A stretch of 49,416 nt of DNA from Pontiellaceae bacterium B1224. Lineage in GTDB: Bacteria; Verrucomicrobiota; Kiritimatiellia; Kiritimatiellales; Pontiellaceae. Each line of letters opens with the position of its first letter. Position 1 is the first letter of the stretch. The position numbers and the translations under genes are program-made. This document shows, one piece after another, positions 1-49,416 of this stretch. The notes under the pieces were generated by a model. It saw only the letters and a program-made list of their open reading frames with translations, ran no database searches and had not been told where the DNA came from. The stretch covers positions 1-49,416 of the forward strand of contig JAROBA010000040.1 of the NCBI GenBank assembly GCA_029432815.1, in the 5' to 3' direction.

Positions 1-66
1 ACCTATGACGATTATTGGGAATGGAGGAAAGCCCGTCAGGCTCAAGCATTGAAGGTCGCCGCATAA
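1..66 (+). CDS. C-terminal fragment of an unidentified protein
   Basis: The first 66 bases read open to a TAA stop and give YDDYWEWRKARQAQALKVAA after the first residue. The gene begins before the window. The Tyr/Trp-rich then basic tail is not enough to name a family. Its position just before a polysaccharide chain-length gene suggests an exopolysaccharide gene, but this is context only. Confidence 0.4.
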   Translation, partial: TYDDYWEWRKARQAQALKVAA

Positions 67-94
67 AGTATCCATAGATCTCAACTGCACCCTA

Positions 95-139
95 CTGCTT
101 ATTCTCGGCCTGAAAAAGACTGACGCCGGGACCGTTTGA
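95..139 (+). pseudogene. Relic of the 3' end of a second wzz-like gene
   Basis: Fifteen codons including the stop read LLILGLKKTDAGTV. They match the C-terminus of the intact Wzz-like protein that ends at 1490 (LLILGLKKSRVGVV). Similarity starts abruptly at base 95 and runs past the stop to 171. The rest of this gene copy is absent. It is most simply the leftover of a paralogue removed by deletion or replaced by recombination. Confidence 0.75.
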
Positions 140-141
140 AA

Positions 142-162
142 GTAGAACAAGCGTCCCGCTTG
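142..162 (+). repeat. Single REP-like palindrome
   Basis: The tetranucleotide GTAG is followed by the palindrome CAAGCG-TCC-CGCTTG. This is the classic layout of a REP sequence. The same unit occurs twice, head to head, at 1490-1556. Confidence 0.7.
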
Positions 163-191
163 TTTCCGGTGCATATCCGACAGGGGGAACT

Positions 192-1490
192 GTGAAAAAA
201 GGATTAGCTGTTCTGGGGGGCGTTCCTATTGCTCTGGCTCTGTTCATTGTTATTTGCAGTACGGTATATACCCTGATGTTGCCCGATCTCTACCGTTCAT
301 CAGTGCGGATTGCTATTGCGGAGGACGAGCGGGTAATAAATCCATTTTCGGACAAGGAGCAGCCCCCGGTCTATACGTTAGATTTTATTAAAGCCCAGTA
401 TGAAGTAGTTCAGTCGAACCGGACGATCCTCAACGAAGTGATCAATCGCGTAAACCTGCAACAGGAGTGGGGGCGCAATGGAGAAGAGCTGCCGCGAAAG
501 GATGCGCTTAAAATCCTTCGAAAATCCATTCGGGTTTTTCCAGGACGTAATATCGATTTAATGTACATCCAAGTGACGCGCGATAACCCCGCCGAAGCCG
601 CCGACATCGCGAATGCGCTGGCCGAGACCTATCGGGATTACCGATTTGATTCGGCCATGAAAATTGAGAGGGATAAAACTGATATGATCTTTGAAGCTTT
701 AAACGAGCAGCAGGTATGCATGGAAGCCGCAGAAGAAAAAGTTGAGCAACTTCGTGCTGAACTCGATATTTCTATTATCAGTAACGAAGGCAGTTTCGAT
801 GTTTCTGAGGAGCAGCTTCAGCAGATGGAAGGCGATCGACTTTTTGCTCAGAAAGAGATGCTCGAAAAAGAGGCTATCCTAAACGTTTTCCCAGAAACTT
901 TAGAGGAGCTGGGAAATCGAACCCGCGATGCATTTACTAAGTACATTATATTTGATAAAATTTCCATAAGTACGATTCAGCAAATTCAGGATGTTGAGGT
1001 GCGGTTAAGCGCATTGGATGAAACATTTGATGCAAACCATCCGGAAGTGAAACGCTGCATCTTGCAGAAGCAGAAGCTCGAAGAAGTGCTTGATGAACGG
1101 TTGGAGGTGCTGCGAAAAGGACTTCAGACAGAGTATTTAATTTCGAAAAATAATTTCGAAAGTTTGGATCACGTACTGGCTACAATCCGCACAAACCGGC
1201 TGGTGGCCCTAAGTGAAAAGTATCGTCCATTTCGTGCGGCACAGAATGATTTAGAAAATGAACGTTTCATTTACAACCAGCTTAGGGAAAAGCACCGTCG
1301 GCAGCTCATTGGGGACTTGCCGCGCAATCCGGTTAAGATCATCGATCTTGCCGAACCGAACCTCCAGCCATTCGGCCCCAATCGATTTCGGAACATATTT
1401 GTGTCGGTGATCATCGCCGGTTTGTTCGGTTGGGTGGGAGCCGTGCTGCTTATTCTCGGTCTGAAAAAGAGTCGAGTCGGGGTCGTTTGA
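192..1490 (+). CDS. Wzz/GNVR-type polysaccharide chain-length determinant protein
   Basis: The protein has 432 residues with the usual two-helix topology of polysaccharide co-polymerases. One membrane segment lies near residues 8-30. A long charged, coiled-coil-rich periplasmic region follows, and a second membrane segment lies near 403-425. The C-terminal region has the PxxP-like PNLQPFGPNRFRN lead-in seen before TM2 in Wzz-family proteins. No tyrosine kinase domain is fused. The start is GTG at 192 with GGGGGAA just upstream. Family members set the length of O-antigen or exopolysaccharide chains in the inner membrane. The gene ends inside a REP-containing direct repeat whose other copy lies upstream. 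The exact polymer is unknown. Confidence 0.8.
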   Translation: MKKGLAVLGGVPIALALFIVICSTVYTLMLPDLYRSSVRIAIAEDERVINPFSDKEQPPVYTLDFIKAQYEVVQSNRTILNEVINRVNLQQEWGRNGEELPRKDALKILRKSIRVFPGRNIDLMYIQVTRDNPAEAADIANALAETYRDYRFDSAMKIERDKTDMIFEALNEQQVCMEAAEEKVEQLRAELDISIISNEGSFDVSEEQLQQMEGDRLFAQKEMLEKEAILNVFPETLEELGNRTRDAFTKYIIFDKISISTIQQIQDVEVRLSALDETFDANHPEVKRCILQKQKLEEVLDERLEVLRKGLQTEYLISKNNFESLDHVLATIRTNRLVALSEKYRPFRAAQNDLENERFIYNQLREKHRRQLIGDLPRNPVKIIDLAEPNLQPFGPNRFRNIFVSVIIAGLFGWVGAVLLILGLKKSRVGVV

Positions 1491-1522
1491 AAGTAGAACA
1501 AGCGTCCCGCTTGTTTCCGGTG
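1446..1522 (+). repeat. Direct repeat, copy 2 (wzz 3' end plus REP)
   Basis: Second copy of the 77-bp repeat at 95-171. It contains the last 14 codons and stop of the intact wzz-like gene and the first arm of the BIME. Confidence 0.85.
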
Positions 1523-1556
1523 TACAGGAAAGCAAGCGGGACGCTTGTTCTACTTT
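1490..1556. repeat. BIME: two REP units in inverted orientation
   Basis: Two perfect 24-bp arms (1490-1513 and 1533-1556) each hold a GTAG-type REP unit with the CAAGCGTCCCGCTTG palindrome. They surround a 19-base loop in which TTTCC and GGAAA can also pair. The element lies between the convergent wzz-like and truncated-haemoglobin genes. It could act as a bidirectional transcription stop or mRNA stabiliser. It overlaps the last base of the wzz stop codon. Confidence 0.85.
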
Positions 1557-1563
1557 AATGAAC

Positions 1564-1983
1564 TTACGGCCGGTTCTGGATGCGGTCGGCAGGGGTCTGG
1601 AGGCGTGAAAGCATAAAGGTTTTGAACTCCTCCGGCCAGTCCTGCATGGCCACTGCCTTTTTCATGCAAAGCATCCAGGCGTCTTTTTCCGCAGTGCCGA
1701 TGGCCAGGTGACTGTGCGCCGGGCCCAGCGCCAGCGGGCCGTACTTCATTTCATACAGTTCCGGCCCGTTCATATAGCCCGCCAGAAAGCGCGCCAGCTT
1801 TTCGCGCGATTCCGTTAAATCGCCCGGATGCATAAACAGGATTTTACGAGCTTCGGCGAGCTCTTCCATCACATCATAAAAATCGTTCGCCAGCTTATAG
1901 CAGCCTGCTTCACCGCCGGCGATCCGGTACTGGTTATCGCCTTCTCGGTATTTTTCATAGAGTTCTTCAATATCTTGTGTCAT
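1564..1983 (-). CDS. Truncated haemoglobin, probably group II
   Basis: The protein has 139 residues, a usual trHb length. The second half fits the family: a helix ending NGPELYEMKYGPLALGPAHSH, then LAIG and DAWMLCMKKAV. His90 in AHSHLAIG aligns with the proximal haem ligand, and Trp103 with the conserved G8 Trp of group II globins. The usual GG before P is reduced to NG. Such proteins bind haem and handle O2, NO or peroxide in the cytoplasm. The gene stands alone and converges on the BIME. It was assigned by motif reading only, so the subgroup is less sure than the family. Confidence 0.75.
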   Translation of the reverse strand: MTQDIEELYEKYREGDNQYRIAGGEAGCYKLANDFYDVMEELAEARKILFMHPGDLTESREKLARFLAGYMNGPELYEMKYGPLALGPAHSHLAIGTAEKDAWMLCMKKAVAMQDWPEEFKTFMLSRLQTPADRIQNRP

Positions 1984-2150
1984 TTAAAACCTCACTAAAA
2001 CGGTACTATATACAGTTCGTTTTTGATCTTGGCTAGATAATCAGCAGTAAATATGCGGGAGCTTAAATAATCACACCGGTGGTTCTTGTAAAACGCTCGG
2101 CGTAGGAGATACATTGCTCGTTCATTTCTATGTACAATCAGGAGAACCCC

Positions 2151-2600
2151 ATGAGTAAGCATTTATTAGCAGTCGCCATTCTTTTCAGCATACTATCAGC
2201 AGGCTCAGCCCAGTCGTTATCTGGAAAATTAGTTCAGGTCGAAACGGGGGAGTCTTCCGCCTCGACCGTGCTCACGAATGGAGCCGTTTTTAAAATGGGA
2301 GCCGATACCTATCGGCTGGAAATTGATACGACCGACAATACTGATATACAGGAGATCTTAAACCGGAAGGGCGTACCTGTTCGCATGGAGGAGCTCCCGG
2401 CTAAAGAAGCTTTTACCATGTTGACGCATCTTTCCGGTGTAACCATTGTTTGTGCGCGCGGGGTTGAAAAAGATCTCAAGGTCAGCGTCAATAGTCAGGA
2501 AGACTCGATCATGAGTGTGCTCGAGCAAATCTGTTTTCAGATTGACGCAGAAGCAGCGGTCCGAAAAGGGACCGTCTGGATCACACCGCTCTCAAAATAA
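2151..2600 (+). CDS. Secreted STN-domain (secretin N-terminal-like) protein
   Basis: Translation should start at ATG 2151, which has AGGAG seven bases upstream and begins a clean signal peptide ending near SAGSAQS. The upstream ATG at 2130 lacks both. The 149-residue product ends in an STN-like fold (about residues 75-147): VRMEELPAKEAFTMLTHLSG, KVSVNS, then a terminal strand TVWITP. This is the short domain found at the N-terminus of secretins and TonB receptors. The secretin in this window has a similar domain near residues 102-165. Here the domain stands alone without a pore, so it may be a periplasmic adaptor. Its function is unknown. Confidence 0.6.
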   Translation: MSKHLLAVAILFSILSAGSAQSLSGKLVQVETGESSASTVLTNGAVFKMGADTYRLEIDTTDNTDIQEILNRKGVPVRMEELPAKEAFTMLTHLSGVTIVCARGVEKDLKVSVNSQEDSIMSVLEQICFQIDAEAAVRKGTVWITPLSK

Positions 2601-2608
2601 GCCTGTCG

Positions 2609-2634
2609 AACGGTGCACTGCGCCGTTTAGTTTT
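2609..2634 (+). terminator. Rho-independent terminator after the STN gene
   Basis: AACGGTGCACTGCGCCGTT can form a short hairpin and is followed by TAGTTTTATT. It lies between the convergent STN-domain gene and the MTHFR fusion gene, 9 bases after the stop. Confidence 0.6.
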
Positions 2635-2635
2635 A

Positions 2636-4471
2636 TTATTCCAGCACACGCAGTGCGAGATCAACAATGCCGAACGGGGCGCTGACCTGATAACCGGCTA
2701 CGCGGTCGGAAATTGCTTCGCAGATTTCGCGGGCAATTTCGATGCCCAGTGCCCGTCCGTCTTCTTTGGTTTTTGCGTGGCTCATACGCTCAAGAATCGC
2801 ATCCGGAATTTCAACCCCCGGCACCTCGTTGGCCAGGAACTCGGCATTACGCAGAGAGACGAGCGGCCAGACTCCGGCCACCACCGGAATGCTGCCGCCT
2901 TTGGCATCGGCAGCATCCATAAAGCGCAACAACGCTTCCGGATCAAAGATCGGCTGGGTGATGGCATATTCCGCGCCAGCATTGATTTTGTTGATATAGT
3001 GCTGCAACTCACGCTCCGGCTCAATAGCGCAGGGGTTCGCGCCCACGCCGATCAGAATGCCGGTGGGCGGATTGATCGGGTTTCCGCCCACATCCACCCC
3101 GTGGTTCAAATTCGTGACGACCTGTGTCAGGCCGACCGCATCAACATCAAAGACGGCCGTTGAGTCCGGATAGTCGCCGAGCTTGGGCGGATCGCCCGTG
3201 ATGATGAGATAGTTTCGAAGCCCGCCCGCATAACCGCCCAGCAGGTCGGACTGCATACCGATCAGGTTGCGGTCGCGGCAGCAATAATGCAGCACAGTTT
3301 CGATACCGACTTCCCGTTCAACAGCCAGCGCCGCCACCATCGGGGAAATGCGGGCACTGGCCCGCGGTCCGTCGGGAATGTTGATGGCATCAATGCCCGA
3401 ATCTTTGCAGGTTTGGCACTGGGCCAGCATCGGCTTGAGATCGATGGAGCGGGGCGGGGTGATTTCCACGCTCGTCACTTTTTCGCCGCGCGCCAGTTTG
3501 GCTCCGAATCTGCATTTTTCAGCCATTGGAATCACGTCCACCTCGGGCTTTTCCTGTGAGGTGTGGCTGGTGATGATCACGTGTTTTTTCACGCCGGAGA
3601 GCGATTTAATGTTCCGGGCCATTTCGGCAATGTGTTCCGGAGTGGTGCCGCAGCATCCGCCGACGGCCCGAACGCCGAGCTGAATCATGCGCTTGCAGTA
3701 TTCGGTGAAATATTCCGGTGTGGACATGTAGATCATGCGGCCTTCAACCAGCTGGGGAACGCCGGCATTGGCCATTGCGGTGAATGGTTTTTTGGTCAGC
3801 GGCAGAGCACGTTCCGCCAGGCTGAATGCGGCCGCCGGGCCGACGCCGCAGTTGACTCCGACGCCGTCAACATTCGGGTCGGAATCCAGTGTCTGAACCA
3901 GCTGCTCGATTTTTTCGCCGCGCCGGGTCTCGCCATCCTTGCCGACGGTCATGGAGACAAATACCGGCACCTCAAACTCCTTGGCAATTTTGGCGGCGAG
4001 CTGGGCTTCCTGTATATGGGTGAAGGTTTCGATCAGGAAAAGGTCGATGCCTTCGTCGGCCAGAACCGCCATCTGTTCGCGAAATGTGGCTTCGAGTTCA
4101 TCCGCATGCCGATCTCCAAAGAGCTGATCCGATTTCAGGCAGGGCCCGACCGACCCGGCCACGAGCACATCTTCTCCTGCGGCTTCACGCGCCAACCGGA
4201 CCGCCGCCCGGTTAATGTCTTCGAGCTGTTCCGCCAGGCCATAGCCTTCCAGTTTGATACGGTTCGCGCCATAGGAATTGGTTTCAATGACGTCCGCACC
4301 GGCATCGACATATTCCTGATGAATGCCGCTGATCAATTTCGGATTGGTGACGCAGAGATGTTCATAGCACGTATTGATGAACACGCCCTTGGAATAGATC
4401 ATCGTTCCCATCGCCCCGTCGAAAATCAACGGGCGCTCTTTTATTAAATCTAAGATGTTGTTCATGGGCAT
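2636..4471 (-). CDS. Bifunctional homocysteine S-methyltransferase / 5,10-methylenetetrahydrofolate reductase
   Basis: The 611-residue protein joins two domains. Residues 1-290 are a homocysteine methyltransferase barrel with LIFDGAMGTM at the start. The zinc cysteines lie in GVNCGVGP (near 204) and GGCCGTTP (near 271). Residues about 320-611 are a MTHFR-like TIM barrel starting SVEITPPRS, with ITGDPP and TQPIFDPE motifs. The same fusion occurs as YitJ in Bacillus. It reduces methylene-THF to methyl-THF, the methyl donor for MetH, and its first domain may methylate homocysteine from another donor. It lies downstream of metH on the same strand, with a four-helix gene cassette between, so it probably belongs to a methionine operon. 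Confidence 0.9.
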   Translation of the reverse strand: MPMNNILDLIKERPLIFDGAMGTMIYSKGVFINTCYEHLCVTNPKLISGIHQEYVDAGADVIETNSYGANRIKLEGYGLAEQLEDINRAAVRLAREAAGEDVLVAGSVGPCLKSDQLFGDRHADELEATFREQMAVLADEGIDLFLIETFTHIQEAQLAAKIAKEFEVPVFVSMTVGKDGETRRGEKIEQLVQTLDSDPNVDGVGVNCGVGPAAAFSLAERALPLTKKPFTAMANAGVPQLVEGRMIYMSTPEYFTEYCKRMIQLGVRAVGGCCGTTPEHIAEMARNIKSLSGVKKHVIITSHTSQEKPEVDVIPMAEKCRFGAKLARGEKVTSVEITPPRSIDLKPMLAQCQTCKDSGIDAINIPDGPRASARISPMVAALAVEREVGIETVLHYCCRDRNLIGMQSDLLGGYAGGLRNYLIITGDPPKLGDYPDSTAVFDVDAVGLTQVVTNLNHGVDVGGNPINPPTGILIGVGANPCAIEPERELQHYINKINAGAEYAITQPIFDPEALLRFMDAADAKGGSIPVVAGVWPLVSLRNAEFLANEVPGVEIPDAILERMSHAKTKEDGRALGIEIAREICEAISDRVAGYQVSAPFGIVDLALRVLE

Positions 4472-4496
4472 ATCTCAATTTGTGATTCAGTGTTTG

Positions 4497-4524
4497 CGTG
4501 ACGATTGAGCCGTGAGGCGTGATT
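4497..4524. repeat. Left inverted repeat of the four-helix cassette
   Basis: The block TGAGGCGTGATT (4513-4524) with CGTGACG outside it (4497-4503) is the inverted partner of AATCACGCCTCA (4997-5008) and CGTCACG (5011-5017). The copies enclose only the four-helix-bundle gene. This copy covers the first bases of its stop codon. Confidence 0.7.
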
Positions 4525-4984
4525 AAAAGGGGATCTCTACATGCAGAATACCGTCTGTTCCGTATTCGGGGCTATCTTCATTTATCTTATATCCGCGTTG
4601 ATCGGGGACCATTTTAATAAGCAGGCGAATTATCTGGGTGGTGAATTCCATTCGGTGTTCTGCAACTTTTTCACCGAGCACATGACGGCCTTTGTAAAAC
4701 CAGCCACGACTTTCCCGGGCTGAGCCAAGGGCATATTCATAAAATCGGGCGCGGTCCTTTGAGCTTAGTTTCGAATAACCCTCTTCAATGTTAGCGCTCA
4801 TGGAGCCGACAGATCTGTAGAGCTGATCTGAAAGCGAGCGAGTGCAATGATCTTTGCAGAGTTTTTTCGCATCGTGCCAACTGATGTCAGCCAGGAATAA
4901 TGAAGGCCGAAAGGCTTCAACCGTCCAAAGCGAATCCATCCGGATAACGTTCGGAACACTCATTTCCCATTCTGCATATTTCAT
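4523..4984 (-). CDS. Four-helix bundle protein (S23/bIVP family)
   Basis: The start is ATG at 4984, preceded by GGAGG; the in-frame GTG at 5002 has no such site. The 153-residue product carries the family signature: SLSDQLYRSVGSMSANIEEGY, then RFYEYALGSARESRGW and a long C-terminal helix. The family includes proteins encoded by intervening sequences in 23S rRNA and is related to the Avd accessory protein of diversity-generating retroelements. The function is unknown in most cases. It sits alone between metH and the MTHFR fusion gene, framed by inverted repeats that overlap its stop codon and the metH stop codon. It therefore looks like a small mobile cassette rather than a methionine gene. 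Confidence 0.8.
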   Translation of the reverse strand: MKYAEWEMSVPNVIRMDSLWTVEAFRPSLFLADISWHDAKKLCKDHCTRSLSDQLYRSVGSMSANIEEGYSKLSSKDRARFYEYALGSARESRGWFYKGRHVLGEKVAEHRMEFTTQIIRLLIKMVPDQRGYKINEDSPEYGTDGILHVEIPF

Positions 4985-4996
4985 CGGGCTTCCTCC

Positions 4997-5017
4997 AATC
5001 ACGCCTCAAACGTCACG
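4997..5017. repeat. Right inverted repeat of the four-helix cassette
   Basis: AATCACGCCTCA then CGTCACG, inverted copy of 4497-4524. It lies directly upstream of the four-helix gene and abuts the metH stop codon (5020-5022). Confidence 0.7.
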
Positions 5018-5019
5018 TC

Positions 5020-8000
5020 TCAAGTATTATACCCAAGGTTCGGGGAGAGCCATTTTTCTGCCTCTTCAACGGACCACCCTTTGCGTTCCGCATAATCTGC
5101 GAGCTGGTCTTTGTTGATGCGGCCGAGCGGGAAGTAGCGCGATTCCGGGTGCGAGAAGTAGAGACCGGAGACGGAACTCGGCGGGGTCATTGCCATGCCT
5201 TCAGTCAGTTGAATGCCGGTGTGCTTCGTGGCTTCCAACAGTTGGAAAATCGTCCGTTTTTCGGTGTGGTCAGGGCAGGCGGGATAGCCAGCCGCCGGGC
5301 GGATGCCCTGATATTTTTCGTTGACCATTTCGTCCGGTGTCAGGTTTTCATCTTTGCCGAAGCCCCATTCATCGCGCACCTGTTTGTGCATATATTCCGC
5401 AAAAGCTTCCGCCAGGCGGTCGCCGAGCGACTGCACCATGATGGCGTTATAGTCATCCAGTTCGGCTTTATATTTATTCGCAATCTCCACCACCTGCGGA
5501 CCTGCGGTTACGGCGAATGCTCCGATGTAGTCGGCGCAGCTTTCTTCCTTCGGTGCAATAAAGTCCGCCAGGCTGCGGTTCGGGGTGTCGTCTTTCTTGA
5601 TCATCTGCTGACGCAGGAAGTGCAGCGTGTTGAGCTTTTCAGTGCGGGATTCATCGGTATAGACCTCAACGCTGTCGCCCACGCGGGCGGCCGGGAAGAA
5701 GGCGTGCACCCCTTTCGGCTCAAACCAGTTTTCGTCGACAATCTTTTTCAGCATCGCCTGTGCATCGTCGAACAGCTCGCGGGCGTGTTTGCCGGGCTCG
5801 CCCGGTTTTTCAAGAATGGAGGGATATTTACCTTCCAGCTCCCACGTCCAGAAGAACGGGGTCCAGTCGATGTAGGGCACAAGTTCCTTCACCGGGAGTT
5901 CCAGAGTCTGGATGCCGAGGGCGTCAGGAGTCGGCGGAATGTAGCCTTTCCAATCATTGGAAAGGGCGCTGTTCGCGCGCGCTTTTTCCAACGGTTGGAA
6001 CTCGCGGACTTCCTGAGACGCTTCGTGCTGCTCCCGAACCGCGTTATATTCAAATTTCACGGCGGCTCTGAATTTTTCATCGCCACTGAGAATCTGCTGC
6101 ACCACGGTTACGGCGCGGGACGCATCGAGCGAGTGCATCGCAAGACCGGAATATTCAGGCGCAATCTTTACGGCCGTATGTTTTTTACTGGTGGTGGCTC
6201 CTCCGACCAGCAGCGGAATGTCGAGGCCTTCGCGCTCCATCTCTTTGGCCACATGCACCATTTCGTCGAGCGACGGCGTAATCAGGCCGGAGAGGCCAAT
6301 GATGTCCGCGCCCCATTCCCTGGCTTCTTTGAGAATCGTGTCCCAGGGAACCATGACGCCGATGTCTTTGACCTCAAAGTTATTACAGGCGAGCACCACG
6401 CCGACAATGTTTTTGCCGATGTCATGCACATCGCCTTTCACCGTGGCCATCAGTATTTTCCCCGCGCTGGAGCTTGCACCCTCTTCTTTCTCTGCATCCA
6501 TGTAGGGAAGGAGATAGGCCACGGCCTTTTTCATGACACGCGCACTTTTCACCACCTGCGGCAGGAACATTCTTCCGGAGCCGAACAGATCGCCGACCAC
6601 GCCCATGCCGTCCATCAGCGGCCCTTCAATCACATGCAGCGGGCGGTCATATTTCTGGCGAGCTTCCTCGGTATCTTCATCGATGTAATCGACAATTCCT
6701 TTAACCAATGCGTGCTTGAGCCGCTCTTCAACCGACTCTTCGCGCCACGCCTGGGTTTCGACTTCCTTCTTGGCGGTGCCGCCTTCGGCTTTCACGCGCT
6801 CGGCAAATTCAATCAGGCGTTCTGTGGCATCTTCATCGCGATTCAGCATCACGTCTTCGACTGCTTTCATGAGATCCGGCGGAACTTCGTCGTACACTTC
6901 CAGCATACCGGCATTCACGATGGCCATATTCAGGCCGACTTCCATGCCGTGATAGAGGAAGGCCGCGTGAATGGCTTCGCGAACGCGGTTATTGCCGCGA
7001 AATGAGAATGACACATTACTGATGCCGCCGCTGACGGAGCAGCCGGGCAGGGTGTCGCGGATTACTTTGGTGGCTTCGAAGAAGGAGGTTGCATTAATTC
7101 GGTGCTCCTCCATGCCGGTTCCGATCGGGAATACATTCGGGTCGAAAATGATATCAGTTGGATCGATGCCCAATTCACCGACTAGAATATTGTAGGCACG
7201 AGTGCAGATATCGATGCGTCGCTCGGTGGTATCGGCCTGTCCTTTTTCGTCGAACGCCATCACGACCATGCCCGCACCGTAGCGCTGGATTTTGCGGGCG
7301 TGGGCACGGAAAGCGTCTTCACCTTCTTTCATGCTGATCGAATTGACAATCGCTTTGCCCTGCACGCATTTGAGTCCGGCTTCGATGACTTCCCATTTAG
7401 AGGAGTCGATCATGATCGGCACTTTGGAAATGTCCGGCTCGGATGCAACGAGGTTCAGAAACTTCACCATCATGGCTTCGGAGTCGATCAGCCCTTCATC
7501 CATGTTGATGTCGATAATGTTGGCGCCATTATCCACCTGCTGGCGGGCAATCTGCAGCGCAGCTTCCAGATCGCCTTCGCGGATCAGGCGGGCGAATTTC
7601 GGTGAGCCGGTAATGTTCGAGCGCTCGCCGACCATCACCAGATTCATTTCCAGAGTGATGCGCAGCGGTTCAAGTCCGCTGAAGCGCGGCGCGTTGTCGG
7701 GCTCAGGGGGGACGCGCGGGGAATACTTTCTAACCACATCGGCCATTGCCTGAATATGCGCCGGCGTGGTGCCGCAGCAGCCGCCCCAGATATTGGCGAG
7801 CTGGTGCTCGGCAAAATCGTTGTAGATTTTGCTCATGTCTTCGGGGGTATCGTCGTAGCCGCCAAACGCATTCGGCAGACCGGCGTTGGCGTAGATGGAG
7901 ATGTAGCACGGAGCCACTTCAGACAGCTCTTCCAGATAGGGGCGCATGTCGGCGGCACCGAGGGCACAGTTGAGGCCGACGGAGATCGGCTTGGCATGTT

Positions 8001-8730
8001 CAACACTGTACCAGAAAGCGGTCGGCGTCTGGCCGGAAAGGGTACGGCCGGAGCGGTCGGTGATGGTTACGGAGATCATGACCGGCAGGCGTTTTCCGGT
8101 TTTTTCGAAGACCTCTTCAATGGCATATATTGCGGCTTTCGCATTCAGGGTGTCGAAAATGGTTTCGACGAGCAGCACATCCACGCCGCCTTCAATCAGC
8201 GCTTCGGTTTGCTCCGAATAAGCAGCCACCAAATCGTCGTAGGTCACGGCTCGATAGCCCGGATCGTTCACGTCAGGTGAAATGGAGGCGGTGCGGTTGG
8301 TCGGGCCGATGGAACCGGCCACAAACAGGGTGCGCGAAGGATCTTTTTCCAGAACGCGATTAACGGCCTGGCGGGCCAGTTTGGCACCTTCGATGTTCAG
8401 TTCACGGACGAGCGGTTCCAGGCTGTAGTCGGCCTGCGAAATCGTGGTGGAACTGAAGGTGTTGGTTTCAATGATGTCTGCGCCGGCTTCGAGAAATTCG
8501 ACATGAATGTCTTCAATGATATCCGGCTTGGTGAGGATCAGCAGATCGTTGTTTCCTTTGAGGTCGGAAGGATGGGCGGCAAAGCGTTCGCCGCGGAAAT
8601 CGGCTTCCTCCAGTTTATGCTTCTGGATCATAGTGCCCATGGCGCCATCAAGCATCAGGGCGTTGGATTTCAACAGGGCGGCAAAATTGCGGCCGCCGGG
8701 TTCGGTATAGTTCAATTCTTTCTGATTCAT
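5020..8730 (-). CDS. metH: Cobalamin-dependent methionine synthase MetH
   Basis: The protein has 1236 residues, full length for MetH, with all four modules. The homocysteine barrel has zinc cysteines in GLNCALG (near 252) and GGCCGTTP (near 315). The pterin-binding barrel includes [14 protein letters not shown]-like sequence near 360. The cap and B12 domain carries [10 protein letters not shown] near 766, whose His ligates cobalt. The AdoMet reactivation domain carries [12 protein letters not shown] near 1143. It transfers the methyl group of methyl-THF to homocysteine in the cytoplasm. GAGGAT precedes the ATG. The MTHFR fusion downstream supplies its substrate. Three TTCCA-N5-TGGAA palindromes lie in the 3' third of the gene. 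No B12 riboswitch was recognised upstream. Confidence 0.97.
5233..5247. repeat. TTCCA-N5-TGGAA palindrome inside metH
   Basis: Core ACAGT. On the metH strand it encodes FQLLE, codon phase 0. Confidence 0.85.
5948..5962. repeat. TTCCA-N5-TGGAA palindrome inside metH
   Basis: Core ATCAT. It encodes SNDWK, codon phase 1, a different phase from its neighbour 24 bases away. Confidence 0.85.
5986..6000. repeat. TTCCA-N5-TGGAA palindrome inside metH
   Basis: Core ACGGT. It encodes FQPLE, codon phase 0. Confidence 0.85.
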
Positions 8731-8743
8731 GACATCCTCACAT

Positions 8744-8758
8744 TTCCAATGACTGGAA
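8744..8758. repeat. TTCCA-N5-TGGAA palindrome in the metH leader
   Basis: Core ATGAC. It ends 13 bases before the metH start codon, just upstream of the ribosome binding site, where a hairpin or bound protein could affect translation. Confidence 0.85.
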
Positions 8759-8764
8759 GGGTGT

Positions 8765-8792
8765 ATATCCGTTTATCCGGATATTGCAATAT
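8765..8792 (-). promoter_or_regulatory. Overlapping palindromes upstream of metH (candidate operator)
   Basis: ATATCC-N8-GGATAT (8765-8784) overlaps the perfect palindrome ATATTGCAATAT (8781-8792), 35-62 bases before metH. On the metH strand a TATATT element lies directly next to it. The position fits an operator for a repressor of methionine genes, but no regulator is encoded nearby and the motif was not matched to a known one. Confidence 0.4.
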
Positions 8793-8902
8793 AAAACGTT
8801 CTGCATTGTTTTGCTGAGTGTTTTAATGGTTTTTGGGCGAGGTGAAAGCTTAATTCGGATTCCAGTGGTTCGATGAACTCACCACAGGGGATTGGAAAAA
8901 GG

Positions 8903-8943
8903 AAGCGGCGCAGGATTAAAGGGGTATAAATCCTGCGCCGCTT
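8903..8943 (-). terminator. Strong terminator between the response regulator and metH
   Basis: A perfect 15-bp inverted repeat (AAGCGGCGCAGGATT and its complement) surrounds an 11-base loop. Read on the minus strand it is followed by CTTCCTTTTTCC. It would stop transcripts coming from the upstream minus-strand genes before metH. Confidence 0.75.
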
Positions 8944-8990
8944 TAGGAAGAAGAAACCAATAAAGTCTCTTGCACATCAAACGAGATGAG

Positions 8991-9112
8991 GAAGGGATTG
9001 TGGACAAAAAGAGTAAGAAAAGATTTTAATCAAGGTCTGAACTGCGTCGAAGACTCTGATTTCCATATTATTCCTTAAACGAATCGGCGGTCCGGCCCAG
9101 TCGGTTTCTGTT
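8991..9112. repeat. Island-flanking direct repeat, left copy (dinB 3' end)
   Basis: About 122 bases align without gaps to 21696-21817 at roughly 83% identity. The first 20 bases (GAAGGGATTGTGGACAAAAA) are identical. The copy contains the last ~29 codons of dinB and 35 bases beyond its stop. Same orientation as the right copy. Confidence 0.85.
9026..9112 (-). pseudogene. Relic of the dinB 3' end
   Basis: Read on the minus strand it gives NRLGRTADSFKE, a TAA stop, then YGNQSLRRSSDLD and TAA. The intact dinB ends NRLSRTADSIKEKYGNQSLRRGSDLD. The rest of the gene is absent. An in-frame stop and several substitutions show that it is no longer a functional end. It marks the left boundary of the polysaccharide island. 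Confidence 0.85.
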
Positions 9113-9155
9113 CACCTATAAACGGAAATGCAGGTGTTCCCGATCAATCTGCAAT

Positions 9156-9170
9156 TTCCAAAGGTTGGAA
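9156..9170. repeat. TTCCA-N5-TGGAA palindrome, intergenic
   Basis: Core AAGGT. It lies four bases beyond the stop codon of the LuxR-type regulator, just inside the left end of the island. Confidence 0.85.
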
Positions 9171-9174
9171 AAGA

Positions 9175-9834
9175 TCACCGGTTTGGCCGGAAAAGACCGA
9201 TTTTGTATGCTTTGGCAACAGCGGCGGGCGCATTCTCCACCTGAAGCTTTTCGTAGATGCGGCGAATATAGGTGGCAACCGATCCGAAACTGATGTTCAG
9301 CTGATCCGCAATTTCTTTTTTAAGAAAACCTTCTCCGAGAAGTTTGAGTATTTCGAGTTCCCGGTCGGAGAGCGGATGGTCCGCCTGAACAGGCAGGGCT
9401 TTTTGCTGGAGTTTCTGCAGGATGAACTGAGCAACGCTCCCGTCGAGTGACGCCCCTCCCTGCATCACGGTTCGAATGGCTTCCTTGATCTGGGTGATGG
9501 TGGATTTTTTTAAAAGGTAGCCCGCTGCTCCGCGTTGTATGGCGGTCAGGACATCGGTTTCATGATTCGATTGTGTCAGGATAATAATCTTTGCTTCCGG
9601 AAGAAGCTCTGTGATCAGCGGCAGGGCCTCAAGACCGCTGATCCCGGGAAGGTTGAGGTCGAGCAGAATGAGGTCCGGATTGTTTTTGCCTTCTTTGATG
9701 TTTCGAAGTGCCACTTCAGCTGCGCCGAACAGCGAGCCGAGAAACATGTCTTCCTCTTTTTCCAGGGCCATTTCAATGACCTTGCGATATTTCGGGTGAT
9801 CCTCGATCAGCATGATCCGTGTCTTGGCGTTCAT
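9175..9834 (-). CDS. NarL/LuxR-family response regulator
   Basis: The 219-residue protein has a receiver domain with acidic pocket ED (11-12) and phospho-acceptor Asp59 in LILLDLNLPG. A LuxR-type helix-turn-helix near 150-210 includes LSDRELEILKLLGEG and KKEIADQLNIS. The ATG at 9834 overlaps the kinase stop codon as ATGA, so the two are translationally coupled. An earlier in-frame ATG at 9891 lies inside the kinase gene. It probably activates the divergent carbohydrate genes starting at 12034, which is inferred from adjacency and from both lying between the dinB-derived repeats. Confidence 0.9.
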   Translation of the reverse strand: MNAKTRIMLIEDHPKYRKVIEMALEKEEDMFLGSLFGAAEVALRNIKEGKNNPDLILLDLNLPGISGLEALPLITELLPEAKIIILTQSNHETDVLTAIQRGAAGYLLKKSTITQIKEAIRTVMQGGASLDGSVAQFILQKLQQKALPVQADHPLSDRELEILKLLGEGFLKKEIADQLNISFGSVATYIRRIYEKLQVENAPAAVAKAYKIGLFRPNR

Positions 9835-11819
9835 GTTTTTTTCCTGGTTGAAAATATTCTGTTTCCGGTTGCCAGCGTCAGCACAATACACGTTCCGCCT
9901 GCGCTTACATTTTCTACTGCCACTTTTGCCCCCATGAGCCGAGCCCGGCGTTGCAGTGATTTAGGAACCGCTTGCGAGGCAATGTCCGGCAGTCCGTGGC
10001 CATTATCAATGAGCGTTAACTGGATTCGTTTTGCTGAGGCATGCAGGGTCGTGCTGAGTTTTGAAGCTTCGGCATGGCGGCAGATATTGATGAGTGCTTC
10101 TTTATAGAAAAGGAATAGGTCCGAACGGACCAGGGGTTTCAGCTTGGCAAGATGTTCCACGCCCTCGATTGAAAAATCGTGCTCCAGCTGAACCACAATG
10201 CGCTCGGCCGCCTGCTGCATGGTCTTGCCCAGATCGAGTTTAAGTGCGTTGGTATGCAGGTGGGCGCATTCCCGTACCGCCTCTCCGGTTTCTTCGGTGG
10301 TGGTGCGTATCTGGCTCAGGAGTCGGGACAATTCCTTTGGATCGTTGCCGGTCTCGCCGGCAAGATCACTCAAAAGCCCGATGGTGTGCAGATCGGCTCC
10401 GAGCTCATCGTGGAGGTCGGCGGCGAAGCGCTCCTGCATATTGGATTTCTGGCGCATGCGAACCATGCGTCCCACCAGCATGGAGATCACAATGCCAACA
10501 CCCAGGGCAGCGGCCAGCCAGATCAAAAGTCTCAGAGTGACTTTCTGTTTTGCGTAACGGAGGTTCAATTCTGTCTCAACAAATGGGCGTAAGGCTTTCA
10601 GATCGTGCCGGCGCGACAGCTGATTCATCCACTCCCGCTGCGGGAGGATTTCTCCATAATAATTTACGCCGTCGGTTATGCGGATCAGGCAACCCTGTTG
10701 ATGTTTCAGGCTTGGGCTGACGGAGATCGGCGCATGGCGTGCAACATTCCTGCCGTCGGATATCACTTCGATTTCAGAAAAAGAGATTACGGGCCGGTCG
10801 ATTGCAAAGGGGAGAACTGAGGTGTGGTCAACGATTTCAATTCCGATGTAACGACACCGTATTTCCGGGAAGTTTCGCATGATGATCGGGCCGGTGTCAT
10901 GAACGGTTTTAAGCCGGTATTCACACAAGTCCCTTGTATCAGAAAAGTCCGGACGGTTGGCTCCGGTAACACGCACATAACGGGGTACGGCCCAGCTGCT
11001 TGGGCTTTGTTTCGGTATTGCGTAGGAAAGATCCGCCGAATGAAAATTAATCTGACTGATTGGATAGGGCGATTTGAGATCAAGGGTTAACTTCGGCAGC
11101 GGGTCATTGTCGGTGACGTGCAGCAGCAGGCTTTTACTGGGGGCTCCATGGGCGGCATCCAATATGTAGGGCGTGAACCCGTCCACCAGGAACCTGGGCT
11201 CAAGCGAACCGTCGCGCGCCGGCGTGTTGGTCGGTACGGTCACAGGTTTGTGCAGGGCCACATTCTCCGTTCCGCTGAACACCATGATCTCAGAAAGCTG
11301 CAGGAAATATTGTTTGCCCCGTAGCCGCGGAGTGAGCGCGGTGGCTTCGATCCTGATCCACGATGCGCGGAGGGGAGGGAAGGATACCGTTAATGGTGCC
11401 ACTCGGGCCGTTTGATCTTCATTTGCCGAGACCACGGCCACTTCATTCGTGTTTAGGCCGGTCCCCGCGAAAATGCGAAATTCCTGGGGGAAACCCTCTG
11501 CCTCTACGCCCGCATGCGGTTCACGATACAGCACCGGTGCCAGGACCACTGCATCAATAACCGTCTCTTCCCCCAGCTCGATGCGGATCCATTCCTTTTT
11601 GTCGGGAGACTTGTGTATGCTGGATCGGTAGCCGAGGGAGCCCACATCCCGGCGCAGGGTCAGGCTGGCGAGGGTTTTAAGTTCGCGGTCGATGTCATTC
11701 AGCTTTTGTTCCAGTTCGGACAGCTTCAGTTCTGTCAGATTTACAGGATCATTTTGCGCTGCGCTGATCAGCGGAAGCAGTCCTGCGAGTATGATGGACG
11801 GAATGTAAAAGCGATTCAT
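9831..11819 (-). CDS. NarX-type sensor histidine kinase with large extracytoplasmic sensor
   Basis: The start is taken at ATG 11819, which opens a signal peptide ending LISAAQN; the ATG at 11855 would add 12 residues before it. The 662-residue protein has a large exported region (25-415) of beta-rich repeats resembling discoidin-type galactose-binding domains, with WIRIELGEETVIDAVVLAP and NVALHKPVTV. One membrane helix follows near 420-440. The HisKA_3 box RFAADLHDELGADLHTIGLL has its His near 467. The HATPase domain has an NICRHAEASKL N-box and DNGHGLPDI. Discoidin-like folds often bind glycans, so it may sense the polysaccharide or its fragments. It is divergent from the lyase/hydrolase genes and coupled to the regulator downstream. 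Confidence 0.85.
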   Translation of the reverse strand: MNRFYIPSIILAGLLPLISAAQNDPVNLTELKLSELEQKLNDIDRELKTLASLTLRRDVGSLGYRSSIHKSPDKKEWIRIELGEETVIDAVVLAPVLYREPHAGVEAEGFPQEFRIFAGTGLNTNEVAVVSANEDQTARVAPLTVSFPPLRASWIRIEATALTPRLRGKQYFLQLSEIMVFSGTENVALHKPVTVPTNTPARDGSLEPRFLVDGFTPYILDAAHGAPSKSLLLHVTDNDPLPKLTLDLKSPYPISQINFHSADLSYAIPKQSPSSWAVPRYVRVTGANRPDFSDTRDLCEYRLKTVHDTGPIIMRNFPEIRCRYIGIEIVDHTSVLPFAIDRPVISFSEIEVISDGRNVARHAPISVSPSLKHQQGCLIRITDGVNYYGEILPQREWMNQLSRRHDLKALRPFVETELNLRYAKQKVTLRLLIWLAAALGVGIVISMLVGRMVRMRQKSNMQERFAADLHDELGADLHTIGLLSDLAGETGNDPKELSRLLSQIRTTTEETGEAVRECAHLHTNALKLDLGKTMQQAAERIVVQLEHDFSIEGVEHLAKLKPLVRSDLFLFYKEALINICRHAEASKLSTTLHASAKRIQLTLIDNGHGLPDIASQAVPKSLQRRARLMGAKVAVENVSAGGTCIVLTLATGNRIFSTRKKT

Positions 11820-12033
11820 AAAAACATATGTATCAGGAAAAAAACAAAACGCCAAGTCAGCGGCCTGACTTGCCTGTCGACCGTTTAGTGGACATGACAG
11901 ATTTCTGTACGGGGCGTAACTTATTTCGTGTTAATGGGTAATCGGTCGGAAAGGCAGACAGCCCGTTGCAGTCATTCGATCCTGAACGGTTGGGGTCTGG
12001 CTTGTAAACAAGAGCGAAAGCAGGAGATAGAAG

Positions 12034-14028
12034 ATGAGAAAGAGCAGAACTGTTACGTCATTTATAGCCGGTGTATTCCTCGCCGGTGCATCGCAGGCCG
12101 CGCTGGTCGGTGAATGGAGGTTTGAGGGCGGGTCCGCGGATGATACCAGTGGCAACGGCTATAACGGAACCATTGTGGGATCGGTTGAAAGTGTTAGTGG
12201 GGTCGAAGCCGACACATCCGCGCTGGAGTTTGGTGCAACATCCGGCTGGGTGAGCATTCCGATGGAGGCATTTTCCGGCATTTCGAATGAAATGACTATT
12301 GCAATGTGGACCTTCGGTGATGCGGATATACTCGGTGATGGTTCAACCCCAAATAGTGCTTTCGGTTCAAATAACCGAAATATGCTGCATTCGCATACGC
12401 CGTGGCACAATGGAAATATGTATTGGGACGCCGGCACGGTCCGGAGTAGCTACAACATAGGGGATTCATCGAAGTACAAAGGTAAATGGAACCATATGGT
12501 CTTTGTTATTAACGCAACAACCGGCGAAAAAAAGGTGTACATCAACGGGGTGCAGGACAGTCCAACATGGAGCGGTTCTTTTGCCCCGATTTCCGGTATA
12601 ACCGCTTTTGCCATCGGGGCGAATAATCTCAGCGGCGCCACTCACTATTATGGGAAGATTGACGAGTTCCAGCTGTATGACCATGAACTTTCCGCGACGG
12701 AAGTCTCGAACCTGTATGCCCGTGTCGAGGTGGATTTTATCACGGCCGTGGCGACCGCAACGCCGGATAACGGTGCCCCGCCGCTCGAAGTTGCCTTCGA
12801 TGGTTCCGGCAGTGATGCCAGTGCGGCTATCATTTCATACAGCTGGGATTTCGGCGATGGAAGCAGCGACACAGGTTTGATGGTTACCAACACATATGCC
12901 TCTTCCGGCGAATACACGGCTACGCTTATTATTGAGGACGATACCGGAAGGTTCGCGACCAACACGGTAGACGTTTCCGTCGATCATTACCTGACGGCCG
13001 CCGTCTCCGCAACACCGATGGTTGGATCCCCCCCGCTGGAGGTCGCGTTTGATGCATCCTCCAGCACGTCGAGCACCTCCATTGTTTCCTACAACTGGGA
13101 TTTCGGAGATGGCAACCTGGACAGCGGAATGATGGTTACCAATATCTATACAGACGTGGGGGTGTATACGGCTGCTGTTGTTGTGGCTGATTCCCACGGG
13201 CTGTTGGATACCAATGCGGTGGTGATCACTGTGCAGAACTATGTTGGCACAGAGATCGTCGCGACGGAGGAAAAGTTTGACTCCACAAACTATCCGTCAT
13301 TCTACACCAACGATCTGCTTCAGACAGAGTTCCTGTCCAGCTCAGCTTCCGGCCCCGAAGCGATGGGTACCGCGCGTCATGTGGAGATGTTCAACGGCAC
13401 CATTGGCGACGAAAACACCGGAACAGGCGATACCGACGGTGTCAGGGCGCTCATCGGCAGCACGTTCACGGTCATCTTCGACACTTCAGTGAATGTGAAT
13501 GGTTATGACATCACTGAGATCTCATCGATTGCGGGATGGAATCCAGCTGGCGGCGGTCGGGCCAACCAGGGCTATGGCATCGAAGTAACCTATGTGGATG
13601 ATACCACCGCAGTGCTGGCGGATCCGACCCATTGGGCACCAAATGATCCCTCCAGTTACTGGACCAAGGCGACGCTCGTTGAAACCAACGGCCTGGCCCT
13701 GGCGAAGAATGTGAAATCCATTACGTTCACCATCTCGGAAAATGCCGCAACCGCAGGCGGTGTCGTGATCTACCGCGAATTCGACGTTCTGGGCACGCCG
13801 ACTGCCGGGGCACCCTCGGAAATCGTGATTGAGTACAACGACGATCTGGCAGAGCTTTCGTGGGCAACAGACAGCTCATTCTATGAATACAGCATCCAGA
13901 GTAACCTGAATCTGGGCTTCGGCACCTGGGGAACCTTCATGACCGTGGAAGGAACACCTCCGGAAACAAGAGTGGTTCTTCCGGCGAAAACCGAAAATCA
14001 GCAGTTTATTCGTGTGATTGTTGAGTAG
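12034..14028 (+). CDS. Secreted LamG-PKD-PKD protein with a C-terminal conserved module
   Basis: The 664-residue protein has a signal peptide (cleavage near ASQA-ALVG). A LamG/concanavalin-like domain spans 25-230, with LVGEWRFEGG, WNHMVFVIN and YYGKIDEFQLYDHELSATEV. Two PKD domains lie near 235-316 and 317-400, each with SYxWDFGDG. A ~185-residue module (404-590) is shared with the lyase gene downstream. A short tail resembles a cell-surface sorting or stalk domain. AGGAG precedes the ATG. No catalytic residues were recognised, so it is probably a surface glycan-binding protein. It leads the plus-strand island genes and is divergent from the sensor kinase. Confidence 0.8.
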   Translation: MRKSRTVTSFIAGVFLAGASQAALVGEWRFEGGSADDTSGNGYNGTIVGSVESVSGVEADTSALEFGATSGWVSIPMEAFSGISNEMTIAMWTFGDADILGDGSTPNSAFGSNNRNMLHSHTPWHNGNMYWDAGTVRSSYNIGDSSKYKGKWNHMVFVINATTGEKKVYINGVQDSPTWSGSFAPISGITAFAIGANNLSGATHYYGKIDEFQLYDHELSATEVSNLYARVEVDFITAVATATPDNGAPPLEVAFDGSGSDASAAIISYSWDFGDGSSDTGLMVTNTYASSGEYTATLIIEDDTGRFATNTVDVSVDHYLTAAVSATPMVGSPPLEVAFDASSSTSSTSIVSYNWDFGDGNLDSGMMVTNIYTDVGVYTAAVVVADSHGLLDTNAVVITVQNYVGTEIVATEEKFDSTNYPSFYTNDLLQTEFLSSSASGPEAMGTARHVEMFNGTIGDENTGTGDTDGVRALIGSTFTVIFDTSVNVNGYDITEISSIAGWNPAGGGRANQGYGIEVTYVDDTTAVLADPTHWAPNDPSSYWTKATLVETNGLALAKNVKSITFTISENAATAGGVVIYREFDVLGTPTAGAPSEIVIEYNDDLAELSWATDSSFYEYSIQSNLNLGFGTWGTFMTVEGTPPETRVVLPAKTENQQFIRVIVE

Positions 14029-14087
14029 TTCACCGCTGCTCCGGGTCTCCCTCCCTGCCGATGCTCCTGTGCAGCGAGGGGGGTTTG

Positions 14088-14143
14088 TTTTAGAAAATTC
14101 TAAAATGGGTAATAGTAAGATGAAGAATATGCAGATACTGCAT
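14088..14143. other. Two short palindromes upstream of the PEP-CTERM gene
   Basis: TTTAGAAAATTCTAAA (14088-14103) is a perfect 16-base palindrome and ATGCAG-ATA-CTGCAT (14129-14143) a second one, 52-107 bases before the start at 14195. They may be operators or part of the leader of this gene. No terminator with a T-run is visible after the preceding stop. Confidence 0.35.
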
Positions 14144-14194
14144 TTGTTGGTGCGCTATTCGGCGTTTCGGAAATAAAAAAAAGGAAATAATACA

Positions 14195-14830
14195 ATGAAA
14201 AAGTATATCTTAACTTCCGTTTTGCTTGGGCTTATGGTCGCTGCGTCAAACGCAGAAACCATTGTCTTTATTGATCCAAACAACTCGGGCGACATTACGT
14301 ACTCCAGCCTCTTTACGCTGGACAACAGCTCGACTGCCGCAACGGCGACGGTCAATGTTGCTGCAGACGCCCCTGGGGGAACTCCTGCATTCTCGTTCGA
14401 CCTCACTCTTGAGAGTCTGACTTCTGATAACCTGAATTACAGCTCAAACGCTACCAGTGACTTTCCGAGCACTGGTTCAGGGCTGATGAATGCTGGTGGT
14501 ATGGGAATCAGGTATACGGTATCCAATATCAGTGATGCCGATGTCCAATTTGATTATTTCCATAGCTTTACAATTGGTGGCAATGGAGGGACTGATATCA
14601 CCCGGTTCACATCGGGCGCAAATACGTTTACTTCGGATTCCACTGCAAATATAGCGCTTGGTGAGGGCTATGTGAGCCCCTTGGAGGTTGAGTTTATCGG
14701 CACCGGTGGAGGAATTCGTATCAGTAATACGCGCCTTCAGTTTTCCGCGATTCCGGAACCGGCCACGTTGGGGCTGATTGCAATGTTTGGCGGAGGTATT
14801 CTGTTCATCCGCCGTCGGTTCATGATGTAA
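14195..14830 (+). CDS. PEP-CTERM sorting-domain protein
   Basis: The 211-residue protein has a signal peptide ending VAASNAET, a beta-rich middle, and a textbook PEP-CTERM tail. The tail is IPEPATLGLIAMFGGGILFI (from residue 187) followed by RRRF. PEP-CTERM tails are cut by exosortase (EpsH family) and the protein is then released or anchored at the surface, commonly with exopolysaccharide. No exosortase gene is in this window. The short body has no recognised enzyme domain. AAGGAAATAATACA precedes the ATG. It is followed by a clear terminator, so it forms its own transcript inside the island. Confidence 0.85.
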   Translation: MKKYILTSVLLGLMVAASNAETIVFIDPNNSGDITYSSLFTLDNSSTAATATVNVAADAPGGTPAFSFDLTLESLTSDNLNYSSNATSDFPSTGSGLMNAGGMGIRYTVSNISDADVQFDYFHSFTIGGNGGTDITRFTSGANTFTSDSTANIALGEGYVSPLEVEFIGTGGGIRISNTRLQFSAIPEPATLGLIAMFGGGILFIRRRFMM

Positions 14831-14851
14831 TTCATATGATATGATGTGTTG

Positions 14852-14887
14852 AAAACACTGCGCTGCTGGTTTGGCGCAGTGTTTTTT
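14852..14887 (+). terminator. Rho-independent terminator after the PEP-CTERM gene
   Basis: AAAACACTGCGC, a 10-base loop, GCGCAGTGTTTTTT. Confidence 0.85.
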
Positions 14888-14943
14888 ATCTTTAATGAGG
14901 CAGGGCTGGGTTTCGTTGTAATGGGAAAAGAAAGCGTGGAAAG

Positions 14944-17900
14944 ATGCAGAAACTGAAACACCTGAGAGCCGGAGTTATGGGAGCGGCTCTACTGCTGGGC
15001 GGCCTGGTCTGCGCCGATGATATCCATTATACCGGTGTGTCCGGAGGAGAGTGGGTGACCGGCGCAAACTGGAGCAGCGGGACGTATCCCGCGATCACCG
15101 ATATTGCTTATCTCGACACCACCGCCAACCTCAGCGTGAAGTCGCCGAACAATATTCAGGGTATTCGTGTTGGAACGAGCGCTGATGGCCGGCTTCAGAT
15201 CGGCAGTCAGGCTTCGCTGACTGCGAATACGAGTTCTACGGTGACGAGCATCATCGGGGATGGAAGCGGGCATACAGGATCCGTCCTGCAGGAGGGCGGC
15301 ACTGTCGAAATCAACCGGCTCACCATCGGCAGCAATTCCGGTTCGGGGATCTATCACATTCACAGCGGCACCTTGTCGATCACTCGCGAGAGCGGAGGCA
15401 ACTCGCTCTTCCTCGCCACCAGCGGATCCGGCGAGGGGACGTTCCGCATCAGCAGCGGCAGCTTTGTTGCCCGGGCGGGGGTCCAGCTTGGCTCAGCTTC
15501 GGGCGGCATGGGACGTTTCGAGGTGATCGGGTCGCACCCGGGCGCCATCGGAATTGGTTCAACCGGCACGCTCGACGGGCGCTGGATACAATATGCCGGG
15601 TCCACCCTCAGCGTGCGCATCGACAAAACCGCGCAGGGCATCACCCCGATCTTTATCGACGAAACCGGGGGCGATGGCGGGGGCGACGTCGTCTTCGAAA
15701 ACGGCGCTCTCCTTGACGTTGATTTTACCGCCGCGTTCCTGAATGGCGGCACCTTCACGGTGATGGAGTGGGAAGGTGATGTGACCGATAAAGGGCTCCG
15801 GTTCGCGTCTTCGGTCGATACCCATATCTGGAGTTTCAAGGTTGATGTGGCCAATAAGCGGCTCACTGTTACTGCCGTCGGCAGTCCGGCCAGCCGGGCG
15901 TTCGTTCATCCGGGCCTTTCGCATAAGCGGTCCGACCTTGACCGGATGCGCGACATGGTTGCGGCCGGCGTTGAACCCTATGCCAGTACATTTGCCGCCT
16001 TTGCATCAAATGGAAAGTCTCAGCACACCTACCAGCCAAGTACGACGGCAGAAGAGCTGGAAGCGGACGGCGGAACCGCCAATAATAATGCCCTGCGGAA
16101 CGATGGTGTTGCGGCCTATTATAACGCCCTGATGTGGTATATCACCGGAGATGAGCGGCATGCCGAGGCCGCCATCCGTATCTTCACGGTGTGGTCTGGC
16201 GTAACCAATATTAGCGGCATTCCTCTGAACGCCGGTCGTCACTGGCGTTTGATCGAAGCGGCGGAAATTATCAAGAGCACCTACGACGGTTGGGAACCAT
16301 CCGACCTGCAGGCCTTTAAGGATATGCTGGTGTATCCGGGGTACTCAAATGCCAGCGAGCCCGGCGGAAACCGGAGTATTTATTGGAGAGCTTATCAGGG
16401 AGACCCGGCCCGGCACGGAAATCAGGGCCTTTTTGCTATGCGCTGCGTGATGGCCATCGGTGTCTTTCTCGACAACGAAATCATCTATGATCGCGCCCTT
16501 CGCTACCTGCAGGGAGCGCCCGCCCGACGCGATGATATTCCCTATGTAAGCGGACCCTCCGTTGCTGAAACACAGATCGGAACCTATGAGCACTTCCTTG
16601 AATTCAGCCGCACCGGGCAGGAGAGTACGATTGCGGACTATGGCTACAACGAAGTGATCCATAACTATATTTACCCTAATGGCCAGTCGCAGGAATTTTC
16701 CCGGGACATGGCGCATGGGTTGGCGGGAATCGGCATTATTGCCACCATGTCTGAAATGGCCTGGAGTCAGGGGGATGACCTCTATGGACACCTGAACAAC
16801 CGTCCGCTCCTGGGGCTCGAATACTACTACCGGTACAACCTGAGTTACGAACGCTCCTTCCCGGATCAAACGACCTCATGGGAGCCGACGGTGGAAAACG
16901 GAGAATTCATTCAGCGGCTCGATCAGTCCGGGCGTTGGTTCTCGCTCAAGGCCAATCCCTATCTGGCTCAGAATACGGATCCGGAAGACTGGCACCGGGG
17001 AAGAACCAGCCTCATTCAGGCTCCCATGTATGAAATGAATCTGGCTCATTACCGCGATCGGATGGGTGTGTTATCGGAAGACACCAAATGGCTGCAGCGC
17101 GGCCACAACCTGCTGGTCAGCGAACTCGGTTTTGAAGGAGAGGGAACGCCCTGGGACCACCCCTCGTGGGGCGGACTGACCTTCCATCGCGTCAGCCCCG
17201 GTGATCCCGTTGAAGGTTTCACCAATGGCGTTCCGATGTTTGAAATGAACGTGTTGCCGGCGACTATCGGGGCCGAGAACTATGATTACTTTGCCCTTGG
17301 TGGAGAAGGGCGTACCTACCACGATCTTTCAATCGGAAATTCCGCTGGCGAGTACCGCCGGGGAGAAGGCGTGGATATCACAGCCTCTTCCGAGGGGGAG
17401 TATGCACTGACCGGTTTGGAAGACGGTGAATGGCTCACCTACACGGTGTCGGTTCCGACCAACGGGCCGTATGATATTTCCATTCGTTGCAATGCTTCCA
17501 GCGCAGGCGGCAGTATCCAGTTTAGTTTTGACGGGGTGGATCGAACCGGTGCGGTGACCGTCCCGGTCGGAAACGGTTGGCAGGATGTTGTCATAGCCGA
17601 AGGCGTTGCACTCTCCGGCGGGGTGCAGCAAATGAAAGTCAGCTTCTCCGGTATGCCGGATGTATTTGAGCTCAGCTCCATTTCCATCGAAGGCCCTTTT
17701 TTGCCGTACGTGGTTTCAACAACAAAAAGCGATACGGCTCCGGAAATGAGTGATAGCGATCTGGCACAGACCCAATATTTCAGCAGTTCAGCCACCGGCG
17801 GTGAAGCCGTCGCCACGCGTCATGCGGAGTTATTCAATGGTGTGATTGGCGACAATGACAGCGGAACCGGTGATTCAGGAGTGGTACGGATGAACAGCGA

Positions 17901-18489
17901 CAACACCGTATCCGTGACCTTTGACACATCAGTCCATACCAACGGATACGATTTGACCGGCATCACAACCTGTTTCGGGTGGAATCCGGCAAGTGGAGGT
18001 CGTTCCAATCAGGGGTATGAACTGATCCTGACTTATATGGACGGTTCGACGGCAACGCTGGCCGGGCCGGCGCACTGGGAGCCCAACAGCCCGGCGTCGT
18101 ACTGGACGACGGTAACGTTCACCAATGCGCCGGGGCGTCTGCTGGCATCGGGCATCAAGGCAGTGACATGGGACATCACACAGGATGCCAATGCAAGTGG
18201 TGTTTTGATTGCCCGTGAATTCGACGTTTTCGGCACACCGACGCTGAATGCTGAAGATTATATCGCAGCGTTTTCCAGGGGCAACCTCAGCTTTTCCAAT
18301 GGTTACCTTAATGCGCAATTTTCCGCCATCGTTGGTGCGGATTACCGGGCGGAATGGAAAGAGAGTCTTATGAGTTCCAATGGTTGGATGACCGTCACAA
18401 ATTTCCAGCCCTTGGAAAACTCGCCGTTTTTGTTGAGCGTCCCCGCAACGAATGGAGCGGCATTTTTTCGGGTGCTTTGGTTGCCGTAA
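14944..18489 (+). CDS. Large secreted polysaccharide lyase (alginate-lyase-type domain) with CBM6
   Basis: The 1181-residue protein has a signal peptide (to about 21) and a beta-helix/autotransporter-like repeat region (22-315). An alpha-barrel alginate-lyase-family domain follows (about 318-760), with HGNQG (491-495) and SRDMAHGLAGIG (586 on), the motif that marks this family. Then come a CBM6-like domain (787-915: GEYRRGEGVDI, GEWLTYTVSVP), a ~180-residue module shared with the 12034 gene (922-1101), and a short tail ending FFRV. Related lyases cleave uronic-acid-containing chains by beta-elimination (PL5/PL38-like). Substrate cannot be read from sequence. GGAAAG precedes the ATG. Next to GH117 and sulfatase genes it probably acts on a sulfated algal polymer. 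Confidence 0.75.
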   Translation: MQKLKHLRAGVMGAALLLGGLVCADDIHYTGVSGGEWVTGANWSSGTYPAITDIAYLDTTANLSVKSPNNIQGIRVGTSADGRLQIGSQASLTANTSSTVTSIIGDGSGHTGSVLQEGGTVEINRLTIGSNSGSGIYHIHSGTLSITRESGGNSLFLATSGSGEGTFRISSGSFVARAGVQLGSASGGMGRFEVIGSHPGAIGIGSTGTLDGRWIQYAGSTLSVRIDKTAQGITPIFIDETGGDGGGDVVFENGALLDVDFTAAFLNGGTFTVMEWEGDVTDKGLRFASSVDTHIWSFKVDVANKRLTVTAVGSPASRAFVHPGLSHKRSDLDRMRDMVAAGVEPYASTFAAFASNGKSQHTYQPSTTAEELEADGGTANNNALRNDGVAAYYNALMWYITGDERHAEAAIRIFTVWSGVTNISGIPLNAGRHWRLIEAAEIIKSTYDGWEPSDLQAFKDMLVYPGYSNASEPGGNRSIYWRAYQGDPARHGNQGLFAMRCVMAIGVFLDNEIIYDRALRYLQGAPARRDDIPYVSGPSVAETQIGTYEHFLEFSRTGQESTIADYGYNEVIHNYIYPNGQSQEFSRDMAHGLAGIGIIATMSEMAWSQGDDLYGHLNNRPLLGLEYYYRYNLSYERSFPDQTTSWEPTVENGEFIQRLDQSGRWFSLKANPYLAQNTDPEDWHRGRTSLIQAPMYEMNLAHYRDRMGVLSEDTKWLQRGHNLLVSELGFEGEGTPWDHPSWGGLTFHRVSPGDPVEGFTNGVPMFEMNVLPATIGAENYDYFALGGEGRTYHDLSIGNSAGEYRRGEGVDITASSEGEYALTGLEDGEWLTYTVSVPTNGPYDISIRCNASSAGGSIQFSFDGVDRTGAVTVPVGNGWQDVVIAEGVALSGGVQQMKVSFSGMPDVFELSSISIEGPFLPYVVSTTKSDTAPEMSDSDLAQTQYFSSSATGGEAVATRHAELFNGVIGDNDSGTGDSGVVRMNSDNTVSVTFDTSVHTNGYDLTGITTCFGWNPASGGRSNQGYELILTYMDGSTATLAGPAHWEPNSPASYWTTVTFTNAPGRLLASGIKAVTWDITQDANASGVLIAREFDVFGTPTLNAEDYIAAFSRGNLSFSNGYLNAQFSAIVGADYRAEWKESLMSSNGWMTVTNFQPLENSPFLLSVPATNGAAFFRVLWLP
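18403..18417. repeat. TTCCA-N5-TGGAA palindrome inside the lyase gene
   Basis: Core GCCCT, encoding FQPLE in phase 0. A one-mismatch copy lies at 18375-18389. This is the only strict copy among the island's coding genes. Confidence 0.8.
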
Positions 18490-18559
18490 TGGAATGCGTT
18501 TGGTGCATACGGTCGTGGTTGGCGGGATGTAGTTATTATTGAAAAAAAGGAATGTGAAT

Positions 18560-20128
18560 ATGAAACAGGTTATGGTGGCAGTCGGAATGGCTGGGCTGAT
18601 GTCGGCAAACGGATCCGCCTCGGCGAATGAAAGCTGGACGATTGGAACGCAGGAGGAGTGGACGGCGAACTCCGCGAAACAGACCCATCTTGAAATCAAA
18701 GAGGGCAAAGCTTCTCCGACAGGTGCCGAGGCCTCAGTCTCCAGCATCATGAAACGCTTTCCGGAGAAACGTTCCATGGCGTCTTTTACGATTTCCCAGT
18801 CGCCGGACTGGCTGAACTGGAAGCCCGTGCCGAACGTCGGTCCTGCAGGGCTGGGGGATGCTCCGGTGGCCCTGCAACTGGGCGACGGTGACTACTGGAT
18901 GTTTGGGCGCTTTAAGGCAGCAAAGACGAAGGAGGTGCGCGAATTTGCAGGCAACGCTGTAACGCTGGACGGGTTTGATATTCCGCTGAAAACGACTCCG
19001 TTTCCCAATGTCTATAATGCGCCGGGTGGATTAAAGAAAAGTGCCGGCGGCTATCATGTCTGGCAGAGTAAAGATATGGTGAACTGGGTGCACCATGGAT
19101 CGGTTACTAAAGGGGCCTCCGCCTGGGTGACGACCGCGGAGGTGGCCGATGGAAAATTCTACATCTATTATGATTTTCCGAATGATCAGGACCCGCATCT
19201 CTTCATTGATGAAGATCTGACCGACGGCGTTCCCGGGAAGGATATGGGAATGGCTTTTAACGATCCAACGCATGGATCCGACTGCGTTTTTATCCGAGAC
19301 CTAGACGGGAACTTTCACGTGATTGCGGAAGATTGGAGTCCGATTAATGCGCAGACCCATGCCTGGGATTCTCCGCTGGCGATTCATGCGGTCAGTCCGG
19401 ACGGCATTAATGATTTTAAGATTCTGGAGCAGCCGCCGGTGGATGAGCGGACGACGCCGACGGGGAAATTTGCGGAATATTATCATCCGCACTGGCATGC
19501 GGCTGATCCCGAGAAGTATCCGGGAGTACCGGTTCCGTTTGATATTCCGAAGAACCGCATTAAAAAAGGAGATATTCGTGCGGTCGGTCGATATGAAATT
19601 CATGAGCCTGAGCAGAATGCCTATGGCGACTGGGCGGCGATCTGCATTGGCGGGCAGTATTATCTTTTCGGCGACTTCGATCGTGCGGGATCCAATAACG
19701 ATCACGGTGCAATGAGTGTGGCCTGGTTTACGTCCGACGACATCAACGCACCCTTTACGTTCTGCGGCAGCATTGGCAAAGGACACCCCGATCCTGAAAT
19801 TCTTTTTGCCGAGGGGCAGTTCTATCTGCTGACTCAGACGAAGAGCGACTATATCAGTCCCGGCCCATGGGTGGATGGCGTTGAGGTGCGCGTTGGAGTG
19901 GACACATCCAATGATGGGAAAGTGGATCAGTGGTCTGATTGGAAGACAGTTTCTGAGCAATATGACTACATCGAGGGTTTCTCCAAGCAGATTGCTAAAA
20001 TACCGGCGCAGATGGATCTTTCGGGGCTGCCTGAAGGATATGGTTTTCAGTTTGAGATTAGGCTGAGCGATGCCACTGATAACGAAGCCAAACCGATCAT
20101 CGATGCGGTTTCTGTAACGTTTAATTAA
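18560..20128 (+). CDS. GH117-family glycoside hydrolase (neoagaro-/anhydrogalactosidase type)
   Basis: The start is ATG 18560, preceded by AAGGAA, opening a signal peptide ending GSASA; an in-frame TTG at 18539 is less likely. The 522-residue product is a single beta-propeller enzyme. It has the long conserved stretches typical of GH117: SPDWLNWKPVPNVGPA, YDFPNDQDPHL, HGSDCVFIRD (238 on), EDWSPINAQTHAWDSPL (near 258), NAYGDWAAICIGGQYYLFGD, and GHPDPEILFAEGQFY (near 407). Known GH117 enzymes remove terminal 3,6-anhydro-galactose from agar or carrageenan oligosaccharides by an exo mechanism. The signal peptide suggests a periplasmic or outer location. It is followed 17 bases later by the sulfatase, so they are probably co-transcribed. 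Confidence 0.8.
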   Translation: MKQVMVAVGMAGLMSANGSASANESWTIGTQEEWTANSAKQTHLEIKEGKASPTGAEASVSSIMKRFPEKRSMASFTISQSPDWLNWKPVPNVGPAGLGDAPVALQLGDGDYWMFGRFKAAKTKEVREFAGNAVTLDGFDIPLKTTPFPNVYNAPGGLKKSAGGYHVWQSKDMVNWVHHGSVTKGASAWVTTAEVADGKFYIYYDFPNDQDPHLFIDEDLTDGVPGKDMGMAFNDPTHGSDCVFIRDLDGNFHVIAEDWSPINAQTHAWDSPLAIHAVSPDGINDFKILEQPPVDERTTPTGKFAEYYHPHWHAADPEKYPGVPVPFDIPKNRIKKGDIRAVGRYEIHEPEQNAYGDWAAICIGGQYYLFGDFDRAGSNNDHGAMSVAWFTSDDINAPFTFCGSIGKGHPDPEILFAEGQFYLLTQTKSDYISPGPWVDGVEVRVGVDTSNDGKVDQWSDWKTVSEQYDYIEGFSKQIAKIPAQMDLSGLPEGYGFQFEIRLSDATDNEAKPIIDAVSVTFN

Positions 20129-20145
20129 AGTTGATAGGTAAAGTG

Positions 20146-21666
20146 ATGAAGAACTTCTTTTTTATGTTGATCGCGGGATTATTGCTTTCTGCAGGTTCTG
20201 CGATTGCGGAACGGGCCAGACCCAACATTATCTTCCTGATGACGGATGATCAGCGGTGGAATAATTTCGGTTGCTACGGGAATCCTGAATTTAAGACGCA
20301 TAACATCGACCGGTTGGCGGAGCAGGGGGTGATCTTCGATAAGGCCTATTATGCGGTGGCCATCTGTAAGCCCAGCCGGGTGACGATGCTGACGGGACGT
20401 TACTTTGCGAATCATCGTGTGGGATTCTCGCCGCCGTTTGACTACTCCCTTTCTCAGGCGGGACTGGCCGACAGTTATCCCGCTCAGCTCAAGGAGGTAG
20501 GTTACCGCACCGGCTTTATTGGAAAAGTAGGTTTTACGGTTACCGAAGAGGCCATACGCCCGGGGGAGACCAAGAACTATGACCTCGAAAAATACTTCAA
20601 AACCACCTTCGACTTTTTTGTGGGTGACGGTACGCATACGGGTGGGGCGTCAAAAATGTGGCCTGCGGATGATCCGGGCTTGAGTGAGATCTATCGGAAA
20701 GACCGTAAGAACACCACCCGGACCCTCCGAAACGGTGAAGCCATCCTGCGTTTTCTTGATACACAGCCTAAGGACCGGCCCTTCTGCCTTTCGGTTAGTT
20801 TTCTTGCAACGAAACATGATAGTGATTCGCATGTCTACATGCCGCATTACGAGCTTTTTAAAGACGTTGAGTTCGAGGCTCCGGATAACTGGGTGGAGGG
20901 TGCAAACGAGGGGCTGCCTCAGGTGGTGAAAGATCATGCCCGTGGATTCCGGCTTCATCTGCAGCGTACATCCACTCGTGAACTCTTCCTGCGGCAGGTG
21001 CGTCGTTTTGCAACACAGGGGTATACCGTTGATCAGCAAGTGGGCCTGATGATGGATAAACTCAAGCAGATGGGCATGTTGGATAACACGATTATAATTT
21101 ATACCAGCGACAATGGGCGCTTTCAGGGATCACATGGTCTGTACGACAAGTGTATTCTCTATGAGGACTCTATTAAACAGCCGTTGATTGTTTATGACGG
21201 CCGTGTTCCGGAAGACCGTCGTGGGCGTCGTGAAGATGCACTGGTTTCATCGGTTGATATTGCACCGACGATTCTTTCGATGGCCGGTGTAAAGGCGCCG
21301 GAGAGTATGCAGGGGCTCGATTTGTGCGGAATCCTGAACCAGACGCAGGATCGGTCTCAGTGGCGGGATGCGGTCTTAATGGAGAATCTTTTTATTGCAT
21401 CGATGCACGGAGCGCGAAACAAGCCGGATGCGATTGAGCGAAATGAAAAAATGGTTGCAGCAAACAAGTCGTATCGGACGCGCGGTGTGCGCACCGACCG
21501 CTACAAATATTTCATCTATTACGAGCATAATCCGCCGATCGAAGAGCTCTACGATCTGGACAAAGATCCGCTCGAACAGAACAACCTGGTGAACAATCCG
21601 GAATACGCGGAGCAATTGAAAAAATTGCGCAAGCGCACCGAAGAACTGTATCAGGCCGTGCGGTAG
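20146..21666 (+). CDS. Secreted type I (formylglycine) sulfatase
   Basis: The 506-residue protein starts at ATG 20146 with a signal peptide ending GSAIA. The sulfatase signature is CKPSRVTMLTGRY. Cys74 would be turned into formylglycine by FGE-type activation and Arg78 is conserved. Metal ligands lie in NIIFLMTDDQRW (near 30) and IIYTSDNGRFQGSHG. The C-terminal region ends with the usual YDLDKDPLEQNNL motif. This is family S1 of sulfatases; the subfamily was not determined. It removes sulfate esters from the glycan acted on by the GH117 and lyase neighbours. It is the last gene of the island, ending 30 bases before the right direct repeat. Confidence 0.92.
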   Translation: MKNFFFMLIAGLLLSAGSAIAERARPNIIFLMTDDQRWNNFGCYGNPEFKTHNIDRLAEQGVIFDKAYYAVAICKPSRVTMLTGRYFANHRVGFSPPFDYSLSQAGLADSYPAQLKEVGYRTGFIGKVGFTVTEEAIRPGETKNYDLEKYFKTTFDFFVGDGTHTGGASKMWPADDPGLSEIYRKDRKNTTRTLRNGEAILRFLDTQPKDRPFCLSVSFLATKHDSDSHVYMPHYELFKDVEFEAPDNWVEGANEGLPQVVKDHARGFRLHLQRTSTRELFLRQVRRFATQGYTVDQQVGLMMDKLKQMGMLDNTIIIYTSDNGRFQGSHGLYDKCILYEDSIKQPLIVYDGRVPEDRRGRREDALVSSVDIAPTILSMAGVKAPESMQGLDLCGILNQTQDRSQWRDAVLMENLFIASMHGARNKPDAIERNEKMVAANKSYRTRGVRTDRYKYFIYYEHNPPIEELYDLDKDPLEQNNLVNNPEYAEQLKKLRKRTEELYQAVR

Positions 21667-21695
21667 ACGCGCTGTGTTGGAGAACGGGAACGGCT

Positions 21696-21817
21696 GAAGG
21701 GATTGTGGACAAAAATTTCGGGAAAAGGTTTTAATCAAGGTCTGAACCGCGTCGAAGACTCTGATTCCCATATTTTTCCTTGATCGAATCCGCCGTACGG
21801 CTCAGTCGATTCCGTTT
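21696..21817. repeat. Island-flanking direct repeat, right copy (dinB 3' end)
   Basis: It contains the functional 3' end of dinB (last 29 codons and stop) and 35 bases beyond. Direct repeat of 8991-9112. The segment between the copies is 12.6 kb. Confidence 0.85.
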
Positions 21818-22924
21818 GTCGCGTTGAACGGTATCCGGTGGATCGAACAGGTTCAGCTGGAAGGCGTCGATGCTGTCGGTTTCTGTTAAACCGCTGGTTC
21901 CGAATCCGATCAGGCGTACGGGCCGATGCCGCAAATGTTCTTCCAGCAGCTCCATGCCGACTTCCCGCAGGGTGATGTCATCGCTGGCCGGAATGGCGAG
22001 GCGGGTCTGGCGGGTGATGGTGGAAAAGTCGTTCCAGCGGATTTTAAGATGCAGGGTGGTGGCGAAAAAGCCGGCTTTCCGCAGACGACCGGCCACTTTG
22101 TCGATCAGCTTTTTGTAGGTGGCTTCAATGTGTTCGCGGTCGGTGACATCCTCTTTAAAGGTCGTTTCATTGGAAATGCTTTTTTCGTCGACCTCGCCGC
22201 CGATGCCTCGTTCGTCGATTCCGTGGGCGAGTCGGCGAAAGAGATGGGCGGAACGCGAGCCAATGGCTTCTTCCAAACGTTGGAAGTCGAACGTCTGCAG
22301 TTTTCCAATGGTTGGAATGCCGAGCGACAGCAGTTTTTTCTGGGTGACCTTGCCGACGCCCCACATGCGGCCGATGGGCAGGGGAGCCAGAAAGGCTTCG
22401 ATCCCGGCCTGATTGAAAGGGACGAGGGTTAGGCCGTCCGGTTTATTCTGATCGGACGCGATTTTGGCCAGGAACATATTCGGCGCCACGCCGACCGAGG
22501 CGGTCAGCTGCGTCTGTCTAAAAATGTCGGATCGGATTTTTTCAGCGATGGTTCTGCCGTCGCCGAAGAGGCGGCGGGCGCCGGTGACATCGAGAAAAGC
22601 TTCGTCGATCGAGAGCGGTTGCACATGCGGGGTGTACGATTCGAAAATCCGCATGATCTGCCGGGAAACCGCTTTATAGTTTGCCAAATTATGAGAAACA
22701 AAAACTGCATCCGGGCACTTCTGTTTAGCGAGTCGCGAGGGCATGGCGGAATGAATGCCGAATTTGCGGGCCTCGTACGATGCCGCGGCCACCACGCCGC
22801 GCTGGTCCGGGGGCGAACCGACCACCACCGGCTTGCCGCGCAGCTCGGGATGATCGCGCTGTTCAACGGAAGCAAAGAATGCATCCATATCAACATGTAG
22901 AAACGTGGTATCAAAGTGATTCAT
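21731..22924 (-). CDS. dinB: DNA polymerase IV (Y-family)
   Basis: The 397-residue protein has the Y-family palm motifs: HVDMDAFFASVEQRD near the start, and SIDEAFLDVTG near 104, whose Asp-Glu pair binds catalytic metal. Helix-hairpin-helix sequence MWGVGKVTQKKLLSLGI lies near 185. The little-finger region follows and an extended tail runs from 350 on. It copies past damaged bases with low fidelity. Two TTCCA-N5-TGGAA palindromes lie in the gene. Its 3' end is duplicated 12.6 kb away at the far side of the polysaccharide island, so it seems to have been the insertion or recombination point. Confidence 0.95.
   Translation of the reverse strand: MNHFDTTFLHVDMDAFFASVEQRDHPELRGKPVVVGSPPDQRGVVAAASYEARKFGIHSAMPSRLAKQKCPDAVFVSHNLANYKAVSRQIMRIFESYTPHVQPLSIDEAFLDVTGARRLFGDGRTIAEKIRSDIFRQTQLTASVGVAPNMFLAKIASDQNKPDGLTLVPFNQAGIEAFLAPLPIGRMWGVGKVTQKKLLSLGIPTIGKLQTFDFQRLEEAIGSRSAHLFRRLAHGIDERGIGGEVDEKSISNETTFKEDVTDREHIEATYKKLIDKVAGRLRKAGFFATTLHLKIRWNDFSTITRQTRLAIPASDDITLREVGMELLEEHLRHRPVRLIGFGTSGLTETDSIDAFQLNLFDPPDTVQRDKRNRLSRTADSIKEKYGNQSLRRGSDLD
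22271..22285. repeat. TTCCA-N5-TGGAA palindrome inside dinB
   Basis: Core AACGT, encoding FQRLE in phase 0 on the dinB strand. Confidence 0.85.
22303..22317. repeat. TTCCA-N5-TGGAA palindrome inside dinB
   Basis: Core ATGGT, encoding IPTIGK in phase 2. It lies only 17 bases from the preceding copy but in another codon phase. Confidence 0.85.
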
Positions 22925-22974
22925 TTTTAAACAGTCCGCTTTTGCCGGATTCGATCGAGGCTTTTCAATAAGCT

Positions 22975-22990
22975 AAACGGTTCGCCGTTT
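22975..22990. other. UUCG-tetraloop hairpin between dinB and the cupin gene
   Basis: AAACGG-TTCG-CCGTTT is a perfect hairpin with a stable UUCG loop followed by TCTT on the plus strand. It lies about 50 bases upstream of dinB on the opposite side of the start. It may be a terminator against read-through or an operator. Confidence 0.5.
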
Positions 22991-23010
22991 TCTTGGAAGA
23001 GCATTCGGTG

Positions 23011-23038
23011 TTGAGAAATAGAATCGGCTGACTATACT
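23011..23038 (+). promoter_or_regulatory. Sigma-70-type promoter of the cupin gene
   Basis: TTGAGA, 16 bases, TATACT. The expected transcription start (about 23045) is only a few bases from the ATG at 23049, and no ribosome binding site is visible, so the mRNA may be nearly leaderless. Confidence 0.55.
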
Positions 23039-23048
23039 CTTTGCATCT

Positions 23049-23387
23049 ATGAAACTGATAAAGGTCAATGAATTGCCGGATACCGGCGTTTCGCATAATT
23101 CCAGAATCCGGAAAAAGGTGCTGGTAGGGAACGGCGAGCTGAAGGGGATTACCAATTATTCGCGCGCCACCTTTCCTCCGGGCGAAAAAGCGGCCGCCCA
23201 TTTACACGAAGACATGGCCGAAGTTTTTACCTGCGAATCCGGTTGTGGTGAAATCCGCATCAACGATGTGGGCTATGTTTTTGCTCCCGGCACCACGGTG
23301 ATGGTGGAAGCAGGAGAAGTGCATGAGATCATCAACTCCGGCAGCTCCGACCTCGTCGTTTCATACTTTGGTGTCTTGACGGATTGA
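23049..23387 (+). CDS. Small cupin-domain protein
   Basis: The 112-residue protein is a single cupin barrel. Motif 1 is FPPGEKAAAHLHEDMAEVF (His, His and Glu as likely metal ligands) and motif 2 is APGTTVMVEAGEVHEIIN. This is the usual length for stand-alone cupins. The metal and substrate cannot be inferred. It is divergent from dinB and has its own promoter. Confidence 0.8.
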   Translation: MKLIKVNELPDTGVSHNSRIRKKVLVGNGELKGITNYSRATFPPGEKAAAHLHEDMAEVFTCESGCGEIRINDVGYVFAPGTTVMVEAGEVHEIINSGSSDLVVSYFGVLTD

Positions 23388-23503
23388 TGCGCCGGAAGCG
23401 GTACGGAGTTGGTACAGCCTGGACTTAGGGCGCAGCCCGTAGGCCTGGCTACGGTGCGCGGATGCCGGACCCACGCCGCGTTGCGGCTGAGTTCCGGAGG
23501 TAC
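23388..23503. other. GC-rich intergenic stretch between convergent genes
   Basis: No gene is seen. CCGTAG-GCCTGG-CTACGG (hairpin near 23438) and further GC-rich arms could fold and stop transcription from both sides. No T-run is present. Confidence 0.35.
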
Positions 23504-24337
23504 TTAGAATGCGTTTCCAGATCGTGCTGATTCGGGGCTGGCGCCTTGGTATTCCGAAATGCCGTCTACGAATTCGGAGATTGTATTGAAGTAGTGCTCT
23601 TCGGCCACGTAGGCATAGTCCATGTGTCGGGCTCCGGCAATCCAGAAGTGCGTCTTCGGTTCCGGCGCGGCGGCATAGAGCAGCTTTGCGTGCCGGAATG
23701 GAATTACCTGGTCTTTTGTTCCGTGCATGATCAGCACCGGACAGCCAACATTCGGGATCAGTTTTTCGCTGTTGAATTTGTCCCATGGCAGCAGATGAAC
23801 CCCGGTCTTTACGCGCAGAGCGGAGGCAAACGAACTTTCTACAATCAGCCCGCCCACGTTGTGATGGGCGGCGGTCCAGACGGCCAGTGCGCCACCGAGA
23901 GAACGACCGTGGGCAATGATTGTTTTCGGCACAACTTTCTTTTCTTCGGTCAGCCAGCGATAGGCGGCCGAGGCATCGGTTTTGACTTTGCGGGTCGAGG
24001 GGGTGCCATCGCTGGTGCCATAGCCGCGGTAGTCATACATCAGAATGGAAAAGCGGTTGCCGAAATATTCCTGCATGAAGGGAAGTACGTTGCTCAGATC
24101 TTCGGCATTTCCGTGGCTGAACAGCAGGGTATAGTCTGCAGCCGGGTTTTCGAGATAGACCGCGTTGAGTGTTTCTCCGTCGGAGGTTGGAATGCGGACC
24201 TCGCTCGGCAGATGTTCATAGGCGGATTTCCGGGGGCGGAAAATCAGCCGGTCGGAGATGACGAGGGCAAACAGGTTCAGGAAGAGATAGAATCCTGCTC
24301 CATAGACCGCGGAAAGGATAAGTGGGTTTTCAAGCAT
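23504..24337 (-). CDS. Membrane-anchored alpha/beta hydrolase
   Basis: The start is set at ATG 24337. The protein then opens with a membrane anchor (LILSAVYGAGFYLFLNLFALV), and upstream in-frame ATGs at 24397 and 24433 lack ribosome sites too. The 277-residue product is a prolyl-oligopeptidase/BAAT-like hydrolase. It has FSHGNAEDLS (oxyanion HG), MYDYRGYGTSDG, nucleophile Ser in HGRSLGGAL, acid in HGTKDQVIP, and a final His in GARHMDYAY. It resembles the hydrolase at 25888-26715, so the pair are paralogues around the Memo-AMMECR1 gene. The substrate is unknown. Confidence 0.8.
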   Translation of the reverse strand: MLENPLILSAVYGAGFYLFLNLFALVISDRLIFRPRKSAYEHLPSEVRIPTSDGETLNAVYLENPAADYTLLFSHGNAEDLSNVLPFMQEYFGNRFSILMYDYRGYGTSDGTPSTRKVKTDASAAYRWLTEEKKVVPKTIIAHGRSLGGALAVWTAAHHNVGGLIVESSFASALRVKTGVHLLPWDKFNSEKLIPNVGCPVLIMHGTKDQVIPFRHAKLLYAAAPEPKTHFWIAGARHMDYAYVAEEHYFNTISEFVDGISEYQGASPESARSGNAF

Positions 24338-24379
24338 GAAAAAAGCATAAGCCCGGTCGTTGCAGATCGCAACGGAAAG

Positions 24380-24394
24380 TTCCAGACATTGGAA
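24380..24394. repeat. TTCCA-N5-TGGAA palindrome upstream of the hydrolase gene
   Basis: Core GACAT. It lies between the divergent hydrolase and Memo-AMMECR1 genes if the 24337 start is right. In the longer frame it would encode FQCLE. Confidence 0.8.
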
Positions 24395-24451
24395 CATTGC
24401 CGGATGGTGAATCGCGTAGTATTCTCTCTTCATTAACCCGGAGGGATTTCT

Positions 24452-25891
24452 ATGGGAACAAACGTTTTGAAATCTGAGTTGGCGGGCCGTTGGTATACGG
24501 ATCATCCGCAGCAGCTGAGTCGGGAGATACGGGCTTATCTGGATTCGGTCCATCCGGAACCGGTGAAGGAGCTGATTGCACTGTTGCTACCGCATGCGGG
24601 CTACCGGTATTCCGGCCGCGTTGCCGCACATGGAATCAAGCTGCTCGAAGGCCGAACGTATCCTCGGGTGATTGTCATCGGGCCGAGCCACCAGGTGGCC
24701 TTGCTTGATTGTGTCAGTATTCCGGATGTGAGCCACATTGAAACACCTCTGGGGCTGATTGCGCTGGATACCCAAGCGATTTCCAACCTTTGGAAAAATG
24801 AGGGCTTCGGAGCGCATCCCTATGCCCATGAAAGTGAACACAGTGTTCAGATTGAATTGCCGTTTCTGCAGGAAGCGCTGGGGAACGATTTTAAGCTGAT
24901 ACCGATCGTGTGCGGTCAATTGACGGCCAAAAGTGCACGTTCGATCGGAAATCAACTCGTGCCATTGCTGGATACTGAAACGCTGCTGGTGGTCAGTTCG
25001 GATTTCACGCACTATGGCCGGAGCTTCGACTACGTACCTTTCGAGGACCATATTAAAGAGAATATTGAAAGCCTCGATATGGGCGCATTCCGATTGATTG
25101 AGCAGAAGAAGCTCAGCGATTTTCTGACCTATATCCAGAACACGGGGGCCACGATTTGCGGGCGAAGCCCGATTGCGGTGCTGCTCTCCATGCTGGCGGA
25201 GGACGCGCACATTAAACTGCTCAACTATGACACCTCGGGTAATCTGACCGGCGACTGGTCGCAGTGCGTCAGCTATCTTTCCGCCGCGGTTTCCGGACAT
25301 TGGAAAACCGGGAATGATGCGGCACCGGAACCGGAGTTCCAATCTCTGGAACTTTCCGCCGAGGACAAGTGTCAGCTGCTTCAGTGGGCGCGGTATAAAA
25401 TTGCATCCCGCTTTGCCGGGCGGGCAGCAGAGCCGGAGCTTGAAGTTTCGGCGGCCATGAAGGCAACCATGGGGGCCTTTGTGACGATTCATAAACAGGG
25501 GCAGCTCCGTGGATGCATTGGCGAAATCTTTCCCCGGCGTCCGCTGATCGAGGCGGTTTCCGAGCATGCGGTTAATGCGGCGTTTCACGATCCGCGTTTC
25601 CCCGAGCTGCGGGAAGCTGAACTGCCGGAGATCGATCTGGAAATCTCGGCGCTGACCCCGCCGTATCCTGTCGGCTCTTATGAAGAGATCGTGATCGGCC
25701 AACACGGCATGGTGCTCAGCAAGCTCGGCCACTCAGCCGTTTTCCTGCCGCAGGTGGCCGTGGAGCAGGGGTGGGATCTGGAAACCACGCTTTCGCACCT
25801 TGCCGTCAAAGCCGGTCTGTCTTCCAATGATTGGAAATCCGACTGCCAGTTCCATGTTTTTGAAGCCGTGGTCTTCGGCGAGCTGGATTAG
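24452..25891 (+). CDS. Memo-AMMECR1 fusion (AmmeMemoRadiSam proteins B and A)
   Basis: The 479-residue protein joins two domains. Residues 5-280 are a Memo domain, a class III dioxygenase-like fold, with LLPHAGYRYSGRVAAHG, GPSHQV, HESEHSVQIELPFLQ and SSDFTHYG, whose His residues suggest a metal site. Residues about 300-479 are an AMMECR1 domain with LRGCIGE. The two are usually encoded with a radical SAM enzyme (AmrS); none is in this window, so the partner must lie elsewhere. The pathway in bacteria is poorly understood. GGAGGG precedes the ATG. The gene ends in a 4-base tail-to-tail overlap with a hydrolase gene. Three strict palindromes lie inside it. Confidence 0.93.
   Translation: MGTNVLKSELAGRWYTDHPQQLSREIRAYLDSVHPEPVKELIALLLPHAGYRYSGRVAAHGIKLLEGRTYPRVIVIGPSHQVALLDCVSIPDVSHIETPLGLIALDTQAISNLWKNEGFGAHPYAHESEHSVQIELPFLQEALGNDFKLIPIVCGQLTAKSARSIGNQLVPLLDTETLLVVSSDFTHYGRSFDYVPFEDHIKENIESLDMGAFRLIEQKKLSDFLTYIQNTGATICGRSPIAVLLSMLAEDAHIKLLNYDTSGNLTGDWSQCVSYLSAAVSGHWKTGNDAAPEPEFQSLELSAEDKCQLLQWARYKIASRFAGRAAEPELEVSAAMKATMGAFVTIHKQGQLRGCIGEIFPRRPLIEAVSEHAVNAAFHDPRFPELREAELPEIDLEISALTPPYPVGSYEEIVIGQHGMVLSKLGHSAVFLPQVAVEQGWDLETTLSHLAVKAGLSSNDWKSDCQFHVFEAVVFGELD
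24781..24795. repeat. TTCCA-N5-TGGAA palindrome inside the Memo domain
   Basis: Core ACCTT, encoding SNLWK in phase 1. Confidence 0.85.
25337..25351. repeat. TTCCA-N5-TGGAA palindrome at the Memo-AMMECR1 linker
   Basis: Core ATCTC, encoding FQSLE in phase 0. A one-mismatch copy (25291-25305, encoding SGHWK) lies 31 bases before it, so the domain linker carries two. Confidence 0.85.
25822..25836. repeat. TTCCA-N5-TGGAA palindrome near the AMMECR1 C-terminus
   Basis: Core ATGAT, encoding SNDWK in phase 1. Confidence 0.85.
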
Positions 25892-26715
25892 TCGCTGACC
25901 CACTGCACAAACTGTCGGTGCAGTCTGGGGACGTACGTTTTCCGGGAAGGGCCCAGAGCGGACGTGTGTGTGCCCTGATCGACGGTCCAGAGTTGTTTCG
26001 GCTCGCTTGCTGCCGCGAACAGTTCTTCGGCATTCCTGTAGGAAGCAACCCGATCGTGGGTCCCGTGGATGATGAGAAGGGGCGTGGGGGCAATGTTGCC
26101 GACATATTTTTCCGGGCTTAGTTCATTGCTGATGAGAAGATATGCGAACGGTTTCAGCAGTCCGGTGTGCTCGCAGGCCACGCGTTTGTAGCTGGAGAAT
26201 GCGGAGTCGGTTGCGATCCCGCGGATGCCGGAAAAGTCATTGTTTCCAACTACGGTGATTGCGTTGGCCCCGCCGATGCTCTGGCCGAAAATGATGAGTT
26301 TGTTCTGGTCGATATCCTGGCGGGTTTTGATGTATTCGATGGCTGCAACGCAGTCCTGGTAAATTCCCTCGCGCGAGGGTTCGCCGGCCGATGTGCCGTA
26401 GCCGCGGTAGTCGAAAACAAAGAGGTTGAAGCCGTTTTTCGGCAGCCACGAAACGAATGAATAGTGTGCCGACATGTTCTGCGCGTTGCCGTGGAAATGA
26501 ATCACGGTGCCGAGCGCTTTGCCTTCGGCGGGAATGAACCAGCCGGACAGGCGGGTCTGGTCTTTGCTCATAAACGTGATCTCTTCAAACGCAAGTCCAT
26601 CCTGTTCCGGAGTGGTATAGGTGCTGGAGGTTGGCTGGTAGAACAGCGAGTCTAACCCTGCATTTGCTGAAATGGTCAGGCCGAGAAGCAAAGTGCAGAT
26701 CAGAATCAGTTTCAT
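25888..26715 (-). CDS. Secreted alpha/beta hydrolase, paralogue of 23504-24337
   Basis: The start is ATG 26715, with AAAGGAG upstream and a signal peptide ending ISANAG. The 275-residue product has IHFHGNAQNMS, VFDYRGYGTSAGEPS, nucleophile Ser in GQSIGGANA, acid Asp in HGTHDRVAS, and His in DQGTHTS. The motifs match the other hydrolase in this window closely. One is membrane-anchored and this one exported. The substrate is unknown. It converges on the Memo-AMMECR1 gene with a 4-base overlap of stop codons, which suggests local rearrangement. Confidence 0.82.
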   Translation of the reverse strand: MKLILICTLLLGLTISANAGLDSLFYQPTSSTYTTPEQDGLAFEEITFMSKDQTRLSGWFIPAEGKALGTVIHFHGNAQNMSAHYSFVSWLPKNGFNLFVFDYRGYGTSAGEPSREGIYQDCVAAIEYIKTRQDIDQNKLIIFGQSIGGANAITVVGNNDFSGIRGIATDSAFSSYKRVACEHTGLLKPFAYLLISNELSPEKYVGNIAPTPLLIIHGTHDRVASYRNAEELFAAASEPKQLWTVDQGTHTSALGPSRKTYVPRLHRQFVQWVSD

Positions 26716-26809
26716 GAACAGGCTCCTTTCATTCAACGTTGGTTGTTGGGTTGCAATCAAGGTATACGATCTTCATATTGAATTAAACGTAAACAACGGG
26801 GATAAGTAT

Positions 26810-28510
26810 ATGTCCATACATTGGAAAGTTTTGGTCGGGGTTTTGGTTGCAGTGAACGCGCTGGCGCAGATGCCACATGAAGTGCTGTTGCTGGTGAACC
26901 GGAAATCGCAGGATTCGCTCAAGGTTGCCAATACCTATATCGCAGCCCGGCAGATACCGCGTTATAATGTGGTTTATCTGGATATTCCTGAAACGGCATA
27001 TGGCGGAACGGCCACAATTACACCGGAGCAATTCACTCAGCTGATCTGGGAGCCGGCGAATGCAGTGGTTCAGGAGCGCGGGCTGGATCAGCAGATTCTT
27101 GCATGGGTCTATTCTGTTGATTTCCCAATCCGCGTAAAAACCGATTCCAGCGACCGGAAGCAGATGTCTGTGAGCGGTTTGACGTTTCTACGAAATAAAA
27201 TTCCAGACCTGAAGCTGGTGGAGGAGGGGACGTATCTTTCCAGAATTTTTGGCGGACCCAGCCAGAATTTTGAACTGAACCTGAACTCGATGTCGCTCGG
27301 GATGCAGAAAAAGGGGCTGGGGCCTAATGCAAACGTTCCGCCGGAAGCGGCCTGGCTTGAGAGTGGCCTTGGCGAGCAGATGCCGCTGCCCAGCATGATG
27401 CTTGGTTACACCGGCGAAAAGGGAAACGATGTTCAGACGGTCATCGATTGTATGGGCCAGGGACTGAAGTCGGATTTCCGCGGCCGTCGAGCAGGAATCT
27501 ATTTTGTTCAGAGCGAAGATGTCCGCTCCACCTGTAGAGAGTGGCAGTTTTATCCGGCAGTAAATGAGCTGAAAACCCGCAGGATCTCTGCCGAGGTCAC
27601 AACCAACTTCCCGAGCGGTCAGAGCAATGTGATGGGTATTCTGATGGGTGCGGAAAATGTGGACCCGTCCCAGATCAAATCCTTTGCTCCCGGAGCGATG
27701 GCCGAGCATCTAACCAGCTGGAGTGCGGAATTCCAGAAGCGACAGAGCAAGGTTACAGAATGGATTAAAGCCGGGGCAACGGGATCGGCCGGTGCCGTAG
27801 TGGAGCCGTATTCAAATCCCAACAAATTTCCTTCCGCCCGCTTTTTTGTTCATTACGCGGCTGGCTGCACCATGCTGGAAAGTTTCTATCAATCCATTGC
27901 CTGCCCTCTGCAACTGCTCATGATTGGCGATCCGTTGGCTAAACCCTATGCGGTTCCGTTCAATGTGAAGATCCTGGGGGCCGATTCGATTAAAAGCGAT
28001 TTTACGTATTTGGCGAATGCAGAGAGCAAATTTAAAAATGTGCAGTTTCAGTATGCATTCTTTGTTGATGGCATGTTGATTCAACCGTTCTCCGACGATG
28101 GAACCGTTTATCTTCGTGTGCATAAAATGGACGATGGTTATCACGAACTCCGGGTCGTGGCCAGCATCAAGCATATGATCGAGTTCAGTATGTCGGTGGA
28201 AAAGCCGATTACGATCACCCGAAGCGGGCGTTCGATTTCAATTCTCCCGAATATCAGCCGACTGGCCAAACATGAGCACGGGCTGAAGGTGGAGGTTGGC
28301 GGCCTTGAAATGCCGAAGAAAGTTCGCCTGATTTCCGGCGAATTGCTGCTGGATGAAAAGGTGTACGATCCGGAAGTCGAACTGGTGCTCGATGAACTGA
28401 TGGTGGGCGAAGGGCCGAACCAGGTGCAGGTTGTGGGAATTTATGCCGATGGCATGGAGGTCTTCAGCCCCCCCGTCAGCTTCGGAATCACATTTAGCAA
28501 GGAAAACTAA
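26810..28510 (+). CDS. TIGR03790-family secreted protein
   Basis: The start is ATG 26810 after GGGGATAAG, opening a short signal peptide ending NALAQ. The 566-residue product begins EVLLLVNRKSQDSLKVANTY, contains RQIPRYNVVYLDIPE, and later has TGSAGAVVEPYSNPNKFP and IGDPLAKPY. These are features of TIGR03790. That family is known mostly from species carrying exosortase, in line with the PEP-CTERM protein at 14195. The C-terminal 190 residues look like beta-sandwich domains. The biochemical role is unknown. It is divergent from the hydrolase gene and stands alone. Confidence 0.75.
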   Translation: MSIHWKVLVGVLVAVNALAQMPHEVLLLVNRKSQDSLKVANTYIAARQIPRYNVVYLDIPETAYGGTATITPEQFTQLIWEPANAVVQERGLDQQILAWVYSVDFPIRVKTDSSDRKQMSVSGLTFLRNKIPDLKLVEEGTYLSRIFGGPSQNFELNLNSMSLGMQKKGLGPNANVPPEAAWLESGLGEQMPLPSMMLGYTGEKGNDVQTVIDCMGQGLKSDFRGRRAGIYFVQSEDVRSTCREWQFYPAVNELKTRRISAEVTTNFPSGQSNVMGILMGAENVDPSQIKSFAPGAMAEHLTSWSAEFQKRQSKVTEWIKAGATGSAGAVVEPYSNPNKFPSARFFVHYAAGCTMLESFYQSIACPLQLLMIGDPLAKPYAVPFNVKILGADSIKSDFTYLANAESKFKNVQFQYAFFVDGMLIQPFSDDGTVYLRVHKMDDGYHELRVVASIKHMIEFSMSVEKPITITRSGRSISILPNISRLAKHEHGLKVEVGGLEMPKKVRLISGELLLDEKVYDPEVELVLDELMVGEGPNQVQVVGIYADGMEVFSPPVSFGITFSKEN

Positions 28511-28587
28511 AATACCGCTTCAGCTGAAGGTACTTGCGAATGTTATACTACCAACTAAAACATTCCGGTATAAACGAAGGCAGAGTT

Positions 28588-28657
28588 GCAGCGAATGAAG
28601 GGAAAGCAACGAATGATTCCGTCTGTCTGGATTCGCTGCTTTCTATTCATTCGTTGC
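28588..28657. repeat. 27-bp inverted repeat with 16-base loop between convergent genes
   Basis: Left arm 28588-28614 and right arm 28631-28657 match at 23 of 27 positions. Each arm carries two GCRRCGAAT-like blocks (GCAGCGAAT and GCAACGAAT), so the arms can also pair in an alternative register. It separates the TIGR03790 gene from the SleB-like gene and may serve as a two-way stop. The remaining bases of 28511-28705 show no gene. Confidence 0.7.
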
Positions 28658-28705
28658 CAATAGTTTAAGGCGATAAGCTTTAGAAAATGGTATTAGTTTG
28701 TTTGC

Positions 28706-29248
28706 TCAGTTGATGTAGCCGAAGACATGTTTGCCGATGCTCTGGACGCCCCGCATATTGCTTCTCCAACTTGGTGAGGCTTTGTCGGGATTGTAGAAAT
28801 GGGTGAGATAATCCCACTTAACAAATCCGGCCACAAGCAGCCAGGCCAGTCCATAGCAGTCGCTGCGGGCTTTTACATCCGCCTGGCGAAGGCCTGTCCC
28901 TGCGGCATAATAGGCTGGGACCGACGAAATGCTGTTCCAGCACGAAAACTGCTTTTCCTGAAGACACACTTCCGGCATCGAAATTTTGTGCAGCTGCGAC
29001 CGGGTGTGAATGACGGCCGCAACCGCCTTTTTTCCAGAGAACGGTTCGCCGCGGGCTTCCGCATAAATCGTGTAGCTGATAATGCGAACAGCATCCTCGC
29101 TGATCTGACCGGAATTGAAAGAAACGGGGGCCTTTCTGACCTCATCCACTTCCTGCGTTTGCGATTCAAATTCAATAACCTTCGCAGCCCCCGAAATCAT
29201 CGGCAGGCTCAGCAGAGCGGTGGCAGCAGTTCTTCTTGTATTCATCAT
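28706..29248 (-). CDS. SleB/CwlJ-type cell wall hydrolase
   Basis: The 180-residue protein has a signal-like N-terminus and then a Hydrolase_2 domain. It shows YAEARGEPFSGKKAVAAVI (likely catalytic Glu near 62), PEVCLQEKQFSCWN, and a final THFYNPDKASPSW. Members cut the glycan backbone of cortex or cell-wall peptidoglycan. Outside spore formers they are general wall hydrolases. The start codon is only 8 bases from the end of the RAYT element, so the upstream promoter was probably replaced by that insertion. No strong ribosome site is visible. Confidence 0.78.
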   Translation of the reverse strand: MMNTRRTAATALLSLPMISGAAKVIEFESQTQEVDEVRKAPVSFNSGQISEDAVRIISYTIYAEARGEPFSGKKAVAAVIHTRSQLHKISMPEVCLQEKQFSCWNSISSVPAYYAAGTGLRQADVKARSDCYGLAWLLVAGFVKWDYLTHFYNPDKASPSWRSNMRGVQSIGKHVFGYIN

Positions 29249-29255
29249 CGCTTAA

Positions 29256-30335
29256 GTGTCAGTCCTGTTTTTTCGTTATATTGTTTCTCAATGAAAACAG
29301 AGTGCCTGCTTTGGATTCAGCAACTTCTTTGTAAAATCGAGATAAGTTTGAGGGGTTGCCCATGTGCAACTGTTCGCTAATCCATTGATTTCGGATGCTT
29401 ACCTTGGATCGAATGTACCACGCAATCACCTTTTTAGCCGGATCACTTTTTTTCAGGGGCGGGAGCGCTGATCGAGATAGGTTCAATTTCTTAAGGCTTA
29501 TTTCCAATAAACGTTCCGCCTCATGAACATCATGCGTCTGAATCGCTTCTCCTGAATAGGAACTTCTATTATGTCCCGTGAGGCGATCACCAATTCGTTC
29601 CTTCAGCGATTGCCTGAAATCATTATCACCGAAAGCCCATCCTCGGCGAATTTTGCTCCATTCTTCGTCAAATTCGGAGGGATTAGGAGAGCAGGAAATC
29701 AAGGTAGACCGAGCCTGAGTCAATTCCTCAAAACGGGATAATCCGGCGGGTGAGTCTTCCAGTCCGTGTGCACCTAGAAGACGATCCACATCCAGCCAGG
29801 CCGGTCGGGTTTCCGGTGATAGATAGAGCGGATAGCTGCTCTGCTCGAAATTCTGAAGCAATTGATGCTTCGGGTCGATGCTGTGAGCGCGGGCTGGATT
29901 CAGGTGAATATAGTTCCCGACCGTCTTAAAATAATCCTGTTGTGGATCAATAACCAAGGCTTTATAACGACCCTGAAACAGATGGCCCCAGAGTTTGTGG
30001 CGCATATTAAAGCGTTTGGTATACGTACCTTGCAGCCACCGCATGCCATCGACCAAATTAGGCTCCGGAGTCTCCAGCAGAAAGTGGTAATGATTGCGCA
30101 TGAGCACAAAAGCATGAATCCGCCATCCGGTGCGAGCGCAGGCTTCTTCGAGTACTTTCATGAAAAGGGGGTAGTCATCATCCGTTAGAAAGATATCTTC
30201 CTGACGGTTCCCTCGGCTCATCACATGATACAGCGCGCCTTCAAACTCTATGCGTGGAACTCTTCCCATGCCTTCAAGCTATACGCGTACCGGAAGAGTC
30301 AAACAATAAAAATAACGAAAAAATAGGACTGACAC
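29256..30335. mobile_element. RAYT element with 24-bp terminal inverted repeats
   Basis: The ends 29256-29279 and 30312-30335 are inverted copies (GTGTCAGTCCT at the outer edge, CGTTAT at the inner edge) with a single mismatch. Only the transposase gene lies between, and its stop codon sits inside the left repeat. Beyond the right end the sequence GACACCTTTT repeats several times, so the outer border may extend further. A related GGACTGACAACTTTT lies near 30584. Confidence 0.75.
29259..30269 (-). CDS. REP-associated tyrosine transposase (RAYT, IS200-like Y1 family)
   Basis: The 336-residue protein begins RVPRIEFEGALYHVMSRGNR, the usual opening of the family. It carries the HUH metal motif in LMRNHYHFLLETPEPN (His near 59 and 61) and the catalytic Tyr in GNYIHLNPARA (near 119). 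The C-terminal part is longer than in short RAYTs and includes a possible DNA-binding helix. Family members are single-copy, domesticated relatives of IS200/IS605 transposases linked to spread of REP sequences. REP/BIME units occur at 142 and 1490. The gene is intact and ends within its terminal repeat. Confidence 0.92.
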   Translation of the reverse strand: MGRVPRIEFEGALYHVMSRGNRQEDIFLTDDDYPLFMKVLEEACARTGWRIHAFVLMRNHYHFLLETPEPNLVDGMRWLQGTYTKRFNMRHKLWGHLFQGRYKALVIDPQQDYFKTVGNYIHLNPARAHSIDPKHQLLQNFEQSSYPLYLSPETRPAWLDVDRLLGAHGLEDSPAGLSRFEELTQARSTLISCSPNPSEFDEEWSKIRRGWAFGDNDFRQSLKERIGDRLTGHNRSSYSGEAIQTHDVHEAERLLEISLKKLNLSRSALPPLKKSDPAKKVIAWYIRSKVSIRNQWISEQLHMGNPSNLSRFYKEVAESKAGTLFSLRNNITKKQD

Positions 30336-30380
30336 CTTTTCCGACACCTTTTCGCACCTTTTCGCAGACACCTTTTCGCC
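30331..30380. repeat. Short tandem-like GACACCTTTTCG repeats
   Basis: The unit (GA)CACCTTTTCG occurs about four times with small indels beyond the right end of the RAYT element. The overlap with the terminal repeat suggests repeated nicking or slippage at this edge. Confidence 0.6.
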
Positions 30381-30479
30381 GATGTGAACGGGATCGCATG
30401 GGAAAGGTTCAATGCACAAAATCAAGCGGATGAAATTAATGAAATCTGGCCTGATGCAAATTACAAACCGGTTGATTGA
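30381..30479 (+). pseudogene. Possible 3' gene fragment beside the RAYT element
   Basis: An open frame of 32 codons ends in TGA and reads DVNGIAWERFNAQNQADEIN then EIWPDANYKPVD. Composition is protein-like, and it has no start codon or upstream body. It may be the tail of a gene cut off by the insertion. The family was not recognised. The following 150 bases to 30633 show nothing further. Confidence 0.3.
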
Positions 30480-30633
30480 AAATTATTTCGTCGAACATTC
30501 TCCTGTATAACCCCGAACATGGGCAACGCCGGTCGATTTGCTCCACGTCTGATTCTCATCACTTGGTGACGGCCCCCATAGAAGGACTGACAACTTTTCT
30601 TAAACTACCGCAAGGATTCTTCCAGTAAGCAGT

Positions 30634-32097
30634 TCAGCGGCATTTGAAGATGACGATTTCGCCTTGGAGTTTGTTGCAGGTAATGGTGTATTCCTCAGCC
30701 GGTAGCGAAAAGTTGGTGCAGACGGGAAGGTTTTCATAGATGCCGGAGCCCTGGAACCAGACCGGTGTAATAGCTAGATAGTCAGCTGGTTCGACGTCCT
30801 CACTAACGCGGTGAAAGGCTATGTCGGCACAGTTGAGACCTATGAGATCGATTGTTTTGCGCTTTCCGAAATAACGTGTTGCGCCGGCATCGTTCACGGC
30901 AATAATAGCATCAGCTTCTGTATTTTGATCAATCCATTTGCCGGCTTGGATGGTGATTAGGTTGATGCTCCGCGAATCGGTGATGAGGCGGTTTCTCCAC
31001 GAAACTAAGGAATTGGTGAAATGTGGCAACGAGGCCAACAGGCAGAGGCCAGCGGCTACCTTTGATTTCCAACCATTCGACGTGGTCCATATGATTCCCA
31101 GTCCAATAGTGGCAGTTGCTGTGAGAATCATTACGGCAGGGTCGGTCCAGCGAAGCCAATAATAGCCGACCAACTCAAAGTCGCGGGAGAACAGTACGCC
31201 GAAAAGAAAAGCCAACGGAGCTCCGATCAAAAGTAAGAGCGCTTGGAAATTGCGATTACGACGAAGAAACAGGAAGGCGGTAAATCCGACTAGGGCGGCG
31301 ATGACTAACGAAGGAAGCGGTCCATTGAATCCGAGCAGTTTCCATGCATTGGAAAACTGCCCAAGACCTATTTCAACCGACGTTGATTTGACGTAGAAGG
31401 TCGTTGGCAGCCAATGTCCATTGGCCGCTTTGCAAAAGAGACTCCAGAGGAACATCGGGATCGGAATGATACCCAGCAACCCAAATTTACGAGGGGAGGC
31501 CAGTAACAGGGCCAACCCGAAGAAGGGGAGTACAACCAGCCCTTCGGGCCGGGCGGTCGGGGTAAGGCTGATGAGCAGGGTGGCCAAAAGGAGCCGCCGT
31601 TCGATAAGGCAGGCAGTCGCTCCAAGCCAGAGTGCGAGCAGCAGGGTGGTTTCCATGCCCGACAATGCCGAATAGGCCAGCCGGGGGTCGAGTGCCAGAA
31701 CGGTTGCGGCAATGATTCCGGCAGTCGCTGACTTTGAAACGGTTTGACCGATTCTTCGGACCGCATCGACCGATAGCAATGCCAATATCACTCCGGCAAG
31801 CTTAACTGCGATGGTTACGGCATCAGTTCCGAGTCTTTCGATCCAGTGAGCGGGAGCAGTGATGATGCTCCATAGCGGACTTGTGGAGCCGGCTTCCTGT
31901 TGACCGGGATTGTATTCGAAGCCGTGGCCGAATGCGAACGATTGCGAATAGACCCGGTGAATCCATGCATCGTCCAGCGGGAAGTCGAGCAGGCTGAACG
32001 GATCTGCCGCAAACCAAAGAGCTATGACGATAAAAGCCAGATAGGGAAGCCGGACCAGCCAATTGGTCAAAGATGTTTGTTCAATATTTTCGGTCAT
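30634..32097 (-). CDS. Polytopic GT-C-type membrane glycosyltransferase-like protein
   Basis: The start is ATG 32097, which overlaps the upstream stop as ATGA; an in-frame TTG lies 12 bases earlier. The 487-residue protein has about ten membrane segments. Its first lumenal loop, FPLDDAWIHRVYSQSFAFG, has the acidic pair typical of lipid-phosphate-sugar-dependent GT-C enzymes. SALSGMETTLLLALWLGATA and TARPEGLVVLPFFGLALLL are also seen in this group. Such enzymes move sugars from polyprenyl carriers onto acceptors outside the membrane. Coupling to a second GT-C gene, downstream of the pilin gene, suggests pilin or glycolipid modification. That is an inference. Confidence 0.65.
   Translation of the reverse strand: MTENIEQTSLTNWLVRLPYLAFIVIALWFAADPFSLLDFPLDDAWIHRVYSQSFAFGHGFEYNPGQQEAGSTSPLWSIITAPAHWIERLGTDAVTIAVKLAGVILALLSVDAVRRIGQTVSKSATAGIIAATVLALDPRLAYSALSGMETTLLLALWLGATACLIERRLLLATLLISLTPTARPEGLVVLPFFGLALLLASPRKFGLLGIIPIPMFLWSLFCKAANGHWLPTTFYVKSTSVEIGLGQFSNAWKLLGFNGPLPSLVIAALVGFTAFLFLRRNRNFQALLLLIGAPLAFLFGVLFSRDFELVGYYWLRWTDPAVMILTATATIGLGIIWTTSNGWKSKVAAGLCLLASLPHFTNSLVSWRNRLITDSRSINLITIQAGKWIDQNTEADAIIAVNDAGATRYFGKRKTIDLIGLNCADIAFHRVSEDVEPADYLAITPVWFQGSGIYENLPVCTNFSLPAEEYTITCNKLQGEIVIFKCR
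31340..31354. repeat. TTCCA-N5-TGGAA palindrome inside the GT-C gene
   Basis: Core TGCAT, encoding SNAWK in phase 1. The symmetry extends outward (GCAGTT ... AACTGC), making a longer palindrome than most copies. Confidence 0.85.
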
Positions 32098-34169
32098 TGA
32101 TAGAACCAATAGGCGTATGAAATATGATCGCCGGCGATGGTCACGTTTAGATTAGTGCTGGTGACGCTTTCGGCAGGAATATCCAGAATAACCTCCTTAA
32201 ATCCATCATTGGCAACCTCCACCTCACAACTGGCGACACCCTTGCCGTTCATAAAAATAAGTAAAGTAAGGTTCTCGTTCATCTCCAAATGCTCAATAGA
32301 CGATTGCTGCCGACCGGTATAGCAACTTCCTGTTGCTGTACTTGATGTTCTTAATACCATGCGCAGCGGGATCACCGGGGTTACATTTCGAATGGTAAAC
32401 GATTCGCTTCCCATCACGATACGCCCTACTTCGGAATAGTCGTGTTCGCCTAAAAGAGCATGCTTGGAGCAGAGTGGTATGGTTGTATTCTTAAGGCGAA
32501 GATCAACGGAATGGTTGTGCGACCGCTCATCAGGGCAATAACCAATATCCAGCGAGTCGATAAGTCGAAGTCCGCTCAATTCTTCATCTAATAACTGGGG
32601 GGTGTCGCCGTTCGTTATCGAAGACCAGTTTGCCGGGTAGACTGCAAGAGCGTTCGGATCGCTCATGGCCGAATCGGTGTCGGTAAGTATGGGGTCTTTG
32701 AGAAAGGGTTGAGCCCAAGTGGTTTTGCCAAAGGTACTATCTGCGAGCCAATATTCAAAACGGAGATCGGGGCGGTGTTTCAGCCGGTCGATGAGGCGAA
32801 GGGGCTGAGCGTCGTAATGGGCATCGAAAAAGTCAGGTGAGTTAATGCCACTGAGGTTGTAGAGTTTGCGCCCTGATAGATGATAAGTAGGGCCACCACC
32901 GAGAGTTGAACCTAATCGACCCTTTTGGGGCAGGGTTTCGTCGATTTGTTGGATGAAGTTCTTTTGTTTCTGCAGGTAGACGGCAATAGAATATTTAGAA
33001 GAGGCGACATAAATGAAAGAGACCAGTTGGAAACCAATCAACAAGGTGCAACAGATAGGTAGAAAGAGTCGTGCTTTGAGGCGATCGTTGAGTTCGAATA
33101 CGCCGATCAGGATGTAAAGGGTCCAAATCGGGAAAATCCAAGCCAAATAGCGGTCATTGGAGAGGCCTTGAAACTGGCTCGATGCCACGGTGGCCAGAAC
33201 GCCCGCCACACATAGCAGTAACCAGCATTCGTAAAGTCTGATCTTCTTTTCTGTGCGAGGGTAGAGCAGGATTCCGGTAATCGCCAGTAAGCCTGCAAGC
33301 AATGGGAAATGATAAAACTGGCGTGCCGTCTCTGGCAGGCCGAAGCAAAAAGCCTTGATCAGCGATAATAGGTCATAAAGTGTCTGTTCCACGGCTCCAA
33401 AAAACGGATAGAGGTTGAAATAGCCCTTGTTGCTTACCGACATAAACTGCGTATAGCCTGTCAGCAGGTAGTTGAGCAAAAGGGAACTTCCAAAGGCCAT
33501 GAAACCAGCACCTCCGCAAATAAGAAACCATTTTGATTGGAATGCGGTTCCCGGCGCATCTTTAAATTTCCGGGAGAGAGTGAGTCCGGTCGAGCCCGCA
33601 ATCAGAAACGCGACGGAAAAGATTGCACCTTCCGGTCGGGTAATGCCGCAAAGTATGATCAGCACGAGCATAAACCATTTCCGATCAGAGACTGTTGCAA
33701 AGATGGTTGCTAGAGCAAGAAGGGTGAAAAACCCGATGTCGGTCTGGCTGAAAACGGCCGACAGAGTATGGCCGCTGATCAAGCTAATAAACAACGCAAG
33801 TGGTGCCGCGCGTGGATAAACGTTTTTGGCAACGAGCCAGCTGAGAATGGCAATGCCGAAATAGAAGAGAGAATTCAGTATAAAGCTGGCTGTTAAGAAG
33901 TTATCACCTCGTGCACCGAGTTTGTAGAGAGTGGCCAGAACAAAGGGGTAGAGGTGCGACGTGCATCCCGTGGATGGACCATCGCCCGCTGAATACTTGT
34001 AGGGGTGTCCTTGGGCTATGCTTTGCGCGTATTGGAGGTATTGAGCTTGATCAGGCTCAGTAAAAGCAAGGGAGCCGTTTCCTGCTGTACAATAAAGGAG
34101 GTAGAACAGGCTAGTGATTGCGAGGGCAAGACAACAGGCGAGTGTTAATAGGTTCTTTTGCGATAACAT
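32094..34169 (-). CDS. Polytopic GT-C-type membrane protein with C-terminal exported domain
   Basis: The 691-residue protein has about eleven membrane segments up to residue 400. The first loop carries TEPDQAQYLQYAQSIAQGHP (acidic residue near TM1, as in GT-C enzymes), and ITRPEGAIFSVAFL parallels the ARPEG motif of its neighbour. From about 405 the protein is exported and ends in beta strands. It shares a 4-base overlap with the following gene, so the two are one translational unit. Sequence alone does not give the sugar or acceptor. The pilin gene lies upstream on the same strand, with a terminator between. Confidence 0.6.
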   Translation of the reverse strand: MLSQKNLLTLACCLALAITSLFYLLYCTAGNGSLAFTEPDQAQYLQYAQSIAQGHPYKYSAGDGPSTGCTSHLYPFVLATLYKLGARGDNFLTASFILNSLFYFGIAILSWLVAKNVYPRAAPLALFISLISGHTLSAVFSQTDIGFFTLLALATIFATVSDRKWFMLVLIILCGITRPEGAIFSVAFLIAGSTGLTLSRKFKDAPGTAFQSKWFLICGGAGFMAFGSSLLLNYLLTGYTQFMSVSNKGYFNLYPFFGAVEQTLYDLLSLIKAFCFGLPETARQFYHFPLLAGLLAITGILLYPRTEKKIRLYECWLLLCVAGVLATVASSQFQGLSNDRYLAWIFPIWTLYILIGVFELNDRLKARLFLPICCTLLIGFQLVSFIYVASSKYSIAVYLQKQKNFIQQIDETLPQKGRLGSTLGGGPTYHLSGRKLYNLSGINSPDFFDAHYDAQPLRLIDRLKHRPDLRFEYWLADSTFGKTTWAQPFLKDPILTDTDSAMSDPNALAVYPANWSSITNGDTPQLLDEELSGLRLIDSLDIGYCPDERSHNHSVDLRLKNTTIPLCSKHALLGEHDYSEVGRIVMGSESFTIRNVTPVIPLRMVLRTSSTATGSCYTGRQQSSIEHLEMNENLTLLIFMNGKGVASCEVEVANDGFKEVILDIPAESVTSTNLNVTIAGDHISYAYWFYQ

Positions 34170-34312
34170 CCATGAACATTACATTTTTTCTTAAATGCAA
34201 GACAATTGAAAATGATGATGGAGGATGTTTAAAAAATAGTCCCTTGCTTTGGATATACAAAAGTTATGACACTGTTCCTTTCGGAATCTTCTATATTTCT
34301 TGTTAGGAATAA

Positions 34313-34340
34313 AAAAAACCCGGCACTGCCGGGTTTTTTT
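34313..34340. terminator. Bidirectional terminator after the pilin gene
   Basis: AAAAAAAACCCGGCA and TGCCGGGTTTTTTT flank a short loop. On the minus strand it ends the pilin transcript, 21 bases after its stop. Confidence 0.9.
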
Positions 34341-34360
34341 CACAATCCTGAAATGGACGA

Positions 34361-34723
34361 TTAGATGTCGCTCAGGAATGAAGCTCCCGGATAAAGATCT
34401 GCTTCTGTAAGTTCAGTACCTACTGTTGCACCAGCGGCTGTGGCGGATACAGCGCCAACCATGAGGCCGTCAGCTTTCCCTTTAATATACTCCACGTATT
34501 CGGCAGCTGTAACAGGAGAGCCGTCGGTAAGGCCAGTATCCATGGCGATCTGGTCAACAGCTGCGTTAACAAGACGAGCATTGTTCACCGCGGTTTTAGC
34601 CATGGTTCTGGAGCGAGCCTTCTGGAAGGACGGGATGCCGATGGCGGCCAGCAGACCGATGATGGCTACTACGATCATGATTTCGACGAGGGTAAAACCT
34701 TTTTTCTTCATTGCTTTTTTCAT
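34361..34723 (-). CDS. Type IV pilin / pseudopilin-like major subunit
   Basis: The start is ATG 34723, nine bases after GGAG; an ATG 15 bases earlier overlaps that site. The 120-residue prepilin has a basic leader MKKAMKKKG. The class III cleavage site G-FTLVEIMIVVAIIGLLAAIG has Glu5 of the mature protein, needed for assembly. A helix continues to about 60, followed by a short variable C-terminal region without a cysteine pair. A near-consensus sigma-54 promoter lies upstream and an NtrC-type activator is the next gene upstream. It has its own terminator, consistent with a highly expressed single-gene transcript. It could equally be a GspG-like major pseudopilin. Confidence 0.88.
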   Translation of the reverse strand: MKKAMKKKGFTLVEIMIVVAIIGLLAAIGIPSFQKARSRTMAKTAVNNARLVNAAVDQIAMDTGLTDGSPVTAAEYVEYIKGKADGLMVGAVSATAAGATVGTELTEADLYPGASFLSDI

Positions 34724-34817
34724 GTAATTTTTCTCCATTAATTTAATTTGTACTTCAATTTTTAGTGGTGCCTGCTCCGAGCTCGCCTCGATCTATCGTT
34801 CAGACGGATAGCTATAT

Positions 34818-34833
34818 AGCGTTTGGCGTGCCA
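34818..34833 (-). promoter_or_regulatory. Sigma-54 promoter of the pilin gene
   Basis: On the minus strand TGGCACGCCAAACGCT matches the -24/-12 consensus in the whole TGGCACG block and in the GC at -12, with exact spacing. Only the TT before GC differs. The predicted start is near 34808, about 85 bases before the ATG. The adjacent sigma-54 activator is the likely regulator. Confidence 0.8.
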
Positions 34834-35013
34834 ACTTTTTTGGGGAGGCGATTTGGCAGTATAAGCAGATGGGGGATCGAACCGGTGAAAATTGCATTTA
34901 TCCCCAATGAAAAAGGGGTGTTTATCTATTTTTGAGATTTGAAAAATATTTTTACACCGGTCGGCGACCGTTTTTAAGAAGTCTGATTTTTTCCAGTTCT
35001 GAGAAGATTCCGG

Positions 35014-35028
35014 TTCCAAAGTTTGGAA
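35014..35028. repeat. TTCCA-N5-TGGAA palindrome upstream of the pilin promoter
   Basis: Core AAGTT. It lies about 180 bases upstream of the sigma-54 promoter in the long intergenic region. Confidence 0.85.
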
Positions 35029-35047
35029 AAAACAGATTTGAGACGGG

Positions 35048-35077
35048 GGCATTGACCGCAAAGGCGCGGAGACGCTA
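35048..35077 (+). repeat. Fragment of a CGCAAAGGCGC-type repeat
   Basis: TTGACCGCAAAGGCGCGGAG then ACGCTAAAG resembles a repeat motif seen in the intergenic DNA of many bacteria. Only one partial copy is present. Confidence 0.4.
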
Positions 35078-35114
35078 AAGGTAAAGACCGGACTCAACCG
35101 GAATCACGGTGTTC

Positions 35115-35279
35115 TATGGGCAGAAAAATGGTTGGCAGAAATATTCCGTAATGTTCGGGACTGATGTCTCTGCACAGCGGATCGGTCAAATAGGGTAGGT
35201 AAAAAATTAAGGGTGAAAATATATGAGAAGGGTAGTTAATATTTTTTACCAACCATTTTTTACCCTAAAATCATTTTGG
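35115..35279. repeat. Degenerate intergenic repeat, copy 1
   Basis: TATGGGCAGAAAAAT then TTGGCAGAAATATT, followed by GGATCGG and a block with GGTAAAAAATTAAGGGT. The block faces inverted copies TTTTTTACCAACC and TTTTTTACCCT, so it can fold into an AT-rich stem. Copy 2 lies 257 bases on. No coding sequence was seen in 34839-35520. Confidence 0.65.
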
Positions 35280-35371
35280 TTCCAGCTCTGCCGGGTTGGG
35301 TGCCAGAAGCACAAAGACCCGGAATGAGAAGTTTTGATAGCAGATTTGATGGAGCCTGAGTCAGGTTATTA

Positions 35372-35500
35372 TATGGGCAGAAAAATTATTGGCAGAAATA
35401 TTTGCTCTGTGGATCGGGTAGATAAGGCAGGTAAAAAATTAGGGGTAGAAAATATATGAGAAGGGCAGTTTATATTTTTTTACCGTAAAATGATTCGGTT
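35372..35500. repeat. Degenerate intergenic repeat, copy 2
   Basis: Same order of motifs as copy 1 (GGGCAGAAAAAT, GGCAGAAATAT, GGATCGG, GGTAAAAAATTA, ATATATGAGAAGGG, TTTTTTACCGTAAAAT), with about 25 fewer bases between the first two blocks. Confidence 0.65.
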
Positions 35501-35520
35501 CAGGGTCTGTCGGGGCAGGA

Positions 35521-35559
35521 ACAAAAAACGCGCTCTCCGTTGTGGAGAACGCGTTTTGT
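35521..35559 (-). terminator. Terminator after the sigma-54 regulator gene
   Basis: ACGCG-CTCTCC and GGAGAACGCGT arms form a hairpin flanked by A- and T-runs. On the minus strand the stem is followed by TTTTTTGTT, 33 bases past the stop. Confidence 0.85.
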
Positions 35560-35591
35560 CGCTTACATGATTTGTGTTCCGAGTTGATGCC

Positions 35592-36968
35592 TCATTCGTT
35601 CTGGGCTTCCTCGGGGAGTTTTCGGTAGAGCGTGGCCAGGCTGATGTCTAGCTCTTTGGCTGCGGCGGCTTTGTCGCCTCCCATGGTGTCGATGACTGTT
35701 TTAAGGTATTCTTTCTCCTTGGCCCGCAGGAAGGCTTTGAGCGATTTCCCTTTTTCAAATTCACCGGTAAGAGCGGCATTCTGGGCACCGGGATTTTCCT
35801 CGTAGGAGACAATCAATTTAGAGGGCAGGGTTTCTTTGGTGATTTTACCGTCGCTCAGGAAAGTCAGGCAGTGCTGGATAACGTTCTGAAGTTCGCGGAC
35901 GTTGCCCGGCCAGGTGTAGTTTTGCAAAATGGAAAGTACGGCATTATCCATACTCGGGAATTCTCCGCCTTCCATTTCCAGCGCAATAAAGTGCTGGGCG
36001 AGGGGCAGAATATCTTCCGGGCGCGTTTTCAGCGGGGGAATATCGATGGTGATGACGCTGAGTCGATAGAACAGGTCTTCGCGGAAGGAACCTTCTTTGA
36101 CCATGGTTTCCAGATTCCGGTTGGAGGCCGCGAGTATGCGTACATCCACATCAAACTCTTCGGTACCGCCCACTTTACGGATTTTTTTGTTCTGAATGGC
36201 CCGCAACAGCTTGGATTGCAGGTTGTGCGGGATCGAGTTGATTTCATCGAGGAAAAGCGTTCCGTTTTTCGAGGCTTCGAACAGGCCTTCTTTTTCGGCA
36301 TTTGCGCCGGTGAAGGCACCTTTGACATGGCCGAAGAGTTCGGATTCAATGAGGGTTTCGGGCAGTGCTGCACAGTTGACCGGAATGAACGGGCCGTCGG
36401 AGCGGGCGCTGAAACTGTGAACCGCTTCGGCGACCAGCTCTTTGCCGGTTCCGCTTTCGCCGGTGATCATGATGGTGGTTTTGGTGGGGGCCACGCGTTT
36501 GATCATTTCGCAAACGTTGACCATCTGGTCGCTCTCGGCGACAATGTTACCAAAATATTTTTTGGCTTCGATATGTCCGGTGCCGCTGATCTGTTCGGAA
36601 AGCGATTTCTGGTAGTCCAGTGCCCGTTTGACGGTGGCGAGCAGTTCGTCAATTTTAAAGGGTTTTGGAATATAATCGAACGCGCCTTCTTTCATCGCTT
36701 CAACGGCGGTCGCGACCGTGGCATACGCCGTGAGCATGATGGCTCCGACATGCGGGCGCAGCTGCCGCGTTTTTTTAAGCAGCTGCATGCCATCCACCGG
36801 TTCCATCTTAATATCGGAAATCAGGAGGTCGAATTGCTCGGTCTTGAGCAGTTTTTCCGCAACGCCGCCGTGTTCGGCAAGTTTAACTTCGTATCCCTTT
36901 GAAATAAGAATTTTATTGAGCAAGCTTAGAATCGTCGGATCATCATCCGCAATCAGTATTTTGGCCAT
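35592..36968 (-). CDS. NtrC-family sigma-54-dependent response regulator (PilR-like)
   Basis: The 458-residue protein is complete. The receiver has DDD at 8-10 and phospho-acceptor Asp52 in LLISDIKMEP. The AAA+ domain has Walker A GESGTGKE near 167, sigma-54 contact GAFTGA near 217, and later FLDEINSIP and SNRNLETMV. A Fis-type helix-turn-helix closes the protein (AAAKELDISLATLYRKL). It activates transcription from -24/-12 promoters by ATP hydrolysis. The pilin gene downstream has such a promoter. The start overlaps the kinase gene by 26 bases and has its own GGAGAGG site. This pairing matches PilS/PilR, except that the kinase partner lacks an ATPase domain. Confidence 0.93.
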   Translation of the reverse strand: MAKILIADDDPTILSLLNKILISKGYEVKLAEHGGVAEKLLKTEQFDLLISDIKMEPVDGMQLLKKTRQLRPHVGAIMLTAYATVATAVEAMKEGAFDYIPKPFKIDELLATVKRALDYQKSLSEQISGTGHIEAKKYFGNIVAESDQMVNVCEMIKRVAPTKTTIMITGESGTGKELVAEAVHSFSARSDGPFIPVNCAALPETLIESELFGHVKGAFTGANAEKEGLFEASKNGTLFLDEINSIPHNLQSKLLRAIQNKKIRKVGGTEEFDVDVRILAASNRNLETMVKEGSFREDLFYRLSVITIDIPPLKTRPEDILPLAQHFIALEMEGGEFPSMDNAVLSILQNYTWPGNVRELQNVIQHCLTFLSDGKITKETLPSKLIVSYEENPGAQNAALTGEFEKGKSLKAFLRAKEKEYLKTVIDTMGGDKAAAAKELDISLATLYRKLPEEAQNE

Positions 36969-38244
36969 CGTGGTAACCTCTCCCTACAGTATTCAGATGG
37001 TCTATATAACCCTTATTTACGGGGTTTGAGTCAAGCTTAATGATTGATAGAAGGGCGGCGGGAGAGAACTCGGCAAAGTCGACGAAATTTTTAACAACCG
37101 TGTCCATTTGTTTCGAAGCGTTCTCAATATGATTAAAAAGTTCCTTGCGGTCGTTGCGTCGGGGGCTGTTGGGTAGCCAGTCGGCAGAGGTGGTGCGGTC
37201 TTCATAGTGCCGCAAGAGCTGGACCGATGCCGATATGGCGGTGAGCGGGGTGCGGATTTCATGGGCCATTTCTCCGGCAATCCGGGTGGCAGCCGTGATT
37301 CGCTCCACTTTTTTGAGTTGTCGATCGGTTTCCAATGCCTGGGAAATATCGCTGAGCATTACCAGGCTGACGTTCATTGCTTCATATTTCCGACCATTGG
37401 AACCGAGCAGGGCGTATTCCAATAGTTGGAAGTCGCGGGAGGTGCGGACAACCGGTATGGGGCTGTTATTCGGACGTTTCAGATAGAAGGCATTTCCAAA
37501 GGATTCATTAATTTCTTCGGCATCATCGCAGATCCAGTCGCTGAAGAGGGTTCCGGTGAAGGTTACTGCATCGGTTCCTGTGAGATTTAAGGCCGCTTCG
37601 TTGGCATAGAAAACATATCCTTCCCAATCCAGAAGTACGGAAGGAGTAGGTATGTTCTGCAGAATCGCTTCGGCAGTGTCGGTTAAATCTCTACGGTAGG
37701 TTTCCGTGTAGCCGCAGCGTTTGGAAATATAAATGCTGGCGGCACCGAAGAGGGCAAAGGTTAATGAGCGGATAAAAATAGAGCCGGCGGATGTTTCGTC
37801 GGTTACAACTGCATCGACCGGCATGTATTCAACAATCCACTTATTGGATAACAGGGTGGCCATCAGGATATAGGTAATAATGGCGAGCGCCGTGATCTGT
37901 GAGGCCTGTTTGGGGGTTCCGACCACGCCGGCCGAAAGAATTACAAGCGGATAGAGGAGGGTCAGCACGCTGTGCACGCCTCCCGTAAAGTAAACGAGTC
38001 CGTTAACTAGAATGAGGTCCACCACAAACTGCAACGGCGCAAACTGGGTGGCGCGCAGCCGGTTCCTGAGCCAGAGGGAGTAGGGGATGGTGATGACGAA
38101 CGCAACGCCCATGAAGGCGTAAAACGAGGGATCGCCGGTGGGGAACAGGAGGGAAACGAGCACGATCAACCATAGGAACCCGAGACGCGCCAAAAGGATG
38201 GCCGTCAGTTCAGGTATGGTTGTGTTTGCATCGTTTTTAAACAT
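36943..38244 (-). CDS. PilS-like histidine kinase lacking the catalytic ATPase domain
   Basis: The 433-residue protein has about six membrane segments (15-180) as in PilS, a PAS-like region (185-300: AILQNIPTPSVLLDWEGYV), and a HisKA dimerisation domain with GEMAHEIRTPLTAISASVQL (His near 328). It ends about 20 residues past that domain. No N, G1, F or G2 box is present and there is no room for one, because the regulator gene starts 26 bases before this stop. The last ~25 residues are translated from what looks like leader DNA of the regulator. It could accept phosphate from another kinase, act as a phosphatase, or be a deletion product. AGGAAG precedes the ATG. Confidence 0.85.
   Translation of the reverse strand: MFKNDANTTIPELTAILLARLGFLWLIVLVSLLFPTGDPSFYAFMGVAFVITIPYSLWLRNRLRATQFAPLQFVVDLILVNGLVYFTGGVHSVLTLLYPLVILSAGVVGTPKQASQITALAIITYILMATLLSNKWIVEYMPVDAVVTDETSAGSIFIRSLTFALFGAASIYISKRCGYTETYRRDLTDTAEAILQNIPTPSVLLDWEGYVFYANEAALNLTGTDAVTFTGTLFSDWICDDAEEINESFGNAFYLKRPNNSPIPVVRTSRDFQLLEYALLGSNGRKYEAMNVSLVMLSDISQALETDRQLKKVERITAATRIAGEMAHEIRTPLTAISASVQLLRHYEDRTTSADWLPNSPRRNDRKELFNHIENASKQMDTVVKNFVDFAEFSPAALLSIIKLDSNPVNKGYIDHLNTVGRGYHDGQNTDCG
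37417..37431. repeat. TTCCA-N5-TGGAA palindrome inside the kinase gene
   Basis: Core ATAGT, encoding FQLLE in phase 0. A one-mismatch copy (37388-37402) lies 14 bases away on the 5' side of the plus strand. Confidence 0.85.
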
Positions 38245-38375
38245 TCTTCCTGTTTCCCTGGCGAGGGATTTGTCTTAAACCCGCAAATGAAACTGCTAAT
38301 AAATACCAATGAACGCGATTCATAAAAAGGTTGTGAACATTGACTTATTACTCTCAATGGGCGTATTGCCGAAGA

Positions 38376-38406
38376 GCAGCAAGCGCGATCTTCATTGGCC
38401 AATCGC
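38376..38406. other. Hairpin between gspF and the kinase gene
   Basis: CGCGAT and ATCGCG arms flank a GC-containing loop just upstream of the kinase transcript and downstream of gspF. There is no T-run, so it is at most a weak terminator or processing site. The rest of 38245-38441 shows no gene. Confidence 0.3.
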
Positions 38407-38441
38407 GTTTATTTGCGGTTGTTCCATTTCAGGTTCCGGAT

Positions 38442-39533
38442 TTACATGACGATTTCGCTCATTTTGAAGATCGGCAGGAACATGGCGACCACAATGGTTC
38501 CGATGATGCCGCCGATAAAGACCATCAACAGCGGCTCAATCATGGAGGTCAGACCATTCACCATGGTTTCCACTTCGCTTTCGTAGAATTCTGCGACTTT
38601 TTCCATCATCTCATCAACCTGGCCGGTTTTTTCGCCGGCAGCCAGCATGTGAATCAGCATCCGGGGATAGTATTTATTCGGCTCAAGTGCGACGGAAAGC
38701 GGCTGCCCCTCTTCGATCGTTTTTTTTGCGTGAAGCAGAGAATCGCCGATGACGCGGTTCCCGGTGGCAAGCCCGACAATTTCCAGCGATTCAATAATCT
38801 GAACCCCGCTGTGAAGCAGCTGCGCAAAAGTGGAGGCGAACCGGCTGACGGCCACTTTGGTGGCGAGTTCTCCAAGGATTGGAAACCGTAGGCGTATCTC
38901 ATCGATTTTATATTGGCCTTTGTCGGTACTGTTGATGTGTTTGAATCCATAGATCAGCGCAATGATGAGTGCGGTGGCAATATACCAATACGAGGTCAGT
39001 ATATTACTGAAGTCCAATAAGGCCTGGGTGAGGCCGGGCAAATCGGCTCCAAAGTCGGAAAACATGGTGGCAAAAACCGGCACCACAAACATGATCAGTG
39101 CCGTGGCAAGGGAAACGGCAACAATCATGACTACGGATGGATACATCATGGAGGATTTAACCTTGGCGCGCAGTTTATTGCTGGATTCCAGGAACATGGC
39201 AACACGGGCACAGGTTTCCGGCAAAATACCGCCCACTTCTCCAGCGCGCATCATGCTGACATAGAGTTCGTCAAAAATGGTGGGATAAAACGCGAGCGAT
39301 TCCGAATACATGGCGCCGCCTTCGACGCGGGCACGGATGCCCTGAATGACCGGCTTGAAATTTTTATCGGTGGTCTGGGACTCCATGGCGGATAAGGTTT
39401 GGACCAGCGGCATGCCGGCAGCCAGCATGGCGGAAACCTGCCGGGTGAAGATGGAGAGTTCCTTGAGACGAATTTTACGCGCACCCCGTACGACGGGGAG
39501 ACTTCCTTTGGCTCTATGTTTATTTTTAGGCAT
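38442..39533 (-). CDS. gspF: Type II secretion/type IV pilus inner-membrane platform protein (GspF/PilC)
   Basis: The 363-residue protein has two repeated GspF domains. The first (25-150) has FTRQVSAMLAAGMPLVQTL and GEVGGILPETCARVA. The second (225-350) has RFASTFAQLLHSGVQIIESL and GEKTGQVDEMMEKVA. Membrane helices lie near 135-160, 185-205 and 335-357. It sits in the inner membrane and couples the ATPase GspE to pilin assembly. It begins 11 bases after the gspE stop, so the two are co-transcribed. The length is slightly shorter than the usual ~400 because the N-terminal cytoplasmic extension is brief. Confidence 0.93.
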   Translation of the reverse strand: MPKNKHRAKGSLPVVRGARKIRLKELSIFTRQVSAMLAAGMPLVQTLSAMESQTTDKNFKPVIQGIRARVEGGAMYSESLAFYPTIFDELYVSMMRAGEVGGILPETCARVAMFLESSNKLRAKVKSSMMYPSVVMIVAVSLATALIMFVVPVFATMFSDFGADLPGLTQALLDFSNILTSYWYIATALIIALIYGFKHINSTDKGQYKIDEIRLRFPILGELATKVAVSRFASTFAQLLHSGVQIIESLEIVGLATGNRVIGDSLLHAKKTIEEGQPLSVALEPNKYYPRMLIHMLAAGEKTGQVDEMMEKVAEFYESEVETMVNGLTSMIEPLLMVFIGGIIGTIVVAMFLPIFKMSEIVM

Positions 39534-39544
39534 TTTGTTGTTCC

Positions 39545-41251
39545 TTAGTGTTCGCTCGTTACACGCATGATTTCTTCAATGGAGGTAAGACCTTCCCTGA
39601 TTCGGTCGAGGCCTGCTTCGCGCAGGGTACGCATCCCGTTTTCAATGGCTATTTTTTTGATCGCATCGGCCTCCGAGTTTTCGAGAATGGTGCGCCGAAT
39701 CACATCGTCCACCAACAGAATCTCCATGATGCCGCCGCGGCCTTTATAGCCAATGCCGTTGCATTTCGGACAACCGCTTGTTTCATAGAACTGGACGCCC
39801 TGCATGCGGTCAGGGTCGATACGATTTTTCTTCAGCATTTCGCTGGGAAAGGCGGCTTCCTTTCTGCAGACAGGGCACAGTTTCCGGTACAGACGCTGGG
39901 CCTGCGTCAGCAGCAATGAGGAGGATAGCATAAAGGGTTCGATGCCCATATCAATGAGGCGGGCAATCGCGCCGGAGGCATCGTTGGTGTGCAAGGTGCT
40001 CAATACCATGTGCCCCGTCAGTGCGGCTTCCACGGCAATTGTGGCCGTTTCCTTATCTCGAATTTCCCCGACCATCACCACATCCGGGTCCTGACGAAGA
40101 ATGGAACGCAGTGCTGCCGCGAAAGTCAGTCCGACGGCCGGATTAATCTGGACCTGATTCACACCTTCCAGCTGATATTCCACCGGATTTTCCGTCGTAA
40201 TGATATTAGTTCCGACTTCGTTGAGTTCTGAAAGCGCTGAATAGAGCGTGGTTGTTTTGCCGCTGCCGGTCGGGCCGGTTACCAGAATCATGCCGTAGGG
40301 TTGCGCCAGTGCATATTCAAAGTTATCCAATGAAAGCTGGTCGAGGTTCAGGGCTTTCAGATTGGGAACCAAGGCGCTTTTGTCGAGAATACGCATTACA
40401 ATCTTTTCACCATGCACGGTGGGCAGAATGCTCATACGAACATCGACTTCTTTGCCCAGTGCCTTGATCTTGAAACGGCCGTCTTGCGGAATTCGCCGCT
40501 CCGCAATGTCGAGTTGCGACATGATTTTTAAACGCGAGATGATTGCATTCTGCAGGTTTTTCGGCGGGCTGGGGTTTTCAAATAATATCCCGTCCACACG
40601 GTTTCTCAGACGAAGCGATTTTTCCATGGGCTCGATGTGGATATCGGATGCCCCTTTGCGCAATGCTTCAATTAAAATAGAGTTTACGATTCGGATCACC
40701 GGCGCTTCGCCGGCATCTTCCATCATGTCGTCCAGGTTTCCTTCCTCTAGGCCTTCTTTTCCAAGCTCGACATCACTCTCACCCGCCATGTCTTTCAGAA
40801 TGTCTTCCAGACCCCGTTCCGGTTGTTGGGTGGCATCGTTGATTGCTTGAAGAATTTCACTTTCCTGAGCAATGACGGGAGCGAGCTCCAGCTGGGTGGC
40901 GGATGCCAACGTGTCGCGTGCGGCAAGGTTAAATGGATCGGCCATGGCAATCGTCAGTATGCTGCCGAGCTTTGCAATCGGAATAGCCTTGTGTTCCTGC
41001 CAATGCTCTTTATCGAGTAAATCAAGTAAAGCCGGCGTTGGTGAGAAGCCTTGCAGTGAAATCGGCCGGATATCGAGGTAATCAGCTGTGGCCAACATCA
41101 TGTCTTCATCAGATACAATACCTTCCGTTATCAGAAGCTGTTCCAAAGGAATCCTGGTCTGTTCTGATTTAAGTTCTACTTCGGCAAAAACCGCCGCTTC
41201 AATCGGGCGGATTTGCTTCAGGCAGTCTATCAGGCTTTTTGAGCTGTTCAT
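39545..41251 (-). CDS. gspE: GspE/PilB-type assembly ATPase
   Basis: Two ATGs are adjacent (41254 and 41251); the second is better spaced from GGAA. The ~568-residue protein has an MshEN-type N-terminal domain (10-150). The secretion ATPase core has Walker A GPTGSGKTTTLYSAL near 322, Asp box and Walker B DPDVVMVGEIRD, and His box LSTLHTND. Paired cysteines CPVC (near 456) and CPKC (near 493) form the zinc site typical of extension ATPases. It powers pilin polymerisation from the cytoplasm. No PilT-type retraction ATPase is in the window. The stop of a small upstream frame overlaps its start. Confidence 0.95.
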   Translation of the reverse strand: MNSSKSLIDCLKQIRPIEAAVFAEVELKSEQTRIPLEQLLITEGIVSDEDMMLATADYLDIRPISLQGFSPTPALLDLLDKEHWQEHKAIPIAKLGSILTIAMADPFNLAARDTLASATQLELAPVIAQESEILQAINDATQQPERGLEDILKDMAGESDVELGKEGLEEGNLDDMMEDAGEAPVIRIVNSILIEALRKGASDIHIEPMEKSLRLRNRVDGILFENPSPPKNLQNAIISRLKIMSQLDIAERRIPQDGRFKIKALGKEVDVRMSILPTVHGEKIVMRILDKSALVPNLKALNLDQLSLDNFEYALAQPYGMILVTGPTGSGKTTTLYSALSELNEVGTNIITTENPVEYQLEGVNQVQINPAVGLTFAAALRSILRQDPDVVMVGEIRDKETATIAVEAALTGHMVLSTLHTNDASGAIARLIDMGIEPFMLSSSLLLTQAQRLYRKLCPVCRKEAAFPSEMLKKNRIDPDRMQGVQFYETSGCPKCNGIGYKGRGGIMEILLVDDVIRRTILENSEADAIKKIAIENGMRTLREAGLDRIREGLTSIEEIMRVTSEH

Positions 41252-41466
41252 CATAGTTCCATTCTGATCGGTTTTATCTTGAATGGTACATTATAAGCAT
41301 TCTGCGTGCCTACCTGCTGAAAGGTGGGCGATCTGTTGCGGGGTTTCTTTTCGGCCGGAATTTCCAAGGGCTGAAAAATGGATTGCTGTATAAACAGAAG
41401 CGCAACCGTTTTGAAAACTAGCATGAGAAGAACGGATATCGGCGCTGCCGATGACATGCCTCCCAT
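41251..41466 (-). CDS. Possible small membrane protein coupled to gspE
   Basis: This 71-residue frame has one hydrophobic segment (PISVLLMLVFKTVALLFI) and a basic, proline-containing tail. Its TGA overlaps the gspE start (ATGATGA region), a sign of translational coupling. The ribosome site is not well placed for either in-frame ATG. It could be a GspC-like or other accessory anchor, or a chance frame in the gspE leader. Confidence 0.4.
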   Translation of the reverse strand: MGGMSSAAPISVLLMLVFKTVALLFIQQSIFQPLEIPAEKKPRNRSPTFQQVGTQNAYNVPFKIKPIRMEL

Positions 41467-41555
41467 TCTTTAAAGGGCTGTATTTAGGAATCGACACAGT
41501 CAGGCAGCTATCGTTCCCGCCGCCAATAAGGATGGGTGCGGTTGGATGGATCAAA

Positions 41556-41571
41556 TGGCTTCTGGCCTGCA
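41556..41571 (+). promoter_or_regulatory. Candidate sigma-54 promoter of the MshEN-protein gene
   Basis: TGGCTTCTGGCCTGCA has GG and GC at exact -24/-12 spacing and TGGC intact, with weaker middle bases. The start would fall about 25 bases before the ATG at 41609. Confidence 0.4.
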
Positions 41572-41608
41572 ATGTGCTTATTACACACCGATTTAACAGG
41601 AGTTTATT

Positions 41609-42439
41609 ATGTCAGAACTAAACGATGGGTTGGCGGACAGTATTTCCATGCTTGAGCAGATCCTGGAGGTTATGCCTCAGGATATTGATGCCCTTAAGGC
41701 TTTATATAATGCGAACTTGCAAAGTGGAAACCCCGCGCGCTCCTTTGAGTATCTGAATCGGATCATTGATGTTGCGGCCAATCTCGGCGACCCGGACTTA
41801 TTCGAATATCTCCAGAATGAATTGCCGCGATTTGAAGAAACGCATTCTGCAGAGGTTGCCGCTCATCAGGTGCGAATAAGAACTCTTTTCGGTGTACATA
41901 AAATTAATAAGAAGGTTTTAGAACCCGCCAAGGCGCCATCAGAGAAACCGGATCCGTCATCCGAAGTCGACATCAGCGAGGAGCTGGCTCTTGCCTGGCG
42001 TCTTTATCAGGAGAATCAGATCTCGCAGGATGAGTATTCAAGTGTGCTGCATGATCTGACTGAAGTTTCGTCCAAAGAACTCGATGTGCCGGTCAGTGTG
42101 CTCCATGTTTTGAATGATCGAGGTTTTTCGAATCTGACGAGGATTATGGCTTTTGTTGCGAATCGCTCTGGCCTGCCATATATTTCTCTTTTCAATTTTG
42201 AGTTGGATGAGCGTGCTGCTAACGCACTGCCGCCATCGTATTCCATGCATGAAGGATTACTGCCATTCGGTTATCTGGGAAATGATCTTCTGGTGGCTGT
42301 TCTGAATCCTTTCAATACGGATCTCATAGAAAAAGCGGAAAAGGAATCCGGTCATCGGTGTCATGTGTTCCTTGTTGAACCGGATGATTATGATGCGGCA
42401 CTCGCAAAACTTCGGGCGCTTGTTTCGAAAGCTGCGTAA
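41609..42439 (+). CDS. Stand-alone MshEN/GspE-N domain protein with N-terminal helical repeats
   Basis: The 276-residue protein begins with TPR-like helices (5-75: LEQILEVMPQDIDALKALYN, SFEYLNRIIDVA). After a linker (105-118) comes a GspE N-terminal-like domain. ALAWRLYQENQISQDEYSSV resembles the first MshEN motif, and VANRSGLPYISLFNFELDE and LLPFGYLGNDLLVAVLNPF the second half. In other proteins this domain sits on the assembly ATPase and may bind c-di-GMP. Here it is free, without any ATPase core. It lies divergent from gspE, so it may regulate or compete for the machine. AACAGGAG precedes the ATG. Confidence 0.7.
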   Translation: MSELNDGLADSISMLEQILEVMPQDIDALKALYNANLQSGNPARSFEYLNRIIDVAANLGDPDLFEYLQNELPRFEETHSAEVAAHQVRIRTLFGVHKINKKVLEPAKAPSEKPDPSSEVDISEELALAWRLYQENQISQDEYSSVLHDLTEVSSKELDVPVSVLHVLNDRGFSNLTRIMAFVANRSGLPYISLFNFELDERAANALPPSYSMHEGLLPFGYLGNDLLVAVLNPFNTDLIEKAEKESGHRCHVFLVEPDDYDAALAKLRALVSKAA

Positions 42440-42443
42440 GGTC

Positions 42444-43040
42444 TTAGTCGGTAATGTACATGGAGAGCGTATTCGTCTCGCCCATATATTCCATCAGTAC
42501 ATTGTGCTTTCTGATTTCAAGAAGCTTTACTTTTCCGTTGATGAGGTCGCCTTGCCGGTATTGATGCTCATTGATAATCGCAAATCCACCGACCCCATCG
42601 ACTGCACTACCAAATCCCGTAAGCTTAAGTTTCGGCCAGTTTACTGCCGAGCTGTTGAGTCCGCCAAATAGCTGATCTAAGACTCCGCTGTTACCATTGG
42701 TATTTGAGGTGCCGGAATCGGCATCCTGGGTTTTCGAACTCAGTTTATTGAAAAAGGAACGTACCGATAAATCTCTTTGAGCGGACGTACCGGCATCGGC
42801 TGTTGTTTGTGCCGGGTCGGTGCGTTGCGTGTTGGCGTAATAGAGCAGCATTGTGCCGGACATGACCAGTCCGGCAATGAGCAGGAGTATTGTGAAGAGC
42901 ATGACCCGGAAAGAGGTTGGATTCTCATTGTTGACGGGGTCTTTAGGAAAAGGCACTTCGTTGCTTAAATTACTCACCGTGAGATCCTCAGCTGTTAAAT
43001 CATTTTTAAATCTTCGCTGTATATCATTGATACTGCCCAT
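42444..43040 (-). CDS. GspB/GspC-like single-span membrane protein
   Basis: The 198-residue protein has a cytoplasmic N-terminus, one membrane helix (about 45-67: VMLFTILLLIAGLVMSGTML), a Ser/Thr/Gln-rich linker, and a C-terminal beta domain (132-198). That domain has LKLTGFGSAVDGVGGFAIIN, QGDLINGKVKLLEIRKHNVL and MEYMGETNTLSMYI. The fold pattern matches the periplasmic domain of GspB or the HR domain of GspC, which link the inner membrane to the secretin. The gene lies on the opposite strand from its neighbours, ending 5 bases from the MshEN-protein stop. Confidence 0.65.
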   Translation of the reverse strand: MGSINDIQRRFKNDLTAEDLTVSNLSNEVPFPKDPVNNENPTSFRVMLFTILLLIAGLVMSGTMLLYYANTQRTDPAQTTADAGTSAQRDLSVRSFFNKLSSKTQDADSGTSNTNGNSGVLDQLFGGLNSSAVNWPKLKLTGFGSAVDGVGGFAIINEHQYRQGDLINGKVKLLEIRKHNVLMEYMGETNTLSMYITD

Positions 43041-43073
43041 GTTTTTAGCAAGAGGGAAATTGGATCTTCATAC

Positions 43074-43089
43074 TGGTATGGATACTGCT
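43074..43089 (+). promoter_or_regulatory. Candidate sigma-54 promoter of the pilM operon
   Basis: TGGTATGGATACTGCT has GG and GC at exact -24/-12 spacing, with CTGCT at -12. The predicted start is near 43100, about 70 bases before pilM. It would put the pilMNOP-secretin genes under the same activator as the pilin. Confidence 0.55.
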
Positions 43090-43171
43090 TTAGAACATCC
43101 GCACCTCACAAGGGAGCCTCGGGGTAGGCATATATTCATGTGGTAGGTGTGAACGGGAAGGAACCAGTTAA

Positions 43172-44182
43172 ATGTTAAAAAAAATACCCAGTAAAGGCCG
43201 TGCGCAATCGCGGTGTTCCGATTTAATCGGAGTTGATTTCGCATCCACCGCAACAAAAGTTGTTCGGTTAAAGCAGAATAAAGGGACGATGACTCTATCC
43301 GGTCTTGATCTGCTGCCGGCGGTGGATTTCAGTGCAGAACCTGAGAAGCTTCAGCTCCCCCGTAATCTATCCCCGAACTACGGATGTCTTGCCTACACCG
43401 GGAAACGCGCCGTTGTCCGAATGATCAATACTCAGCTCGCTGAAGGAACGGGCGGTCTGCCAAAAGAAAGAATCCAGGAACTTTTGAATGTGACCGACGA
43501 GTTCCGCGTTTCCGCCAAATTAATCAAGCGAAATTCCGGTCGTCAGGATTCGAGTTTTCTTGCCGCTGCCATACCCGACGAGGATGCCGCATATCTCTTG
43601 AAACTGTTCCCGTCCGGGCCGCCGGCGCCCGCCTCGCTGGAAGTATCCGGTCTTTCATTTGTGAGCGCATTTCTTCATGCCCGCGGGGCCGAGTGTGCGG
43701 ACTCTACGGTCTGCATTATGGAGACCGGAGAAAATATGAGTCATTTTGCATTTTTGACGAATGGACTCGTTACGCTGGTTGGAAAATTATCCGTTGGTGC
43801 GAACATATTACGTGAAAAAGTGGCAGAGGACCTGGGACTGGATAATGAACTTGCCGAGAGCATCTTAAGCGATGCATCCATTAATGTTTCCTCAACGGTG
43901 GTAGGAGTGTTGGCTCCATTCATAAAACAGATCTCGATCTCGAAGGATTTTATCGAGCGACATCAGGGGCAAAAAATTTCCCGAATCTATCTGTCAGGCG
44001 GCTTAAGTCTATTGCCGAGTTGGGGGATTGAGGTTGGTAAATTACTGGGGACTCAGGTGGCTTATTGGAGCCCGCTGGAAAACATTGAATATGATTCCGC
44101 ATCGATTCCCTCAGACATGATTAAGCAAGCCACGCGCTTTTCTGCTGCCATTGGAGCGGCTATCGGGGGGATTGAAGCATAA
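43172..44182 (+). CDS. pilM: PilM-like actin-fold assembly protein
   Basis: The 336-residue cytoplasmic protein has the actin-like opening LIGVDFASTATKVVRLKQ (phosphate-binding strand), a middle SVGANILREKVAEDLGLDNE, and ISRIYLSGGLSLLPSWGIEV near the adenosine site. It binds the N-terminus of PilN and forms the inner-membrane ring of type IV pili; GspL is the type II counterpart. It is shorter in its ATP-binding motifs than some homologues (the usual GAGAT-like text is changed). The TAA overlaps the pilN ATG by one base, so expression is coupled. It is the first gene of a five-gene operon. Confidence 0.85.
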   Translation: MLKKIPSKGRAQSRCSDLIGVDFASTATKVVRLKQNKGTMTLSGLDLLPAVDFSAEPEKLQLPRNLSPNYGCLAYTGKRAVVRMINTQLAEGTGGLPKERIQELLNVTDEFRVSAKLIKRNSGRQDSSFLAAAIPDEDAAYLLKLFPSGPPAPASLEVSGLSFVSAFLHARGAECADSTVCIMETGENMSHFAFLTNGLVTLVGKLSVGANILREKVAEDLGLDNELAESILSDASINVSSTVVGVLAPFIKQISISKDFIERHQGQKISRIYLSGGLSLLPSWGIEVGKLLGTQVAYWSPLENIEYDSASIPSDMIKQATRFSAAIGAAIGGIEA

Positions 44183-44808
44183 TGACATATCCACGTGTAA
44201 ATCTGTTGGAAAAAGATGAACAGCGCTATCAGGGCATTGTGAGTCGAGGCTTTATTCTGTTGTGCGGGGTTGGTATTCCGACCCTGCTTATACTCCTTAC
44301 TGGAATACTTATATTTTCATATAATTCCAATATCAAATCCGATATTGAGGCAAATCAGGTGTTTTGGGATTCCCTCGAACCTCGTTTAAAATCCCATGCG
44401 CAGGGGACCAAAGGGTTGGCGACCAATCAGAAAGTACTCGACCTGTTTACCGGCTGGGAAACATCTCAGGCTTCCTTTTATAAATTACTGGACGAAGTAC
44501 AGGATGCTGTGCCCGAACTGGTGCAGTTTACCCGGCTTTCGGTCCGTACAGGTGATTCTCAGTCGATCTATAAAACGCCGGCCGAGCTGCAGCTCGATTA
44601 TAGTTTAATCATTGAAGGTGTTGCAGAGGGCGGACAGGCGGAGAATGAAGTGATTTCGCTGCAGAAAGATCTGCTTGCCTGCGAACAGATTGGAAACACG
44701 TTCGAAACTCTGAAATTGGATTCCATGAAAAAACGTTCCGCAAGTGAAGGAGAAAGTGTCAGAGAATTCCGCCTGGTGGGCGAAGCAGGAAAGGGGGAAA
44801 TGAAATGA
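44182..44808 (+). CDS. PilN-like assembly protein
   Basis: The 208-residue protein begins TYPRVNLLEKDEQRYQGIVS, a variant of the PilN INLLP opening that contacts PilM. It has one membrane helix (about 25-46) and a periplasmic alpha/beta domain with a ferredoxin-like pattern. It overlaps pilM by one base and the next gene by four (ATGA). Assigned from gene order, topology and the N-terminal motif. Confidence 0.75.
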   Translation: MTYPRVNLLEKDEQRYQGIVSRGFILLCGVGIPTLLILLTGILIFSYNSNIKSDIEANQVFWDSLEPRLKSHAQGTKGLATNQKVLDLFTGWETSQASFYKLLDEVQDAVPELVQFTRLSVRTGDSQSIYKTPAELQLDYSLIIEGVAEGGQAENEVISLQKDLLACEQIGNTFETLKLDSMKKRSASEGESVREFRLVGEAGKGEMK

Positions 44809-46487
44809 ACCTTTCCGAGCTGACAAAAGAAAAGAAACAATACCTTATTCTCGGGATCGTCGGGGGAGTCGCCATATTGGCGGCTATCGGCTTCGGGGTG
44901 AATTTCAGCTTCTCTTCCCTGGCCGCTTCGAAGGCCGAACTGGCCGAGCTGACCGAGAAGATCAATCGTGCAGAACGTACTCTGTCAGGTACCGGCAAGA
45001 CGATGGATGGCCTGGAAGAAGCGGTCAGCAGATTGAAAGGTTATCTGGATTTTATTCCGCCAGAACAGAATTACTATTCCTGGGCAACAGAACTTGTTTA
45101 TTCCAAAGGTCGGAAAGCGGGTCTCGAAATTGAATCAGTTGATGAGATTCGCGTGTCTGGTGGAAATAAGTCCATTCCGGATGATCCGGTATATTTCGAA
45201 ACCTATTCTTTACGGATTACTGCCCGGGGAGGATATGCCCAGACGAAGGCATTTCTTAAGGATATTGAGACGAATCTTCCTCTGGTCCGGTTTTCCGGGC
45301 TGGAGGTCAGCAAAAGTAACGACCTTGCACTGCACGATATACAAATAATCATTCAATGGCCGTTCAAACTGAATCGCATTACGAAATTATGGGAAGACCA
45401 GCCCATACGGAAAAAGGCAATGGTGGCAGCCGCGAAACCGGAACCAGCTTCCGTTCCGCAAGTCGAGCAGCCTGCGCCTGCTGTGGTTGAACCCAAATCA
45501 GCCCCCCTGCCGACTCCTCCGGAGAGCAAACCGGAACCGGTAGTCGTTAAAGCCGAGCCTGAACCGGCTCCGAAGCGGGTAGTGGTTGAGCCGGCGGCCG
45601 AAAAACCTGCGCCAGTTGTGGTTCAAGCCAAGCCAGCTTCCAGGCCGACGCCTCCTGAAAGAAAACCTGAACCGGTGGTGGTTAAGGCAGAGCCCGTTCC
45701 GGCTCCAAAACCGCCCGTGGTTGTGCCGGCCCCGGTGGTCGAAAAGCCCGCGCCCGTTGTGGTTGAATCCAAACCAGCCCCCATGCCGACTCCGCCAGAG
45801 AGCAAACCGGAACCGGTGGTGGTTAAAGCCGAGCCGGTGCCTACTCCAAAACCAGACGTGGTTGTGCCGGCCCCGGTAGTCGAAGAGCCCGCGCCGGTTG
45901 TGGTTGAATCTGAACCGGCCCCAGATACGGAACCGGAAGAGGCTCATGAGCTGGAATCCATCCTGGCTTCAATTGATCCTGTGCAGAAAAGTCCTGCACC
46001 GGAAACACCCACACCTGTTGTGGTTGAGTCTGAACCAACCCCGGTCTCGGCACCGGAAGAAACGTATGAGCTGGAATCTATCCTGGCTTCAATCGATCCC
46101 GTGCAGGAAAGCCCCGCACCGGAAACACCAGAGCCGGAGGTGCAGGAAGAAGAGAATGATATGAGTGCATTGCTGGCCTCGCTGGGTTCTCATGGATCAG
46201 ACACACTTGAGCCGGTTCCTGTTGTAGAACCTCCGGCGGTTCAGGATGACCTTGCAGCCTACGTTCAAGAGCTGGCTGAAAGCGCTCCCGTACAGTCGGC
46301 ACCTGAACCGGTTGAGATGATCGCACCCGTCGAAGTTCCTGATGCGGACGGGGCGATACGCTACGTTTCCAGTAGCAAAAGTGCGAAGATTATCGAAGAG
46401 CTGTTGATTAAAGGTAAACCAAAAGCAAGTGCATCGTTGGGTTCTTTCCTCGATGGATTGGTGGAGGACATCAATGACAAACATTAA
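44805..46487 (+). CDS. PilO-like protein with a long repetitive disordered tail
   Basis: The first 205 residues look like PilO: a membrane helix (17-37), a short coiled coil (40-75), and a domain with YFETYSLRITARGGYAQTKA. Then, unusually, comes a 350-residue low-complexity tail. Residues 213-380 are Pro/Val/Glu-rich repeats of 45-47 residues around KPEPVVVKAEP. Residues 382-460 hold two 40-residue repeats starting ELESILASIDPVQ (second from 422), with a weaker third version at DMSALLASLG. The tail ends in GSFLDGLVEDINDK. Normal PilO is about 200 residues. The tail could span the periplasm and carry short helices that bind PilP or the secretin. It overlaps neighbours on both sides. Confidence 0.75.
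   Translation: MNLSELTKEKKQYLILGIVGGVAILAAIGFGVNFSFSSLAASKAELAELTEKINRAERTLSGTGKTMDGLEEAVSRLKGYLDFIPPEQNYYSWATELVYSKGRKAGLEIESVDEIRVSGGNKSIPDDPVYFETYSLRITARGGYAQTKAFLKDIETNLPLVRFSGLEVSKSNDLALHDIQIIIQWPFKLNRITKLWEDQPIRKKAMVAAAKPEPASVPQVEQPAPAVVEPKSAPLPTPPESKPEPVVVKAEPEPAPKRVVVEPAAEKPAPVVVQAKPASRPTPPERKPEPVVVKAEPVPAPKPPVVVPAPVVEKPAPVVVESKPAPMPTPPESKPEPVVVKAEPVPTPKPDVVVPAPVVEEPAPVVVESEPAPDTEPEEAHELESILASIDPVQKSPAPETPTPVVVESEPTPVSAPEETYELESILASIDPVQESPAPETPEPEVQEEENDMSALLASLGSHGSDTLEPVPVVEPPAVQDDLAAYVQELAESAPVQSAPEPVEMIAPVEVPDADGAIRYVSSSKSAKIIEELLIKGKPKASASLGSFLDGLVEDINDKH
45534..45950 (+). repeat. In-frame Pro-rich repeats in the PilO-like gene
   Basis: The block beginning GAACCGGT(A/G)GT recurs at 45534, 45669 and 45810. 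The spacings are 135 and 141 bases, so the reading frame is kept (45 and 47 codons). Confidence 0.75.
45948..46187 (+). repeat. Two 120-bp tandem repeats encoding ELESILASIDPVQ units
   Basis: GAGCTGGAATC begins at 45948 and again at 46068, exactly 120 bases apart, with highly similar sequence over the whole unit. Confidence 0.8.
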
Positions 46488-46917
46488 TAAATCCAAATGT
46501 CGGAAGGCCGCAACGCTCCTGTTTCCAATGGTTGGAATCGGAATGCTGCTTGGCACGGAATCATTTTCTCAGACAAAAACATCCAGTGGCACGAATGATG
46601 CTCAAGTTGTAACTGCTGTTAGCAAACGTGATCCTTTCTGGCCGGTTGGATATGTCCCGAAAGAGTTACAGAAAAATAGTGCAAAGGAAGTAAAGAAACC
46701 AACCGAAAGCAACGATTGGAATGGGGCCATGAAAAAAGTCGTGATCAATGGAGTAAGCAGCCGAGCGGATAATGAATTTTTTGCCGTGGTCAACGGGGAA
46801 GTCAAAAGTGTTAACGATACCATCAGTGTAACGCATGACGGTATGACCTACACCTGGGCTGTGGCAAGTATCAAGCCTCCGGGATCGGTAAAGCTTCGCC
46901 GGGTTTCAGCGTTGTAA
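46474..46917 (+). CDS. Small exported PilP-like assembly protein
   Basis: The start is ATG 46474, which overlaps the end of the PilO-like gene by 14 bases. The 147-residue product has a signal peptide with core AATLLFPMVGIGMLL, then KRDPFWPVGYVP, a motif like the DPF(W/x)P segment of periplasmic secretion proteins, and a C-terminal beta domain (KKVVINGVSS, AVVNGEVKSVNDTI, YTWAVASI). Position between PilO and the secretin, and the small beta domain, suggest a PilP or GspC-like link to the secretin. Sequence similarity is too low to be certain. A palindrome lies inside the signal peptide codons. Confidence 0.6.
   Translation: MTNINKSKCRKAATLLFPMVGIGMLLGTESFSQTKTSSGTNDAQVVTAVSKRDPFWPVGYVPKELQKNSAKEVKKPTESNDWNGAMKKVVINGVSSRADNEFFAVVNGEVKSVNDTISVTHDGMTYTWAVASIKPPGSVKLRRVSAL
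46523..46537. repeat. TTCCA-N5-TGGAA palindrome in the PilP-like signal peptide
   Basis: Core ATGGT, encoding FPMVGI in phase 2, the third of the three codon phases seen. Confidence 0.85.
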
Positions 46918-46943
46918 TCAATTAAAACAGGAAGGTTAAGAAC

Positions 46944-48779
46944 ATGAAAAATAATAAGGGAAGTGGAATGGGACGTGTGTTGGCCGCAGCAATGATGGTC
47001 GGTTCAATCACGTACGCTCAGCAGGAAACGGTAGCAGACGAGGATCTGCTAAGCATGCTCGACTCAGTCAATGGCGAAACGGCTTCAGCGCAGGCGATGG
47101 AGATTGTAGAAACCACGGATTCTGTTGAAGTAGTGGATGTCATCACGCCGGTGGACGATGAGGGTATGAACTCCGACACAAATGCCGTGATGGATGATTT
47201 GAGTGTTGATGTCTTAGATAACGCCGAAGTTTCTTCCGAGGGTAATCTGATTTCAGTTCGTCTGAACCGGGTGGGTCTCGAAGATGCCATCAATCTGTTC
47301 GCCGAGCTGTCCGGTGCAAATATCATTGTGCCTGAATTAACCGAAGCCGCCATGATTTCAGTAAACCTTAAGGATGTTGAATGGCGTCCGGCGCTGCAGG
47401 CTATTTTGGATACGTATAATTACGAACTGTATCAGCGCGTATCCAGCTCCAATGTCTACAGTGTCCGCCGTCGCCCTGCGGGGGCTCCTGAACCTCAGGT
47501 CGTTGAAACCTTCAAGTTGCAATATGCAACGGTACCGAATGCTGCGGCTCTGATTACTAAACTGCTGCCGCCGGAAGCAAAAATTTCTGAATTTGCCTCC
47601 CGCAATATGATCGTCATTAAAAGTACCGAATCGAGTCTGAGTGAGGTTCGGGCGGTGTTTGCGGCAATCGACCAGGTACGCCAGCAGGTGTATATCGAAT
47701 CCAAGTTCATGGAATTGACCGATGATGCGCAGAAAGATCTGGGAATCGACTGGTCTGTGCTTACTTCTTACGGTTTTGGTACGTCGGGCAATCCAACGTA
47801 CAGCTATGACGAAGAGTCGATCAATGAGAAATTTTACGATGCCAATGGAAATCAATATAACGAAGCGTCCGGTTATGCAGATTCCGGTACCACTCCCAGT
47901 GGCACAGCTCCGGTTTTGGAAGGGCTTACGCCTACCAAGACAGATATGACCTCGCAGGTTCTGGCCAGCGTACTTGATGCGGATGAGTTCCGAGTGGTAC
48001 TCAGTGCCATGGAAGATAACAAAGGGGTTAATGTGGTTTCCAACCCGAAAGTGATCGTGGCAAACGAAGAGCTTGCGAACATTTCGATCATTCGTAAAGA
48101 GCCGAACCTGAACCAGGAACGTGAACAGCAGCTGAACGATCAGCCTGCCACGATTATCTACACAATGGATCCCGATATGCCGTGGTTTGAGTACGGCATC
48201 AAACTGAATGTAACGCCTTCGATCAATACATCCAGTAATATCACAGTGGCCATCCAGCCTTCTTTGACCCGTAAATACAGCGAAAAATATGCCGGTGAAA
48301 CCACATACCCCATCATTGATGAAAAAATTATCAACACAGTATTCAATCTGTCCAGTGGTCAGACTGCAGCTATCGGGGGGTTGACAGAGGTTACGGAAAG
48401 CGAAGAAGAGAAAAAAGTTCCCGTGCTTGGAAGCATTCCTTTCATTGGTCGACTCTTCTCCTGGAAGCGCACGGTGAAAGGACAGGACGAAACGATCATC
48501 TTCGTGACGGTTGGCCTTGCGAACACCGAACAGCTTAAACAAGGCATCGATCTGCCGAACGATTCAGAGCTGGCCCGTCGTCAGATGATTATCGACAAAA
48601 ACAACCGTATCCTTCGTGATCAGGGACGTGAATACTTTGAAGCTGAACAGCAGGATAAACTCGACGAAATGCTCAGAGTCATCAAAATTAAGGAAGAAGA
48701 GCGCGAAGCCCGTAATAAACAGCAACTTGAAAAAGAAGCCAAGGAAGATGCGAAGCGCGAAGCTAAACTGGAAGCCTAA
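46944..48779 (+). CDS. Secretin (GspD/PilQ-type outer-membrane pore)
   Basis: The 611-residue protein has a signal peptide (to about 25) and an acidic linker. An STN/N0-like domain spans about 102-165 (LEDAINLFAELSGANIIVPE). An N1-type ring domain spans 185-250 (ETFKLQYATVPNAAALITKL). The secretin core follows, with DEFRVVLSAMEDNKGVNVVS, YGIKLNVTPSI, and the gate/lip motif KKVPVLGSIPFIGRLF near 489. A charged helical C-terminus runs from 540 to 611. It forms the outer-membrane channel of the machine. AGGAAGGTTAAGAAC precedes the ATG, and the gene ends the operon, followed by a terminator. Confidence 0.92.
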   Translation: MKNNKGSGMGRVLAAAMMVGSITYAQQETVADEDLLSMLDSVNGETASAQAMEIVETTDSVEVVDVITPVDDEGMNSDTNAVMDDLSVDVLDNAEVSSEGNLISVRLNRVGLEDAINLFAELSGANIIVPELTEAAMISVNLKDVEWRPALQAILDTYNYELYQRVSSSNVYSVRRRPAGAPEPQVVETFKLQYATVPNAAALITKLLPPEAKISEFASRNMIVIKSTESSLSEVRAVFAAIDQVRQQVYIESKFMELTDDAQKDLGIDWSVLTSYGFGTSGNPTYSYDEESINEKFYDANGNQYNEASGYADSGTTPSGTAPVLEGLTPTKTDMTSQVLASVLDADEFRVVLSAMEDNKGVNVVSNPKVIVANEELANISIIRKEPNLNQEREQQLNDQPATIIYTMDPDMPWFEYGIKLNVTPSINTSSNITVAIQPSLTRKYSEKYAGETTYPIIDEKIINTVFNLSSGQTAAIGGLTEVTESEEEKKVPVLGSIPFIGRLFSWKRTVKGQDETIIFVTVGLANTEQLKQGIDLPNDSELARRQMIIDKNNRILRDQGREYFEAEQQDKLDEMLRVIKIKEEEREARNKQQLEKEAKEDAKREAKLEA

Positions 48780-48895
48780 TCAATAATGTCTCCGGCGGAG
48801 GTGCAATAAGGCCGGTTTGATTCAAACAGTTTGCGGAGATCGCAAAATAATCTCCCTAACACCTCCAGGCTCTGGGAAATGGATCCTCCCACCAT

Positions 48896-48910
48896 TTCCA
48901 GAGTTTGGAA
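48896..48910. repeat. TTCCA-N5-TGGAA palindrome before the operon terminator
   Basis: Core GAGTT. It lies 7 bases upstream of the secretin terminator stem. Confidence 0.85.
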
Positions 48911-48916
48911 CCTCCT

Positions 48917-48943
48917 GAAAAGCCCCGGTGAAAGCCGGGGCTT
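48917..48943 (+). terminator. Terminator of the pilM-secretin operon
   Basis: GAAAAGCCCCGG, a short loop, CCGGGGCTTTTC. Flanking CCTGA and TCAGG can extend the stem. Confidence 0.9.
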
Positions 48944-48969
48944 TTCCCTTTTCAGGAAGTCGCCGTGTG

Positions 48970-49002
48970 GGCAAAAAAAGAACCCCGTGGGTTAGGCGGG
49001 GT
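48970..49002 (-). terminator. Terminator-like hairpin facing a gene beyond the window
   Basis: ACCCCG and CGGGGT arms; on the minus strand the stem is followed by TCTTTTTTTG. It suggests a minus-strand gene ending to the right. No gene was identified in 49003-49218. Confidence 0.6.
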
Positions 49003-49218
49003 GCTCTCGGAGTAACGGGCGCGATGAGTTTGGGTTCACTTGGGTTATCGCTGATGCCCGATGATTAAATTGTTGGGTTCATTCATGAATACGTAGGCAG
49101 AATCCATAGCGTTACTCTGAAAGACTCTTTTTTCAGGTTTTATTTCCAAGGATTGAAAAATTGGCTGTTTAATTGCGAAGCATTGGGTTTAATACCCCGC
49201 TGCTTGCAGCGTTTGAAT

Positions 49219-49323
49219 TGTAGGGCTGAAATGGCTGAGGCACGACGCCTTTCAGCCGAGCGGCGGGCAGAAATTGATTGCTAATCGCGCTCAATTACCT
49301 GCGTCAACCGTTTCCGCCCTACA
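49219..49323. mobile_element. MITE-like element with folded terminal inverted repeats
   Basis: The ends TGTAGGGCTGAAATGGCTGA and, inverted, TGTAGGGCGGAAACGGTTGA match at 19 of 23 positions counting three further bases. Inside are two hairpins: GGCTGAAA...TTTCAGCC (49224-49257) and AATTGA...TCAATT (49267-49302), giving a three-way-junction shape. There is no open frame. It could be a miniature transposon or a small structured RNA. The remaining bases to 49416 show nothing recognisable. Confidence 0.5.
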
Positions 49324-49416
49324 GGACATTCCCCATTTTCCGCCCCCCGGTTTTCGTAAGCCTTTGAGGGATCGGCACAAACCGCTTCCATAAAGTGAAA
49401 TGGTCTCCTTTAATAC

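Follow-up and report, generated by a model that had tools for sequence, protein, structure and literature searches.

What brought a block of polysaccharide genes between dinB and metH in Pontiellaceae bacterium B1224, and why does a copy of the dinB 3′ end stand at each of its borders? The window analyzed is the whole stretch of 49,416 nucleotides (contig JAROBA010000040.1, positions 1 to 49,416) of this marine, Pontiella-like host, and the island within it (9113-21695, 12.6 kb) comprises seven genes of an algal-polysaccharide type. The original prediction held that a catabolic cassette had been acquired at the dinB 3′ end in the way in which integrative elements restore a gene end, and offered as an alternative that DNA of a related strain, with a dinB end of its own, had recombined here.

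Two copies of the dinB 3′ end frame the island

Comparison of the window with itself by BLASTN revealed a direct repeat, 8991-9106 versus 21696-21811 (116 bp, 85.3% identity, E 2e-31). Between 8991-9112 and 21696-21817, 102 of the 122 bases match, in agreement with the predicted ∼122-base repeat of ∼83% identity in the same orientation. The right copy, taken to be the true end of dinB, indeed covers the last 28 codons of a 397-codon ORF (21731-22924, minus strand) and ∼35 bp beyond it. The left copy had been described as a dead fragment, and its translation, NRNRLGRTADSFKE*YGNQSLRRSSDLD*, confirmed a stop in frame (TAA, 9068-9070); besides the stop, four further amino-acid changes separate it from the right copy. 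A search for dinB-end fragments elsewhere in the own genome returned these two copies only, the next best match having an E of 0.18. Exact runs within the 85% repeat do not exceed ∼20 bp, and a decayed att core is possible. No flanking IS elements or short target duplications, of the kind expected for a composite transposon, were found at the island, and an Rfam search of 8400-22000 gave no match. A 13-bp match between the edge of the left fragment and upstream dinB was probably due to chance.

The features of the locus are collected in Table 1. The response regulator gene ends at 9175, 62 bases from the left repeat, and the sulfatase gene at 21666, 29 bases from the right one (62 and 30 had been predicted). 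Neither the ORFs nor the family models revealed an integrase or any other mobility gene in the island, and there is no space for an integrase, because the gaps between island ORFs are at most ∼180 bp; the predicted absence of an integrase therefore stands. Most of the gene identities proposed earlier were supported by family models. For the GH117-like protein only a marginal GH43 match was obtained, and no PDB relative was found by sequence; the PEP-CTERM protein was recognized by its tail, which is plain, though the family-model search gave no match. The LamG/PKD protein (13338-13576) and the lyase (17784-18019) have a C-terminal domain in common (52% at the protein level), which recurs in many secreted proteins of these genomes.

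Elsewhere in the window, a 77-bp direct repeat (90%; 95-171 and 1446-1522) and a 67-bp palindrome (1490-1556) flank an EpsF-like gene (192-1490); contigs C22 and C127 carry related palindromes, so that repeat and palindrome are probably a dispersed miniature element. The ORF at 44805-46487 contains internal repeats of 73-78% at 45461-46129.

Table 1. Features of the dinB-metH region, in coordinates of the window
Feature	Coordinates	Strand	Basis
metH; ancestral neighbor downstream of dinB	5020..8730	-	
Conserved hairpin of the ancestral intergenic region 3′ of dinB; the island now lies between hairpin and dinB	8903..8943	-	inverted repeat; aligned in six relatives
Left direct repeat: decayed native dinB 3′ end (28 codons, TAA in frame at 9068-9070) and ∼35 bp of native downstream sequence	8991..9112	-	self-comparison; colinear with the dinB-metH junction of relatives
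LuxR-type response regulator (Response_reg and GerE), left edge of module	9175..9891	-	family models
Sensor histidine kinase, F5/8 type C domain and HisKA_3	9831..11855	-	family models
LamG/PKD secreted protein	12034..14028	+	family models
PEP-CTERM protein, recognized by its C-terminal tail (IPEPATLGLIAMFGGGILFIRRRFMM); no family model match	14195..14830	+	
Alginate-lyase-like polysaccharide lyase with CBM6	14944..18489	+	family models
GH43/GH117-like enzyme candidate, marginal family match	18539..20128	+	
Sulfatase (SGSH_C type), right edge of module	20131..21666	+	family models
Right direct repeat: functional dinB 3′ end and 35 bp downstream	21696..21817	-	self-comparison
dinB (DNA polymerase IV), intact; ancestral neighbor upstream of metH	21731..22924	-	

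The site is empty in nine relatives

The genus includes Pontiellaceae bacterium B12227 (G019), B12219 (G020) and Pontiella sulfatireligans F21 (G027); the own genome is denoted G000. In nine relatives (G019, G020, G001, G002, G003, G015, G009, G008 and G016), dinB and metH are adjacent on the same strand, 104-515 bp apart. Thus, metH is joined directly to dinB, and a metH-island-dinB order kept in relatives, the outcome named beforehand as fatal to an acquisition, was looked for and not found. In an alignment with the relatives, the left copy runs on unbroken from the dinB end through TTTTTGTCCA and the hairpin into the metH leader. The right copy leaves this alignment 35 bp past the dinB stop, at the start of the island. 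Since the left copy is colinear with the junction of the relatives, it is the dead copy that marks the native junction, and the extra end is the one on the intact dinB. The insertion between dinB and metH, the duplication and the native (left) junction are hereby established.

No duplicated dinB end was found in the relatives, and an apparent second dinB tail in G011 turned out to be only a frameshift. The 32 kb that separate dinB from metH in that genome (G011:C1:2445000-2479300) are a phage-like element with a TniB/AAA ATPase, ∼200 bp past dinB, and no gene-end duplication was detected at it. On the other side of metH, a gene of the 23S rRNA-intervening-sequence type (4523-5002) lies between metH and the homocysteine methyltransferase/MTHFR gene; it is present at this place in G020 and G003, and was not found in G019, G001 and G002.

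The island is one copy of a recurrent module

The closest relatives of the cargo are within the genus (lyase, 78% in G019; GH117-like protein, 70%, and sulfatase, 67%, in G020), and copies similar to the island cargo are also present elsewhere in the own genome. Four sulfatase-rich genomes each contain 16-19 matches to the F5/8C sensor kinase; relatives of the kinase and the regulator are numerous in each such genome, often at the edge of a polysaccharide cluster. At a different chromosomal locus of B12219 (G020:C203), the same genes occur in the same order and on the same strands, i.e., response regulator (-), histidine kinase (-), LamG/PKD (+), PEP-CTERM (+), lyase-type (+), GH117-like (+) and sulfatase (+), with one extra sulfatase. 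From this gene order and the many kinase and regulator relatives, it follows that the dinB island is one copy of a module that recurs many times in Pontiella genomes. It resembles the polysaccharide utilization loci described for Pontiella, which are sulfatase/hydrolase clusters with a histidine kinase and a response regulator nearby (PMC10880615); movement of the modules is not treated in that paper, as the words horizontal and transpos are absent from its text. Long repeats near the kinase/regulator modules of contigs C66 and C204 were paralogous coding sequence, not gene ends.

Base composition had been proposed as a check on the origin of the island. The GC3 of the island genes (0.52-0.64) is below that of metH, MTHFR, dinB, Memo and the alpha/beta hydrolase (0.62-0.68) but overlaps that of the other flank genes (0.53-0.60), and composition is thus only weakly informative.

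Gene ends are duplicated around other inserts

A repeat scan of 1.92 Mb (36%) of the genome, for pairs spaced 1.5-100 kb in which one or both copies were not wholly within an ORF, detected 22 direct and 1 inverted pairs. These counts are only indicative, because the direct pairs include several dispersed elements, promoters and stretches inside paralogous genes. In the scanned part, gene-end duplications surround inserts at four sites: dinB, a trpD-like gene, ilvD and an ABC-F gene. The duplicated ends include both 5′ (trpD) and 3′ (dinB, ilvD, ABC-F) gene ends, and no integrase was evident in the inserts examined. The comparison with empty sites in relatives was made for dinB and trpD.

The second polysaccharide insert (C33:76262-96225, 20 kb) begins with a regulator/kinase pair followed by genes for secreted proteins; the repeats at its two borders are 158-160 bp of the trpD-like gene's 5′ end (Glycos_trans_3N/Glycos_transf_3), with 82% identity. 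The right trpD copy is frameshifted and colinear with the native upstream flank, itself 78-82% identical to that of relatives, and the site lacks an island in G001 (where the same DUF2231-like and OmpR genes lie near trpD), G020 and G011. The fragment is 86% identical to G020 versus 82% to trpD of its own genome. Additional trpD 5′ fragments are located 2.2 kb upstream of trpD in G027 (L247 10242-10368) and, with no island, ∼100 bp upstream in G001 (L243 3247-3322), which hints at a spot of repeated insertion. The dinB and trpD sites are built alike: the intact gene abuts the insert, and the decayed end lies on the far side, joined to the native flank. In both polysaccharide inserts a response-regulator gene forms the edge of the module on one side.

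On contig C127, a PAS histidine-kinase gene lies between two copies of the ilvD 3′ end (199 bp, 87%). On C182, the 3′ end of an ABC-F ATPase gene (202 bp, 80%) surrounds genes for an XhoI endonuclease and an Eco57I-type methylase; an AraC gene follows, and past it stands a further 63-bp copy of this end, a layout that looks like two consecutive insertions (L270 7311-13375 for the two together). A genuine integrative element served as a control: at tRNA-Leu (G000:C33:56087-65549), an exact 63-bp repeat recurs 9.3 kb apart, and the far repeat adjoins a tyrosine-recombinase-like ORF. Taken together, the duplicated gene ends at these further inserts, one of them a second polysaccharide island, point to an integrase-free route for moving such blocks.

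How the island may have been added

It is probable that the polysaccharide module (9113-21695) was inserted between dinB and metH with a ∼120-bp-long target duplication, the incoming DNA bearing its own dinB 3′ end. Such DNA, with the dinB end on one side, could have been added by homology-anchored integration, i.e., by a single crossover of a recircularized fragment or by homology-facilitated illegitimate recombination. The intact dinB would retain one 3′ end, and the displaced end, still joined to the native hairpin and to metH, would decay. We infer a related strain as donor, natural uptake and homology-anchored recombination of the RecA type. ComEC was found in the genome and Ku was not, which uptake with homologous recombination fits better than end joining does. 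This conclusion is nearer to the alternative offered by the original prediction.

In Escherichia coli, linear DNA was trimmed, recircularized and integrated by a single crossover; 56 of 60 screened products were duplications, and the homologous locus was duplicated over 109-950 bp in 14 sequenced products (PMC3240628). Successive integrations of this kind have been proposed to leave the orphan gene ends of the T6SS immunity arrays of V. cholerae (PMC5361080). These routes share with the dinB site an additive integration anchored on one side; they differ in that they are not known to have been demonstrated in this phylum, and in that the anchor identity here would be low. Indeed, 85% identity over 122 bp with exact runs of ∼20 bp is a poor substrate for RecA, unless the crossover took place in the body of dinB, and no identity step marking a donor tract was observed along dinB or trpD.

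It is unlikely that the duplication arose in situ, with foreign DNA captured as a staggered break close to the end of the gene was filled in, and that the two copies, identical at first, then drifted to 85%. Such an origin accords with the location of the stop and the non-synonymous changes in the fragment, and with trees of the short ends, which weakly group copies of the same genome (dinB, 80/72, the two copies being mutual nearest relatives; trpD, 59/78) on 122-151 columns of poor resolution; because of this grouping, the trees do not show different donors. However, in-situ capture would call for end joining, for which no Ku was found, and the trpD fragment is closer to G020 than to the trpD of its own genome. 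Furthermore, 53 of the 96 differences between copies (55%) are at codon position 3, versus ∼44% expected by a rough estimate if one copy decays (p 0.03), which suggests that the copies diverged in part when each was still the end of a working gene.

Quite unlikely, too, is an integrase-mediated island whose att site lay in the dinB 3′ end, so that the gene end was restored on integration, and whose integrase was lost afterwards. Integrative elements of the icd/e14 type restore the 3′ end of a gene, and the end that they displace comes to lie on the other side of the insert. The dinB site has this anatomy, with an intact gene and the native end displaced beyond the insert, and the tRNA-Leu element shows that integrase elements exist in this genome. 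In contrast to such elements, the island has neither an integrase nor room for one, its repeat is imperfect (80-87% over 116-202 bp at the duplicated gene ends versus 100% over 63 bp in the control), and a like pattern is found at the 5′ end of trpD and at other, unrelated genes whose cargo differs. An integrase downstream of dinB in G012 was considered and discarded, since it adjoins a tRNA-like sequence, not dinB, and G012 has no second dinB end. The acquisition proposed originally is supported (empty site in nine relatives, colinear left fragment); the likeness to integrative elements extends to the anatomy, not to the mechanism.

A tandem duplication of the dinB end that preceded the entry of the module between the copies is improbable: the islandless trpD fragment of G001 could represent such a first step, but no relative has a duplicated dinB end, and the two-step coincidence would be required at several genes. 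That the locus is an assembly chimera is hardly credible: the genome is a draft in 204 contigs, but a repeat of 122 bp with 85% identity poses no problem to assemblers, both flanks are colinear with relatives, and a second case lies on another contig.

Discussion

Insertion with long target duplication has been described for restriction-modification genes (Nobusato, Uchiyama, Ohashi and Kobayashi, Gene 2000; Furuta 2010), as these studies are cited in PMC3031569, PMC1643837 and PMC4978471. The insertion favored here shares with that process, as it is presented there, a long and variable direct target duplication with no integrase or IS. At dinB, an occupied site can be set against an empty one, and the 122-bp duplication is far longer than those made by transposons. 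Restriction-modification genes, the typical but not the defining cargo, were not found in the dinB island, and the ABC-F site of this genome carries them. The differences are a cargo of 12-20-kb polysaccharide modules, copies that have diverged to 80-87%, and one target that is a gene 5′ end.

We conclude that the acquired catabolic island with its long target duplication is real, while its mechanism is what we infer; the novelty lies in the large catabolic cargo and in the use of 5′ as well as 3′ gene ends. As a tentative generalization, Pontiellaceae may build their stock of polysaccharide modules by repeated integrase-free addition at the ends of housekeeping genes. A displaced end copy would be left at each addition, and old insertions could therefore be read from gene-end scars.

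With this finding, catabolic islands of 12-20 kb would join restriction-modification genes among the cargo of insertion with long target duplication. Gene-end scars would be a sequence signature for the place and the direction of module entry, so that acquisition could be counted across genomes, and testable donor alleles are predicted at every scar. This bears on how marine degraders outside the Bacteroidetes accumulate many polysaccharide modules without conjugative elements.

Follow-up and report, generated by a model that had tools for sequence, protein, structure and literature searches.

A lyase, propeller protein and sulfatase gene set of a Pontiellaceae bacterium: a fucoidan-type seaweed sugar rather than a red-algal galactan as the probable target

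What kind of polysaccharide could be the target of a gene set that combines an alginate-lyase-type enzyme, a five-bladed propeller protein and a sulfatase? The question is raised by three ORFs that follow one another on the forward strand at 14944-21666 of a 49,416-nucleotide contig of Pontiellaceae bacterium B1224 (JAROBA010000040.1), the whole of which is referred to below as the window (Table 1). A preliminary description of this locus took the propeller protein for a GH117-like enzyme and suggested either a sulfated algal glycan that combines anhydro-galactose and uronate or a lyase with a new substrate. Here we argue that the target is probably a sulfated, uronate-bearing seaweed sugar of the fucoidan type and not a red-algal galactan.

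The gene unit and its surroundings

The three genes are separated by gaps of 49 and 2 bases, respectively, and a terminator-like hairpin parts the unit from the upstream ORF; a promoter scan was uninformative (6 found against 8.5 expected by shuffling). The small protein encoded upstream of the hairpin barely exceeds the PEP-CTERM cut-off (TIGR02595, 16.5 bits against 16, with Pfam PF07589 under its own cut-off), and its final 68 residues match a 212-aa protein of the syntenic locus discussed below. Paralogues of the divergently transcribed kinase adjoin other lyase and propeller loci. We dropped this linkage as evidence, given that the host encodes about 15 similar kinases, 9 of the 15 within 10 kb of a sulfatase: because such paralogues are numerous in a sulfatase-rich genome, the presence of the kinase tells little about the substrate.

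Table 1. Features of the three-gene unit and of the adjacent part of the window
Feature	Position	Strand	Basis or remark
Response regulator (receiver + LuxR-type HTH)	9175..9891	-	
Sensor histidine kinase with F5/8 type C domain	9831..11855	-	divergent from the 12034-21666 genes
Secreted LamG-PKD-PKD protein with the accessory module of the lyase	12034..14028	+	counterpart in syntenic locus L179
Small PEP-CTERM-like secreted protein, 211 aa	14195..14830	+	NCBIfam TIGR02595, syntenic match
Strong terminator-like hairpin	14851..14886	+	15 pairs, then T-rich tail (pattern match only)
Secreted multidomain lyase, 1181 aa (ORF 1)	14944..18489	+	ORF; Pfam Alginate_lyase + CBM_6; catalytic-part toroid
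Lyase N-terminal module, residues 25-312	15016..15879	+	repeated in lyase paralogues
Lyase catalytic (alpha/alpha) toroid, residues 323-759	15910..17220	+	AlphaFold2, VIA
Lyase CBM6, residues 801-915	17344..17688	+	Pfam; PDB 5la2/2y8k 1.3e-15
Lyase C-terminal accessory module, residues 933-1107	17740..18264	+	shared with ORF 12034-14028 and FdlA-like ORFs
Secreted five-bladed propeller protein (hydrolase candidate), 529 aa (ORF 2)	18539..20128	+	Pfam, predicted fold
Propeller part, about residues 95-446	18821-19876	+	predicted fold
S1-type sulfatase, C-x-P-S-R site, 511 aa (ORF 3)	20131..21666	+	Pfam, motif, PDB 6hr5

The sulfatase matches Pfam PF00884 with 148.5 bits and carries the C-x-P-S-R site as CKPSR, in the same manner as other S1 sulfatases such as 6hr5 and 7lha. 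The best PDB match is 6hr5 (6.7e-55), which is titled rhamnosidase/sulfatase. The single sulfatase named in the preliminary description is indeed the only one in the three-gene unit but by no means in the host, where 100 sulfatase matches are over the cut-off.

Family of the propeller protein

The predicted model of the propeller protein is confident (pLDDT 90.8) and displays the five-bladed fold that is common to GH43, GH117, GH32, GH62 and other families. The similarity to GH43 includes a marginal match to Pfam PF04616 (32.4 bits against a cut-off of 32.2), the best fold match in VIA (4nov and 3qee; Z 19.8, 239 aligned, rmsd 3.8) and 89.7% over 45 columns in the hhalign comparison of the propeller family with GH43/PF04616. 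Candidates for the Asp-Asp-Glu triad of GH43, assigned by motif position and not by superposition, are D107 (conserved in 42/46 sequences), D248 (46/46), E356 (35/46) and E358 (40/46). The protein differs from GH43, however, in carrying additional sequence at both ends, about 65 strand-rich residues at the N-terminus and about 80 residues at the C-terminus, and the profile of 46 relatives retrieved no GH43 chain from the PDB at E up to 10. The underlying alignment consists of 41 of the 80 fetched loci and 5 other sequences, L069 having been dropped for a stop codon; PDB searches with the single protein and with five sequences produced no match, and neither did tblastn of the protein in plasmids.

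With the GH117 enzymes (4ak5, 3r4y, 3p2n, 5ta7), the protein shares the five-bladed propeller but no detectable sequence relation. When the same 46-sequence profile was run against the PDB with E up to 10, GH117 chains were absent from the matches, whereas a GH117 neighbour from one of the loci (L016:11786-12823), employed as the positive control, matched eight such chains (E 4.8e-43 to 8.2e-24). Likewise, hhalign yielded a probability of 7.3% for the propeller family against 12 GH117 proteins, compared to 96.8% in the control comparison of GH117 with GH43 from the host's own genome. Foldseek placed GH117 5ta7 at rank 41 (E 1.2e-7); GH117 is missing among the 50 VIA matches listed, which excludes nothing. 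GH117 enzymes are known for an N-terminal SxAxxR motif with a domain swap and for a His-Glu pair that follows a Gly in the fifth blade and has an active-site role; the His of this blade (H264) is invariant in the GH117 alignment. The corresponding stretch of the propeller protein, placed by eye, reads G-H-P-D-P where GH117 has G-H-E, and H416, P417, D418 and P419 are invariant in all 46 sequences. Thus, the profile search with its control and the hhalign comparison lead us to reject membership in GH117: as judged from sequence, the propeller protein is of the broad GH43/GH117 type and lies outside GH117, which is the very outcome that the preliminary description had named as its refutation. 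By itself, the label of a GH43/GH117-like fold misleads on substrate.

The combination of anhydro-galactose and uronate in a single polymer was derived from the GH117 assignment and falls with it, whereas the notion of a polymer that is both sulfated and uronate-bearing stands, in the form of the fucoglucuronomannan type. Could the target nevertheless be a mixed red-algal galactan, with the propeller protein acting as a GH117-type anhydro-galactosidase and the lyase cutting uronate-substituted agar or carrageenan? Genuine GH117 proteins do occur in the wider neighbourhood: they adjoin propeller relatives in 10 of the 80 loci examined (the best 80 of 210 relatives, many ORFs in these being cut by locus ends), and on contig C66 of the host's own genome the gene directly after a 61% paralogue of the lyase encodes two genuine GH117 repeats in tandem. 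Agar and carrageenan both support growth of Pontiella agarivorans (PMC10880615). On the other side, 70 of these best 80 loci, and 27 of the 37 whose 10-kb flanks are complete, have no GH117 neighbour, and P. desulfatans and P. sulfatireligans are described as possessing GH117 without growing on agar (PMC7356697, accessible part). Taking all this together with the position of the propeller protein itself, we regard a galactan target as highly improbable.

Fold and company of the lyase

The fusion of a lyase with CBM6 that had been noticed previously is borne out, with ORF 1 matching Pfam Alginate_lyase (PF05426) at 31 bits (cut-off 22.2) and CBM_6 (PF03422) at 56 bits (cut-off 28.9). The supposed beta-helix region of the preliminary description, our N-terminal module, is not confirmed as such: it has no match in Pfam. 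Lyase paralogues carry it at 52-80% identity, and more distant copies are present in other ORFs. The C-terminal module, which possibly binds sugar, is 53% identical to part of the ORF at 12034-14028, 64% to a stretch of G000:C160, a 1283-aa ORF in the host's own genome with an FdlA-like domain besides, and 65% to part of an FdlA-like ORF in a related genome (G317:C144).

The AlphaFold2 model of the catalytic part (pLDDT 88.1, pTM 0.91) is a lyase-type (alpha/alpha) toroid, a fold common to PL5, PL17, PL38, PL39, PL40 and the glycosaminoglycan (GAG) lyases. The VIA matches include PL5 4f10 (Z 25.1), PL17 4ok2 (24.8), PL38 3nnb (24.2), the GAG lyases 8khw and 9o3q (about 22.4) and the PL40 ulvan lyase 9vtk (20.6, 311 aligned). 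The profile search of the PDB retrieved a single chain, PL38 3nfv, at E 0.007, and sequence comparison does not clearly assign the lyase to any characterised family. The alginate lyases of PL17 (7bjt, 4ok2), PL38 (3nnb, 8bdq) and PL5 (4f10) share with it the toroid (Z 22-25) and PF05426 but only 9-15% of the residues. Alginate lyases are marked by a His beside the neutralising Asn, according to the accessible part of PMC12088678. Among 21 relatives of the window lyase, the Asn that we equate with this residue by motif position (N171, catalytic-domain numbering) is invariant, and the marking His is absent from all 21, of which 17 have Gln and 4 have Trp in its place. An invariant His (H269, 21/21) falls, by spacing, near the usual place of the catalytic Tyr, with the invariant Y253 nearby.

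These features bear on the possibility of an ordinary alginate lyase of the PL5/PL17/PL38 group, with the sulfatase and propeller protein as unrelated passengers. The Pfam match and the fold agree with such an enzyme, as does a plasmid-borne relative (31% identity) that is annotated 'alginate lyase family protein'. However, the substituted His, the sulfatase inside the three-gene unit and in many lyase loci, and the failure of two cultured Pontiella species, with neither of which the identity of the host is established, to use alginate (PMC7356697, accessible part) make alginate an improbable target in our assessment.

Relatives of the lyase adjoin FdlA-type fucoidan lyases, GH95, GH141-like proteins and sulfatases, and so the earlier suggestion of a lyase with a new substrate survives. 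FdlA of Flavobacterium sp. SA-0082 (7xzf) is a right-handed beta-helix (PMC9410043, accessible part) and thus differs in fold from the window lyase, to which a PDB search at E up to 1 likewise revealed no homology of FdlA; both, however, are presumed beta-eliminating uronate lyases, and FdlA homologues share the C-terminal module and adjoin many of the lyase relatives. This consistent company also argues against ulvan, a glycosaminoglycan or a bacterial sulfated GAG-like exopolymer as the target, and the host's own genome encodes but one strong GH88/GH105-type match, on a different contig (C132), a match that leaves the idea of a host without any unsaturated-uronyl hydrolase unsupported. The fold matches to the ulvan and GAG lyases, the title of 6hr5 and the production of sulfated GAG-like exopolymers by Pontiella species, as stated in the title of PMC7356697, all speak for such polymers; still, we consider them an unlikely target.

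Linkage to FdlA-like genes and the probable substrate

In sulfated fucoglucuronomannan, FdlA attacks the linkage between D-mannose and D-glucuronate (PMC9410043). One of the neighbour families, family 7, is FdlA itself: the match of L047:18102-19511 to 7xzf, the fucoidan lyase, has an E-value of 7.3e-149. Of 30 strong lyase relatives (matches at E<1e-100, weaker and short relatives having been dropped and one of the 30 being partial), 12 are located within 10 kb of an FdlA-like gene, against 1.0 expected under uniform placement, compared to 13 of the 100 own-genome sulfatases (Fisher p 0.002); the distances were counted for all FdlA matches up to E 0.001 irrespective of strength, with some pieces joined. 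FdlA-like genes (E<1e-70) are present in 9 of the 9 genomes with a strong lyase match versus 1 of the 17 without; neither the genome test nor the linkage tests take phylogeny into account, and the lists had been seen before the E-value cut-offs were chosen. Among 16 orthologues of the window sulfatase, 6 have a propeller relative no further than 10 kb away (0.11 expected), and 5 have an FdlA-like gene at such a distance (0.4 expected). The sulfatase cluster 0, a single-linkage BLAST cluster, comprises 243 ORFs, 123 of which match the strict motif [CS]x[PAS]SR, an expression that does not match other sulfatase variants.

The syntenic locus of Pontiellaceae B12219 (L015/L179) contains, in succession, the kinase, the LamG-PKD protein, the PEP-CTERM-like protein, a beta-helix protein from the GH141-like cluster with the C-terminal module of the lyase at its end (56%), the propeller protein (70%), two sulfatases (the second 68%) and an FdlA-like gene. 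The propeller family itself includes at least 210 proteins that usually adjoin sulfatases. A close lyase neighbour is found in none of the best 80 of the 210 propeller loci, tblastn adding one distant relative (27.6%) in L048, so that a conserved lyase-propeller pair has to be rejected and the pairing is local. Does it then reflect co-location only, the lyase and the propeller-sulfatase pair serving different polymers? The absence of close lyases from these 80 loci and the different taxon ranges of the two families would be accounted for, in contrast to the short gaps, the hairpin ahead of the first gene, contig C22 with both the lyase and the propeller types, and the recurrence of the C-terminal module together with the propeller-sulfatase pair in the syntenic locus; on balance, we find mere co-location quite unlikely.

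Several observations count against a fucoglucuronomannan-type target. There is no FdlA-like gene on the 49 kb of the window's own contig, or on the 11.7-kb contig with the closest lyase relative outside Pontiellaceae (Verrucomicrobiota JB025, 83%), and for 18 of the 30 lyases none lies closer than 10 kb. Of 42 propeller relatives, only 4 have such a gene nearby (0.71 expected within 10 kb), and members of the propeller family are widespread in Planctomycetes and freshwater MAGs. The PF05426 name and the fold, which a large number of alginate and GAG lyases match with Z of about 20-25, fit other uronates equally well.

The best reading, in our opinion, is that the target is of the brown-algal or diatom type, a sulfated fucoglucuronomannan or a close relative thereof, because the lyase relatives are linked to FdlA-like genes, the C-terminal module is shared with FdlA-like ORFs, an FdlA-like gene belongs to the syntenic locus, the sulfatase orthologues lie near propeller relatives and FdlA-like genes, and the alginate-marking His is replaced, provided that N171 is indeed the neighbouring Asn. 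As to the complete proposal, that 14944-21666 is one transcription unit, a two-component-regulated set directed against a glucuronate-bearing, fucose-rich sulfated polysaccharide, our confidence and our doubt are evenly balanced. Under this proposal, the secreted lyase would hold the polymer via CBM6 and the C-terminal module while its toroid cuts uronate linkages by beta-elimination, alongside or instead of the beta-helix lyases of the FdlA type; the sulfatase would take off sulfate esters; and the propeller protein, if it is a glycosidase at all, would then cleave a glycosidic bond in the trimmed oligosaccharide, acting as an exo-enzyme of the GH43/GH117 type, with the neighbouring kinase presumably regulating the unit.

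A more specific and, we admit, doubtful possibility is that two unnamed CAZyme families are joined here: the toroid lyase would be a second, fold-unrelated fucoglucuronomannan cutter beside FdlA, possibly with a His in place of the catalytic Tyr, and the propeller glycosidase, the partner of a dedicated sulfatase, would remove the unsaturated or desulfated product end in place of GH88/GH105. Both proteins are candidates for new CAZyme families. Literature searches by title, conducted outside subscription journals, returned no described lyase of this kind, and within the literature surveyed FdlA is the sole structurally studied lyase for the uronate-bearing type. Breakdown of fucose-rich sulfated polysaccharides is slow, and they may constitute a carbon sink (abstracts of PMC12786026 and PMC8857213); another type of lyase and a propeller family linked to sulfatases would yield two testable enzymes. 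The propeller family spans Bacteroidota, Verrucomicrobiota, Planctomycetota and Kiritimatiellota.

The three-gene unit and its surroundings

The genes for the lyase, the propeller protein and the sulfatase probably form a single transcription unit, because a terminator-like hairpin just precedes the first of them (see table). From the gene content, predicted folds and linkages observed, we infer that the most likely role of this unit is to degrade a sulfated polysaccharide rich in fucose and bearing glucuronate, in which the lyase would cut the uronate bonds, the sulfatase would take off sulfate and the propeller protein would remove a terminal sugar. The literature fits this setting: two Pontiella species, perhaps not that of the host, are listed as using several fucoidans and kappa-carrageenan, and not agar or alginate, despite their GH117 genes (PMC7356697); a third, again perhaps not the host's, grows on agar and carrageenan, in a paper that contradicts itself on fucoidan (PMC10880615); and some GH141 enzymes are endo-fucanases (PMC12786026).

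Features of the unit and its upstream region
Feature	Position	Strand	Remark
Response regulator	9175-9891		divergent from the LamG-PKD-PKD and PEP-CTERM-like genes
Histidine kinase with F5/8 type C domain	9831-11855		divergent from the same two genes
LamG-PKD-PKD protein	12034-14028	+	upstream of the unit
PEP-CTERM-like protein, 211 aa	14195-14830	+	upstream of the unit
Terminator-like hairpin, 15 pairs	14851-14886		just 5' of the lyase ORF; pattern match only
Lyase ORF	14944-18489	+	
Propeller protein ORF	18539-20128	+	49-base gap after lyase ORF
Sulfatase ORF	20131-21666	+	2-base gap after propeller ORF

The divergent arrangement at 9175-14028 pairs the kinase with a LamG-PKD protein that bears the accessory module of the lyase; the host genome encodes about 15 kinases of this type, and the module also occurs, at a distance of a few kb at most, near kinase paralogues on two further contigs (C204, in two places, and C129). 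At 2636-8730, a fused homocysteine methyltransferase/MTHFR protein adjoins a full-length B12-dependent methionine synthase on the same strand.

Predicted folds of the lyase and the propeller protein

The catalytic construct of the lyase (residues 323-759) is predicted to form an (alpha/alpha) toroid (pLDDT 88.1), which VIA matches to PL5 (4f10, Z 25.1), PL17 (4ok2, 24.8), PL38 (3nnb, 24.2), a chondroitinase (9o3q, 22.5), PL39 (6jp4, 21.3) and a PL40 ulvan lyase (9vtk, 20.6), some of these family numbers following PMC12088678. The modelled fold is thus common to many uronate lyases and names no family; alginate, ulvan or glycosaminoglycans as the target would suit it equally, which counts against the fucoidan reading. 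The sequence search returned PL38 3nfv as the sole match (E 0.007). Residue N171 of the construct is kept in 21 of 21 lyase relatives and is followed by Gln in 17 and Trp in 4, whereas PMC12088678 describes a conserved His next to the Asn in alginate lyases. Likewise invariant in the 21 relatives are R265, H269, Y253 and H380, candidates for the acid/base role.

The preliminary description called the propeller protein GH117-like and proposed either a new substrate for the lyase or a polymer with both galactan and uronate features as the target. Pfam matches the protein to GH43 (32.4 bits, cut-off 32.2), and AlphaFold2, given 46 relatives, predicts a propeller at about residues 95-446 (pLDDT 90.8). 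With this model, Foldseek places GH43 and GH32 enzymes at the top and GH117 5ta7 at rank 41, and VIA matches GH43 4nov (Z 19.8, rmsd 3.8, 239 aligned); the folds matched are common to several families. Run against the PDB at E up to 10, a 46-member family profile hit no propeller enzyme; it gave just two matches, both to partner-of-inscuteable proteins (E above 1), and these look like chance. In hhalign, the probability of a relation to a set of 12 GH117 proteins came to 7.3% for the family, and that of a relation to GH43 proteins of the host genome to 89.7% (45 columns); GH117 against GH43 gave 96.8%. The positive control, an Arenibacter protein that adjoins a propeller relative (L016:11786-12823), had matches to eight chains of GH117 with E values from 4.8e-43 to 8.2e-24; 4u6b, 4u6d and 3r4y are GH117 structures. 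At the level of sequence comparison, the profile search and the hhalign value rule out GH117 membership, so that the earlier label has to be abandoned; since the control neighbour matches GH117 chains and the propeller profile none, genuine GH117s are neighbours of the family, not members. Searches of the PDB, Pfam and NCBIfam found no close characterised relative of either the lyase or the propeller protein.

Links to fucoidan lyases

A beta-helix family found in lyase loci is that of the fucoidan lyase FdlA: one member (L047:18102-19511) aligns almost from end to end with the FdlA structure 7xzf (E 7.3e-149). According to PMC9410043, FdlA acts on sulfated fucoglucuronomannan at the bond that links D-mannose and D-glucuronate. 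An FdlA-like gene lies within 10 kb of 12 of 30 strong lyase relatives (11 genomes), with 1.0 expected under random placement. Because FdlA-like genes cluster, the sulfatases of the host genome (5.38 Mb, 100 matches over the cut-off) are a better yardstick; 13 of these 100 are as close to such a gene (Fisher p 0.002 against the pooled 12/30), compared with 3 of 6 lyases in that genome alone. By genome counts, which ignore relatedness, the lyase is found at E<1e-100 in 9 of 26 genomes, all 9 with FdlA-like genes at E<1e-70, and only one of the other 17 has such genes at that level; if the cut-off is relaxed to its loosest value (E 0.001), the genomes with an FdlA-like match number 15 among the 26. 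The lyase loci also contain GH95, GH141-like and sulfatase genes.

The contig of the window itself has no FdlA-like gene, hence the importance of three indirect links. First, the C-terminal module of the lyase (17740-18264), also present in the LamG-PKD-PKD ORF (53%), recurs together with an FdlA-like domain in two long ORFs, one of 1283 aa on contig C160 (64% identity) and one of 1244 aa in genome G317 (65%), as judged from place, strand and open-frame length. Second, Pontiellaceae B12219 (L015/L179) has a syntenic locus in the order kinase, LamG-PKD, PEP-CTERM-like, beta-helix, propeller, two sulfatases, FdlA-like; identity to the window is 57% over 270 residues for the kinase, 49% over 68 for the PEP-CTERM-like protein, 70% for the propeller protein and 68% for the second sulfatase, and the end of the lyase shares 56% identity with the last 258 residues of the beta-helix protein (GH141-like cluster). 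Third, among the 16 orthologues of the window sulfatase in the 29 genomes searched, 6 have a propeller relative (0.11 expected) and 5 an FdlA-like gene (0.4 expected) no more than 10 kb away, all three genes falling inside 7 kb in genome G147.

That G147 cluster (L177:3760-12548) also contains a BD-FAE-type esterase and is preceded by a 699-aa ORF matching a propeller-cluster ORF of another locus (L048). The host genome, which its relatives place among the Pontiellaceae, has 14 FdlA-like matches (C22, C33, C111, C122, C127, C157, C160), and several of them belong to long ORFs that carry further modules. PF05426 proteins of another kind, with an NPCBM domain (L121:5361-8852 and L117:552-4055), are found directly 5' of a lyase paralogue on C33 and about 7 kb from one on C22; a relative of theirs is one gene away from the lyase paralogue on C111.

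The wider propeller family and other substrates

Several observations argue against the fucoidan reading. The propeller family has a far broader spread than FdlA, with at least 210 relatives in the GTDB scan, and extends to Bacteroidota, Verrucomicrobiota, Planctomycetota, Kiritimatiellota and Lentisphaerota and to freshwater genomes (all per record titles). FdlA-like genes are near only 4 of 42 members (0.71 expected), and none of the best 80 loci of the 210 has a close lyase, which is thus not the propeller's companion elsewhere. 

As for the usual neighbours of the propeller family, 45 of these 80 loci have an ORF of the sulfatase cluster no more than 500 bases from the propeller relative, and 10 have a GH117 neighbour; for the 37 with full 10-kb flanks the counts within 10 kb are 34 for sulfatase-cluster ORFs, 11 for a GH141-like beta-helix protein, 10 for GH117 and 6 for GH95. 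The beta-helix neighbours are called GH141-like because of their PDB matches, 9rx2 (2.6e-31) and 5mqp (4.1e-27; BT_1002, a GH141 enzyme).

A galactan-type substrate may apply to some family members, which again counts against the fucoidan reading: on contig C66 of the host genome, the gene directly after a 61% lyase paralogue encodes a protein of 1135 aa that contains two GH117 repeats (L122:9878-17784). The same contig has three more GH117 genes some 28-38 kb beyond this pair, in the company of sulfatases.
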